Assembly (NCBI GenBank): GCA_963576725.1
Contig: OY755252.1
Span: forward strand, 30,460,578 to 30,524,577
DNA from: Azorinus chamasolen
Lineage: Eukaryota; Mollusca; Bivalvia; Cardiida; Solecurtidae
Direction: 5' to 3'
Length of the DNA: 64,000 nucleotides
The notes beneath the pieces were generated by a model, which made no database searches, was not told where the DNA came from, and saw only the letters and a list, made by a program, of their open reading frames with translations. Both the position numbers and the translations under genes were made by a program. Every line of letters begins with the position of its first letter. The first letter of the stretch is position 1. This document shows positions 1 through 64,000 of the stretch, piece by piece.

Positions 1-38
1 ATCCATTTGTGCCTACGATCCCATTTATGGGACATATG

Positions 39-76
39 CAAACAGTGTAGACTCTGATCAGATTCTACACTGTTTG
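39..76. repeat. short hairpin, AAACAGTGTAGA family
   Basis: Near-perfect inverted repeat with arms AAACAGTGTAGA and TCTACACTGTTT around a CTGATCAGAT centre. It belongs to the 40-75 bp palindromes with a (C)AAACAG...CTGTTTG stem that recur throughout the window, for example at 3952-4007, 4727-4796, 6281-6352, 7151-7215 and 13233-13289. Elsewhere the same hairpin forms the core of TTAA-flanked MITEs; here no MITE ends are visible. Confidence 0.7.
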
Positions 77-269
77 TTGATTGGAATTTTAATATGAAAC
101 AGAACGAAATAGAAAATTTAGGCCAGGCATCCCTCAGAACAAATTTGGACTAATCTGATATATAAACATGGAAGAATCCACTGGGGGCAAATGAGCTTTA
201 CATGTACTCGTACATTCATTATTTCTGAGTTAATACTCTTAAAGGTATTTCTTATCAGTTCAGATGTAA

Positions 270-835
270 ATAACACTGTGCTGCAAGCTGTACGGCCGCA
301 AATGTTTAGACTTTTCTAAGATGGCGGACAAAACGGAGGCTGAAAGGTAAGCATCACATTTTACACTGTTTAAACTATGTAGATTTTTGTTTTAGTCATT
401 TAATTGGTGCCATTAGACAGAATAATAACGTCCGTCAACAGCGGCGTACCCTATTATGGTTCATGTCTGTGTGTAAGGCTCAAAATCTTCCGTAAACTTT
501 GCAGAAACTGAAAGTCAGAAATCGAATCGAGAAGGAGGTCATATTTTGCCTTATTGTAAGTTACCAACTACGCTAAACGTTTTCTAACACTGTGGGTATA
601 TGCATCTGAGCCCGATATTAACGTTGAGTTACCTAGTTTGTGGCAAAGATCTACATTTTGTCTTTTGAAGACGTTTGAAAATAATGTTGAGTGTACGGTT
701 TAGCCATTGGAGGTAAAAGTGCACTGTACGGTTTAGCCACGATTTTCTTCTCGAAAAACTGTACGGTTTAGACACAAAACAAATGCTACCATTTGAATGT
801 GCGCCGTAGGTCTAGATAGTATAATCCCAACTATT
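270..835 (+). repeat. left arm of a large inverted duplication
   Basis: This roughly 565-bp segment returns in reverse complement at 2868-3448, with small indels and perhaps 80-85% identity by eye. Both arms contain the same ATG exon plus splice donor (plus copy at 318-343) and three or four copies of the motif TGTACGGTTTAG, here at about 690, 725 and 758. The arms point toward each other around about 2 kb of other sequence. It could be an inverted duplication of a gene's 5' end or the long terminal inverted repeats of an element; no target duplication was found to decide. Confidence 0.75.
318..343 (+). CDS. candidate first coding exon, plus copy
   Basis: A short open exon starts at ATG in the context CTAAGATGGCGGAC and reads MADKTEAE plus two bases of the next codon. 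It is followed directly by a strong splice donor, AAAG|GTAAGC. The AAGATGGCGG context also resembles a YY1-type initiator motif. The minus-strand copy in the other arm of the inverted repeat keeps the ATG, the reading frame and the donor while differing at several bases, which mildly supports a coding history. No acceptor in matching phase could be assigned with confidence, so the protein is unknown. Confidence 0.35.
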
Positions 836-1529
836 TATTATGGATCTTCCTTCATGCAATGCATGTTTGCGATGGTGACAGCATATCACAAACTATTAGG
901 ATCGAGATCAGAAGGACAGTATATAATTGGTTTAAACGTATTTTATTTTTAAATATTTGCATGGATATTGTAATGATAACACAAAGGAAAAGAAAAGGAT
1001 GGAAACGAAAACAAGACTGCTTATTGTGTTTCTCCCCATCAGCGTAACAACTGCACTCGCTTTATGCAGAAATGACTGCCCGTTATTGTACTATATTCAT
1101 TGTACTGAAAAACTAATTAAATTAATTAAACAGGATATATCAGTTTATACAAAAACTTTTTGAGAAAGATACTTCGGAATAAAATAAAATTAATAAATAA
1201 ATAAAAGAAACAAAAAAAGTAAACGAAGGTTGACACATATATGTAGAGAGATCTAGGATTCTGAGCAGTACAAGCACATTCGAAAGAAAGTGATCGTTAC
1301 CGAGTTTATTAGAATCGTTTTGAGGTTTGGATAAACCGATGTACAGCTTCGTCTATAATGATGTTTGTATTATATTTTAAAAGAGGATCACCAAACAGAA
1401 AGACAGACAGGGACGGAGTAGTGAATCTCGCAACATCGTCAAAAAGTTGTTTTCCTTCGTTGGTTTCCCTCGTTGGTATATTTGCAACAGTTTAAGAATA
1501 AGTGTGATGCGTTCTCAACGATGCCACAT

Positions 1530-2270
1530 GAACAAAAGGCAGTGTCAGATATGTTATTTGAGAATAGGTCATGGTTCAAGGAACTGCAGTTTGTACGAAG
1601 CCTCTTGTGCAGGAGCTGCTGTTTTTTGACACCGTAATAAAATGTTTTGGAACAGTTAGCAGATTGATATTCAAAGACGTTTTGAATGCGTTTAGAGTAG
1701 AATACTGTTTTTCATTTTCGGGGAGGTTGTTCCATTACTGTATTGTTGCAGGGAGGAAATAGTTGCTATAATGGGTCGTGCAACAGGCCAGAGGTTGAAT
1801 ATCACCAGTGTTGCTTAATCTTAAATTGCATCGAGAAACAATTCCAGCCACTTCAGGTACCAGTTCTGTGAGATATTTTGGAGTTAAATGAAACACCATT
1901 TTATAAAAGAGAATAAGTCTGTGTTTTACGTCTGGTTTCAAGGCGTTTCCATCCAACTTCATGCAATAATTTACTAACAGAAACCAATTTAGTTGTCCCA
2001 GTTACTATACGGGTAGCTTCATATTGATTTTTTTTTTCAAAACTGTTAGATTCTCTGGCATTACAGATATCAAATATAGTATCATCGTATTCTAAAATAG
2101 GTATCACGAAATATACGTAGATTGTTTCAAGGGAATATCTGAATTTGAGTTTTCGCATGACATTTATTCGTGTCCATGCCTTTGTAGCGATATATTCGAT
2201 ATTACAGTGCCATGTTAGTCTGTATGGAATGTCTAAATGCCATTTCGTAGGGCATACATGCATTTTAAAG
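1530..2270 (-). pseudogene. LINE reverse transcriptase C-terminal remnant
   Basis: Minus-strand reading at 2263-1901 and then, in another frame, 1962-1735 gives the region after the RT core of a jockey/CR1-type LINE: a VMRKLKF segment, then IPILEYDDTIFD, then an EATRIVTGTTKLVS segment, then GWKRLETRRK, and after a frameshift a KYLTELVPEVAG segment and an FLPATI...WNNLP stretch. The same order is seen in the better preserved LINE at 51.6-54.8 kb. Both ends are missing and frameshifts are present, so this is a dead fragment lying between the two arms of the inverted duplication. Confidence 0.7.
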
Positions 2271-2465
2271 GTGACATAAAAATAAACGTGAAATAATTAT
2301 ATAACAGAAAAGGATAACAAGTTAATGGGGAAAACATATTTATTGGACCAAATAAATTGCCAAGTCTAAAATCTTCGTCAATATCTTGAATTTCAATGGT
2401 TTGTATTTCACCATTTAGAGTTATTTTGCTTGTTTATTTCAAAACGTCTGGTATTACATTAAAAG

Positions 2466-2602
2466 TTAATGTACGTTGACCCGACTTTCCCGATATACAT
2501 GACTTGGCTCTTTTCTTCTAATTTTCATTGGATTTCTCGGATTGGCATCTACACAGTGGCTGATGGTTTCCTTTGTCTCGCAATAGTAACAATCGCAATA
2601 AT
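2466..2602 (-). CDS. candidate terminal exon, cysteine-rich, unrecognised
   Basis: On the minus strand a good acceptor (TATATTTTCAG) is followed by an open frame in the phase that begins with two leftover bases. It gives a 44-residue end starting YCDCYYCETKETISHC, with closely spaced Cys and His, and ending in TAA at 2468-2466. An AATAAA signal lies about 20-25 bases further on, at about 2436-2446. It sits downstream of the minus-strand ATG exon at 3377-3402, but the phases (2 versus 1) do not join directly, so an intermediate exon would be needed. I do not recognise the protein. Confidence 0.35.
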
Positions 2603-2867
2603 CTGAAAATATATGTAAAGTAATGTAAAGTAACAGTACAAAGTGCTATTTCAGACGCTCTGTATTTGCATTAGGACTTACAATACCCAATCAGTTAAAC
2701 TTAAAAATCAATTCACTTCAAAACTTTTTAAGTATAACACTGTCTTCAAATGTTAACCAGTATAGATCCAGATTATATGCTATGCTTCTGTTCTCGATCC
2801 TAATTGCTTGTAATATACTGTCAAAATCGCAAATAGGCATTGTGTGAAGGAATATCTACACTAATTA

Positions 2868-3448
2868 GTTGGAATTACACTATCTAGACCTACGACGCAT
2901 ATTCAAACGTTAGTATTTGTATGTGTCTAAACCGTACAGTTTTGTAAGAAAATCGTGTCTAAACCGTACGAAATAGATCGGGTCTAAACCGTACAGTGCA
3001 CTTTTACCACTACGGGCTTAACCGTACACTTGACATTTTTTCAACCCTCTCAAAAAGACAAAATGTAGATTTGTGCTTCAAACTAAATTACTCAACGTTA
3101 ATATCGGACTCAAATGCATATACCCACAGTGTAAGAAAAGGCTTAGCGTTGTTGGTAAGCTTACAGTGATGCAAAATATGACCTCCTTCTCGATTCGATT
3201 TCTGATTTTCGGTTTCTGCATTTTTTACGGAAGATTTTGGGCCTTACGCACAGACATGAATCATTTGGAGGTAAACCGCTGTTGACCGGCGTTATAATTC
3301 TGTGTTATGACACCAACTAAAAGACGGAAAGAAAAATCTACATTGTTTAAAAAGTGTAAAAATGTGATGCTTACCTTTCAGCCTCCTGTTCGTCCGCCAT
3401 CTTGGAAAAGTCTAAACATTCGCGACCGTTCAGCTTGCACCACAGTGG
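2868..3448 (-). repeat. right arm of the large inverted duplication
   Basis: Reverse-complement partner of 270-835. It carries the repeated TGTACGGTTTAG motif (seen here as CTAAACCGTACA at about 2930, 2962, 2985 and 3019). The outer limit is at the shared CACTGTG-TGCAAGCTG sequence and the inner limit at the shared GTAGGTCTAGATAGT sequence. Confidence 0.75.
3377..3402 (-). CDS. candidate first coding exon, minus copy
   Basis: Mirror copy of the exon at 318-343. It reads MADEQEAE plus two bases, then the donor GTAAGCATCAC. Several substitutions relative to the plus copy leave the frame and donor intact. The nearest candidate downstream exon on this strand is 2602-2466. Function unknown. Confidence 0.35.
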
Positions 3449-3449
3449 A

Positions 3450-5140
3450 TTAGCGTGCTCCGAAATTGATAATAGTCAAATAATCTGGAAGGACACTACA
3501 ACCAAACATCTTCCTTTGAGTCGATAAAAATATAAGTCTTGTTCCGACCGAAACAGCCAGTACCTACAGTCTTCACAGTAAAGCCCACTCTAAGCCAGAA
3601 TTCTAGTAGATACACGATAGTTAATTTTAGGCAGGTGACTGCTTAATGCAGGGTGAAAGGCATGCAGAAAGCTCCTCTAGGTGACAGCTTATTGCAGGGT
3701 GAAATTTCCACGAGGAGCTATTTGCATGACTTCCATCCTCCATTAAGCTGCCCCCTGTCTACTAGACCAATTGTAATGCTAAATTAAATGTCCGGTATAG
3801 AGAGAATGTACTGTACATTAATCACCCAGGGTTTGATATTTACCACAGTTAACCCTTACATCGCTGAATTTTCAAATGGACTAGTCCAAATTCAAACAGG
3901 GCAAGCTTATATTGAATATTTAGGACTTTGTCTAAAGAAAAGTGAAATATGACAAACAGTGCAGACCCTGATGAGAGGGTTCCTCTCATCTGGGTCTACA
4001 CGGTTTGATTGCTGCCAGTTGAGCGGAGGATGGATGAGATCATCTTGTGCCGATTCTGATTAATGAGACTGTAGTTGTTGATTGAAGTCATGTTCCTGTG
4101 ACCAGATATTTGCATTATCTGGTTCGCGGGAACATGGTTGTCACCCATCTTTGGAATCATGTGTTTTCTGGGTCTGTGGTTGGACAAGTGTTTGTAAGTG
4201 TAGATTTCGGAGCGCTGGACCATGTGTTTCATCATGGTACAAAACTACAGACAAGATTTACACGATCGGACTTCTACGGAGCTACACGTCGTTCGGTGAA
4301 GATGAGTAGATAAATAACTGTTGTTAAATTAATGCTATGTAAAATGGACAGTCAGGCTCGGAATAACCGGAGTTTCGACTTTTGGCATGCTCTCTGTATA
4401 CTGCTATTTAACACTTGTTTGGATTGTCCAAGTTTACCCAAAGTTTTGGTTTTAGAACGCGTATGTAACTCGAGGGTAGCCTACCGTGTTTGCCATGTTT
4501 GTTTTTATTTTTGACAGCGCGTATGAATAGGTTAGGTCAGAATATACAACGAGTTGTATTACAAGCATTCAATATCGCAAATATAGTTCCCAAGTTATAC
4601 CACGGAAGTAATGTGATACAAATTATATCATGACTATTAATCAGATGATTTTGTACAACAGCATATGAACACAGGCAATGTTGGCTGAGACAGGAATTGC
4701 CGAATCAGATCTATATAATACCATAAACAAACAGAGCAGACCCTGATCAGACAACTCCTACGGGAACTACATCTGATCTGGGTCTAATCTGTTTGCAAAT
4801 GCGTGAAAAACGTTTGTATAAGGACAGGGTTAAAATTAACTTCCTGTATTTGTAAATATGTAGTTGCTTAATGCAGAATGAAAGCATTGCAGAAAACCCC
4901 CCGAGAAGCTTTCTGTATTACCTTATTTAAGTCTGCATTAACCTGTCACCTGTATTTGTTTTTAAAACAATATTCTTTCATGGTTATCGTACAGGATATA
5001 AGTTGTTTATTCATTATTTTCCCCAGCCCTCAGAATAAAGGGTGTGTGTGGCGATATGTGTGGGATAATTTGTTAGGGCCCCGACAGATTGCTCATGATA
5101 ATCAATATTTGAAATATTCATATCTGGTTAATATGCAAGA
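3450..5140. other. non-coding stretch with hairpins
   Basis: No gene seen. It holds degenerate copies of the palindromic MITE core (3630-3765 and 4860-4950, with TGCTTAATGCAG), hairpins at 3952-4007, 4087-4145 and 4727-4796, and otherwise AT-rich sequence. The short open frames here have no recognisable features. Confidence 0.6.
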
Positions 5141-5142
5141 TA

Positions 5143-5335
5143 CAGTAAAACCGCATCTAAACCGAAACTCTAGTAGAGTAAAAGTTAGATACTGTTTGGT
5201 GTCTGCCTAATGCAGCGTTGCACTCATGCAGTAAGCTCCTAAAAGAGAATATGCAAGACTTTCTCCTGCTTTAAGCTGTCATATGTCTCCGAGATCTATA
5301 TTTATACTAAATTGAACGGGTTGGAGGGGTTTTAC
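5143..5335. mobile_element. TA-flanked palindromic MITE (CAGTAAAACC family)
   Basis: It starts TA|CAGTAAAACCGCATCT and ends AGGGGTTTTACT. Between lies a decayed palindrome built on TGCCTAATGCAG and AGCTCCT. The ends resemble Tc1/mariner-pogo type MITEs with a TA target. Sister copies with intact ends are at 13738-13990, 20694-20902 and 56122-56334. Confidence 0.6.
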
Positions 5336-5376
5336 TACAGCAACACATCTCTATAACGGTCATTACATTGTGTTAA

Positions 5377-5618
5377 CCCTTCTCTTGCTGAATTTTAAAA
5401 TACATTTCTCCTTCTTTGCCCATGCTCCGTTGTATAATTACATATGTCTTCACTGTGTACAAGTATTGCGCTGCACAATCACTGCTGTAGAGTACACTGA
5501 TTGCAAAATCAATTTGTAAATAGTACAGACCCTGATGAGACAGCTCCTGCAGGAGCTGTCCCATCTAGGTATTTACTATTTACAGATATTTATATTGACG
5601 TGAATAGCAAGCGAAGGG
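5377..5618. mobile_element. TTAA-flanked MITE, GTAAATAGTGCAGACC hairpin type
   Basis: Bounded by TTAA at 373-376 and 619-622 of this kilobase block (5373-5376, 5619-5622). The inverted ends are CCCTTCTCTTGCT and AGCAAGCGAAGGG. A long hairpin (about 5513-5584) sits inside. TTAA targets and ends beginning CCC are the signature of piggyBac-like elements (established knowledge); that this MITE is mobilised by one is inference. Relatives are at 17156-17352 and 58677-58887. Confidence 0.7.
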
Positions 5619-6012
5619 TTAATTAGTTTAACAAGTTTAATGGTGCGCGCGTGTGGTATTTGATGGGAACAAAAGGTATCGATACTGCCAAACATTTAAA
5701 TAACGATTACACCACTGTTATGGCAACAGCTTCACTTTTGTCCTTGACAATTGCAAACCATAACCTTAACTCCATAACGCCGCATTTGAGCACATTTGAA
5801 CCAATGAATAGACTCAGACAGACAACTCTGATTATGGAATTTTATAGATTTGATTCTACTCTTTCTGTATGTTTTTTGTTTGTATGCCATAATAGAATTC
5901 AAGATAATAAATATACGGGACCTCGGTTTATAGTCTGGCGGGGGATCGAATCTTTAGTAAAACAAACTGGAATACTGTTACCTTCATGAATATTAATGAA
6001 AACATTAAAATA

Positions 6013-6896
6013 GTAAGTCCATCTTTCAACTCATATCAAAGCAATACATGCTGTTTATAAATATATTGCAGTTTGAAGTACTACCCTTGTTACCAATTAC
6101 TTACTCTAAAAGATAATATTCAAACATTATACATATTGTTTGAATAATTACTCTACCGTATATCAAGGTTTACCCCTTCATATAAACTAACCCTAAAAAA
6201 GTACATGAATGTTATTTGAATAATTGCTGTATTTATCCAGGATTATCCCTTTACTCATATATATGACTTTTCATGTCTTTGCAAACAGAGTAGATCCAGA
6301 TCCAGATCAGCCATATGACCCATCTGGATAGTCTAGGGTCTGCTCTGATTGGTTATAGAATAATATAGAGATCTAATTCTACAGATTCTGTCATGGGAAA
6401 AATCATCGGATTTTCATTTATTTTGTTAGGGGACGGGGTCTTTTAAAATATTGGCACATTTTCTGAAACAAACATGTCTATAGACAGGGAATCATCAAGG
6501 CATTTTTTTCTTGTCTAGACAAAACACTAGTCTTTTAACTAAAGTCTTTTTACAAAGTGGTGAACAAATCAATTCGTTATTCATACATGTACATATATAT
6601 TGCAGTATCTGAATTTCCTGAATGTGCATGTGGAATTATGGTCGTTTGGTCGACCTTCCTGTTCGTGGATCTTATTTAGATAATACAGTAAACTCTACCA
6701 TAAGTGGTCATTCATTTATTAAACATATTGGTCTTAAATACAGGTGGTTGCATAATGCAGGGCAAAAATAATGCGGACAACTTCTATAGGAGCTTTCTGC
6801 TTTACTTTTTTCTGCATTAAGCTAGCACCTGACTTACAGACCTAAAAATAGACAATTTGAAGGCCGCTTACAGCAGGTTCGACCGTATGTCATATT
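6013..6896 (+). repeat. 0.9-kb duplicated segment, copy 1
   Basis: It matches 34969-35872 in the same orientation over nearly its whole length, starting at GTCCATCTTTCAA and ending at CGACCGTATGTCATAT. Both copies contain the same hairpin (6281-6352 / about 35235-35310) and the same palindromic MITE (about 6683-6885 / 35638-35839) at matching positions, so those elements were present before duplication. No coding content is recognised. Confidence 0.85.
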
Positions 6897-6897
6897 A

Positions 6898-7130
6898 CTC
6901 AGGGAGCCAATAGTGCTTACCATGCACCCTAGACTTTTTTTCATGGGTACCGAAATGTTCAGAAAAGGCTCCTGAATCAGAATCGCGATTGTACTCAAGT
7001 TTAAATTCTTTTAGGCTATGTGTATTTAAACCGTTTCCATGGCAACCCACAGTTTTCGTAGTGATGGACCACACCTTTAAATTCGCCCATATCGCAGCTA
7101 GTACGTATCCTACCTATGACAAACCTATCT
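6898..7130 (+). mobile_element. truncated foldback element end (CTCAGGGAGCC family)
   Basis: It begins TA|CTCAGGGAGCCAATAG and runs through the terminal sequence shared with the full elements at 31892-34821 and 61108-62678, including CATGGGTACC, ATCGCGATTGTACTC and CCGTTTCCATGGCAACC. It loses similarity near 7130 and the right end is absent. The corresponding place in the duplicated segment near 35872 lacks the element, so it inserted after the duplication or was lost from the other copy. Confidence 0.75.
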
Positions 7131-7150
7131 TCCAAATGCAATCAGGATGT

Positions 7151-7215
7151 CAAACAGTTTTGATCCTGATGAGACGCCGAGTAACTCAGCGTCTCATCAG
7201 GATCCAAACTGTTTG
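7151..7215. repeat. hairpin, TCCTGATGAGACGC family
   Basis: Inverted repeat with arms around CGAGTAACTCAG; the stem reads CAAACAGTTTTGATCCTGAT against its complement. Related hairpins are at 13233-13289 and 59928-59992, and a partial one at 55356-55409. Confidence 0.7.
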
Positions 7216-8079
7216 CACATGTATTCTCTCATCCGCCCTATAGCAAACTAAAGGTTAATTACAAGTTAACCTCTAATGCGATCACCAACAAAGAGGTGCA
7301 GGTGGTCGCTTAAAGAGGAAATCCCTACGATGAACGCATATTTTCAATAGTATAATGAAACTTGGTATCTGTTATACTCAATCATTACTATGGAGATTGG
7401 TCAATTTGAACTTATATCGAAAAATGACCCTGTGATACAAAATAAACCGATTTCATCAGTACTTATAATTTTTGTTCTACAACAAATTATTATCGGCCTT
7501 TTCCGTTCAAATTGTCCACGTTTTGCCCATGATCACCCGACCCCGCCATTGTTTACGTAACAGCTTTTCTCGGAACAAATCCCAGTGATCTCCCTTGTCA
7601 CTATGTGCGGTCATCACTGCCACCACAAGTTTTGTAGCAGGATTTTAGCTAAAAAATGTCTTTGTATCTTTTGTTTTTAATGTTGATTTCAATAGTTTTC
7701 GATTTTGTTTCGTATTTCAGCACCGGTTAAGCCAATAAAGTAGAAAAATAATAAGATTTCCAAAAAATATGAAGAATTTAGTAACTTTTTACACGATTAT
7801 TTATAAAGGCCACCGATGGAGATTTCTTATTAGGCCACTGGTTGTTGAAAAGTCAAACTTAATTCGGGACGCTGTACACAAATATGATTCCCAAATTTAC
7901 CCAAATCCCGAACAGATTAAATGTTTTGAGTATTTTTGCGGGAAAGGATGTAGTAGTAAATTCACCGATTGGCTAAGATAATAGTTGGCATCCGACATAG
8001 CGTCTGCCATAGTTTGATCACATGATGTTCACCATGGTCACGTTGTACCGTGAAAATGCAAGTCCCGTAAAATATACAA

Positions 8080-8105
8080 GTCCGCAATAGTACGCATGCG
8101 CAGAA
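8080..8105. promoter_or_regulatory. possible NRF1-type site
   Basis: The sequence TACGCATGCGCAG fits the palindromic NRF1/alpha-Pal motif. Short ETS-like TTCCGG sequences lie at about 8115 and 8147. This could mark a CpG-poor promoter, but no first exon was found next to it, so it may be chance. Confidence 0.2.
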
Positions 8106-8199
8106 ATAACCGTCAGTTCCGGTGTAAAATCTTCAAGTCAACAATTTCCGGTAAAACTAATAAATTTAAAAAAATCTACAGTTTATCAATTTAGCTGTT

Positions 8200-9840
8200 T
8201 TATGTATGCAACGAAGAAGCACATTTATTTATGAATTCTTATGATAACAAATTTGCAAATTATGTGAATGTTGCAGTCTGACAAGGGATATTGTTAAAAC
8301 CGAAAGTAGCACGATATCGACAGAGTGCTGTACACATGTGGGCTAAGACATGGAAATGTAAATACTAAATAATAATCATCATTTCTGTCTAGACAGAATT
8401 TTTCCTTAATTAAGATAGTTGTATTTTATACAGATAAAACTATACAACAGCACCCATATCATAATAACAACACCAGAACCAGAACCCCTATACAATATAA
8501 CCACTAAAAATGTTTATGCTATAAAGATACCTGGACCCACTTTCATTTTAATTTCGAGTTTTTCAGAGATATTTTAAGAAGGTAGCATAGGTCCTGATGA
8601 CAATTAATAAAGGCTTAGAAAAACAATTACAACAAAAAAAGTATGAACATGCACACAAAAAGTATAGTCTACTATCTAGAACGGTGGCCAGATTAAAGTC
8701 AGTGTGAGAAAAACTTTTCAGGATTAAAGAAGAAATGTGTGAAAGACTATCCATGCAATTAAGCTTTTACTGGCTTAGATTAGGTGCGAATACCTTAATA
8801 AAGGTGCAATCAATGCATTCGTTGCAATGCCATGTATAGTCCCATTCAATTAAATTTATATGTAATTATATTAATACATTTTCAAACAATTGGAAACAGA
8901 ATAGACCCAGATCAGCAACTATTGGCGATATGAGCTGCCTGATTGGGTCTGCTCTGTTAGCTAATGGAATTTGATAGTTCTGGGGTGGGGGGGTGGGTAC
9001 TTTCGTAAATGGCTACAAAGTTACTTTAATCCAATTAAAGGTTGATAAAAACAGTTATAATTACACCATTGTACAACGTCAAAGGCATTAACATGCACAA
9101 CCAGTATCAATAATTATGTTCCATAATAATAAATGTACAAACTTATATAATTGATTCATTTGGACAGGTTTGTAAAAGTGATAATCTTATTTGGGTCTAC
9201 CTTGTTTGTAAGTTAAAATAAGGAATTAGAAAAAGGGAAAGGTTTGTGACCATACAGTTTGTTTAATTTATAATTATACAATATGTGCTTATGTTGCATT
9301 ATCTTTGGTTGATGAATCTTTATTAACTGTCACTAAGCAAACAGGATAGAGCCAGATCATATAGCTTTAAATTTGACTTGGGTGGGTCTTCACTGTTTGA
9401 ACTAAACATTGAATCTCCCCATATATGATCTACAATGTTTACCTTTACAAGGTGTGTGCTAATTACATTACTTAATTTTATAAATGTCACTGAGCAAACA
9501 GGGTAGATCCAGATACAGCTGTAGTTTTGATTTGCGTCTACATTCTTTGTAAGTTAAAATAAGGAATTAGTAAAAGGGAAAGGTTTGTGGTCATACAGTT
9601 TGTGCTTGTTTTATATACAATATGTGCTAGTAAAACATTATAAAGAGGATAATTGTTATTTTCAGTGGAAGATCGAAATTTATTTCATCGAGTGAACATC
9701 AGACCGTGAGACGGTATAATTTCACAAGTGGCATATATTACTGTCTGGTGTTCACTAGAAATAGCAGTACATTTTGCCCAAATGGTCTAATGTGAGGACG
9801 TCTTGTCATTAATTGACAGAAGGTCTGGGTCCGAGTCAAA
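8200..9840. other. non-coding, hairpins and partial repeats
   Basis: No gene seen. A hairpin lies at about 8896-8960. Between 9130 and 9650 a roughly 340-bp unit occurs twice (AAGGAATTAG...AAAGGGAAAGGTTTGTG at about 9218 and 9560). Reverse-complement relatives of it lie at 14990-15470, inside the 11.2-kb insertion. Confidence 0.55.
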
Positions 9841-9841
9841 C

Positions 9842-10312
9842 ATACAAACAGTGTAGATCCAAACCATAATGCTCAATTGTGAACATCATGATCTGGATCT
9901 AAACTGTGTGCATTTTAAATTGACAACACAATTTAAGTGCTTTAGTGTGTTTGTACTACATTAGATCCAAACCATAAGGCTCCATTTTGAACCTCATGGT
10001 CTGGATCTGCACTGTGTACAATATAAATAGACAACATCAGTTTGTATGGGTGATAAGTGCTGTTAGTGTGTTTGTTATATATTTAGGATATGTTCATCAA
10101 ATAGACAACCAGTGTAGATCAACAGCATTAGGGTCCATTGTGAACCTCATGATCTGGCTCTACACTGTGTGCAATGTAAATTGACGACATAATTTTAGTG
10201 CTTTAGTATGTTTGTACTACATTCAGGATATGTTCATCAAAGAGACAAACAATGTAGATCCAAACCATCAGGCTCCATTTTGAACCTCATGGTCTGGATG
10301 GTCTGGTTTGCA
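9842..10312 (+). repeat. degenerate tandem repeat, four units
   Basis: Four copies of a unit of about 115-150 bp, each carrying GTAGATCCAAACCAT, a GAACCTCATGGTCTGG core and a TTTAGTGTGTTTGT-type spacer, start near 9842, 9960, 10108 and 10245. Each core is itself an imperfect hairpin. No coding potential. Confidence 0.65.
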
Positions 10313-10360
10313 TAATAACTTAAAAAAGATAAAAAAAAAAAAAACTAACTAAAAAAAAGG

Positions 10361-10450
10361 TGACATTTATTCCAGTGGCATTTTTTCCAGTGGCATATTT
10401 TCCAGTGGCATTTTTTCCGGTGGCATTTTTTCCAGTGCCATTCTTTCCAC
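10361..10450 (+). repeat. minisatellite of TTTTTTCCAGTGGCAT units
   Basis: Six slightly varied copies of a 15-17 bp unit, CAGTGGCATTTTTTC. A second block of the same unit lies at 18604-18716, inside the large insertion. Confidence 0.75.
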
Positions 10451-11450
10451 ATACCTTTGTGTACTAGTATGCATTTGTTTGATATATGTTTTAATTTTAA
10501 TATTTCTTTTTGTTCATTTGTGCGTCCATAATTTCAAGTAAATGTTTGACCAATTTTTATGTATATTAAAAGGTGAAATTTGCCTACAAGTAGAGCATAC
10601 AAAAGGCAATAAACATTGAAATTGCATCATAAATAAACTTAGGTATGTTTACACACTTTGAAATATAACAATTTTCAAACATTAAAGCAGTTTTGATCTT
10701 GATCAGTGTATAAAAGTCTCCCTGTTTGACACTGAACTTCTGCTATATTTTCAAATTATTTTTCTATTTTATATCAGAAAATTCTTAAGAAGTTGAAATT
10801 AAATTATTTAACCCTTACAGTGTAATGCTATGAAACCAGTTTATTAGACATCTCTTAACCCTTTCCTTCATATAAATACTTTCTCACCATCTGTAAACAG
10901 AGTAGACCCTGATATAGGAGCAGTGTAGATAGAGTCTGCCATGTAATAATAACAACAGACCAGATGAATTGAATACAATCTTTCTTACTGGTGCCAATAT
11001 TAAGGAACGGCTTATGGTCAGTATTCAAACTGTATTATATTCATATAATTGTTGTTGTTTTTCTATTTGCTGGAATTTTGTAGTCAATATTTAATTGTAG
11101 AAGTAAAAACAAATACAATTAAAGCTAACGTTGTTTTTTTAATTGTGACATATGTGATACTCCTATTTCATGGTTGAGTGCATTTCCTGTCTCGGACTCA
11201 TTCCCCACTTGGTTACTGGTTGAGCGCATTTCCTGTCTCAGACCCTTTCCCCTTTTTATTACAGGTTGAGTGCATTACCTGCGTATGTCCCTTTCCCATC
11301 CTGATTGCAATAGGTGCACAATAAACAAGTCCTTACTAGTCACGACACAAAAACAAAATAAATTTTCAAGTAGATGTTGATTTGTTTTTAACCCTTTACT
11401 CCATGGATATACATGTAAGAGATAAAGACAGTCTGAATATGTATTAATTT

Positions 11451-11715
11451 ATTCTGTTGAATATGAATGAGGTGTAGGTAGACCTTGGTGTTTCAGTAGA
11501 TTTCATATGAAATGGCAGAATTTGGTATATAAAGGGCAGACTTGCATTTTTTACGGGTAGAATTATCAAATTTCCATTAAATATCGGCTATGGTGACTTA
11601 CTATTTTCTCTTAACCGAATAAATCTTTGATATTCTGTTGAATATGAGATATCTATAGGTAGAGATTGATGTTTCAATAGATTTCACCATCAGAAATGGC
11701 CATATTTGGTATATA
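11451..11715 (+). repeat. 184-bp satellite, left part of split array
   Basis: About 1.4 monomers of the satellite that continues at 22901. The last monomer carries the diagnostic variants AGAATTATCAAATTTCC, AAATATCGGCTAT and AATGGCCATATTTGG, which match the monomer ending at about 24537 almost exactly. The block stops at TA, immediately before the terminal repeat of the 11.2-kb insertion. Confidence 0.9.
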
Positions 11716-11955
11716 CAGTACAAGCCTCGCGGACTTTTTGTTTTCCGCGGCCCATCGCAATTTTATCCAACGCGGACACGGGTATTTTTGTCCGCGCTGA
11801 TATGCGGTCTTCCGCAATCGAGCGCGGGTTGTGATGGGTCCGCGCTGGTCCCTCCACAGGGGCACTCGTCGCCGGGCGCGATCGTTATCACCGCAGGTCG
11901 CGATGGTATCATCGTGGACCACTGTGTACCACTGCGGATCGCGCTGGACCTTACC
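11716..11955 (+). repeat. left TIR and GC-rich subterminal region
   Basis: The TIR is at 11716-11747. The following roughly 200 bp are rich in CpG and hold many variants of CCGCGCTGG, CGCGGAC and ATCGCGATGG, in an otherwise AT-rich neighbourhood. Subterminal motif clusters often serve as transposase binding sites; that role is inferred. Confidence 0.75.
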
Positions 11956-11959
11956 TGGA

Positions 11960-13300
11960 TTGATATTTATATCCTTTTCATCCTTTTATATCCATTTTCA
12001 CGGCTTATCTTTCTCTTTACAAGTACATACAAATATATACATCCACATTTTGCAAAATTGATATGAAATGTATGAAATAAAACACTCGAGAAATGGTTCG
12101 TTTAGACTAATTCCAAACCGAAACTGTTCTGCATTCGGCAAACACAAATTAATTCATCCATTATTTTTGGCGCGTTTGATTGTACTGGAATATAACCTGT
12201 CCGTGAATTGTCTGATTCGTTTCTGCATAATATGGGTGCGATATTCTAGTATGCTTTCTATTTCAATTATTTGTTGTTCAATACGTAAGATGTTTTATAT
12301 AGAAACACGGAACACCCGTTAAACACAAAACACACACAATAAGTTACTAGGTTGTATAACTTGTATCAGGTTTGCATACGTTTGTGCACATTGTTAATGA
12401 ATTCATCTTCATTTCGACTCTATGTTTTAGGTTCCAATTCTAATTCCCAATCGATTTTGTTTTCAGTTTCACATCAGTGTAAATTTTAATTATCAGAAAT
12501 CTACTGGAAACGACCAACAAAACCTATTGATTCTGTTATGAGAATAGTCCTGACTGGTCTTCTTATGATTTCTGTATAGATCTACATGTATATAAATATT
12601 GTTCTGGCAGACGAAAGAATTGAGGGATTTTATTTCTAATACATCTAATATCAATTCAGCCAGGTGAGTTGTAAAGTTAGAAGTTTTCTCCATTATTTAG
12701 TCTTGGTTCGGCAGCTTAAATGTATGTACGTTTTAACCAGTTTCAATAGCCATTCGAATAATACTTGTATGGTTGTTTTATTACCCTTGTGCTTAATATT
12801 TTACAATCGATTCACTGCCATGATGTACCTGCATCCTATGGATTAAAAAAAAAAGATAATCCATTTTTTTTCTAAAAACGTAGATATAGATGTAAACCAG
12901 TTTTTGGTTCTGGTTTGATAATGAGATATTGGACGTCTGGTCTAGATCTAAAGTGTTGTTAATGTCTTGGCAACCGAATTCTGGGAGTGAAGGGGCATAC
13001 GAATTAAATTAATCAATGTTATTAAAGAAGCGTATACAGTATGTACATGGTTTATCAAACCACGGACCTCGTACACCCACATTCTTTCGTTAAACGGATA
13101 TGTCTAAACCAACGTGTCGCCTGCTTAAATTCCATGACCTATTCCTTATTTAGAAATAGATCACAATTTCCCCATTGTAAGTTGTATTTACTATTAAAGC
13201 CTTCCATGTCAAACTTGAAAACTCTAATGTTTGCAAACAGTTTGGATCCTGATCAGACGCCGCGTCTGATAAGGATCCAAACCATTTGACACTTATATTA
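11960..13300. other. interior of the large insertion, no gene seen
   Basis: AT-rich sequence without recognisable exons. Open frames of 60-90 codons occur but have no domains, splice sites or repeats to support them. A hairpin (13233-13289) lies at the right end. Confidence 0.5.
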
Positions 13301-13307
13301 AAGTTTC

Positions 13308-13551
13308 TTAAGACCCATTCCTCCATACATGTAGGCTCAATTTGGATCCAACCTCTTTGAATAAATCTACCGAAAAGGAGCATTAAGTAGATAAAATTAT
13401 TGTTTTTAGAATTTTGTAATTTGAAACCATTGTGTTAAATAGAGCATATACTCCTATACGTGTAGGAGCAAATGCTCTTTTTATCACATTGGTTTCAACA
13501 GGTGACTTTTACAGAGGCGTAGAAAGGAGTATTTATGGAGGAAAGGGTTAA
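13308..13551. mobile_element. TTAA-flanked MITE, GAGCAT hairpin type
   Basis: TTAA at 13308-13311 and at 13548-13551; ends GACCCATTCCTCC and GGAGGAAAGGG. The internal hairpin is AGAGCATATACTCCTATACG with its complement. The family also occurs at 42164-42390 and 59418-59619, with a truncated copy at 31124-31290. Confidence 0.65.
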
Positions 13552-13737
13552 GTAAAAAACTATCATAATTTTTTTATAAAGAAAAGTAGATGAAACATGT
13601 AAGCAGACAATGATTTGACAGTGACTATTTTAGTGGATTATTACGTCATAATGACAGTGAAGGGGTTTATAGGATACAGTACAGATTACAGCAAACACCT
13701 CCTTTCAACAACACTTTAAATGAATCCCCAAAACTTA

Positions 13738-13990
13738 CAGTGGAACCTCTCTACATCGATACATGTACAAATAAAATGTCTGTTTTAAGACAGGTGGCAG
13801 ATTAATGCAGGATAAAAGTACTTTTGTCCTGCATTAAGCGGTCACTTGTATTCAAAAGATCCCAGGTATTCCTTACTGGGTTGTCTCGAGAGAGAGAGTT
13901 GCCATGAAACTCCGATGAGCAACAACCTCTCTACAACGACAATACAGAAGTTTATATCTCCCAGAGTGTTGCTTTGCAGAGGTTATACTG
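13738..13990. mobile_element. TA-flanked palindromic MITE
   Basis: TA|CAGTGGAACCTCTCTAC at the left and GCAGAGGTTATACTG|TA at the right. The centre is a palindrome using GGTGGCAGATTAATGCAGG. Same family as 20694-20902 and 56122-56334. Confidence 0.75.
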
Positions 13991-14833
13991 TAGTTATCAT
14001 TTATTAATAAATACGTACAGCAAAATATATATCTCATACATGTACGCCAACTTTCTTTCTTTTTAAAAGCATATTTCTTAATTTAAATGCCAATTTCTAG
14101 TTTTAAAGTAAGCCGGTGGTCTAATATTCGATGCGTTAAAAATGTAACTGCCCCTGATAATAACAAAATTACTGCAAAACCTTATAAAACGAACCCTGTG
14201 ACCATACCGAGAAATGACCTGATTAGAGAGGTTCTCAAACCGGTATAGCGAAGTAAAATAACAATTCAAAACAGTTGAATTGGCTGTCATTTAAAAAAGG
14301 TGGTAACTAAACACAGGATACATGTAGCTCCAATATCGGTTTAGAAAGATTATCGGTTAAGGGGCGGCGATTGTAAACAACCATTCTTAAAAATGTTGAT
14401 TTGACGATCGTTTAAAACAGATGACAGCTAATTGCAGATTGAAGTAATTTAGAAAGCTCCTTACTCTTTCTGCATTACCGATTTCCTGTGTAATCAACCG
14501 TCCGTTTTTAGAACAATGTAGGTATTTTCTTTTTTATCCTTTGCGAGCAAGTAGAGCAAGTAAAATAAAATAAAATTTGAAGGGGACAAATGTCAGCCCT
14601 ATCCTCCCATGTCCAAATAGGAGAACAAATGTCCTAGAGAGAAAATGTCCGTATACCGAAGGGTAGATACAATGTATAACAAGAAGCTGGAATGAATCGG
14701 CCTTCAGGAACGCCCTATACATAACTAGCTGAACTTTGGAAAAAAAGATCCCATGATCTGACCTTTCTTTGAAATGGAAGACATTCTTATTTATGTGTTG
14801 GCCATGCCTCATATGTCGAATAGGGGTACACTC

Positions 14834-14925
14834 AAAAACCCTTTACTACAAAAGCTCCTCATCTAAAAGCCCCTCACTACAGAAGCCCCTCGATCAAAAG
14901 CCCCTCACTAAAATGGCCAAGGCTT
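14834..14925 (+). repeat. short AAAGCCCCTCA tandem repeat
   Basis: Five units of 17-19 bp, each containing AAAGC(C)CCTCA followed by CTACAG or a variant. No function is suggested. Confidence 0.5.
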
Positions 14926-14989
14926 ACAAAAGTTCCCCACTATTTTTGTTAATTAATCATTATACTCCAAATATTTGGACAAAGTGGAC

Positions 14990-17100
14990 CAAAATCAAAA
15001 TTACAGCTATCTGGATCTACCCTGTTTGCTGAATGACCAGTTTATAAAGATTCATTAAGTAAGGTAATTAGCACACTCTATACTTATAAAAGTAAACATT
15101 GTAGATCACAAGGAGGAGATTCCTTATATTTATTTCAAACAGGGTAGACCCAAATCAAATCTAAAGCTATATGATCTAGTTCAACCATGTTAGCTTTGTG
15201 ACAGGTAATATAGATCCAATAGCTATGGATGATGTAATATTAGCCATATTATTTATAAATTATTATAATATTACCCCAATTAACTTAAACACAAACTTTT
15301 TCCATTTTCTAATTCCTTAACTTTCTTAAATTTCAAACAGAGTAGACCAAAATCAAAATACTGAGCAATCTGATCTGGATCTACCCTGTTTGCTCAATGA
15401 CAAGCTTATAAAGATTCGTTAAGTAAGGTAATTAGAACACTCCTTTTAAAAGTACACTTAACATAAGAAAAAATGATTAATAAACACGATTTAGCACTGC
15501 TGGCAGCAGACACCTAATTTGCTTTAAAATCAATTTCCCAACCCTTCTCTTCTTATATAAACGGCTTCACGCGCGTTTGCAAATAGAGTAGATCCAGATC
15601 GGACAGTTCCTGTAAGAGCTGTCTGATCAGGTTCTGCTCTGTTTGCTTGCGAAAGTTTGTTGATCTAATCCTAATTGATCTGTCAGAGCTAATGATCGAT
15701 CTATTTGAAAAGTTAACATTGTGAAAAAAGCCTTTAGATCTTCTTCATGAATATTCTTGTAAGAAATAATGATTTAATTGGAGAGTTAATGATATGTGAG
15801 CACATGCTATGGCAGTAATTGTATAACCAGACCTACCGGTATATTATTTCTTAAGCAAATCGACAAGAACCTGATCAGAAACTCTCTGATCTTGATCTAC
15901 TCTGTTTGTAAATTTGTTTCAATACGTTTGATCTGGGTCTACTATGTTTGCATTGGCATAAACAGGCACATGGAATGAAGGGTTTATATTCGTGAAGTGA
16001 TTTACTGACACATATTTTTTCATAAGGGAAATCGTTTATCATAAATATGATCCTTTTGCAATTTTTGAACATGGACAATTTTGCCCATAAATCCATAGGA
16101 AAAAAGTCATTCTGGATTACTGTAATTTACGGAATTGTTCATTGGATGCGTTTTATAATTATAGTTTTACTGATTATTACCTACATTTTGCCCAAAACTA
16201 ACTTTGAGGCACCATGACCGCAATGATTGATTCTTTTGACAAGTTACCACAGCTACATAAAGGAATGCAACAATACGTAATATACAGGAAGCGGGTTTTA
16301 TGGCCTTGCAATAATCATTGTCCCCTGTTCGGTATTTGACAAAAGGCCACTATGATAACTGACATCTGGAGACTGACCCTGCATGGGGCATTTCGTGTGT
16401 AATATGGCTTAGTACAATATGGCCTAAGGCCATTTAACACATTCATTCATACATGCATAGAGAAATTCTACTGGCTATGTTTACTGTTGTTCCCATATAC
16501 ATGTAATACAAACCATAATTAAATTGCACATACGAGTATACTGTAAAATTATGATAAAGAAAAATGTAGTAACAGTTTTAATGTGTTGACAATATTTTTT
16601 TATAGACATTTTTATTTGTAGTGGGTCCAGTCATTTAAACATAATTCACAAGCTTCAGAAACATGAATATATTAAAAAAAATTAGTCATTCTTCAAGACT
16701 GACAACCATTTATTATCAAGATCCACCTTTTCTCATTTTCCCAACAAAATACATATTTTGGTAGTTCAACCTTTACTCGATTTCCCGAAAGTAATGCATC
16801 ATTTTTGGTATTGCAAATATTAAAGTAAAATAGATAAATAACTAATTTTCTATTTTTCTGCATTTTGGTGGAATTTCTTTGTTTTTCTAAAGTACGTACA
16901 TTTATACATAGTACTATGTTACTTAACGAGAACGTCCCATTTCATCTGAACCCACTTTGCCTAAATATGAAATCCATCTAAAGTTGTCTGGTTCTGTCTA
17001 AAAGTTGTTTGGACCCAACTCATGGACGGGACCCAAATGGTCCCTCTGATCTGAATCTACACTATTTGCTAATGGTCTTGGTTCTAACCTCATCCTCTTT
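14990..17100. other. insertion interior: hairpins and inverted relatives of 9.1-9.6 kb
   Basis: 14990-15470 resembles the reverse complement of 9130-9650. Further hairpins of the GCAAACAGAGTAGACC type lie at about 15580-15650 and 15865-15910. No gene is seen. Confidence 0.5.
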
Positions 17101-17155
17101 TTAAATTATAGTTTATGAATAGTGTTAATTCACTGACAGGTAAAGTAAGTTTTAA

Positions 17156-17352
17156 CCATTCGCTTGCTATTCACGTCAATATACCTGTAAATAGTGAAAA
17201 CCTGCAGGAGTTGTCTCGAATCACCGCTGTCTCATCAGGGTCTGCACTATTTACAAGTTGATTTACAGCAGTGATTGCACAGTCAAATACGTGTACACAG
17301 CGAAACTATATGTAATTATACAACAGGGCATGGGTAAAATTCAAGAGAAGGT
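17156..17352. mobile_element. TTAA-flanked MITE, GTAAATAGTGCAGACC hairpin type
   Basis: TTAA at 17152-17155 and 17353-17356; ends CCATTCGCTTGCTATTCACG and its degenerate partner. Inner hairpin at about 17182-17265. It is in inverse orientation to the relatives at 5377-5618 and 58677-58887. Confidence 0.65.
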
Positions 17353-18603
17353 TTAAGATTAACAAATTAAAAAGTATGTGTTTAATTTTAAGTATCGTTG
17401 TATTCCACACCTAAAATAAACATCACACCCCATAAATAGTTTCCCCTACTCGATAAACTAAGTGTCACTTTCTATGGCTAATCCATGGACGTAATGTCTG
17501 GAAAAGTGTGAAAATAATTTGGGTATTTATAGAAACTTAGTAGTCGGATTTGATCTAATTTTGTAAGCAAACAGAACAGACCCTAATTAAACGGTTCCTG
17601 TAGGCTCTGATCTGGATCTACTCTGTTTGCAGAGGCGTTAATTTAAAGGAAAAGGTTAAGTTTCTGTGTACATTCCTCCCTCTCAATGGGATCCCTGACA
17701 GGCGAGCATCACAAGTGACGTCACGCAAGGGAGATAATCATGTATCGATTTTCAAAATACACGGTTCGCGGTACAATAAAAACTCGATTTAAATCAAAAC
17801 TAGATAAACACGGTAAGAATTTTCTAAAGCTTAGTGTTTAACTAACTGTACACTATCAGAATTTGACGAAACCCCGATCTGTTTACTTGACCTTTAAATG
17901 ATAAGACTCAGATCAGATTTCTTAAATAAAAGCTGTTTGACCAGGAGTCTGCTCTGTTTGCTTATCCCTTTACCATATATAAACAATGTCCATGCCTTTG
18001 CAAACAGAGTAGACCAAGATCTGAAGGTGCCTATTGGAGTCGTATGATCGGGACCAGCTCTGTTTACTTGTGAAATTATATAAGATCTGACTCTACATTT
18101 TCTACAAGTACCAAGAAAAGTCATGGACCGCGTACATACACCATTATAAAAATCAACTTATAAATAGCATGATGTCATCTTTTCCGACATAAATATTAAA
18201 CAGGGAAATGGTTGAAACCCACCGACAACCAAACTTTAGGTTACACTTCAGCTAGAGATCCGCACGTCTGACATGACCCGGCAACAGAAGTAAAAATTCT
18301 GAGAGCATCGACGCTTTTCACGTGCTTGCAAACAGAGTAGACACGGATACGATGGCTCTTATAAAAACCGTCTGATCAGGGTATTCTCTGTTTGCTTATG
18401 AATTTATGTTGAATCTAACTCTATAGTTTTGTTCCAATACCAAATAAGCCTCAGTACATAAGCTATTTTAAAAATAAATTTAATAAATATTCATGATATC
18501 GGTATTTCGGTTTACGGACATTTGCCTCCCGGACACTTGCCCCCGGACCTTTGCCCCCTATTTGGGGCCTTAAAAAAAGGATAAAATATAATTTTGAAAA
18601 AAG

Positions 18604-18716
18604 GGTGGCATTTTTTCCAGTGGCATATATTCCAATGGCATTTTTCCAAATCAGGGTGGCATTTTTTCCAGTGGCATTTTTTCCGGTGGCATTTTTTTTC
18701 CAGTGGCATTTTTCCG
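18604..18716 (+). repeat. minisatellite of GTGGCATTTTTTCCA units
   Basis: Seven or so degenerate copies of the same unit as at 10361-10450. It is preceded at 18517-18560 by three copies of a GGACATTTGCC(CCC) motif. Open frames across it are low-complexity artefacts. Confidence 0.75.
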
Positions 18717-19553
18717 TACACCGCATTAAGCAGTCACTTGCCTTTGAAAATGATACACTAACACTAATTCGATGTTTTTACGCGGAAACAAAATTTAGTC
18801 GATTTTTATTTTAAAAGAAGACAGAAGGAAACCCGGTAAGAAAACAAAAAAACATTTTTAAAAGCAAATTCTTTCAGCATAATAAATGTAGGTAACTTGG
18901 ACATTCTCTATAGGACCCTGAAAGTTTAAAAAGATAAAAAAAAAATGCAGATCAACCCTTAGCCCGCCGAGCGTGGCTTCCTTAATATTTACAAACAGTT
19001 TGTATACTGAACAGATGATGAGTTCCCCAGAGTGTTACTAGGGTCAAATATGTCTGACTCTCATTTTTCTGTTTGTTTTCAACGAACTAAAGCAATGCTT
19101 ATTCATTTATTTTGCAGACTACATTTTTTAAGCGGACGATAATTCAGTATAATGGGGGTCAAATGTTTTGGTCATACATTAAAACAATGATCGCTTTGCG
19201 TGCTCTACAATGTACGGAAACTACCTTGGTGTTTCAGCGCAGGGGGGTCATTGATTTATGGTCATCATTGTGTTAATTATTTGGTCATCAATAAAGTTCC
19301 TACAACTTTAAAGAAAGACTATCGGGTATTTCCGCTCTTTTGCTACTATCAAGATGTCACAGCTCATTGGTTCAGTATCTTTAAGACCCACCCATTGAAA
19401 AGACATAATCCAATCAACTGTCACCTATAGGCGTGTCAATCACCAATAATTGATATTGCTCTTCATAATTGATGAGCGGCCATCTATATTTCCCACAATA
19501 TTAAATATAGAATGAATGGGTATTATGTATTCAAAATTTCTTCATATTGTACT

Positions 19554-19801
19554 TTAACCCTTTCCCTCATATGAACGTGTTTTCACGCAATTGCAAACAG
19601 AGAAGGGTCTTCTCTGACCTCTTAGAGGAGCCGCCTGATCAGGGTCTACTCTGTTTGCTAATAGAATTTGATAGATATATTTCTTTGCTTTGTTAAATAG
19701 CTGCAATGTCCCCCTTCCATATTTCATTTATAACTATTTTTGTCCATGAATATTCAGTAAGTATTGAAATTTTGAATAAACATAGTACAGGGAAATGTTA
19801 A
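19554..19801. mobile_element. TTAA-flanked MITE, GCAAACAGAG hairpin type
   Basis: TTAA at 19554-19557 and 19798-19801; ends CCCTTTCCCTCATATGAAC and CAGGGAAATG. It contains the CAAACAGAGAAGGGTC hairpin and a TCCATGAATATTCAGTA tail. Well-matched copies are at 22012-22275 and 36148-36387, and one in other sequence context at 39200-39474. Confidence 0.75.
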
Positions 19802-20234
19802 ATAAAACAATCTCTATAAGCTTGAAATAATAATTGATGTCGGTGAGGGTTTGACGTTAGGTTTAAAACCAGTCAATGTTATTTTACATGTAAGTATTAT
19901 TTTAAGAAATTGTTAATACAAGATATCCATCCATGCTATCAGATCGGACAAGGCCTTATAGACCAGTTATATTGAATTTGTCTGTTGTTGTCGTGGAGAC
20001 ATAGCATGCTACGAGCACCTGTGAATCAATACAGGGGCACTGTATTAAAATGAAATATTTATCATGTTTTAGACTTTGTTATTGTCTGATACATAATTAA
20101 TAAGCCCATAATATATTTCCTCACCGTCCCTGTCCCTCTCTCTGTGTACAATTGTTGTTGTTTCTAAGAAGTCCTCTCCCCCAAATAAACATTTACAATG
20201 ATATGCAATCACAAGGCCAGAAGGGACGTCAAAA

Positions 20235-20277
20235 TCTCTCTCTCTCCGTCTCTCCCTCTCTCTCCGTCTCTCTCCCC

Positions 20278-20345
<68 letters not shown>

Positions 20346-20346
20346 C
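20235..20346. repeat. (TC)n microsatellite
   Basis: Imperfect then perfect TC repeat. Other TC tracts are at 20934-20993, 21128-21152, 28881-28924 and 54580-54612. Confidence 0.95.
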
Positions 20347-20693
20347 ATATGGTTCCTTTCGTATTTAAACCCGTTATAACGGCCACCTCATTATACCAGC
20401 ACAATGTCTGGGAACAAACACCTCAGTTGTAACAAGGGTTCACTGTAGTTAGCCAGTCTGGCATTATCTCTTTCCATACTGCTGATGACTTTGTGCAAAT
20501 TGTCCAGTTTAAATCTGCATGACAAGCCCCGTCATATGATAAGGGGTATCTTCGGCTTCCACACCCAAGAAGAATTCATGACTAAGAACTGCATTTGGAC
20601 ATATTCAGTATTCTTCAATTCTAAATTACATGTAATTAGAATAAAGTGTTCTTTTGTGGGGATACTTTCTGTTCATATTTTACATTAATTATA

Positions 20694-20902
20694 CAGTAAA
20701 ACGTCGACAGATCGAACACTGCAATAAATATCATTATATTTATGTAAGGCAGGTGGTACCTTAATATAGAGTGCAAATCATGTAGAAAGCTCCTATATAA
20801 GCTTTCTGCATGGCTTTCAACCTGCATTAAGCAGTCACTTGTCTAAAAAGGCATCAATGCATTATTAATAAAATTTCAAAATACATGTATCGAGTTTTAC
20901 TG
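20694..20902. mobile_element. TA-flanked palindromic MITE
   Basis: TA|CAGTAAAACGTCGACAG ... CGAGTTTTACTG|TA, 209 bp. The core palindrome runs from GGCAGGTGGTACCTTAAT to ATTAAGCAGTCACTTGTCT around AGCTCCTATATAAGCT. Confidence 0.8.
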
Positions 20903-20933
20903 TAGTTTTTAAAACAGATTTAGGTGCTGCGTG

Positions 20934-20987
<54 letters not shown>

Positions 20988-22011
20988 CTCTCTCTGTCCG
21001 TCTCTTCCACCTCTTACTCTCCCTCTCTGTCTGTCTGTCTGTCTGTGGCTGTCCCTATCTATCTGTCTCTCTGTGTGTCTCTCTTTCTGTCTCTGTCTCT
21101 CTCTGTGTGTGTCTCTCTCCCCCAACCTCTCTCTCTCTCTCTCTCTCTCTCTTCCCGCAGATATGAATGGATTACGTATGGCTATCTATCATTTCAACTT
21201 TTATATTGGTAATGGAGTAATAATTTCCCCAGGACGAATGGCAATTTATGCTTGACAGATCCTATAAGAAACCAATGCACACCCTGATCATACAGCCTCT
21301 AAGAGCTGTTTGATCTGGGTCTGCACTGTTTTTAAATTGCGTCAATATATGCTACTAGCATGAAAAGGGTTAATATGACTTAAATGAATAACATTACGAT
21401 CGCAGCTTTGAACTCATCTGAAAGACAACGACATACCAATATTTGGCTATCTGTTATTTCAGGTGGCTCTTTTATACAGAGTAATGATTTATGCAGGCGA
21501 CTGCTTTGCACCGTTTCAAAATAAATTATAATACAATAAGCTACAATAGTTTTCATCTTAATTCTGATATCAACTTAAATCTTGTAGCTGCACTACATGG
21601 TCGGTCAAACAAGAATAGCTGTAACAGTATAGATTATTAGTGTAGATGCGGTGTATTAGTGTAGATGCGTTTCGAACTTTATAATTATTTAATCAACTGT
21701 TTGCATCTCTTCGTCGAATGATACCCAGTTCAACCCTTTACTCCATAGGTACTCATTATAGTGCGTTAATCCATTCCTCCACTCAAAAATAGTTCCACTT
21801 GATACATTCATGAATATGCGCCATAAGAAATATTTCTATATCACAGTAGACGGTAGCTTAAAGCAGGCTGAGAAAAACGCAAAATGGTCCCATTCAGCCT
21901 GTTTTAATCAAACATCTGTCTTCAATACTGAACACAAACTATAGAGTAAAGTGTTAAGGTTTAAAAAAAAGTATTTCAACAAATAATGGTTGGATACAAC
22001 TCTCCACCCCT

Positions 22012-22275
22012 TTACCCTTTCCCTCATATAAACCTGTTTTCACGCATTTGTCAAGAGAATAGACCTAGATCAGACCGCTCCTAGAGGAACCGTCTGATCA
22101 GGGTCTACTCACTTTGCTAATAGAATTTTATAGATCTGTTTATTTGCTTTCCTAAAATGTCTACAATGCTCCACCTTCCATAATTCATTATAACTATTTT
22201 GTCCATGAATATTCAGTAGGTACATGTACATTTGTATTTAAATTTGGAACACATATAGAACAGGGAAAAGGTTAA
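22012..22275. mobile_element. TTAA-flanked MITE, GCAAACAGAG hairpin type
   Basis: Closely similar to 19554-19801 from the CCCTTTCCCTCATATAAAC end to the CAGGGAAAAGG|TTAA end. The left TTAA has decayed to TTTA. It lies inside the large insertion. Confidence 0.7.
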
Positions 22276-22674
22276 TACGCGCGTGGGGTCGAAACAAATA
22301 TGACCGAGTGCTCCTGATATCTATAATCTCTGCGTTACGCATTTTCTGAAAATCAGATTGTGAAAACAATTGCTGCTGATATTTTGTATCTATTTCTTTT
22401 TTCTCGAGCATTTACAGTCTGGTAATCGTTAAAATCTTGACTATAAATTGTAGTTTTAGCAGAAAGAAACCGCTTCAGTCTCGGGTTTTGGGTGAAGGCT
22501 ATCTATATACGTATGCTATCTAATTTCATTTTGAATTCTAGATCTGACAGTATATTCAATATGCGTTTCTTCAGTTGAAAAAAAATGCACATGTGTATTT
22601 ATATATACATGTAAGCTTTTGTATATATCTTATCTAAATAATTTATACCTAAATCGATTAAACGACTGCCAGTC

Positions 22675-22898
22675 ATAAAGGTAGTGTCCGCGGTGATGCC
22701 CCGCAATCCACGCTGATATCAGCACGGACAGCGATGGCTCGGCGGCGGTAATATCCCGTAGGGTAAATTTCGGTCCGCGGTGGACACAGAATTTGTCCGC
22801 GGTGATCCATAAAAATTGTCCGTGCTGGAAACCCGCTCTCAATTTATTTTGTCCGCGCTGGTAAAACGGAAAACAAAAAGTCCGCGGGGCCTGTACTG
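22675..22898 (-). repeat. right TIR and GC-rich subterminal region
   Basis: The TIR is at 22867-22898, in inverted orientation to the left one. The inner about 190 bp repeats GTCCGCGGTG, GTCCGCGCTGG and GTCCGTGCTGG spaced some 20-35 bp apart. It resembles the left subterminal region in motif content and length rather than base for base. Confidence 0.75.
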
Positions 22899-22900
22899 TA

Positions 22901-25900
22901 ATGGGCTGACTTGCATTTTTTACCGGTAGAAATATCAAATTTCCATTAAATATGGGCTATGGTGACTTACTATTTTCTCTAAACTGAATAAATATTTGAT
23001 ATTCTGTTGAATATGAGATAGCTGTGGGTAGAGATAGATGTTTCAGTAGATTTCACCATCAGAAATGGCAGTATTTGTTATATAATGGGCTGACTTGCAT
23101 TTTTACGGGTAGAAATATCACATTTCTACTACAATATGGGCTATGGTGACTTATTATTTTCTCTGAAATGAATAAATATTTGATATTCTGTTGAATATGA
23201 ATGAGCTTTATATAGATGTTGATGTTTAAATAGATTTCACCATCAGAAATGGCAGTATTTGGTATATAATGGGCTGACTTGCATTTTTTACCGGTAGAAA
23301 TATCAAATTTCCATTAAATATGGGCTATGGTGACTTACTATTTTCTCTAAACTGAATAAATATTTGATATTCTGTTGAATATGAGATAGCTGTGGGTAGA
23401 GATAGATGTTTCAGTAGATTTCACCATCAGAAATGGCAGTATTTGTTATATAATGGGCTGACTTGCATTTTTACGGGTAGAAATATCACATTTCTACTAC
23501 AATATGGGCTATGGTGACTTATTATTTTCTCTGAAATGAATAAATATTTGATATTCTGTTGAATATGAATGAGCTTTATATAGATGTTGATGTTTCAATA
23601 GATTTCACCATCAGAAATGGCAGTATTTGTTATATAATGGGCGGACTTGCATTTTTTACGGGTAGAAATATCAAATTTCCACCAAATATGGGCTATGGTG
23701 ACTTATTATTTTTTCTAAACTGAATAAATCTTTGATATTCTGTTGAATATGAATGAGCTGTAGGTAGACATTGATGTTTCAATAGATTTCACCATCAGAA
23801 ATTGCAGTATTTTGTATATTATGGGCTGACTTGCATTTTTTACGGGTAAAAACATAAAATATCCATTAAATATGGGCTATGGTGACTTACTATTTTCTCT
23901 AAACTGAATAAATATTTGATATTCTGTTGAATATGAGATAGCTATAGGTAGAGATAGATGTTTCAATAGATCTCACCATCAGAAATGGCAGTATTTGTTA
24001 TATAATGGGCTGACTTGCATTTTTTACGGGTAGAAATATCATATTTCTACTACAATATGGGCTATGGTGACTTATTGTTTTCTCTGAAATGGATAAATCT
24101 TTGATATTCTGTTGAATATGAATGAGCTTTATATAGAGGTTGATGTTTCAATAGATTTCACCATCAGAAATGGCAGTATTTGTTATATAATGGGCTGACT
24201 TGCATTTTTACGGGTAGAAATATCACATTTCCGCTATAGTATGGGCTATGGTGACTTAGTGTTTTCTCTGAAATGAATAAATCTTTGATATTCTGTTGAA
24301 TATTTGACGTTTCAATAAATTTCACCATCAGAAATGGCAGTATTTGGTATATAATGGGCTGACTTGCATTTTTTACGGTTAGAATTATCAAATTTCCATT
24401 AAATATCGGCTATTGTGACTTACTATTTTCTCTTAACCGAATAAATCTTTGATATTCTGTTGAATATGAGATATCTATAGGTAGAGATTGATGTTTCAAT
24501 AGATTTCACCATCAGAAATGGCCATATTTGGTATATAATGGGCTGACTTGCATTTTTTACCGGTAGAAATATCAAATTTCCATTAAATATGGGCTATGGT
24601 GACTTACTATTTTCTCTAAACTGAATAAATATTTGATATTCTGTTGAATATGAGATGGCTGTGGGTAGAGATTGATGTTTCAGTAGATTTCACCATCAGA
24701 AATGGCAGTATTTGTTATATAATGGGCTGACTTGCATTTTTACGGGTAGAAATATCACATTTCTACTACAATATGGGCTATGGTGACTTATTATTTTCTC
24801 TGAAATGAATAAATATTTGATATTCTGTTGAATATGAATGAGCTTTATATAGATGTTGATGTTTAAATAGATTTCACCATCAGAAATGGCAGTATTTGTT
24901 ATATAATGGGCGGACTTGCATTTTTTACGGGTAGAAATATCAAATTTCCACCAAATATGGGCTATGGTGACTTATTATTTTTTCTAAACTGAATAAATCT
25001 TTGATATTCTGTTGAATATTAATGAGCTGTAGGTAGACATTGATGTTTCAATAGATTTCACCATCAGAAATTGCAGTATTTTGTATATTATGGGCTGACT
25101 TGCATTTTTTACGGGTAAAAACATCAAATATCCATTAAATATGGCCTATGGTGACTTACTATTTTCTCTAAACTGAATAAATATTTGATATTCTGTTGAA
25201 TATGAGATAGCTATAGGTAGAGATTGATGTTTCAATAGATCTCACCATCAGAAATGGCAGTATTTGTTATATAATGGGCTTACTTGCATTTTTTACGGGT
25301 AGAAATATCATATTTCTACTACAATATGGGCTATGGTGACTTATTGTTTTCTCTGAAATGAATAAATCTTTGATATTCTGTTGAATATGAATGAGCTTTA
25401 TATAGAGGTTGATGTTTCAATAGATTTCACCATCAGAAATGGCAGTATTTGTTATATAATGGGCTGACTTGCATTTTTACGGGTAGAAATATCACATTTC
25501 CGCTATAGTATGGGCTATGGTGACTTAGTGTTTTCTCTGAAATGAATAAATCTTTGATATTCTGTTGAATATTTGACGTTTCAATAAATTTCACCATCAG
25601 AAATGGCAGTATTTGGTATATAATGGGCTGACTTGCATTTTTTACGGGTAGAAGTATCACATTTCTACTACTATATGGGCTATGGTGACTTATAATTTTC
25701 TCTAAACTGAATAAATATTTGATATTCTGTTGAATATGAGAAATTTTTGGGTAGAGATTGATGTTTCAATAGATTTCACCATCAGAAATGGCAGTATTTG
25801 GTATATTATGGGCTGACTTGCATTTTTTACGGATAAAAACATCAAATATCCATTAAATATGGGCTATGGTGACTTACTATTTTCTCTAAACTGAATAAAT

Positions 25901-26897
25901 ATTTGATATTCTGTTGAATATGAGATAGCTATAGGTAGAGATTGATGTTTCAATAGATCTCACCATCAGAAATGGCAGTATTTGTTATATAATGGGCTGA
26001 CTTGCATTTTTTACGGGTAGAAATATCATATTTCTACTACAATATGGGCTATGGTGACTTACTATTTTCTCTGAATGAATAAATCTTTGAAATTCTGTTG
26101 AATATGAATGAGCTTTATATAGATGTTGATGTTTCAATAGATTTCACCATCAGAAATGGCAGTATTTGTTATATAATGGGCTGACTTACATTTTTTACGG
26201 GTAGAAATATCACATTTCTGCTAAATATGGGCTATGGTGACTTATTATTTTTTCTAAACTGAATAAATCTTTGATAATCTGTTGAATATTAATGAGCTGT
26301 AGGTAGACATTGATTTTTCAATAGATTTCACCTTCAGAAATGGCAGTATTTGGTATGTAATGGGCTTGCTTGCATTTTTACGGGTAGAAATATCACATTT
26401 CTACTACTATATGGGCTAAGGTGACTTATTATTTTCTCTGAAATGAATAAATCTTTGATATTCTGTTGAATATGAATGAGCTTTATATAGATGTTGATGT
26501 TTAAATAGATTTCACCATCAGAAATGGCAGTATTTGTTATATAATGGGCTGACTTGCATTTTTTACGGGTAGAAATATCACATTTCTGCTATAGTATGGG
26601 CTATGATGACTTATTATTTTCTCTAAACTGAATAAATCTTTGATATTCTGTTGAATATGAATGAGCTGTAGGTATACATTGATGTTTTAGTAGATTTCAC
26701 CATCAGAAATGGTAGTAATTGGTATATAATAGGCTGACTTGCATTTTTTACGGGTAGAAATATCACATTTCCACTACAATATGGGTTATGGTGACTTATT
26801 ATTTTCTCTGAAATGAAAACATCTTTGATATTCTGTTTAATATGAATGAGCTGTAGGTAGACATAGATTTCACCATCAGAAATGGCAGTATTTGGTA
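22901..26897 (+). repeat. 184-bp satellite array with higher-order repeats
   Basis: About 22 head-to-tail monomers; the landmark ATGGGCTGACTTGC recurs at 22901, 23085, 23269, 23453 and 23637, an exact 184-bp step. A 368-bp dimer is repeated at the start. A larger unit of about 1,269 bp (about seven monomers, one with an internal deletion) recurs, so that 24164-24391 and 25433-25660 are nearly identical. One monomer pair (about 24376-24720) matches the two monomers that flank the 11.2-kb insertion. Open frames in the array are by-products of repetition. Confidence 0.95.
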
Positions 26898-27847
26898 GTG
26901 GTGTCCCGATAATCGATTATAATCGAAAATCAGTCGAGCCACAAACCAAGCGCTCGAGCGCGAATTGGCCGTTTCCGATTAATCGGAATATGGAGAATCA
27001 CGGAAATAACGTTTTTATTATGTTAAATTTTATTAAGTTATTTGTAATCTTATGCATTAATTTTTCATAATTTTGTGCTATTTCAACACTAAAACTATAT
27101 CACGATTCCTATATTTGCTATTAAATGAACAACCAGGGTTTGAACTTAGCGGTCGCATACTCGCGAACTGCCAGTAGAAAATGAAAATTGAGAGTTGAAA
27201 TTTCAAGCACCGGAAAAAGAATGTGAGTGCTTTTTTATTGAGATTATAAGACAGTCATTGTGTCAATCAGTTACCGATAGAAACTGCCCTTTATATTCCT
27301 TAAATATCCGAGTTGCCCCTTTCTTTTCTCCATCATACCGTTACTATTTAAAGTATCCGTGTGGGAAAAACCTTTCTGAAGCTGCATGCGCCCTATTACT
27401 TTAGCCCGGTTTACATTGCGTATACATCATAAGTGGCATATCAAAACGGGGTACCAGTATCGCTAAGCAACTGTATGCGACCATTTTAGGTGATGGAAAC
27501 CAGACACGACGATGTCAAAACAAATAAGTGATTTGTTTTGTAAAACCAAGACTAAAAGAAAATGACAGATGCTGGAGAAACAAAAAAAAGATCGCCATTT
27601 AATAAATATATTTAACCTTGATATATACGAAGCCATCTGCAGGTTGTAGATCTAACGAAAATCATTAATTCAGGTAGAAAAGCCGGTAACACAGTATTAT
27701 AAAATTGATTTTATTTGCAACTTCCACAAACAAAACTATACACAAAAGCAGCATGTGAAACATTTGAATAACATTAGAACTAGGCAAGTAATTAATCTTC
27801 AAACGCTTCCATTCTAAACTTTTCTGTATTACACAGTAGATTCTACA
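26898..27847 (+). other. unrelated sequence interrupting the satellite
   Basis: About 950 bp between satellite blocks. It starts with TAGTGGTGTCCCGATAATCG, which looks like a hAT-type terminal repeat (CAGTGGTG...), but no matching right end is visible and about 90 bp of satellite are missing at the junction. It could be a truncated hAT-like insertion. No gene was recognised. Confidence 0.4.
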
Positions 27848-28142
27848 CTTATTATTTTCTCTAAACTGAATAAAACTTTGATATGCTGTTGATTATGAAT
27901 GGGCTGTATGTAGACATTGATGTTTCAGTAGATTTCACCATCAGAAATAGCAAGATTTGGTATATAATAGGCTGACTTGCATTTTTACGGGTAGAAATTT
28001 GACATTTCCACTACAATATTGGCTGTGATGACTTATTATTTTCTCTAAACTGAATAAATCTTTGATATTCTGTTGAATAGGAATGAGCTGTAGGTAGACG
28101 TTGATGTTTTAGAAATGGCAGTATTTGGTATATAATGGGCTG
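27848..28142 (+). repeat. 184-bp satellite remnant, right of array
   Basis: About 1.6 more diverged monomers from CTTATTATTTTCTC to ATGGGCTGA, in the same orientation as the main array. Confidence 0.85.
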
Positions 28143-28509
28143 AGGTGAATGTTGTGGTGGCAGGGATCTCTCCAGCGTAGCGATTAGGGGAGATAACTAC
28201 ATTGGATGTTGTTCTCGGAAGTGGTCGGAGGAGGCGAATAGCGCGAGCAGATGCGAAACTAAAACCCAACCCGAATAAAACTGAAAGATCGAGGAATAAA
28301 AGCGGTATCGTTGATATCAAACACATGGATGTTTTGTGATTTTCAACGTTTATTTGATAGGTTTTCATGCGATATACTACTTTTCAGCATATAAACAAAT
28401 GAGTTTTGTATATTTTAGGCATTTCTGAAACACGTCGAATGTAGGGCCCTACCCTACAGGACGAAATATGCAATCACTTCTATTGGAGCTTTTCGTAAGA
28501 ATGCCCATT

Positions 28510-28870
28510 GTACTAATATTTTCCTTTCTGTTTTAAAATGTTTAGGTAGAAACGTCTGGTGCTTACCACGTTACTGAATTTATGACGTCATCTGTTTACA
28601 GTTTCAGTTTATTTGAATTGCATTTGGTCCTGACATCGTTACTCATGTGGAGTTATCTGGCAGGTTAATTTTACTTTACATTTTGACTTGAGTCACGGTG
28701 GGGTATAAAGCATGAGGTTTGCTACGGATGCACAAACTTGGTTTAAGCACCCAGTGTACTTTTTGGCTACTCGTCGTTCAAATGCGGAACTCCTGGTTTT
28801 ACCATATGGTCTACTCAATGCTAAATGTTTTAAATGTCTTCATGAATGTGCGATTCGTCATGTTTTGACC
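28510..28870 (+). mobile_element. solitary Naiad pseudo-LTR fragment
   Basis: It matches the 3' pseudo-LTR at about 46590-46930: shared TTATGACGTCAT, GACATCGTTA..CATGT, a TTTACATTTTGACTT block and GGTTTAAG.CCC.GT. No coding part of the element is attached. It ends directly at a (CT)n/(CA)n microsatellite, in line with the reported preference of Naiads for microsatellites. Confidence 0.65.
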
Positions 28871-28880
28871 TCTCCCCCCC

Positions 28881-29008
28881 CCCTCTCTCTCTCTCTTTCT
28901 CTCTCTTCTCCCTCTCTCTCTCTATGTGTGTGTGTGTCTCTCTCTGTCTCTGTCTCTTTCTCTCTGTCTCATACTTACGCACGCCCGCCCGCCCGCCCTC
29001 ACGCCCAT

Positions 29009-29041
<33 letters not shown>
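28881..29041. repeat. compound (CT)n, GT, CCGC and (CA)n microsatellite
   Basis: CT tract, then GTGTGT/TCTC tracts, a GCCC run and (CA)n at 29011-29041. Open frames on both strands across it are spurious. Confidence 0.95.
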
Positions 29042-29042
<1 letters not shown>

Positions 29043-29049
29043 CTTGTGC

Positions 29050-31890
29050 CCATCTACATATATATTTCCCTCTTTAACTTGCGCTTTGCTTACTCTTAGC
29101 CTGGTTGACAACAGATGTTATGGATTTATTATTCATACACTTAATTAAAAATGTAATGTCTTGTCTCTGGAATAAATAAGCATTGTTCTTATATACAATG
29201 CCCGTTCACAGCTGTTGTCAGTCGCTATCATATTTAATTATATTAACACATGATGTATACTATCCATGTTTGCAACTCTGTTCAGAGCAAGTGGCTGTTG
29301 AAACAACACTCTTTCTAGATGTCGAGCGTTTGCCGCAAAATGTACTCTGCTGGAGAATATAGACAGACAGACATATAAATGGTTTATTAACGTGTCATAT
29401 ATAAATATATACAATGATTAGCAGTGTTATATACCTTTAACATTAACATCAAGCCGCATCGCGACTTACATGACACCATACAAAATACATAAACACATTT
29501 ACATACAGTTATAGATAAACCATATAAAAGCAGAATACAATACAATTTCTGACCCTAAAATCTGTAATAAAAAACATCATTTTTAAAATAAAAAAAATCA
29601 CATGCATCAGACAATTTAAATTCAGTTCATGTTCTTAAATTTTGTGAAACATGTGATTTCCTCAAATTTCTACATAAAGATTTTCCGGCGTTTTGCTATC
29701 GAAGTTCCAAGTGAGAAGTGCATTTCCCTCGACTGCATTAAAAACACTAATTTTCCTTCACTATCAAACGGATGAAACGTAGGGTTTATTTCAGAAGCTT
29801 TATTAAAAATGTTTTCTCTTATATCAGAGTACATGTTGCAGTGAGATAAGAAATGAGTAAATCATGATCATTTTGAATTTCCATAACAAAAAATGTGCGC
29901 CGCTTGGGAAAATATATTACAATGCAGGAAAAAAAATGAATTAAAATTAAATACTAGTTGGAATTTTCTTACACACATTTAAATAAAAGCCAATGTCGCA
30001 GTAAACCATGGGGACTTTCAACTAGTCTCCTATCAAAGATGGCAAATCTGAGAAATCTGAAGAAAAACAAGTACAATTGTTGCTGTAAAACAGCAAAAGA
30101 GAGGCTCTGCGTACAATAAAGAAATGTGCAAATAAAATGGTAATAACAATCTTCCAAAACTGGATGTTGGTGTTTGCCACTCAAATTGAATTGCAGTAGT
30201 ATACCATTGAATGGCAAACCCACCAGTCTTTCCTTGAATTGTGGGGAATACTCCGAGTTGGAGAAGAAATGAACAAGGTTTATTATGAAAAACAATCAGG
30301 TTTACAAACGATAGCCATATTTGTACAAGCAGAGTTAGAAACTGTGTTCCATTGATAACCTTTTAAATACATTGTCAACAGCAAAACGCAAGTAAGTTAG
30401 TTTATGTATTTCCTCCATAAATGGAGATCAGTAACATATACAGATAACAATGTAAAATTGTAAATCTAATATGAACATTGCATTTAAACAAATATTACTG
30501 TTCAGTATGACATCGTGACATATGTACAAAATGGTACAAAATAAATACTTACAATGGCCATACCTATTCAATCTACGAGACCATCGAATCAATATAACCT
30601 GTATCATTTAACTCTTTTACTGCCGAACGGGACTTCGCTAGTAGGCCTATTTGCAAACAATTTAGAATCGGATCAGAACATCACGTAACGATGCATCTGA
30701 TCTATTTCAAAACTGTTATTTTGAAACCACAAGAAGTCTAAGTTTACCATTTGCAGACAACAACTCCAAAGTAGACGACATTTACGGCGGAAAGGGTTAA
30801 GAAAACCAGAGTTACGATGCACATGTAGGCATCATTAACCAAAGGACAACAGACCCGAGTATAATATCAAACGAAGTAATACGGATATCCATGATTTCAC
30901 GAATTAAAGTACATGTAGTTAATATGATTGATACCCAGATACATACATTATACACATAATTAGGCATATAACGGCTGGAGCAACACATACTTACATGGGA
31001 TGAAATACCATGCACCCATGTATATTCTCCTGCAAAACGAAAATATGAGTACATATAGTAATATAGGTACGATTATCAAAGGATTAAAAACGAGGTAAAT
31101 ACATGTACATAAAACATATGTTAGCCCATTACCTCATAGACTATTTTAGACCCAACCTCTTTGAATAAATCTACCGAAAATTTGCTTGAACTAGAGGAAA
31201 AAACGTTTGCAATTTTGTAGTTTGAAACCATTGTGACAATGGTTTCACAAAGTGATTTATGCATGAAGCTCTTTCGGGAGCCTCGTGCATCACACATGTC
31301 CTACCATAAGCAGTAATCCGTAATTTGAGACTAAAATGTTTCTTAATTAATTGGCTGCCTTATACAGGCTTGGTTGTAAAAAAGTTAAACACAGAAAGAC
31401 GAGCACACTGATTGACATTCACAAAAAGTTTTGATCCAGATCAGAGGACAATGATTACGTCATTTACCTTTAATGAAGAATGGAGGTTTCAAATGTGGTT
31501 CATGCGGATACAACAAGTAGCAGATCATTAGCTCTTTGTTTTAAATGCTTATTAAGTGAATATATTGGTAATGTTGCACCTTTTGAAGATTGTCGAGGAA
31601 ACCTCTATCTCAGATTCTAATGAAGTTGGATTTACATAATTAAAGGGAACTGAAATTTCTTTCCCTGTACGGCTTCTCTGATTTGGGTTTGCATTGTTTG
31701 CAGATGCATGAAAGTGACTTGTATGGACTTTAATAAAAAATTAATAGTGGTGACAAAAAGTAATTAATTTGAAGGAAAATGATTTAAGTATAGCCAGAAT
31801 GAAACCCCTGTTACATGTTGCACGTTTTTAAGTATCCAATGCCTCAAGGGCCATAATGGCATCCAGTTGGATATGGGTATTTAGTGTAAT
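29050..31890. other. non-coding stretch
   Basis: No supportable exon. It contains a hairpin at about 30650-30720, a truncated GAGCAT-type TTAA MITE at 31124-31290 and AT-rich sequence. Confidence 0.5.
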
Positions 31891-31891
31891 A

Positions 31892-34821
31892 CTCAGGGAG
31901 CCAATAGTGCCTACCATGCCCCCTAGACTTTTTTCATGGGTACCAAAATGTTCAGAAAAGGCTCGTGAATCAGAATCGCGAATGTACTCAAGTTTAAATT
32001 CTTTTAGGCTATGTGTATTTTAACCGTTTCCATGCCCCCCCCCCCCCCCCGGTTTTCGTAATGATAACCCATACCTTCAAATTCGCCCATATCACAGCCA
32101 GTGTTTGCCCTAAACCTATAAAACTGGTACCAAATGAAAGATAAGACATTGTGCTTTTATTTCTAATCTATGTTTTTAAATTACCTTATTTGCATACTCA
32201 TGGATATTAATGAGAACATTAAAAATAGTAAAAAAAGTACAAATATAACGTAAACCTTTAATTTTCTTATCCTACAAATATCAGAAAACAGTTTAACATG
32301 ATGACCAAACCCCCAGAAAACAAAATATCCAATTTGAGGACCAAAGCATTAATTTTAAGTACCATTTTCACCGTTTCCATGGCAACATCCCAGTTTTTGT
32401 TATAATGGCCCGTACATGCAAAATCGTCAATATCACAGCCTGTTTTTGTCCTAAACCTATAAAACTGGTACCAAATTGGAGATAAGACATTGTGCTTTAA
32501 TTTCCAGCTGTTGTTTTAAATTACCTTATTTGCATACTCATGAATATTAATTAGAACATTAAAAATAGTAAAAAAAAAGAGAAATAACGTAAATAATGTC
32601 TACTATTCACTTTTTATCCTACATATAGCGGAAAACAACTTCAAATGCAGTTTAACATGATGAAAAAATCCTAAGAAAACAAAATATCAAATTTGAGGAC
32701 CTAAAATTAACTCTAAGTAACATTTTAACTATTTCCATAGTAACCATTCATTTCACTCTGTTCACACATATTTTGTTAGTCGACCCCTACCTGCAAAAAT
32801 CTTCCATAACACAGAAAGATTTTTTTACTAACTGTATAAAACTAGTACCGAATTAAAGCTAAGACATTGTGCGTGTCTTTAAAGGCTATACTTAGGAAAT
32901 ACCTCATTTGCATACACATGAATATTAATGAGAATAATTAAAAAATAATATTTATTTATTCATCACCAAAATGTACATTTACCATTGCAAGCTATATTTG
33001 GAGAATGTTGTAATGTTGTGCTCGGCATACTATTACCATCCATGTTATTTTCAATATGTTTTCTTATCACTAATTAATATTCACGAGGATGCCAATGAGG
33101 TAATTTGCATAAAGTAAACCAAACATGAATATTCATACATCAACTATATGTTCATATCCTTTATGATTATTGGCTAAGTAGACTGCGATATCTTTGTATG
33201 TTGCAGGTATTCAGACACTCTGTAATATGAACAATGAGGTTAGAATGGTTGCCTAGGAAACAGATATATCACAATCAGCCGAATCAGTGCTATATAATGT
33301 GTCCCAAATTTATTTATGTAACAATCTTGGTGATATTTAGTGATCATTTTAAGCTTTAGCTAACCATTTGCATTTTTATAAGAGAAAGACTGGTGTATTT
33401 CGAAAATTTCAACATCTTTTACTGTTCTCATAAATATTCATACATATGCAAATTAGTTTATATCAGAAAAGTAATATTTACTATTAAAGCAATGCCTCAT
33501 ATCTATGTTTGTACCAATTTTTACATTATTCATTAAAAATAACCGAGATCTAGCGGAGTATTACAGGTAGATGTCAAATTTCCAAAATTTGTGAAAGGAT
33601 CGGTTACCATGTAAACAGTAACAATGTTACTTACAGTTCATTGTTTGGTTATCCATTTAGATACTTTGCTTTCTTAGTATTTTGTCATCAATTTAAACTA
33701 CATTTGAAGTTGTTGTCTGATATTGGTAGGATAAATATTGAGAGGTTTACGTTATTTCTGTATATTTTATTATTTTTTGATTTTTCTCATTAATATTCAT
33801 GTGTATGCATAAGTATAGCCTTTAAAGACAAGCACAAGGTCTTAGATTTAATTCGGTACTAGTTCTATACAGTTAGCACAAACACTGTCTGTGTCATGGA
33901 AGATTTTTGCAGGCAGGGGTCGACTAACAAAATATGTGTGAACAGAGTGAAATGAATGGTTACTATGGAAACAGTTAAAATGTTACTTTGAGTTAGTTTT
34001 TGGTCCTCAAATTTGATATTTTGTTTTTTTAGGATTTTTTCATCATGTTAAACTGCATTTGAAGTTGTTTTCTGCTATATGTAGGATAAAAAGTGAATAG
34101 TTGACATTATTTACGTTATTTCTGTAATGTTTTTACTATTTTTAATGTTCTAATTAATATTCTTGAGTATGCAAATAAGGTAATTTAAAACTAGAAGCTG
34201 GTAATAAAAGCCCAATGTCTTTTCTCCAATTTGGTACCAGTTTTATAGGTTTAGGACAAAAACTGGCTGTGATATGGACGATTTTGCATGTACGGGCCAT
34301 TATTACGAAAACTGGGGTGTTGCCATGGAAACGGTGAAAATGGTACTTAAAATTAATGCTTTGGTCCTCAAATTGGATATTTTGTTTTCTGGGGGGTTTG
34401 TCAGCATGTTAAACTGTATTTGAAGTTGTTTTCTGGTATTTGTAGGATAAGAAAATTAAAGGTTTACGTTATATGTTTACTTTTTCTACCATTTTTAATG
34501 TTCTCATTAATATTCATGAGTATGCAAATAAGGTAAATTAAAAAAATAGGTTGGAAATAAAAGCACAATGTCTTATCTTTCCTTTGATACCAGTTTTATA
34601 GGTTTAGGGCAAACACTGGCTGTGATATGGGCGAATTTGAAGATATGGGTCATCATTACGAAAACTGGGGGGTTGCCATGGAAACGGTTAAAATACACAT
34701 AGCCTAAAAGAATTTAAACTTGAGTACATTCGCGATTCTGATTCAAGAGACTTTTCTGTCCATTTTGGTAACCATGAAAAAAGTATAGGGGGTGCATGGT
34801 AGACACTATTGGCTCCCTGAG
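31892..34821. mobile_element. 2.9-kb foldback element with long repeat-built TIRs
   Basis: The left end TA|CTCAGGGAGCCAATAGTG and right end CTATTGGCTCCCTGAG|TA are complementary. Pairing extends inward over roughly 1 kb per arm. Each arm contains about three degenerate direct repeats of some 345 bp with landmarks CCGTTTCCATGGCAAC, ATAAAACTGGTACC, AGACATTGTGCTT, CATACTCATGAATATTAATG and TTTGAGGACC. Repeat-built terminal arms are characteristic of foldback elements. There is no open frame with known domains, so it is non-autonomous. A 1.57-kb relative lies at 61108-62678. Confidence 0.85.
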
Positions 34822-34968
34822 TATAAGGGAAGAAATCGCAGCACACGTTAATCAGCATGTTTGACCGACTGTAACTACGGTCAAACCATTAACAAAATGG
34901 TTATTAGCGAAACTCAGTCATTCACCCCCGTAAATCAGAAACGCAGTGCTGAGTGACAGTGTCCATCT

Positions 34969-35872
34969 TTCAATTCATATCAAATCAATAAATGCTGTTT
35001 ATGAATATATTGCGGTTTGAAGTACTACCCTTGTTATTAATTACTAACTCTAAAAAATAATATTGAAACAACATACATGTTGTTTGAATAATTACTCTAC
35101 CGTATATCAAGATTTATCCCTTCATCCATAAAGACTAACCCTAAAACAAAAGTACATGTATGTAATTTGAATAATTGCTGTCCCGTATTTATCCAGGCTT
35201 ATCTCTTTACTCATATATATGAAATTTCATATCTTTGAAAACAGAGTAGATCCAGATCAGACAGATCACAAGTGACACATCTGGATTGTCCAGGATCTGC
35301 TCCTATTTGGTTACGGGATAATGTAGAAATCTAATTCTACAGTTTCTGCCATGGGAGAAATCATCGGATTTTCATTTATTGTGTTAGGGGACGGGGTCTA
35401 GAAAAATATTGGCATATGTTATAAAAAAAAAAAAAAACATTCTATAGACAGGGAATTATCCAGACATTATTTCTTGTCTAGACAAAACACTAGTCTTTTA
35501 GAATACAAAATCGTGAACAAATCAATTCGTTATTCATACATGTACATATATCTTGAAGTATCTGAATTTCCTGAATGCCCATATGGATATATGGTCGTTT
35601 CGTCGACCTCACCGTTCGTGGACCTTATTTAAATACAACAGTAAACTCTACCTTAAGTGGTCATTCATTTATTGAACATACTAGTCGTAAAAACAGGTGG
35701 TTGCGTAATGCAGGGCAAAATAATGCGGAAAACTTCGATAGGAGCTTTCTGCTTTACTTTTGTTCTGCATTAAGCTAGCACCTGACTTACAGACCTACAA
35801 ATATACCTTTTTGATGACCGCTTACGGCAGGTTCTACTGTAAGCATAAAGTCGTTTCGTCGACCGTATGTCA
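34969..35872 (+). repeat. 0.9-kb duplicated segment, copy 2
   Basis: Direct copy of 6013-6896. It begins about 145 bp after the end of the foldback element, whereas copy 1 is directly followed by a foldback end. It includes a TA-flanked palindromic MITE at about 35638-35839. Confidence 0.85.
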
Positions 35873-36147
35873 TATAGGGATTAGGTTTTCAAACATATAT
35901 CGCGGCTATGTGTTTGATGTTAACTTTTCAAATAGGCGCGTGCAGGCAATTATCGCAAACAGCCCAATCATAATTCAGATCCAGATCACGATCACGTTTT
36001 TTTAATGAAAAAAGTTAAATGGTACAGTGTATTTGTATATACATTTCTTCAACATTATGGGTGTTTGTCAATATTGATATAAGCAATTGTTATTAACTTA
36101 TACAATAGACGCATCCTGACAATTATCGCACACTGTTGATTCTATGG

Positions 36148-36387
36148 TTAACACTTCCCCTCATACAAACATATTTCACGCATTTGCAAACAGAGTAACC
36201 CAGACCAGCCAGCTTCTATAGGAGCTGTCTGATCAGGGTATGCTCTTTTTTGCTAATGGAATTAAATAGATCTGTTTCTATACTTTCTGAGATAGATACA
36301 GTGTTCCACGTTTCATTAAAACTTTTCTCCATGAATATTCAATAGGTATTGAAATTCGTAATAAACATAGATTAGGGAAAGGGTTAA
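36148..36387. mobile_element. TTAA-flanked MITE, GCAAACAGAG hairpin type
   Basis: TTAA at both ends (36148-36151 and 36384-36387); inner ends CACTTCCCCTCATACAAAC and ATTAGGGAAAGGG; hairpin at about 36186-36250; same tail (TCCATGAATATTCAATAGG) as 19554-19801. Confidence 0.75.
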
Positions 36388-36585
36388 GACCAAGATCAAG
36401 ATCACGTTATATTTAATACAATGCGCGATTCGTGAATTTAAATTTGTATTCAACATAACGTTATATTAGATAAAAACAAAGTTTGTTACTTAGTTAAATA
36501 TTTCTCCAGAACACTATCAGTGTTTAATCAACAGTTTTTAGCTACTACTTGTTGATGTACGGATAAAAAAATGTTATGGTTTTTG

Positions 36586-36752
36586 TAGGGCCGTTTTGAC
36601 TAAAATAGGGCCGGTTTGACAAGCCAAAATATAGGGGGGGGGGACTGTTTGATCGAAATTGGGGCCGCTGTCACTCTTTTTAGGCCGGATTGACCATGGA
36701 CCGATTTGACTTGGGCCAAGTTAGACCGATTCGACCCGTTTCCGTCCGATTG
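36586..36752 (+). repeat. degenerate GGCCGNTTTGAC repeat
   Basis: Seven loosely spaced copies of GGCCG(G/T)TTTGAC or GACCGATT(T/C)GAC over 167 bp, including a G9 run. Confidence 0.6.
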
Positions 36753-37557
36753 TTATTGTAGCGAAAAAGAGCACATTGCTTCCCAGGAATACTTTCGTAT
36801 GGTATTATAACTTACTAGTCTATACAAAGTCCTAAAAGGGCGTTCGTAAAACAAATACACACACACAAAATCATTATTAATCATCAAAACGTAGCAATCC
36901 ACGACAGCTACGAGATTAACAGGGGCAGTTAACTCTGTAAACATTTGACGTGAGCACTGAAAGGAGTGCCCTTTAAAACTCGTGTCCGACAAAATCGCGA
37001 CATATTCGGATAGTGTAAATATTGCTAAGCATATTTTTTACCATTGCATACATTTTAAATAGATTTATGAAAATAATTAAAATAGAAACTGAGGTAAATC
37101 ATACAAAGAATACACGTTAAGCCCAATGTTAATCAATGATACTTGAGCATAATTGATCGAAGGGTCCATGAACCAAACAAATCGTGAACACAAATAGCTT
37201 CGCGTCTGTGGGCGCGGATCAATAAATCAAGAGAAATGAAAGATGGTGGATGTGGTTGTAGATATCTACATCATAAGCTAAAGAGCGCAGTCGTGCTCTT
37301 TTACCCGATCAGTACCCTTGCACTACTCCGCAAATAGTACCTGTTTTTACTTTTGTAACAAAAAGTATAAATTAAGGAATTTTATTGTCTTCGAAAACAG
37401 TAGAGAATAATATCTATAACCTGTAAGCAAACAAAACAGACATTTATCAGACAATGACTAGATGAACTGTTGACCTGGCTACAAAAAATGACGATGCGAG
37501 AATATACAGTAAAAACTCTCTATAACGGACACTTGTTTTAATTATTTAGTATTTGGG

Positions 37558-37652
37558 GTAGGTGGCCGCTTAAAGCAAGGTTAAAGTAAAACAGAACGCT
37601 CCTATATGAGCGTTCTGTTTTACTTTCACCTTGCTTTAAGCAGCCACCTGCC
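37558..37652. repeat. near-perfect 93-bp palindrome (MITE core)
   Basis: Arms start GGTGGCCGCTTAAAGCAAGG and meet at CGCTCCTATATGAGCG; the left flank has TA|CAGTAAAAACTCTCTATAAC at 37505. Close relatives: 58123-58212 and the half-copy at 50111-50214. Confidence 0.8.
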
Positions 37653-37892
37653 TTTAACACGAACTATTTGATGACTATTCGGCTTAAAAAGCCTTCACCA
37701 GGAAGCGAAAATAACAACGGAAGTGACGTCGACACAACGGCGTCACATACATTTGCTGATAACCGTATCCATCGACGTCGTGCAAAAACCATGTCCCAGC
37801 GTAGACAACTGTACACACATGTATATCGGTGTGCACAGCTACCCACGCACAAGCTCTAACAAAGATGTGCCCATATAATAATAATGTGTATA

Positions 37893-38482
37893 CAGTCCAA
37901 ATTAGATCTTATGGCACACCAACATAATCTACTTAAAATATAAACAAGACATACATGTAACGATGGTCTCGAGAAAAATAAAAAGATAAAAACAAAAATA
38001 AATGTATACGCCCATCAAAACATATGAAAAAACAAAACTACCCATTCCAGATATAAAACAATAAAAACAAAACAGATTCGAACCAAACTATTATAGTGGC
38101 CACCTGGCCATTATACAGTGTTATACTTGTAGTGTTTGTAAACATTGATAACAAAAGGTGTGCCATAAGATCTACTTTTAACTGTACAGTCCAAATTAGA
38201 TCGTATGGCACACCAACATAACCTACTTAAAATGTAAACAAGACATACCTGTAACGATGGTCTCGAGAAAAATAAAAGAAATAAAAACCAAAAAAAAAAT
38301 GTATACGCCCATCAAAACATATGAAAAAACAAAACTACCCATTCCAAATATAAAACAATAAAAACAAAACAGATTCGAACCAAACTATTATGGCGGCCAC
38401 CTGGGCATTATACAGTGTTTATACCTGTAGTGTTTGTAAACACTCATAACAAAAGGTGTGCCATAAGATCTAATTTTACCTG
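37893..38482. mobile_element. tandem dimer of a 0.29-kb MITE sharing one TA
   Basis: Copy 1 is 37893-38184 and copy 2 is 38187-38482. Each starts CAGTCCAAATTAGATC and ends with the complement (GATCTAATTTTACCTG in copy 2). A single TA (38185-38186) separates them, and TA flanks the pair. The inner terminal sequence TTATGGCACACC is matched by GGTGTGCCATAA. The copies are about 95% alike. Confidence 0.85.
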
Positions 38483-38864
38483 TACACTTACAAATGAAAA
38501 CAGTTGATGTTTATAAATTTTTGATGCGGGGATATGAAGTACGAGTTTTGTCGTATGCAAATGTGGATGTCTGCTTCAATTTTTAATCCTTCTCTTTTGT
38601 CTCAAAAACATAATATATTCTAATTGTATAAACAAGTGTTGATCCTAGTTCTATCATCGAATCATTTAGCGTCTCATCTAGTGCAACAGAGTTTTGCAAA
38701 TGCGATAATTGATTCTTCCACTGTGCATAAGTATATAGCCAGTAAGTCTACAACGTCCTGCTCTTCACAGCTGTAACCTGGTTGAGAATACAAGCCGTAC
38801 AATCGAATAGGCTGAGAGTATATAACAAATCATCAAGCCTTTTACCACGGTTTCTTTATTTCAG

Positions 38865-38924
38865 AGATGAAATCACTAGTGAAATATGGAATTACTTTGA
38901 TAAGCGTTTGTTTTATTTTATATG
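38865..38924 (+). CDS. METTL24-like: METTL24-like gene, signal-anchor exon
   Basis: A strong acceptor (TTTCTTTATTTCAG) precedes AGATGAAATC; ATG is at 38867. The exon encodes MKSLVKYGITLISVCFILY plus one base, then the donor G|GTGAGTG. The basic start followed by about 16 hydrophobic residues looks like a signal peptide or type II membrane anchor. Phase 1 fits the exon at 50344 exactly. The acceptor implies an upstream 5'UTR exon that I cannot place. The 11.4-kb intron that follows holds a Naiad retroelement and a LINE fragment. Linking this exon to the methyltransferase exons rests on phase and on topology of the family, so it is less sure than the later exons. Confidence 0.6.
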
Positions 38925-39199
38925 GTGAGTGCAATTAAAAATGCTTCTACTTATGCTGACGCTTAAAACTGCTGTAAATCCCTTTTTAAACCATTACTCC
39001 GTAAATATATTTCCACGCTTGTGCACACAGAGTAGACCAATATCAAGCGGTCCATGTAGGAGCCGCCTGGTCAGGGTTTGCTCTGTATTCTAGTGCTATA
39101 ATAGAAAACTCCGTGTGTCCATGTGCTATTATAACAAATTAATCTTATTAATATTCATGACATCATTATTTCCAATATGAATATTCGTGAAGGTAATGG

Positions 39200-39474
39200 C
39201 TAACCCTTCCGTTGTTGAATAACCATGTAAAAATAATGACGTCATGAATATTTATTTGCTGATTTCTTTTTTTATATTGCATATTATGCACACATGTTTG
39301 GTATTGGTAAAAACTGTAGAGTTTTATTACTTAACATTTATTATTTACTTATCATTTTATTAGCAAACAGAGCAGACCCTGATCAGGGGGCTCTTACGAG
39401 AGCGGTCTGATTTTGGTTCATTTTGTTTGCAAATGATTGGTAGTATGTGAAGAAAAGGGTTAAAGCAACTGCCA
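39200..39474. mobile_element. TTAA-type MITE, GCAAACAGAG hairpin type
   Basis: Ends TAACCCTTCCGTTG and AGAAAAGGGTTAA; hairpin at about 39361-39432 (AGCAAACAGAGCAGACCC with its partner). It lies in intron 1 of the METTL24-like gene. Confidence 0.6.
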
Positions 39475-40067
39475 AACAAGAGGTTTTATTCTGAGTCTTA
39501 ACCCTATAATTCATGAATATTTGTGTAAGAAATAATGTAATCACGACTATTAATTACAGTAGAAAACCTGGATAGTACGAACTTTTAGTAAAGATGAATT
39601 CATGCCTTTGTAGGCAGGCAAATGCTAAATGCATGGTGAAAGTCATGTTCCTAGGGGAGGTTTCTACATGATTTCATCCTGCATTAAGCTACAACCTGTA
39701 TTAAAAATCATTAATGGTACGTACTACAGCTCCTACATGAGCTGCCTGATTCGAAGCGAATCTGTTTGCGAATGTAAGTTCTACAACTACGGTAAAAACT
39801 CGACACTACAAACACTATTATTCGAAAACTATTCGAACATTATTCGAACACTCAAATACGTATCATTATTGATCTTTAACACCGGTGGCAGCTTAATGCA
39901 GGGTGAAAGTCAAGCAGAAAACACCTCTATGAGCCTGCATTAAGCAGCCGCCAGCCTAGAGAGACATACATTCTTCATTACTTAAGTTTCGTGGTATCTA
40001 TGCTAACTGTACTGCTACTACTACTAAAGTAGTGTATCGCTAATGCCACCAGATATTTTAGGTGATA

Positions 40068-40203
40068 ACCGTTGTGTATTTGAAGATTTGCAGCAGTATA
40101 TCGGTGGTTTATATGTCGCAAATTTAGTTTTACATGCGACGCGAATATTTGCGACATATAAACCACCGATATACTGCTGCAAATCTTCAAATACGCAACG
40201 GTT
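40068..40203. repeat. long palindrome with 55-bp arms
   Basis: Arms beginning AACCGTTGTGTATTTGAAGA and ending TATATGTCGCAAAT pair almost perfectly around a roughly 25-bp loop (TTAGTTTTACATGCGACGCGA). A single arm-like piece (CAGTATATCGGTGGTTTATATG split in two parts) recurs at about 41815-41850. Probably a MITE; no target duplication was identified. Confidence 0.75.
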
Positions 40204-40559
40204 AACCCTATTCTAATGAAACCATAGATCATGATGGTAAAACACAAACAATATTTTAAGTCCTTTGATATTTTCTCTCTGTCGTCATAACATGACGTCA
40301 TGAAACACCGCATATCTCCGCATTACGCATATAGAAAATAGTTCTCCAGAAACCTAGCAATTGTGCTTATATTTAATATACCAAGAACTGGTGTTTTCAC
40401 TTGATACTTTGATTTTCACAAATGAAAACCGTTAAGTCATGGTCCTTTGAATTTCTGTCCTTTCAAAACTACGAAAGATGAATCAAAGTTGACCTCGACA
40501 TTGCTCGAAATTCCACAATAAGTGTGCACATGGACAACGGCATTATTTATCTTTAAATT

Positions 40560-41200
40560 GTTTGCAATGTGGAACTGGTTGCATATTCAAGATACTTTGG
40601 CTGATTGGTGTATTTAATGAGAATGATGATAGGCCAAGTGGACGTGCAAATGGACATTATCAGGAGCGACAATCTACAGGCATGTTTGGAATTTGCAAAG
40701 AGCCTCGAGTGGTCTAGAGTGGGTGGGGCGATCTTTCATTATGGGACTGTCCTTGAAGAATTGAAGAATACTGCCGCTTCTGATTGTCGGACGAGTCGGC
40801 ATTATAGCTTCGGACACTGGCTTCATTCTGATGACCGGACTTTGTCATTATTTCCCTGGTTTTGACACCAGCATAGGCCAACAGCTAGTGCATGATTGCG
40901 GTCTCTCGGACACAGTGATTTGTGTTTTAAAACTTTTGACGAAACAAGCCTCAGCAGAAATTGTTTTCATCATTTCGTTCAGCACACGCTCACCAACAGG
41001 CCTGGATGTGTATATGATTCATTCTTCATAATCGACTGAACGTTTGGGTTACTGAATGAAATAGTTCGATCACGGATGCAGTTTTATCAGGTATGTTTTC
41101 AGAGATTTACAGGACATGTTTCCTGCATGACTCATAAATTGTACGTTTGTCAGAGATCTTAGGTTTTCTATGTAGATCTATACCACGAAGAGCGAAATTC
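40560..41200. other. unrecognised stretch with short open frames
   Basis: Less AT-rich than its surroundings, with two overlapping open frames (40605-40865 and 40831-41031). Neither gives a domain I recognise. It may be the decayed remnant of a mobile element in intron 1; I cannot say which. Confidence 0.3.
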
Positions 41201-41212
41201 AAGGTTATGTCA

Positions 41213-41367
41213 ATATGGAAAAGTAGTCAAACAGGGAGAGCCACACACGAAATGACACCGCACCAAACACCATCAAACAAGAAACGGTAAAGCCACAAGA
41301 CAAAACATAACAGGACGCATATCAAGACGAAAAACATTAAACATTAAGCATATTAAACAACAATTTG
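41213..41367 (-). mobile_element. inverted Naiad pseudo-LTR fragment
   Basis: The reverse complement matches 46909-47052 almost base for base (CGTCTTGATATGCGTCCTG, TTTACCGTTTCTTG, GGTGTTTGGTGCGGTGTC). It lies 1.4 kb upstream of, and inverted to, the Naiad at 42819. Penelope-like elements are known for complex inverted and tandem insertions. Confidence 0.8.
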
Positions 41368-42163
41368 TTTTAGTGTTTTCAGATCATTGTCTGTGATCGG
41401 TTGGTAATGATTAAGTGTTGTCAGGTCCTTCTTAAATAGTTTCAGCATGGATATAAATCTCACAGCTACATGGTCATATACCTTAAATCTTATATTTACA
41501 GGGTGCAGGTGCCACATACACCTCAAAACAGAATAGAGGAAGAGAAACGTTTGTTCAAGGACAGTGAATTAGATCAACATGTGAAATAAATGGACTCAGG
41601 ATCAACTTGTGGGAATTTGCGATAGATATTTGAGTAGAATCACCAGACTCACATTGACTACAACCATAAAGTGTGTTGAAAAAACCCCAAGCAAATTGAA
41701 AACATTTGACATTTCATTCAGCCATTCATTAAATTTTACTATGAATGCGCCTATGAATATTTCGTAGTAAATTTTCTAGTGATTCGGTTTCCGACAGTGT
41801 ATTCATTTTTTCCGACAGTATATCGGTGGTTTATATGCTTCAAATTTTGTCACGTGGACCAATCAGAATGCGTGTTACAAACATGTTGCATTAGAATAAT
41901 CCTTTTCCTGTTGAATATTCATGTAAGACATAATAACCTTATGAATATGTATTGACTGATTTTTATAATCGTAAATGTTCTTAGGATCTTTTTGTATTGG
42001 AGGAATCAGATCTATCATATTTCCATAAGAAAACAGAGTAGACCTTAATAAGATGGCTCCTACAGGAGCTGATGATCCGGATGTTTGCAACGGTGTGAAA
42101 ACAGTTTATATGAGTGAAATAGTTAATACAGTAGGGATAGGCAAAGGAAGGTGATTGTATTAA

Positions 42164-42390
42164 CCCATTCCCTGATATTGACGACTTTTGACGACTCTGT
42201 AAAGGTCACTTTGTTAAACCATTGTGATAAATAGAGCATTTGCGCCTATAGGAGCAAATGCTCTATTTATCACACTGGTTTCAAACTACAAAATTCTAAA
42301 CTTTTCCTTTTCTCTAGTTAATCCTCTTTTTGGGTAGGTGTTTTTCAAAGCAAAGAGGTTGTATCTAAAAATAGCCTATGAGGTAATGGG
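42164..42390. mobile_element. TTAA-flanked MITE, GAGCAT hairpin type
   Basis: TTAA at 42160-42163 and 42391-42394; ends CCCATTCCCTGATATTGACG and ATGAGGTAATGGG. The hairpin at about 42222-42286 pairs ATAGAGCATTTGCGCCTAT with its complement. It is the best preserved member of its family here. Confidence 0.8.
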
Positions 42391-42818
42391 TTAAGGCAAA
42401 AGGTCTCATAGCCTGGAGAGGTGTCAGTCATGCTGATTCGAGGTAGGTCTGTGGTTCTATCCGCGTTTTCTTCTGTCCCAAAAACTAAAATTTGTTTCAC
42501 ACACAGAAAAAACTCTACATGTAATTAACTGTACGTCGTGATATCACTGATATGCTGTTAGTAACGTATTTAGCCACATACAAACATACCAAACAACAAA
42601 CTAACAATCGGTGTAACTAACTTCTGAGTTTGCCCATGTTACTGCTGACCCAACCAATGCAGAATAATCTGCCTATACACACTTTATGTGCATGTTAAAA
42701 CGTTAGACCTTTATTGTTAAACAGTTTGGGTCCTGAGGGAATGCCAAAGTCATAGATTTCTTATGTCATAGAGTCACTATGTTTGTTGATATATTATAGC
42801 CTAAAATATGTATCTGTT

Positions 42819-43290
42819 TTGACCCCTGTAAGTCGGTAGCAACCCTTCCCTCTTTGTTTGCGCGATGACGGGCCGCGGGTAGTACTCTATGACGTCATAC
42901 TCTTAAATCCAGAAACGGGATGAGCTTACCAGACTCATGTGTTGCCTTTTTCTCTGTAGTGCCCTTAACGGCTTCCCTGCAGTTGCTCTGACTTTGAGTA
43001 CGTATATGACGGATTTTCACGGTTAGTACTATGCTATGTTTTACATACATTTTTCCTGTGTTTACCATCTTTTATGTTGTGGGGATGTACGGCGGAAATA
43101 CTACAATTTGCATTGTAGGGTGACTTTGAGATAAGTGTGAGGTTAGGGCGTCTCTAAACCGGTTTAAACCCCAAGTAATGCTTTTGCCACTGACCGTTCC
43201 AAGGCAGTAAATGTTTTTCTCAGCATTACTGTTATGTTTGTTTTATGTATTTGTACTTGTGCGTTTGTCGATGTTTTGTCGATGATACAT
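42819..43290 (+). mobile_element. 5' pseudo-LTR of the Naiad element
   Basis: It matches the end of the element (46318-47110) with internal deletions: shared CCCTCTTTG.TTG.GCGA.GACGG, TACTCTATGA, CTGCTCTGAC and CGTTCCAAGGC, then TTGTACTTGTGCGTT. It starts inside what is coding sequence in the 3' copy, as expected for the pseudo-LTRs of Penelope-like elements. Confidence 0.75.
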
Positions 43291-44743
43291 TGTGTTTTAA
43301 GCCACTAAACCTTTATTCTGCAAAATCGCTCCACCTACCTTCTGTTTCTATTAACAACTGTTTTCACAATGGCCCAAAAGTGGTACTTTCTCCGTTACAT
43401 AAATATATTCAACATAGTACTGTAGTTAATATAATTCAAAATAAACGGATTTTGCACGGAAGACGTAGAATGTATCCAACCATTGATAAGTGCAATGCTA
43501 AGAGGTGTATGTGCTGCAAATATCTATCTTGTAATTCTACCATTAAATCTACAATTAATGGTAGAGTTTTTACCACAAAATTTACATCAAATATTAACTA
43601 TAAAACTTCTCATGTGATTTACGTTTTAACATGAAATGCACCACTCTGTGGTATACAATATGTAGGACAAACTGGACGCTCACTAAAAACTAGATTTTGT
43701 GAGCATATATATCAATGCCGGAATAATAAAATAAAAAAAATTCTATACCAGCATTTTCGTAAATCGGGTCATTCATTTAAAGATATTACAGTTCAGCCAG
43801 TTGAACATCTTGTTTATGATTATAATTCTACAAACAGCATCAAATCTAAAGCCAGATTTATGGCAGAACTCAAATGGATAAAAAATTTACAGACACCTTT
43901 CCCTTTAGGCCTAAATTATAACATATATCAAACCGGAAATATTTCTAAAGACCCTAACATTGATATATTTTCTATTTACTCAATTAGAAAACGAAAAACC
44001 AGATCACATGGTTTACGTATAAACGGCAATATCAAACGCAAAGCTCGACATAAAACGTCTGTTTCAGATTTTCACAATATACGTCTACAATCTGGCAAAC
44101 ATACTATGCTCTCTCGTCTATGTTCTTTGTCTATTTCTTCCGTAAGAGACATTGACATAGAAGCAGACAAAGTGATCTTACGAACAGATCCTTTATATAA
44201 TACAACTTCTTTCATTCAGAACTACACTCGGCATGTTCTTCGACCACACGTTGATTCAGTGTCTGCCCATAAAAGATAGTTTTTTAAAATTCCTTTTGTT
44301 AATAAAGGTATAGATTTTATCGATCTACAATCAATATTTCGCGATAAAAACGTAATTAATACCATCCCAGCCTATTTCAAAAACTTAGAATCTCCAATTA
44401 TCTGCTATAAGTACAAAATACCTATTAGGAATAATATTTCTAATTACAATAAAATTGTATCGGACCTTAATATTGTAAATAATACTCCTGTTAGTTGAAA
44501 TTGTAATTCTTCTAAGTTCTGTTACGCCGAGGCTGGTCATGTTATTACAGGCAATTGTGACATTATCGAAAACAAATGTCTCCGTACTTTACTAACTAAG
44601 GGACCTAAATACAGACTACCTTCTTTGATAGATTTCGAAATCTGCCGTAGCAAAATTATAGAATCTTTGTTATACTTCAGTGTAAAATGGTGTCGCCGAG
44701 AACATGCAGACAATAGTGCCCTTACAAAATGGATAAAATAAAT
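43245..44743 (+). pseudogene. Naiad N-terminal GIY-YIG endonuclease and CxC linker, with in-frame UGA
   Basis: One reading frame holds, in order: a Cys-rich lead-in (KRCMCCKYLSC), a GIY-YIG endonuclease (VIYVLT at 43614-43631; IQYVGQTGRSLKTRF from 43653), a long basic linker and a CxC-type linker domain (44487-44540). UGA at 43632-43634 replaces the cysteine expected after VLT, and UGA at 44496-44498 makes the first position of CxC read UGA-N-C, followed by NSSKFCY. Both fit selenocysteine, which is reported for clam Naiads. TAG (44277-44279) and TAA (44739-44741) are not UGA and mark this copy as inactive. The endonuclease-first order separates Naiad from canonical Penelope elements. The true start codon is uncertain. 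Confidence 0.8.
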
Positions 44744-46378
44744 TTCAAATATAATGGATACACGTATCGCGTTTTACAAATCTAACATTCAACTTCTTCC
44801 GCCTAAACCTAAGAGTTCGCTTCTTAAAAAATAGTATACAAGAATTTCACTCTAAATACGTTTTTGTCCCAGCTGATAAAGCGTCAAACAATGTAATTAT
44901 CGTTTAACGACTTTATTATGTGGATGTTTTAGAGCAAGAACTAACTAAGACAAAGTCATATATTGTGGTCTCTAAGTCTGAAAACGACATAATATCTGAA
45001 CATGTTAATAAATGTAAACAGTTCAATGCTGATATATTAATCACACATCATAAACTTCCGACGATGTACTGGATACCTAAACTCCATAAAACGCCATATA
45101 AATCACACTTCATAGCAAATTCTGTCTCATGCACAACAACTGCACTATCCAAACTAATTACATCGTGTCTAACAGCGGTCAAAGAACATGTCAAGCGTTA
45201 CTGCGATAAAGCTTATGAGAATTCAGGAATTAACCTTTTTTGGTCTATAAAAAACTCCAATGAGGTTTTAACTAATTCAAAAATCAAGCAACACCAAGCT
45301 AACACTATAAGCACTTATGATTTTTTCTACACTTTATACCACATTACCACACGATCTAATTAAGACCAAACTTACTAATCTTATAAATAAAACATTTGCC
45401 AGAGAAAAAGTATCATTTATTGCCTGTAATTCTAGACATACGTTCTTTACCAATGACGTTACAAATAAATATACCTGGTGGACATATTTATATCTTTGTG
45501 ACGCTATTACGTTTCTGTTAGACAATATATTTGTTCGTTTTGGTAATTCTGTTTATCGCCAGGTCATTGGTATTCCCATGGGAACCAATTGTGCTCCTTT
45601 AATTGCAGACTTGTTTTTGTTTTGTTATGAACTGGATTTTATGGTTAACCTTAACAGCGATTCACAGGCGGATGTCATCAATGCCTTTAACAATACAGCA
45701 CGTTATTTAGACGACATTTTTAATATTGATAACCCATACTTTGATTCTATGATAACCTCAATTTACCCTAGGGAGCCCAAGCTTAATAAAGCAAATAGTT
45801 CTGACATATCTGCAGCCTTTTTAGATTTAAATTTATCTATAAACAATGGATCAATTTCTTCTGGAATTTATGACAAAAGGGATGACTTTAATTTTAAAAT
45901 AGTTAACTATCCTCATTTGGATAGGGATGTTCCCCGTGCTACATGTTACGGTGTATACATTTCTCAGCTTATTCGTTTTGCTAGTGCTTGTTCCTCTGTT
46001 GATGATTTTAACAATCGTAACCTTATTATCACTGAAAAACTACTAAAACAGGGCTACAGATATGACAAACTTCGTAAAACATTTTCAAAATTTTACCACC
46101 GTAATGTTCTACTCATCAGCAAATACAATTGTAAATTACGTACTTTTCTAAAGTTAGGTATTTCACATCCGGAGTTTTACGGTGATGTCATTTACAAACT
46201 TCGAAAAATTATTGGACACATATATTTTGATACTTTGTTTGTCAAACGTATAAAACAATTCATTAAAAAGGGATATGACCCCTCTATATTGCAGCACACT
46301 ACATGCTTGGTGGTCGACCCCTTTACAGTTGGTCATTATGCTTTCCTCTTTGCTTGTGCGACGACGGAAAAGGCTTAA
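44744..46378 (+). pseudogene. Naiad reverse transcriptase, frameshifted
   Basis: Continuation of the element through three frames. A frameshift near 44826-44833 leads to a frame with a TAA at 44905-44907 and then YWIPKLHKTPYK (about 45067-45102). An extra T in the run at about 45311-45316 shifts to the frame of RT motif A (FSTLYTTLPHDL, from 45320). Then follow IPMGTNCAPLIADLF (from about 45572), the catalytic YLDD at 45704-45715, FLDLNLSI and IYDKRDDF. The frame ends TAA at 46376-46378. The catalytic motifs are intact, but the frameshifts and stops prevent a full product. The fold class is shared with telomerase RT (family knowledge). Confidence 0.85.
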
Positions 46379-47158
46379 TACTCTATGAAGATTCCCTCTT
46401 AAACCCGTTTACGGAGGGAGGAAATTAGATATTTGTATTTTGCCAGTTCTGTCGTACCCCAAATGACTTCTCCACAACTGCTCTGACCTGAATAGTCATC
46501 GAGTACATGTCTACGATGTCAAGTTTATTATTTTTCAAACAAAACAGTTGTGCATGCTTAATATCCACTAGTAATTGTATCCTCTTGCGATTTATCTTTT
46601 ATTAAATGTCGGTGTAGAAGTGTTTCAAATAGTTTTCCCGTACTTTTAAATTATGACGTCATTTACATGATGACGTCGCTTGTTTACCTCTAACGTTTAT
46701 TTTCAAATCATTTTCATTTTGGCAGACATCGTTATGCATGTTGTGAAGTTGTCTGGAGGGGGAATTTTAATTACATTTTGACTTTGGTGAAAGTGGGACA
46801 AGGACGAGGTTGGGTACCCGTAAACCAGGTTTAAGTCCCCCAGTAGCCCTTTTTTTGGCTGCTGGCCGTTCCAAGGCGGCACTCCTGCTTTCAGCCTACG
46901 GTCAATTATGTTGTTTAATATGCTTAATGTTTAATGTGTTTCGTCTTGATATGCGTCCTGTTATGTTTTGTCTTGTGGCTTTACCGTTTCTTGTTAGATG
47001 GTGTTTGGTGCGGTGTCATTTCGTGTGTGGCTCTCCCTGTTTGACTATTTTTCCATATTTGAAATGTTTATCTCTTGTACTTGTGCGTTCGTTGATGTTT
47101 GCCATGTTCATTTCTTGTATGTGTTTGTGTATGTGTGTGTGCGTGCATGCGTGCGTGA

Positions 47159-47191
<33 letters not shown>

Positions 47192-47200
47192 TGTGTGCGC
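46318..47200 (+). mobile_element. 3' end and pseudo-LTR of the Naiad element
   Basis: It starts in the last codons of the RT frame, carries the SECIS-like hairpin at 46385-46424, and is related to the 5' copy at 42819-43290, to the lone fragment at 28510-28870 and to the inverted piece at 41213-41367. It runs into a (GT)n tract at 47158-47200, a microsatellite boundary typical of these elements. Confidence 0.75.
46385..46424 (+). promoter_or_regulatory. candidate SECIS element
   Basis: Six bases after the RT stop codon: ATGA (46385-46388), 12 bases, AAACCC (46401-46406), then GA (46421-46422). TTCCCTC (392-398) pairs with GAGGGAG (414-420), placing AAA in the apical loop and ATGA/GA at the stem base, as in eukaryotic SECIS hairpins. 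ATGA-N12-AAA keeps the same spacing in the two related copies (42889-42907 and 63883-63901), although their stems differ. The apical AAAC could also pair with GTTT, and the helix is short. Confidence 0.45.
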
Positions 47201-47328
47201 GTTGTGAATGCTTTCAAACGATGTTTTAGTGGTGGTTGCATCTTGTGGCGCATCTTTCGGGTGCTTACAGCAAAACGTATTGCGTTAAAGACTATAGTTC
47301 TCTGCTGTTGAGGTATCGGACATGTTCC

Positions 47329-47436
47329 GATAACGAGGTCGATAACAATTTACTGGATAACGAGGTCGATAACAATTTACTGGATAACGAGGTCGATAAC
47401 AATTTAAGGATAATGAGCTCGATAACAATTTACTGG
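47329..47436 (+). repeat. 27-bp minisatellite
   Basis: Three exact units plus a degenerate fourth of GATAACGAGGTCGATAACAA followed by TTTACTG. The unit is a multiple of three, so frames stay open through it. Confidence 0.9.
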
Positions 47437-47644
47437 TAATATATTCTCAGTAATCTTCATCAGGAAGATTTACAAATGCTGCTAGCGACTTGGAATGTGT
47501 TCATCGTTACTGAACTTAGATTCAAATTGATAGATTGCGTATGGATACATGTAAATGTGACATAAAAACTTGCGTAAATCCAAATCACCAAAAGTTGAGG
47601 TCATGTGGTCATCTATGTGGTGGTTTTGGTGAAGTTTGACTGCT

Positions 47645-47775
47645 TAAGCCGGTGCTAGGGTGCGTGAGTAGTGTTGCGCTATAATTACTACTCATGAACA
47701 GATTAAATAAAAACCGAGTCTGCAATTTCTTTTTTGAATTTCTACTTTTGCTTCCGAAGGATCTCCCATTTCAGA
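47645..47775 (+). repeat. 130-bp interspersed repeat, SINE-like, copy 1
   Basis: Core landmarks are GGTGCTAGG, CGTGAGTAG, ACTACTCATGAACA, GAGTCTGCAATTT and GCTTCCGAAGGATCT. Other copies: 55023-55152 (+), 49655-49790 (-) and 60625-60752 (-), with a fragment at 60900-60960 (-). No tRNA-like head was recognised, so the SINE label is tentative. Confidence 0.65.
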
Positions 47776-47783
47776 ATATATTA

Positions 47784-48337
47784 GACATAACATCACACAT
47801 CAATTCCGTGTGTAGGTCTAGTTATGCTCAACTCCGACGAATAGGTCATATAAGAAAGTACCTCTCGCCTGCTGCTACCAAGACTTTGGTGAACTCTCTG
47901 GTTACATCAAAAATAGACTACTGCAACTCATTACTGCATGGAATTCCAAACAAAACACTGCGGAAGCTTCAAAGAGTGCAAAACACAGCAGCCCGCATCA
48001 TAACCAGGACTTCTCGATATAATCATATCACGATGGAAGGAACTTCACTGGCTTCCGATTCAGCATCGGCTTTACGTATAAAGCCATGCACAATGAATCC
48101 GCCAAGTACATTGTCGACATGCTTGACGTGTACAGGCCCCGCAGAGAATTAAGATCAGCAAGTAGTTCTTTGTCGTTGGTTGTACCAAAAAGTCGTAAGG
48201 TAAAATACGGTGAGAGAAGTTTCATGCATGCAGCTCCCAAACTTTGGAATGCTCTTCCATCAGGCATTAGAGATGCAAGCTCACTGGCATGTTTCAAAAA
48301 ATCTCTGAAAACGCATTTCTTCAACATATATTATTAG
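47784..48337 (+). pseudogene. CR1/L2-like LINE ORF2 3' end
   Basis: It encodes the segment after the RT catalytic core: ITSHINSVCRSSYAQLRRIG, SKIDYCNSLLHGIP, LQRVQNTAARIITRTSRYNH, and, after a frame change near 48030-48080, YRPRRELRSA, GERSFMHAAPKLWNALPSGI and FKKSLKTHFF, then stop at 48335. This order is standard for the C-terminus of CR1/L2/Rex-type LINEs. The catalytic part is absent (5' truncation, normal for LINE copies). Confidence 0.85.
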
Positions 48338-48339
48338 GG

Positions 48340-49430
48340 CAGTTTAGAAAACGTAGCTGCTAATCGTCGATTATCATAACTGCTGCATTGGCCACAGAGT
48401 GTTTATCCTGCCACTTCCTTATGACTGTGGACTTTTAAACCCCTTTTTTCAAATATAATGCTCCACAAATGTAGAAAAATAGATAAATGAATAACAAAAA
48501 CCTCATCCATATTTTTTATGGAATTCTAGGGAATCCCCTTGCTGTTGAACGTGCGGGTGTTGTGTCAGCGGGATTCTGCTGTCCAGATGTGGTGGTGTCC
48601 GAGGGAGTGCTGTTGTCAAATAGGGCATCTCTATATGCTTGGTACCTCTGGTAACTCCAGTTCCAATGCCGGAGGGAGCACCGTAGTGGAACAGGGCATC
48701 CCTCTACGGTGTAATACCGCGCTGGTACATTGGGAGTCTTGATGGCATGACTTGCTACCCTGCCCTCAACCAGTGCCAGGGATTCCTGTTAAGCTAACCC
48801 AGTTTCCTTATTTTTGCTTACCAGTGAACTGGGTCGTGTAATATATGGGCAGCGGGCAGATTAAGCATGTACGGTCTAATGCAGCATCGCGTGTCTCAAT
48901 CAGTCTCGGTTTGTCCGATGTGATTCCTTTGCCATTGCAGCCGGTGGGATATGTTGTAGGAACAGTATACGAGATACCTTCTTTAGCTCTACTTTGGCTG
49001 GGCGTGTTGGGTTCCCATAATAAGACATTTTATTCTGTAATTAAATTTTGGATATACCCTATTACAACTCTATTAAAATATGATCCGCTGTGTACTCCCT
49101 CATTGCCATAGCGGGTCGAATAGTGTTTGACTGGAGGGGTTGCATAGTGCGCGTATATAACAGTTGTATATTTGTATTGCTTAGTTTATATGCATGAACT
49201 TCAAATTGATCTGTTCTGTTACCCAATTTTCCGGCAATATTTTATGTGTAGTGTTGTATGCCAAAACAAAAGTACCCAAGTCTGTTGAGTCTGGGTCAAA
49301 ATTATGTGACGTACTGGCACTGTTCATAGAATGTTGCATTCAAGTTTTGTTTTTTATGATCTGAGTGCGTTGACACAATATAATAGAGCATAATACGACA
49401 TAATTTACGCATTATTGTACATAAAATGTA
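48340..49430. other. unassigned stretch between LINE end and LINE tail
   Basis: 48490-49130 has higher GC and contains partial direct repeats (GAGGGAGTGC.GT / GGAGGGAGCACCGTAGT and CAGGGCATC near 48600 and 48690). It may be LINE 3'UTR with another insertion in it. No gene was recognised. Confidence 0.35.
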
Positions 49431-49512
49431 TCTTTGTGAAGCGCTTTTGAACGCACATAACCTGTATGAAAAGAGCGCTATATAAATGTGGTATAATAAT
49501 AATAATAATAAC
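49430..49512 (+). mobile_element. LINE 3' tail
   Basis: AAGCGCTTTTGAA...AGAGCGCTATATAAATGTGG followed by (ATA)n/(AAT)n is the typical 3' terminus of CR1/L2-like LINEs: a short hairpin followed by a short tandem repeat. It may belong to the LINE at 47784. Confidence 0.65.
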
Positions 49513-49654
49513 ATAATAACTAATGAGAAAATACCACAAAAACCACCGTGTATATAAAAAGTTTATGGTCTTACAGAACAACAGCTTCTAGTTCAAAATC
49601 TGCGTCTGCTATTAATTCTTACCAGATATGTTATTATAGTTTAGTGAAACATTA

Positions 49655-49790
49655 TGAAAATTTCTAAGTTCTAAGGAAAAAGCAAAAATTGCAATACAAA
49701 AAGAGAAAATTGCAGACTCTGTTTTATTGAGTCTGTTAATGAGCAGTAATTAAAAGTGCAACACTGGTCACGCCCCCTAGCACCGGTATT
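49655..49790 (-). repeat. 130-bp interspersed repeat, copy 2
   Basis: Reverse complement of the repeat at 47645-47775, including GAGAAAATTGCAGACTC and CCTAGCACCGG. Confidence 0.65.
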
Positions 49791-50110
49791 CAATTTACAG
49801 AACAAAAAGTACTGAAATTCATGATCTCGAAGGATCATGTTTGGATACTAATGAAATGCCAAATTAATAGTGTCACCTGAATCACAACGGTTTCCAATGG
49901 CTAGAATGTCACTGTTAGAATGCATTCTGATTTCAGTCACTGGTTCAGAGGGAAAACATGGTAAACAATCAAATATCGTTCAGGACGTAATAAGAAAAGT
50001 GTTTGATATTTTAAATCTGCTACGATTTATGACTGTCCTAAAACTGAATCTACGTACATTTTAAAAAACCAATAAGTAATTAAGCCATTTACCTTGTGAA
50101 TATTTAAATA

Positions 50111-50214
50111 CAGTAAAACCTCTCTATAACGGCCACTAAATTGTGTGAATTAGTTGGTATTTAGGACAGGTGGCTGCTTAAAGCAAGGTGACAGTAAAAC
50201 AGAACGCTCCTATA
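50111..50214 (+). mobile_element. half of a palindromic MITE
   Basis: TA|CAGTAAAACCTCTCTATAAC and the first half of the palindrome (GGTGGCTGCTTAAAGCAAGG to ACGCTCCTATAG) are present, and the second half is missing. The break at 50214 coincides with the start of the exon-like piece at 50215-50275. Confidence 0.75.
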
Positions 50215-50275
50215 GAAGACTGATCAAACTCCTAGTTTGTGGAATAACAGTAAGTGTTCCAGTAGGATTTATATG
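50215..50275 (+). pseudogene. possible decayed duplicate of the METTL24-like anchor exon
   Basis: It aligns with exon 38865-38924: AGACTGATCAAACTCCTAGT against AGATGAAATCACTAGT, TGGAATAAC against TGGAATTAC, and a common end TTTATATG. The ATG and the GTGAGT donor are not conserved (CTG and CACACT). Its reading KLLVCGITVSVPVGFI parallels the hydrophobic anchor, and the frame is open into the next exon. It could be a dead copy or a read-through alternative N-terminus. Confidence 0.35.
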
Positions 50276-50343
50276 CACACTCCTGTGGTTGGTTGATGGT
50301 TTATCACGCCAATGTTTTATACTGTTAAATCATTTTTTTTCAG

Positions 50344-50506
50344 TTGTCATTCGGCACTACACTACACACAATGGTGCTTACTCAAAGACTACAAACAACC
50401 AGGCAATGAACTTTGATGTTGCTGTCAGCACTGATGATATGAAAATACCAGAGGACAACATACTAAAACAAACAAGCAAAGATGGGTTGCTTCGAATGTA
50501 CGAGAG
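50344..50506 (+). CDS. METTL24-like: METTL24-like gene, stem-region exon
   Basis: The acceptor CATTTTTTTTCAG is very strong and the donor is GAGAG|GTACTAG. In phase 1-in, phase 2-out it encodes VVIRHYTTHNGAYSKTTNNQ followed by a polar stretch and ends GLLRMYER. The composition suits a lumenal stem between a membrane anchor and a catalytic domain. The last residues join in frame to the next exon (R-YTSSRQIMC), where similarity to the methyltransferase family begins. Confidence 0.65.
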
Positions 50507-51110
50507 GTACTAGTACGGTGGATGAATAATTTGTACGAGAGGGTGGAACAGTTTGTGGAACAGTTTATTACACTAAGAGCAATTTTTGTACTGCCAGATT
50601 TTCATGTACGTTTGTATCTATGAAGATTGGCGTAATATTGTAAAATAGGTTAGCTATATTTGAAAAAGAATTTAAAAAGAGTTTACTAACTTAGAATACA
50701 GATCATTAGTTTCATAGAAAATATTATAATTTTGACGGGATTTCTTACTAAATAACTCTTGCATTTGACGTGATTGTGACGCGGTGTGACGAATTAAAAT
50801 ATATCGTTTCATTGTATGAATATCAGACCTATCAGTTCAATTTAAGACTGTGCCAACCATGAACATATCAATGCATGGTGTACATTTCTATCATAGTCAA
50901 TATACCTATCATCAACAAAATAATATTATTATATACTCTAAACCATGGCTAATGTTTAACAGTAAATTACCCATTTGAAAGCGAACATGTCACCGAAATT
51001 ACACTCAAGCACACAAACGCAATCCAAAAGCAAACAGCATGTAGTAAATACCAATAGATATTGCAAAGATAAGATGCGTAAATTCAAACATTTTCAAGAA
51101 GTGTTCATTT

Positions 51111-51206
51111 ATTTCACCACCAAACCCTATACTGTGATCACTCTTTAGAATCGTCTCGAAGTGATGATTCTAAAGAGTGGTCATAATTTAAAGTTTGGTG
51201 GAGAAA
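51111..51206. repeat. palindromic MITE, about 96 bp
   Basis: Arms from TTTCACCACCAAACC to GGTTTGGTGGAGAAA-like ends; centre ACTCTTTAGAATCGTCTCGA with its complement. A sister copy is at 62921-63022. It lies in intron 2 of the METTL24-like gene. Confidence 0.75.
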
Positions 51207-51395
51207 TGACGATTTTAGCATGTGTGTACGCACTGTTATCTGTTTTTCTGGGATATGTATTATGGGAAGTTGTTTTCAAATGAAAGTAATGGAAGATCAT
51301 AACATGTGTGGTCTAGTACTCTTTTAATGCACTTTAAGCAAATGCCTTCAGGAACATGGTGTGTGTTCACCTGTCGAAATTTAACATATCTGTAG

Positions 51396-51524
51396 GTATA
51401 CAAGTTCACGGCAAATTATGTGCAGAAATATGCAAAGGACTGGGGGCATATATGGCGGAGGCAAGGAAGTGTGCGTCGATGACTCGGTGAAGCCAAAGAA
51501 ACCTTGCATCGTATATTCATTTGG
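51396..51524 (+). CDS. METTL24-like: METTL24-like gene, SAM-domain exon A
   Basis: Acceptor TATCTGTAG|G, donor TTTGG|GTAAGA. It encodes YTSSRQIMCRNMQRTGG, then IYGGGKEVCVDDSVKPKKPC and IVYSFG. The GG(G)K-x-VC-x-D...P..C-x-VYSFG pattern is the start of the Methyltransf_22 domain, the family that contains METTL24; YSFG corresponds to the SAM-binding motif I region (family knowledge). Substrate unknown. The following 7-kb intron contains a LINE with a nested Helitron-like element. Confidence 0.8.
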
Positions 51525-51639
51525 GTAAGAAAGTATATCCCCAGTCATTGGAACCATGCATTTTCAAAGTGGAGTAGTTCATCTATGTATAATAGTAGAT
51601 TCCATTAATTATCAAATGGTATAATTTGTAAAGGGATCG

Positions 51640-52036
51640 TAACTGACAAACAAATTATCGACCTGTTTCTCTTCTTAGTTGTTGTGGTAAATTATTAGAA
51701 AGAGTTGTCTTTAAACATATGTATAATTTTTTTCATGATAATAATTTACTTTACAAATACCATTCAGGATTTCTTCCAAAACACCCGACAGTGCTTCAAC
51801 TTATTGATATATTTCACCACATTTGTCAGTCCTTTGACAATAAGCAATTCTCTTGTATGGTTTTCTGTGATATATCAAAAGCATTTGATCGTCTATAGCA
51901 TAAGGGGCTTATTTTCAAATTAAAACAAAATGGTATAGATGGAAACTGCTTAAGTCACAGAAAACAAAATGTAATTTTGCGTTCGTCAGTCTCACCAGCC
52001 AAGCCTATATCTGCAGGAGTACCCCAAGGCTCATTA
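51640..52036 (+). pseudogene. LINE reverse transcriptase, 5' part
   Basis: Reads (with frame breaks) RPVSLLSCCGKLLERVVFKH, YHSGFLPKHPTVLQLIDIF, FSCMVFCDISKAFDRL-stop-HKGL and GVPQGSLL: RT fingers, motif A (FCDISKAFD) and motif B (GVPQGS). The stop is TAG at the usual Trp codon (about 51897). This jockey/CR1-like LINE continues at 53312 after a nested insertion. Confidence 0.85.
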
Positions 52037-53311
52037 TTATACCCCCACAACGAAGTTTGGGGGTTATACTGTCTGTCTGTTTGTCCGCATGTCTGTCTGT
52101 TTGTCCGTCCGTCCGTCTGTCTGTCCGCTCTAACAATTCCTGTTTATGTGACTAGATAATTACATGAGAACAAAAGATATTTTGTTCTCGTCAATTTTAT
52201 GTGGCTTATTTTCAGTTTGTGTGGCTATTTTGAACAAAAGAATAGCTACATACACTCAATCCGTTAGAACATCCGTCCGTCCGTCCGTGGACACAATTTT
52301 GTCCGGCCTTCTTCTTCTACAGTTTTGCTTCAATTTTGTTGAAACTTCATGTATAGCAATATGATCATATAAACCTGTGCATCGCATATTTCCATTTTGA
52401 TCGGACCATTGCTTCAGGAGTTATCTCCCCCTTTTAGTCCCCTACCAATGTTTTTCGGTTTTCTGGATTTTTAATGGAAGTGACTGGAGATATCAACTCT
52501 ATATTTAGTACAAAGCTAAATCTAGATAAGTTACAGCTTATGTTCCAATCTCAGTCCGGTTGAATAATTATTTCCAGAGTTATTGCCCTTGCACTTCAAT
52601 GTTGTTCTTAAATTATGAATTTTCTAGACTTTTTTGGAAGTGGTTGGAGATTTTAACTTTATTTTTGGCATAAAGCTAAATCTAGATGATTTAAAGCTTA
52701 ATTCCCAATCTCAGTCTGGTTGAATAATTTTGCCAGAGTTATGGCCCTTGAACTTAATTTTTTATCAAATTTTCAATTTTCCGGTCTTTCTTTGGAAGTG
52801 CTTGGAGATATTAAAAGTACAAAAAAGATATTAACTTTATATTTGACATAATTCTAAATCTAAATGAGCTGCATCTTAAGTTCGAATATCGGTCTGGTTG
52901 AATAATTTTTGCCAGAGTTATGGTCCTTGAACTTGAGGTTTTTCTGAAAAGGTACCTATTTGTTTAGAACTTTGGATTTGACACTTCACAAAAATAAACA
53001 AAGCTGCTTGAACTTATTGGATGACATTGTCTGGCAGCAGCCATAACAAGTCTTTGAATTTTAACAACAGACTTATCTCCCTTTTTAGACTTGACAATAT
53101 TTGGTAAAAGTTGCTTTATTTATGTTTGTGGTTGATCTTGGATTAAATATTACATTTTTCTTTATTGCTGAACATTTTGTCATTTTTAGTACATAAATTG
53201 GGTTTTATAAATCTTTTCATGTTTCTGTATGTACATATGTTCAGATTGATGATAGGTGTTCTGACAAGCAGCCAGGTGGGGTATGCGTTAGCCTGTGGCT
53301 TACAGTTCTAG
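52037..53311 (+). mobile_element. Helitron-like non-autonomous element inside a LINE
   Basis: It starts TTATACCCCCACAACGAAG and ends CTAG, with a hairpin (AGCC-TGT-GGCT at 53290-53300) seven bases before CTAG. Removing exactly this segment restores the RT reading frame GVPQGSLL-GPLLF at an A|T junction with no target duplication. These are Helitron hallmarks (CTRR end, 3' hairpin, A/T insertion). The 5' end is TT rather than the canonical TC. Three loosely similar blocks of about 125-140 bp (AAGCTAAATCTAGAT, GTCTGGTTGAATAATT, CCAGAGTTATGGCC) lie inside at 52500-52920. No Rep/helicase coding. Confidence 0.7.
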
Positions 53312-54494
53312 TTAGGACCTCTATTATTTTTAATCTATGTCAATGAAATTTCAAATTCTTTGTTAAGTTTAACTAGGTTGTTTGCAAATGATAGCTCTCT
53401 GTACTACTCGGCATCGTCATTAAATGATATAGAAGGTATTATCAATCATGATCTTAGTTTAATAACTGTACGGGCCAACACCTGGCTCATAGATTTTAAC
53501 CCTAACAGAACTGTAGCGATGTTGTTCACACTTAAAAGCTATGATAAGCCACCAGATATAGTTTTTGAGAACACCCCTGTGAAATTTGTAGAAAATCATA
53601 AGCACCTTGGAGTTACTTTGAATGCAAATGGTAATTGGAATAGTCATATCGATAATATTTTGCAATCAGCATCCAAAACTATAGGTATAATGAAACAATT
53701 GAAATTCACATTAAATAGAAAATCTTTAAATCAAATCTATATATCATATGTCAGACCTATACTTAAGTATGCCTCTATTGTTTGGGATGGCTGCTCAGAG
53801 AATTGCTCTGATACCTTGGAAAAACTTCAGAACGAGGCAGTGCGTATAGTAACCGGTCTCACTAGATCAGTCGCATTAGAAAACTTATATCGCGAATGTG
53901 GGTGGGAATCTTTATCTAGTCGCCGTAAAACTCAAAAACTAGTACCACCGATTGTAGGAGAAGAAACTCGTTATCCTTTGAGAAACAGAGCTGACTATAT
54001 ATTGCCCCCATTTCGAACATCCATCTCAAAAAGATCGTGCATTTTGTCCTCAGTACTTCTCTGGAACAACTGTAACCGTAATCTAAGGAATTTAGATAGT
54101 TTTACTTCTTTCAAAAGAACTTTACGTAAAGAATCAGGATATCAGATTATTCCTTCTTATTACTTTCATGGCAATATGTACTTATCAGTTATACATGCTC
54201 GAATCAGAAATAATTGCAGTAACTTAAACAATGATCGTTTTATTAATCACATAAGTCAAACTCCAATTTGTGAATGTACTGATGATGTTGAAGATGCCGT
54301 TCATTAGAATGACATTCAGAGAATGGCATTCTTTTATAAGACACGTAATTACCATCCACTAAATATAGACACGCTTTTATTTGGAAAAAGCGAATTTTCT
54401 GATGTGGATAATAAAACTATATTTGCTGCTGTCCCTTGCTTTATAAAGCAAACAAGAAGAGTTTCGTTTCTTAGTAACGTCGATAATATTTGAC
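53312..54494 (+). pseudogene. LINE reverse transcriptase, 3' part
   Basis: Continues GPLLFLIYVNEI, then motif C as FANDSSLYYS (normally a double Asp; the second acidic residue is Asn-Asp order here), HKHLGVTLNANGNW, IYISYVRPILKYASIVWDG, QNEAVRIVTGLTRSVALEN, RRKTQKL and a C-terminal ARIRNNCSNLN...C-x-C zinc-like tail. TAG at 54305 is followed in the same family alignment by YHPLNIDTLLFG up to about 54494. Altered motif C, stops and the nested Helitron make it inactive. It resembles the fragment at 1530-2270 (-). Confidence 0.85.
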
Positions 54495-54574
54495 TACTAA
54501 CAACATGTAAGATTTACCAGGATATTACATGTTAGCATATATGATTAATGGTTACCGGCCTCTGATCACAAGCC

Positions 54575-54616
<42 letters not shown>

Positions 54617-54782
54617 GTTTGTTTATATTTGACATTATTTATACACTACCGCCGTTGAATATAAATTGAAAAAGTTGTGTAGGGGGAGGGCCGTTTCTAA
54701 TGCTGTCAGAACTTGTTGCGCGACCCCGTTCCAAACATCATATGGAATAAAATATGTTTAAACTAAACTAACAACGGAGACA
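54495..54782 (+). mobile_element. LINE 3'UTR with (TC)n and A-rich end
   Basis: It contains a TC tract (54580-54612) and ends GGAATAAAATATGTTTAAACTAAACTA, a plausible polyadenylation/tandem tail of the preceding LINE. Confidence 0.55.
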
Positions 54783-55022
54783 AAGATCGAAGGACTACTC
54801 TAGGCATCCTCCGAACTGGGTCTTCACTGTTTGCAAATGTTAAGCACTAACCAATGTCCCACATTCTAATGGTCTCAACAGATACTCAGGTCTGAATTTG
54901 AAACTCATGTCTCAGTAAATGCATTATGCTCCTTTTGTCAAACCTTCGTTATTCTCGCTGTTGTTATATCTTCTCGTCTTTCATCAGTTTCAATGCTTTT
55001 TGTTATGAAAATTGAATGCCGC

Positions 55023-55152
55023 TTTAAAAGCTGGTACTAGGCGGCATGAGTAGTTTTTCACTTTAATAACTGCTCATGAACAAATTCAATGCAAGTCTGC
55101 AATTTTCTCTTTTCGAATTGCGGCTCTTGCTTTGGAAGAATCTCCTACTTTT
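55023..55152 (+). repeat. 130-bp interspersed repeat, copy 3
   Basis: Same landmarks as 47645-47775 (GGTACTAGGCGGCATGAGTAG, TGCTCATGAACA, AGTCTGCAATTTTCTC). Confidence 0.65.
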
Positions 55153-56121
55153 AGAATTTAACCGATTTCACGAGCGACTACACGAGCGTACTTCATGAAA
55201 GTTAAATACCAAACTCCGGAGTTATTCATTAAAGTTGAATGTGTTATTTCGATAGCGTGTTATAAATGCAGTTCAATGAATACAATCTTATACTTACAAA
55301 ACACGTGAAATGTTTAATCGTTTCACCACCAAAGTGGCAAACAATGCACCATGACAAATAGTTTAGTCCCAGATCAGACGCTGCCTTTTCAGGGCGGCGT
55401 CTGATTATTTCACAGTCTCTATTTCTATCTCTGTGATTTATTCCTTTGAAATTTAAATTCATTTATATAAATTCCCTAATTTACCGACATGTTTTAACAA
55501 AACTGGGTTGTAGGCGACAATTATAAATTTGACGCCAAAAGGTTTAAATCTTACCTCGCTGTGAAACGAATAATGTCTGCTCATATTTGAAATCAGGTTG
55601 CATGCTTGTAACACTGAGTTCGTTCTCAAATGTTTGATTGGTCAGATTTGAGCCTTTGGCTCTAATCTGACCAATAAAAAGCTTGAGAACAAACTCAGTC
55701 TCAACTAAACAGCTTTATAAGCCTGGTGGAAGTTGGACTATTTCCAAACTTTTGTGAAACTATTGACCGACTGTCGAACAGTTTGGATCCTTTTTTAGCT
55801 GACATTATATTTCAGTCGGGTTAATGGGAGGGCCAATACAATAATTAAAATGAAACACCTAGTTGATTGACGTCTAATCTGGATTCAAGCTTTATGCAAA
55901 TGCGAATAGCGAGATAAGCGCTAAGATGAACTAATAAAATGATGGAGTGTGGGGTCAAAACTATGATAGTATGAAACTGTACAATTATAATTGTGCTTAA
56001 CGTCATCACTATACAGTTGATATATTGTTACGAACAGCTATAGTTCGATTTTGACCCGTGAGCTATGACCTTGTATTTGTTCCGGAGTTCCGTGGTTATA
56101 CAGACATGTAATAAGCATATA

Positions 56122-56334
56122 CAGTAGAACCCCTCTAATGCGACCGCTTAATGAATAAACATTGGTGTCTTTATAAACAGGTGGTTTCTTAATGCAGGAC
56201 AAAAGTAATGCAGAAAGCTCCTAGAGGAGCTTTCTGCATTAGCATTACTTTTGTCCTGCATTAAACTACCACCTGCATCTAGCTCCCAGAATTATATACC
56301 TCTTTTAGACAGTTGTATTAGCGGGTTGTTACTG
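56122..56334. mobile_element. TA-flanked palindromic MITE, intact
   Basis: TA|CAGTAGAACCCCTCTAATG ... CGGGTTGTTACTG|TA, 213 bp. The core palindrome at about 56180-56272 pairs GGTGGTTTCTTAATGCAGGA through AGCTCCTAGAGGAGCT. Confidence 0.85.
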
Positions 56335-56339
56335 TATAT

Positions 56340-57500
56340 ATTAATTCTGCACGATTACCACGAGCTTCGTGTGACAATCATTGTCCACTACACATAAGTG
56401 ATTGATTGATTGATTGCGATGTGATCATGGTTCTTTTCAGTACTACTTATACATGTACTTCACTATTACAAAATAATGCTGCTTAACGCTATGTTATTTT
56501 ATAAACAATACGTTATATGCCACTTGTCAGTCTTACCAAAGTTTCGTTTTCGGGTAAGATGGACGGAGAAGTGGACGTTTCGTCAGCGCAATCTAACTTT
56601 ATGTTTTGCATATATCTAATGTTGCGCTGACATTATTTTAACTTTACAGACATCACCTGTGAACCTTGTAAGTAAGGTTAATTACAAAGTGGTCATCACA
56701 TTTTCATTATTTCATAAAAAATCGTATTGTTGTTTGAAACAAACATACACATATAAAAGTTACTGAGAAGTTGAGTGAAACGTTTTAAAGCATTACATTA
56801 GAAAATGTCTTTTGAATTCCGTATAGTTCAACTCCAAACCTTTCTATGCTATATCTTAAATATTAAATAACTAGACAATGTGCAGCTGTCAGTTTTTTTA
56901 ATGTGATAGATATTTGAAAGATATGCATTTAAATTTAGGTCAAAGGGAGGTGACAATGATAAGCACAAGAATAATGAAATCACAGGTTATGTACCTTTGT
57001 CCTATTCATATTTTATAAGCGTTTCGTTCTTTATAGTATAAGGTAATATTGCTTCAGTATATATGCTCATAACATATTTGCTGATAATTTACTATCACTA
57101 ATTATATTATAATTATTGATACAACTAGACATTGTTAATTACCTGTCGCCATATATAGATATAGCTTTGTTTGCCACAATGCTTTTTATAGTATAGGTAA
57201 TATCACTATGTTGCTTTAGTATATAATATGCTTATAAAATATTTACTAGTATCTTGAAAATATTGAAATCATAAATTAGAATAGTTGTAACTTCTATAAA
57301 TACAAAAGTGCGGTCAAGACTCAGCGCTCGAAATCCAACCATACATAAAGGAAACCCTTAGCCCGTTTTAAATCGGACACGTTACAATTTCCATTTACTT
57401 TCGATTCGTTCAAATCTGTGAGAAACTATAAATCAAATGTTTAACAGCTTGGAGTCTGATGAGATGACGAAAACCTCGGATGTTTTCTGTATCAAAGCTA
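56340..57500. other. intron sequence without recognised features
   Basis: AT-rich intron of the METTL24-like gene. A possible 18-bp micro-exon with good splice signals at 56651-56668 is not needed, since the flanking exons already join in phase. Confidence 0.5.
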
Positions 57501-57507
57501 CAAATAA

Positions 57508-57705
57508 AATAAAACCCCTGTAAACCTGAATTCTAGAATAGCAAATATAGATACGTTTAGGCAAATTGCTGCTTAATGCTGGCTGAAAATTATGCAGAAA
57601 GTCTAGGTGCTTTCTGCATGACTTTTACTCTGCATTACGCTGCTACCTGTCTCCAAGACCAATACTTATACTAAATTTAACGTTCGGCTTAGAGGGGTTT
57701 TAGTG
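57508..57705. mobile_element. degenerate palindromic MITE
   Basis: ACCCCTGTAAACC...GAGGGGTTTTAGTGTA ends with a core of GCTGCTTAATGCTGGC and CTCTGCATTACGCTGC. Same family as 56122-56334. Confidence 0.6.
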
Positions 57706-58087
57706 TACATTGTATTTGCAAATGCGGATCAGATCGTGCGCAGGAGCCTGGTGATAAATAATGACCTGCTGGTTTTCTTTGCCTACAAAAACGTGAAAAG
57801 GTTTAGATAGCAGGTAAAAAGTTAAATGATTTATATAATTCCGCGCATAATTTATTTTCTAGTGATTTTTATTACAGTAGACCGAACGTGAACATGTCTT
57901 GATCGAATCAGGAGTATCAATCACTGCATTTATTGAACGGTGTGTTCGTTATATTGTTAGGACAAATACCCCTAACCTTATCGGATATATCCATTTTATT
58001 CACGCATACTGGTGCACTCGAACACAAAGTGTCGCTGTGGACAATATATGCCAGCGGACCGGGTGTGTTACTACATGAAAATAACAA

Positions 58088-58272
58088 CCTATAACAACCA
58101 CTAAATTATTTTGTGTTAAAGGCAGGTGGCTGCTTAAAGCAAGGTTAAAGTAAAACAGAACGCTCCTATGGGAGCGTTCTGTTTAATTTCACCTTGCCTT
58201 AAGCAGCCACATGCTCTAAATACCAACTAGTTAACACAATTTAGTGGTCGTTAGAGAGAGGTTGTACTTTAC
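58088..58272. mobile_element. palindromic MITE, AAAGCAAGG core
   Basis: Ends ACCTATAACAACCACTAAAT and ATTTAGTGGTCGTTAGAGAGAGG; the core palindrome at 58123-58212 is near-perfect (GGTGGCTGCTTAAAGCAAGG). It is a full version of the half element at 50111-50214. Confidence 0.75.
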
Positions 58273-58578
58273 ATAACTCTTTTTGATGGTCGCTTAAGAC
58301 AGGTTCCACTGTATATCTGTGTTATATCATTTAGTACTATAAAGCTGCAACTGTAGAATTAGAAAATAAATTCAAACAATTTTTTACAATATCAAATATG
58401 TGAACAGAGTCGATTCATTTGTATGTTGTTTGGTATATTTTTTGTTAAACTTCTGTCAACTTTACGCTATCAGCTGGTATTTGATCGATTGCTATCGATG
58501 ATTAGATAAGACTATTGAAGGACATTCTTAAGTTCTTTTATATTTTATAAAAACAAAGTTGTACTTTGTAACTTTCAG

Positions 58579-58653
58579 ATCCGCCAACCAATTTGAGTTT
58601 GAAAGCGATGTTCTAAATCTGTATGGATGCGAAGTCAACACATTTGACCCCAG
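58579..58653 (+). CDS. METTL24-like: METTL24-like gene, SAM-domain exon B
   Basis: Acceptor TAACTTTCAG, donor CCCAG|GTATAA. Phase 2 joins the previous exon as YSFG-SANQFEFESDVLNLYG, then CEVNTFDP plus two bases. In this family the SFG(S/I).x.(F/W).FE...GC.V..FDPS stretch follows motif I and supplies the acidic residue after strand beta-2. A TTAA MITE begins only about 20 bp after the donor. The match is clear although the exon is short. Confidence 0.8.
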
Positions 58654-58676
58654 GTATAATATGAATAGGAGTTTAA

Positions 58677-58887
58677 CCATTTACTTTATGGATACGTTTA
58701 TAATTACATATATCTTCACTGTGTACAAGTATTTCGCTGTGCAATCACTGCTGTGGAGTGGTGCAGTGGTTGCACATTCAACTTGTAAATAGTGCAGACC
58801 CTGATGAGACAGCTCCTGCAAGAGCTGTCTCATCTCGGTCTTCACTATTTACAGGTAGGTATATTGACGTGAATAGCAAGCGAAGCG
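58677..58887. mobile_element. TTAA-flanked MITE, GTAAATAGTGCAGACC hairpin type
   Basis: TTAA at 58673-58676 and 58888-58891; ends CCATTTACTTTATGG and AGCAAGCGAAGCG; inner hairpin at about 58785-58857. It sits close to the splice donor at 58654. Confidence 0.75.
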
Positions 58888-59417
58888 TTAATACATGTAT
58901 CAATTGATTAAGTATTTTATTTGTCAACACAATAGTTCGTGTTATTGGTGATTGACATTGCAGAACATTCCCGAAGGAGTCCTGTAATATGGTTTTTCAT
59001 TAATTACATGTGCCAAATTCAAGAGGTTACAAATGTCAACCCTTTTGACACCACAATCGTTTTACGAGCAACGTATAGGGTGTTTGCGCAGTGGGCGAAT
59101 CGGCGTGTACCTTTCTAAACAGTTCGAATTCAGATGCGACGTCTGGTAACTGCTTAAAGGCATTTCAAAGCTCCTTATATAAGTGACCCCCTCTATATAC
59201 CCAGTATCCAGTTGTGCTCCTGCGGTGTCCAGTCAGAGTCCATAGCCATAAGAGATAAATTTATGGAATTATACATTGATCCGCTGTGATGGTAGCCCGT
59301 CTTATCAGTTTGTGTATCAGATGCCTGACAGTCAACTCCCAAAATACACAGCATGGGGTTAATGGGTCAACATTCCTTTTGAAATGCCTTTAACGCTACA
59401 TTTACAACGATGTTTAA

Positions 59418-59619
59418 CCCATTACCTAAGAGGCTATGTTTAGACCCAACCTCTTTGAATTAATCTACCGAAAAGGAGCATTAATTAGAGTAAATGACAA
59501 TTTTAGAATTTTGTAGTTTGAAAACAGTGTGATATAGGAGCAAATGCTCGATTTATCACAATGGTTTCACAAAGTGACTTTCACAGAGTCGTCAAAAGTC
59601 GTCAATATGAGGGAAAGGG
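59418..59619. mobile_element. TTAA-flanked MITE, GAGCAT hairpin type
   Basis: TTAA at 59414-59417 and 59620-59623; ends CCCATTACCTAAGAGGC and ATATGAGGGAAAGGG; in inverted orientation relative to 42164-42390. The hairpin has lost part of one arm. Confidence 0.75.
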
Positions 59620-59927
59620 TTAAAAAGAAAGTTGAGGAGAGTCCATTCTGAAACTTTACGCAGACAGCAGTGTTTGCTGCAGAAATAGTTTATGATTGGA
59701 ATGCCAAATAAGTTATAACCCGATGTAATGTTAGAGCACTTGTCGTAGAATCAGGGTTCAATCTATTTGACAGTTTTCCCTAATTGGTATATAGCACGTT
59801 AAAGCGGAACCTTTTTGAATCCTTGACTTAACTACGTGTTCATCCAAACGTTGTCGTCAGCAAAATATGACGACAAGTTTCGATTAAGAGTCTTTATTTC
59901 TCTTATTACATATGGTTTTATAGTAAC

Positions 59928-59992
59928 ACACAATTTGAATCCTGATGAGACCCGGAGTTACTCGGCGTCTCATTTGGATCTAAACTGTTTGC
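59928..59992. repeat. hairpin, TCCTGATGAGAC family
   Basis: Pairs CACAATTTGAATCCTGATGA with TCATTTGGATCTAAACTGTTTG around CCGGAGTTACTCGG. Relative of 7151-7215. Confidence 0.6.
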
Positions 59993-60070
59993 ATAGGTAA
60001 TTACAACTGCGACAGTGGAAGCAGAAGAGATAAACGATTCCTTAGTCATGGAATCTCTAATGTTTTACAG

Positions 60071-60209
60071 TATGGGAGATAAGAAAATCAAGAATCCTCC
60101 TGGATGTACATTCTATTCAATTGGCATCAGTGGTGAGAACGTTGTGACAAAGAAAGGATGGAGTGTAAGAACTCTTTCCAATATTACAACAATGCTCAAG
60201 CACAAAAAC
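60071..60209 (+). CDS. METTL24-like: METTL24-like gene, SAM-domain exon C
   Basis: Acceptor CTCTAATGTTTTACAG, donor AAAAAC|GTAAGTAT. The phase is decisive: only this acceptor joins FDP-S-MGDKKIKNPPGC without a stop. It continues TFYSIGISGENVVTKKGW and SVRTLSNITTMLKHKN. F..(I/V)G(I/L).x.N......GW.V+TL..I...L.H is the expected middle of Methyltransf_22. It ends in phase 0 after residue 188 of the reconstructed protein. The C-terminal part (normally with an IDxLKxDIE..EW motif) was not found before 64000, so the gene runs off the window or its last exons are missed. Confidence 0.8.
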
Positions 60210-60624
60210 GTAAGTATCCTTCCTCTTTCTAATGAATCTATTACAATATGGTAATCCGATAACATATAACACTTACATTATATCTTATTTCTTTCTAATG
60301 CGTATACAACAGTATGGTAATCCAATAAAACTAATAATATACCTGCATCCCTCTTTCAAATGGATCTACTATATTCTGACAATCCAATGAAACTGATAAT
60401 ACTTTTAATATACTCCCAATTTGTAATACGTGTTTATACACATTAGAATGGTAATCCAATAAACCCTGTAATATATTATACCCCATTTCTAAACTCTTAT
60501 AAAACGTACAAAATAAACCCTCTTTCTAATATATGCATAACAGTCTACTAATCCAATAACACGTTCAAATAACCCCTCTTTCATATGTATATGCTACAAA
60601 TTCTATACTCTTGTAATCCATTTT

Positions 60625-60752
60625 CTAAAGGTTCTTCAAAAACAAAAGCATCAACATGAAATGAGAAAATTGCAGACTTGATTTCATTGAGTCTATTCAT
60701 AGGCAGTAATTTGAAGTGCACAATACTCACGCCACCTAGCACCGAATAAAAC
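60625..60752 (-). repeat. 130-bp interspersed repeat, copy 4
   Basis: Reverse-complement copy of 47645-47775 (GAGAAAATTGCAGAC, CACGCCACCTAGCACC). A second partial copy follows at about 60900-60960. Confidence 0.6.
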
Positions 60753-61107
60753 AGTATTCAATTTCCATTACCATATTCAGTATTGGATTTTACGATCCCG
60801 CAATATTAGAAAATGTAACAACACTTAAAGTTAAGTGAGACGCGACCTTTTATAGCCGCTACACAACCGCTTAACACCTACCGTTGTGAAGTACATACAT
60901 TCTGAAAGTAGAAGCTCCTTCGGAAACAAAAGTAGCAATGCGAAAAGAGAAAATGTAGACCCAGACGGAAGGACTGCTGACGAAGCCCTTTGATCGACAC
61001 TGTTTGTCATAAAAATCGTTAAATTGATATTTAGATAGGGTCTCTTGTTTTAATTGTTCATCAGATTAAGGGTTTAACCTTTGCCATGTAATATCCCGGG
61101 ATCTGTA

Positions 61108-62678
61108 CTCGGGGAGCCAATAGTGCCTACCGTGCACCCCCAGACTTTTTTCATGGGTACCAAAATGTTCAGATAAGTGTCCTGAATCAGAATCGCGAAT
61201 GTACTCAAACTTAAATTCTTTTAGGCTATGTGTATTTTAACCGTTGCCATGGCAACCCCAAGTTTTCGTAATGATGACCCATACCTACAAATTCGCCCAT
61301 TTCACAGCCAGTTTTTGTCCTAAAACTATCAAACTGGTACCAAATGGAAGATGAGACATAATACTTTTATTTCTAACTTTTTTTAATTACCTTATTTGAA
61401 TACTCATGAATATTAATGAGAACATTAAAAATAGTAAAATAAGTATACAAATAACGTAAACCTTTCATTTATTTATCCTACAAATATCAGAAAATAACTT
61501 CAAATGCAGTTTAACATGATGACAAAATCCCCAGGAAACAAAATGTCCGATTTGAGGACCATAGCGTTAATTTTAAGCACCATTTTCACCGTTTCCATAG
61601 CAACACCCTAGTTTTCGTAATGATGGTCCGTACCTTCAAAATCGTCCATATCACAGCCAAGTTTTGTCCCAAACCAATAAAACTGGTACCAATTGGAGAT
61701 AGGACATTGTGCTTTTATTTCCATTTTTTTTTTAACTTATCTTATTTGCATACTCCTGAATATTAATAAGAACCTTAAAATAGTAAAAACAATATAGAAA
61801 TAACGTAAATAATGTAAACTATTCACTTTTTATCCTACAAATATCAGAAAACAAGTTCAAATGCAGTTTAACCTGATGACAAAATCCTCAGAAAACAAAA
61901 TATAAAATTTGAGGACCTAAAAATTTAACTCTAAGTAACTTTGTAACTGTTTCCATAGTAACCATTCATTCCACTCTGTTCACACATTTTTGTTAGTCGA
62001 CACCTACCTGCAATAATCTTCCATATCAAAGGAAGTTTTTGTGCTAACTGTATAAAACTGGTACCGAATTAAAGCTATTATATTATTAATATTCATGAGT
62101 ATGCAAATAAGGTAATTTAAAAAAAAACTTGAAATAAAGCACAATGTCCTATCTCCAATTTGGTACCGTTTTATAGGTTTTGGACAAAAACTGGCTGTGA
62201 TATGGACGATTTAGCAGGTATGGACCATCATTACGAAAACTAGGGTGTTGCCATGGAAACGGTGAAAATGGTGCTTAAAATTAATGCTATGGTCCTCAAA
62301 TTGGATATTTTGTTTCCTGGGGGGGGGTGTCATCTTGTTAAACTGCATTTGATGTTATTTTCTGATATTTGTAGGATAAAAAAATGAAAGATTTACGTTA
62401 TTTCTATACTTTTTTTACTATTTTTAATGATCTCATTAATGTTTTATAGTTTAAGGACAAAAACTGGCTGTGATATGGGCGAATTTGTAGGTATGGGTCA
62501 TCATTACGAAAACTGGGGGGGGGGGGGGGTTGCCATGAAAACGGTTAAAATACACATAGCCTAAAATAATTTAAGTTTGAGTACATTCGCGATTCTGATT
62601 CAGGACACATTTCTGAACATTTTGGTACCCATGAAAAAAGTCTAGGGGGCGCACAGTAGGCACTACTGGCTCCCTGAC
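61108..62678. mobile_element. 1.57-kb foldback element (CTCAGGGAGCC family)
   Basis: TA|CTCGGGGAGCCAATAGTG ... CTACTGGCTCCCTGAC|TA. Long inverted arms carry the same 345-bp-type internal repeats as 31892-34821, with fewer units on the right arm. A G-run replaces part of the CATGGCAAC unit at about 62514. No coding content. Confidence 0.85.
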
Positions 62679-62920
62679 TACTGCTAAAGACCCCATTCTT
62701 GACCCAATCCTTTGGATAATGCAAAAGGCGAACTCTGTATCATCTGTACTAGTGATCCAAACCTAACCAATGTAAAACATCATGACTTATATAACAGTGC
62801 TATATGGGATACGAATAGTGTATGTGTTGTTCAGAGGGAGTTGTTACAGGGAGGGAAAATCAAACATAATTAGCTTGTTTGCAGACCTCCAGATAAGGTG
62901 TAATTCGAGAGCTAAACCCG

Positions 62921-63022
62921 TTATGCCTCAATCAAACCTTGTGTTGTGACCACTCTTTAGAATCGTCTCAAGGTGACGATTCTAAAGAGTAGTCACAACA
63001 TAGGGTTTGATGGAGGCATAAA
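62921..63022. repeat. palindromic MITE, about 100 bp
   Basis: Ends TTATGCCTCAATCAAACC and GGTTTGATGGAGGCATAA; the centre is the same ACTCTTTAGAATCGTCTC motif as 51111-51206. Confidence 0.8.
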
Positions 63023-63219
63023 GAAAATACGATGGAAAAAGGTTGTTTCTGGAGCCTTGTTGTTTCGGAAACAGTGACATGCGTTGTTGTAAGGAGGGAA
63101 TCGTTATTGAGAGGGCCGTTGTAGGGAGGGAGCACTGTAACCTTACCATCTATGCAAACGAAGACGATCCAAACCAGACGAACCCTGTAGAAGCCGTATG
63201 ATCAAAGTCTGATCAAAGT

Positions 63220-63340
63220 TTTTGATTGTTCAGGTTTGTGCCTTCGGCTCAAATATGACCAATCAATAGCTTGAGAACTCAAATGTGACGAATCAAAAGC
63301 TTGAGAACAAACCCAGACTCGACTAAAAAGCTTTATAAGC
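63220..63340. repeat. imperfect inverted repeat shared with 55620-55735
   Basis: The landmarks TTTGATTG.TCAG.TTTG.GCCTT.GGCTC, GACCAATCAAAAGCTTGAGAAC and AACTCAGTCTC(A/G)ACT with GCTTTATAAGC are shared by both loci. Probably another short palindromic element. Confidence 0.55.
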
Positions 63341-63772
63341 ATGGACCATGATTATACAGATACTCGTATATCTCACCATTGCTAAAATGTCCTAATAACT
63401 AATCTATATTCAGTGTGTCATTATTCCTTACTTACATACTCATGAAGTACATGGTCCTATATAATACGCATATTTGCGTCTGTTTATGTTTTCACATTAT
63501 TTGTTGTTAAACCGCAATACGGTGCCACTATATCTGGTAGCGTTCGGAGTCGAGAGTTTAGAGTTAATAATTTACATCCAAAATCAACCATGGCTTTGGT
63601 TCGTAGGAGAATAGTCGAAGAAACAGAATCATGTATACGAATCCTACATACTTTAACAAATAAAACATGGCATTTCGAATTGTATACAATTTATACCGTT
63701 GACTGCAGTCATGCTAAATATTGTGTATGTATTGCTGCAACTTTTCAGCAATTAAAAACACGAAAAAGGATT

Positions 63773-64000
63773 GTGATCCTATAATACTACAACACACTGC
63801 ATGTCTGGTTATCAACCCTTTTACAGTTGTCAATGTCGCTGCCTTCTTTTCATGTACGCCGACAAGAAAGGCTTAATGTTCTATGAAGACGACGTTTTAA
63901 ATTCGGAAACAGGAGGAGGACGTTGGTTTGGGCGTACTAAGTTTGCAGCTCAATATGTTTTCGTTTTACATGGATTTTACCACTGTATTTGCTATCGCGG
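63773..64000 (+). pseudogene. 3' end of a second Naiad element
   Basis: It matches the RT tail and 3' end of the element at 46276-46440: ACTACAACACACTGCATG.CTGGTT, CCCTTTTACAGTTG and GAAAGGCTTAAT followed by CTATGA. Only the last about 30 codons and the 3' region are present, so the copy is 5'-truncated; it may continue past the window. It keeps the ATGA-N12-AAA arrangement at 63883-63901. Confidence 0.75.

Follow-up and report, generated by a model that had tools for sequence, protein, structure and literature searches.

A large, recently multiplied family of probable non-autonomous TIR transposons with host-like interiors in the bivalve Azorinus chamasolen

An element bounded by terminal inverted repeats (TIRs) was analyzed in a stretch of 64,000 nucleotides of Azorinus chamasolen DNA (hereafter the window), and we found that it belongs to a family which very probably consists of non-autonomous TIR transposons. 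On our best reading, the family is large, recently multiplied and long-lived. The fuller account that we favor, and consider probable, is of a giant non-autonomous cut-and-paste TIR transposon that is moved in trans by a TA-specific transposase, most likely but less certainly of pogo type, and has a remodelled, host-like interior. The persistent large size is a novel, unexplained aspect of this family.

An element with constant ends in a satellite array

The features of the window element are listed in Table 1. A first-pass annotation had described TIRs of ∼32 bp with two mismatches and a TA on either side, and this description held: the repeats are identical at 30/32 positions (32/34 counting the TA), and a binomial estimate puts the probability that an inverted pair like this arises by chance somewhere in the window at ∼5e-6. 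With up to 11/32 mismatches allowed, the TIR occurred within the window only at the two outer ends of the element. GCGGAC/GTCCGC motifs are repeated across ∼220 bp at both ends, and those at the right end are probable candidates for transposase binding sites. An empty site had also been proposed in the same array. When the flanks of the element were joined, they matched an unbroken stretch of satellite at 97.3% over 489 bp, whereas the second-best position in the array reached 92.3%. This empty site is paralogous, lying within the same array, and is not allelic.

Table 1. Coordinates of the window element, its flanks and its interior blocks
Feature	Position	Strand	Basis or remark
Whole element, subfamily A, 11,183 bp	11716..22898	.	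Ends and ten further full copies
Left TA, target duplication	11714..11715	.	TA likewise in 10/10 fetched A copies
Right TA, target duplication	22899..22900	.	TA likewise in 10/10 fetched A copies
Left TIR, 32 bp	11716..11747	+	End-versus-end comparison
Right TIR, 32 bp	22867..22898	-	End-versus-end comparison; 2 mismatches versus left
Left GC-rich subterminal region	11716..11919	+	GCGGAC/GTCCGC motifs; 87-88% to subfamily C
Right GC-rich subterminal region	22681..22898	-	Five GTCCGC motifs
A segment of 2,431 bp	15464..17894	.	Replaces 1,256 bp of B; sharp junctions
Interior block common to A, B and C	17955..18508	.	A-C 86-87%
Interior block common to A, B and C	19039..19459	.	A-C 92%
∼585 bp between two CT-rich tracts	20350..20935	.	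Missing from two B copies
Right-hand part	21177..22898	.	Pieces matching subfamily C at 82-90%
Left flanking satellite	11490..11715	+	Portion aligning to empty site
Right flanking satellite array	22899..26852	+	∼184/368-bp units
Paralogous empty site	24309..24797	+	Uninterrupted monomers; 97.3% to joined flanks

Copies and subfamilies

In the 1.72-Gb genome, 858 matches to the ends were found at ≤3 mismatches, compared to 0 for a reversed control pattern. The best 40 of 488 left-end candidates were all 99-100% identical over 385 bp, and the best 40 of 494 right-end candidates were all 100% identical over 399 bp. If the 858 ends represent ∼430 copies of ∼9.5 kb, the family would occupy ∼4 Mb genome-wide. 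Further loci with both ends, which the first-pass annotation's reading called for, were present as 32 exact pairs from 100 listed ends, and all ten additional A copies that we fetched were full length, with the same ends, an interior of ∼11.2 kb and different flanks. TA stood on both sides in 15/15 copies (the ten fetched A copies, the window copy, 2/2 B and 2/2 C). Pairwise substitution among A copies, with the window copy included and L017, a copy with a replaced segment, left out, was 1.1-7.3 per kb (0.1-0.7%). Variants among the A copies comprised 429 singletons, about half of which derive from the replaced segment of L017, and 29 that were shared.

Three subfamilies, A (∼11.2 kb) and B and C (at ∼9.35 kb and ∼8.1 kb), have their ends and parts of the interior in common and are set apart by replaced blocks. 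Because the 1,256-bp version in B is mostly common to C and the junctions of the 2,431-bp A segment are sharp, we interpret the latter as a block replacement in the A lineage. A 1.1-kb block common to B and C is missing from A. The interior resembles host intergenic DNA that has been remodelled, and its repeats were confirmed, as the first-pass annotation had claimed, also elsewhere in the window, at ∼69-93% identity.

Coding content and size

No transposase, integrase or polymerase was recognized in the window element, in agreement with the first-pass annotation; open reading frames (ORFs) of ≥90 aa were few, and no Pfam match exceeded the cutoff in 13 scan entries (selected ORFs of about 93 aa or more). 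One C ORF gave two subthreshold matches (E 0.03 and 0.05). The element has 59 ORFs of ≥50 aa, compared to a mean of 49 in a Markov simulation, and its longest ORF has 127 aa, compared to a simulated mean longest of 121 aa. The blocks shared by B and C showed no coding signal by codon position, with 104, 102, and 99 substitutions at positions 1, 2, and 3 (ORFs of ≥50 codons; 13 partly overlapping frames). In B, a minus-strand frame of 88 codons lies in the right block and has an open 88-codon counterpart in C; the two differ by one inserted base and by 7, 6, and 11 changes at positions 1, 2, and 3. Judged from sequence, we thus saw no sign of coding capacity in any of the three subfamilies, with room left for short exons since the Pfam-scanned ORFs were a selection of ∼93 aa or more.

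All 32 measured exact-end pairs span 8.1-15.4 kb, none being shorter, and so lie above the <∼1 kb of miniature inverted-repeat transposable elements (MITEs); they come from the first 100 exact ends listed on chromosomes C1-C6, with 36 unpaired ends dropped, and their sizes include one TA and are 2 bp too high. Compact copies were absent from the best 40 of 949 candidates for a 423-bp two-end query, a weak test for short copies since the 40 scored comprised right ends alone, with almost the same score. As for other interiors behind these ends, a search for the TIR with a purine as the next base had 0 matches. The 21-bp end followed by non-T occurred at 20 places, which we take to be point mutants because one lies on a listed right end and another ∼11 kb from one; a purine came next after the left 204-bp edge at 2 places. 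A partial search found no transposase-bearing copy with both of these ends.

Transposase partner and alternative explanations

Constant inverted ends, TA duplication at different loci and a paralogous empty site are the marks of TIR cut-and-paste transposition. Under the account that we favor, a TA-specific DDE/D transposase, most likely of the pogo/Tigger type abundant in this genome, would act in trans, binding the 32-bp repeats and the adjoining repeated GCGGAC motifs; the whole unit would be excised and then inserted at TA. The interior would occasionally be remodelled by replacement of internal blocks, likely through template switching in gap repair, a route to block replacement to which we give an even chance, and one remodelled master might have seeded a burst of spread. 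The first-pass annotation had suggested a giant non-autonomous element or one that had captured host DNA, and the evidence supports a reading of this kind within a large family.

The same annotation had placed the element near Tc1/mariner-pogo. The TA target and CAGT-type end agree with that label, which is plausible, although these features are not exclusive to that group and 22 pogo loci had no family end in their 3′ flanks (1.0-1.4 kb each). PF03184 open frames are numerous in the host genome, TACAGT... is present in the 3′ flank of several of the resident pogo loci, and one resident pogo family has similar ends (TACAGTACAG...CGCGGA). The similarity of this best family exceeded 74/74 controls at the right end and 71/74 at the left, and it counts as weak because the family was the best of 11 candidate ends picked by eye. 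A pogo-type partner is therefore our tentative assignment, at slightly under even chances. A different TA- or 2-bp-target enzyme, either Tc1-type DDE_3 or of a CMC/ISL2EU-like family, is a less likely partner but would account for the many subterminal motifs and the large size. Tc1-type PF13358 genes are plentiful (the best 150 were scored of 2,320 candidates), and the GCGGAC/GTCCGC motifs recall the subterminal repeats of CACTA elements. CACTA elements, however, start with CACT and make a 3-bp target duplication, neither of which is matched here, and this genome harbors the pogo family whose ends came closest among the pogo ends compared.

Alternatively, the element might be autonomous or depend on its interior, through a required cis element or RNA, or through a transposase that is highly diverged or spliced from very short exons. 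This would explain the missing short derivatives, and both the interior blocks common to the subfamilies at 82-92% and the paired 88-codon frames of B and C are in its favor, but the lack of a marked ORF excess, of a Pfam match over the cutoff and of a codon-position signal argues against it, as does the absence from A of the 1.1-kb block; we consider it improbable. It is similarly unlikely, in our estimate, that the large size itself is maintained because the noncoding 8-11 kb interior, though block-swapped, supplies something on which transposition or escape from silencing depends, such as an RNA, a cis signal or a required spacing. That two short elements bracket 11 kb of host DNA and moved as a macro-transposon is in keeping with the resemblance of the interior to host intergenic DNA, but is very unlikely given that TIR matches in the window are confined to the outer ends and that no short solo element appeared among the 32 pairs, the two-end query being a weak test. 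The location in a satellite array could suggest an assembly artefact or a segmental duplication; with TA on both sides and different flanks in 15/15 copies, we regard the probability of this as negligible. Misassembly at the element ends, a concern of the first-pass annotation, is very unlikely because both the ends and the interior recur in the ten further copies, which lie at other loci.

Relation to known elements

A full-text literature search, judged by title and the start of the abstract, found no published account of such a family. It resembles the pogo/Tigger group of Tc1/mariner, which has PF03184 transposases, in its TA target duplication and TACAGT ends, and one resident pogo family has TACAGTACAG and the CGCGGA motif in common with it; it differs in its 8-11 kb size, the lack of a transposase found, and ∼220-bp GC-rich subterminal regions, and none of the pogo loci inspected combined the gene with these ends. 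Like MITEs, which are a few hundred bp long, it is noncoding and has TIRs, a TA target and many near-identical copies, but it lacks any measured pair of <8.1 kb (n = 32). Pack-type or gene-capturing elements such as Pack-MULEs likewise have TIR ends enclosing acquired host DNA, whereas the interior here is intergenic and repeat-rich, and the family is larger, with a TA target and hundreds of ends. Large retrotransposon derivatives (LARDs) are also large, noncoding, multicopy and moved in trans; they are of the LTR type, in contrast to the short TIRs and TA target found here.

A family without any recognized gene and with measured copies of ≥8 kb is odd, since elements that depend on borrowed machinery are usually reduced to a few hundred bp. 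Passages of a report on PIF/Pong/Harbinger yeast assays state that smaller elements excise and insert better, a size effect that, in its authors' view, agrees with studies of P and Tc1 elements (PMC10288884); as far as those passages go, non-autonomous families would thus be expected to shrink. With 858 ends, recent spread, no gene found and no short form in the sample, the present family is a test case for transposon size limits and for the uptake of host DNA by internal block replacement, and it is a vehicle that copies 8-11 kb blocks of host-like sequence. Maintained size, if true, would define a giant-only class of non-autonomous transposons, a trend opposite to that of MITEs.

Variant copies

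The first-pass annotation had raised the prospect of a longer autonomous copy. The candidate, a 15.2-kb pair at C2:10584977, did not bear this out: in this C-type copy, ∼8.9 kb of other DNA has taken the place of ∼1.8 kb, and no transposase was recognized in the six ORFs scanned. The replacement DNA holds an ORF for an adeno-IVa2/pox-A32-like ATPase and retains a 69-bp piece of C sequence. L017 offers a further candidate for block replacement, but its replaced segment is a dispersed repeat (2,294 candidates), so that a deletion plus an ordinary insertion may account for it. The larger A copies L015, L021 and L025 carry additional insertions. The insertion in L015/L016 contains a 1,430-aa frame and a 136-aa frame, the latter of which we take to be RNase H/RT-like. 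Judging by coordinates only, one copy is apparently nested near the left end of another (C18:21938432-21938887).

The window element and its empty site

The element lies within a satellite array of ∼184/368-bp units. Its termini form an inverted pair with 30/32 matches, or 32/34 when the TA on either side is counted, and a binomial estimate of finding such a pair in the window by chance is ∼5e-6. The first-pass annotation, which described ∼32-bp terminal inverted repeats (TIRs) with two mismatches and flanking TA, was accurate on this point. It also placed an empty site in the same array. When joined with one TA, the flanks matched such a site at 97.3% identity over 489 bp with the junction unbroken, and the second-best match reached 92.3%. 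The site is an adjacent monomer pair and is therefore paralogous, not allelic.

Locations of the element and associated features (plain coordinates are window positions)
Feature	Location	Detail
Window	G000:C18:30460578-30524577	host assembly
Element, form A	11716-22898	11,183 bp
Empty site	24309-24797	
Replaced segment, A copy	L017 5463-6096	∼476 bp supplanted by ∼635-bp repeat; repeat family, 2,294 genome candidates
Closely spaced ends	G000:C18:21938432-21938887	right end and inverted left end, 33 bp apart
Nested insertion, A copy	L015 8453 to L016 5369	6.9 kb; 1,430-aa frame in L016, another frame in L015
C-type copy	C2:10584927-10600237 (L032 5158-10000 + L033 1-4046)	∼1.8 kb supplanted by ∼8.9 kb
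ORF in ∼8.9-kb piece	L033:735-1496, minus	adeno-IVa2/pox-A32-like ATPase with C2H2 finger
ORFs	43635-46378	
SECIS_1 match	46377-46439	36.8 bits (gathering 35), directly behind ORF
Tandem pairs	33958-34694; 61234-61917	∼350-bp units

A large, recently active family

The family is real, large, recently active, and unusual. The 34-bp end pattern (≤3 mismatches) occurred 432 + 426 times in the 1.72-Gb assembly, compared to 0 for the control. Queries with the left 385 bp and right 399 bp gave 488 and 494 candidates; all 40 scored for the left end were 99-100% identical over the full length, and all 40 for the right end were 100% identical. Other copies with TA duplications, for which the first-pass annotation had proposed a search, do exist: the left-end search listed 13 more on the plus strand, of which we retrieved 10, and all 10 were complete, with TA at both sides and different flanks. 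Among these ∼11.2-kb copies (form A), including the window copy, pairwise substitution was 1.1-7.3 per kb, excluding L017, in which element positions 4887-5363 were swapped for a 635-bp dispersed repeat. Since the variants were mostly singletons (429 versus 29 shared, with roughly half of the singletons from the L017 segment), the sequences suggest a recent burst from a single master. The closely spaced ends on C18 show the pattern expected if the left end of one copy had served as the insertion site for a second. Of the two frames in the nested insertion, we take the one in L015 to be RNase H/RT-like.

Form B (∼9.35 kb; two copies, L029 and L030) matched A in four blocks at 95.7-97.7% identity; A carries 2,431 bp at the place of 1,256 bp in B, and a further ∼585 bp. 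Form C, sampled as L031, a whole copy of 8.1 kb, and as a portion of another copy (L032/L033), shares its left 204 bp with A and B at 86-88% and pieces of its right ∼1.5 kb at 87-89%; the remainder is mostly unalignable, apart from three interior blocks at 86-92%. One of these is present in B and absent from A, making A the derived form there. Blocks have been replaced between subfamilies. The two B copies differed by 55 mismatches in 9,406 aligned columns and the C copies by 162 in 5,218 (left part), indicating that the lineage went through more than one expansion, at separate times, and stayed large. The ∼8.9-kb piece in the C-type copy is perhaps, we presume, Polinton/adintovirus-like.

Size and coding content

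Pairing the first 100 exact ends listed (chromosomes C1-C6, a sample of the 858 ends; limit 40 kb) gave 32 pairs and left 36 ends without a partner. Pair sizes were 8.10-15.43 kb, clustering near 9.4 and 11.2 kb, with none of the 32 below 8.10 kb. A joined-ends query, a weak test, yielded 949 candidates, and none of the 40 that were scored was a compact copy. Published lengths are ∼1.3 kb on average for Tc1 elements, 1.2-1.3 kb for mariners, and 2-6 kb for PlantMar (PMC7325037), and PIF/Pong/Harbinger excision and insertion in yeast rise with smaller size (PMC10288884). A review table lists vector capacities >100 kb for Sleeping Beauty, piggyBac, and Tol2, so 11 kb would not be physically barred (PMC8151067). 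Among the papers listed by full-text searches of the open literature, no giant non-coding TA-target TIR family was noticed.

The unusual trait is the retention of 8-11 kb without a recognisable gene, in line with the giant non-autonomous element proposed at first pass, where no transposase was recognised. Eleven distinct ORFs from the three forms, scanned against Pfam as 13 entries, produced no hit above cut-off; for one ORF of C there were two matches below threshold (E 0.03 and 0.05). The window element has 59 stop-to-stop frames of at least 50 aa (simulated mean 49), the longest 127 aa (simulated mean longest 121), and several of the longest lie in CT-rich simple repeats. Changes in blocks shared by B and C, hand-summed over 13 partly overlapping frames of at least 50 codons, were near equal at codon positions 1, 2, and 3 (104, 102, and 99), and hence gave no coding signal. 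A right-end minus-strand frame of 88 codons leaned to position 3 (7, 6, and 11) and is still open in C, with one base inserted. Rfam at gathering scores had no match inside the window element. In keeping with the first-pass annotation, the interior contains diverged repeats also found elsewhere in the window (about 69-93% identity), as would be expected of ordinary intergenic DNA.

Candidate mobilising enzyme

The copies read have cut-and-paste anatomy and TA targets and spread recently, and their chemistry is presumed to be ordinary. A TA-specific transposase, probably pogo-like, would mobilise the family in trans, binding the TIR and putative sites formed by recurring GCGGAC/GTCCGC motifs (A has 10, of which 9 lie ≤300 bp from an end); the interior may have been remodelled in the course of gap repair.

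The pogo/Tigger-type profile PF03184 had 597 candidates; the 150 that were scored contained 151 matches, many of them in long open frames. Several of 22 3′ flanks (1.0-1.4 kb) read at PF03184 loci have a TACAGT... sequence at the expected pogo end position. None of these flanks contained the family ends. The closest pogo end among them was TACAGT[G/A]CAGATCCATTATATCGCGGAA (L035, L050, and L051), the best of 11 candidate ends chosen by eye; its score was equalled or exceeded by 0 (right end) and 3 (left end) of 74 TACAGT-starting window controls. For the Tc1-type profile PF13358, 150 of 2,320 candidates were scored, and the matches listed exceeded the 28.6-bit cut-off (best 69).

Other features of the window

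The SECIS_1 match could have arisen by chance or be left over from a selenoprotein; the ORF ahead of it is, we assume, reverse-transcriptase-like. Two ORFs scanned from 43635-46378 had no Pfam match, and we take the ORFs there to be similar to those of Penelope-like elements, one like a GIY-YIG nuclease and one like a reverse transcriptase. By eye, the consensus units of the two tandem pairs seem to belong to a single repeat family, with one pair inverted relative to the other.
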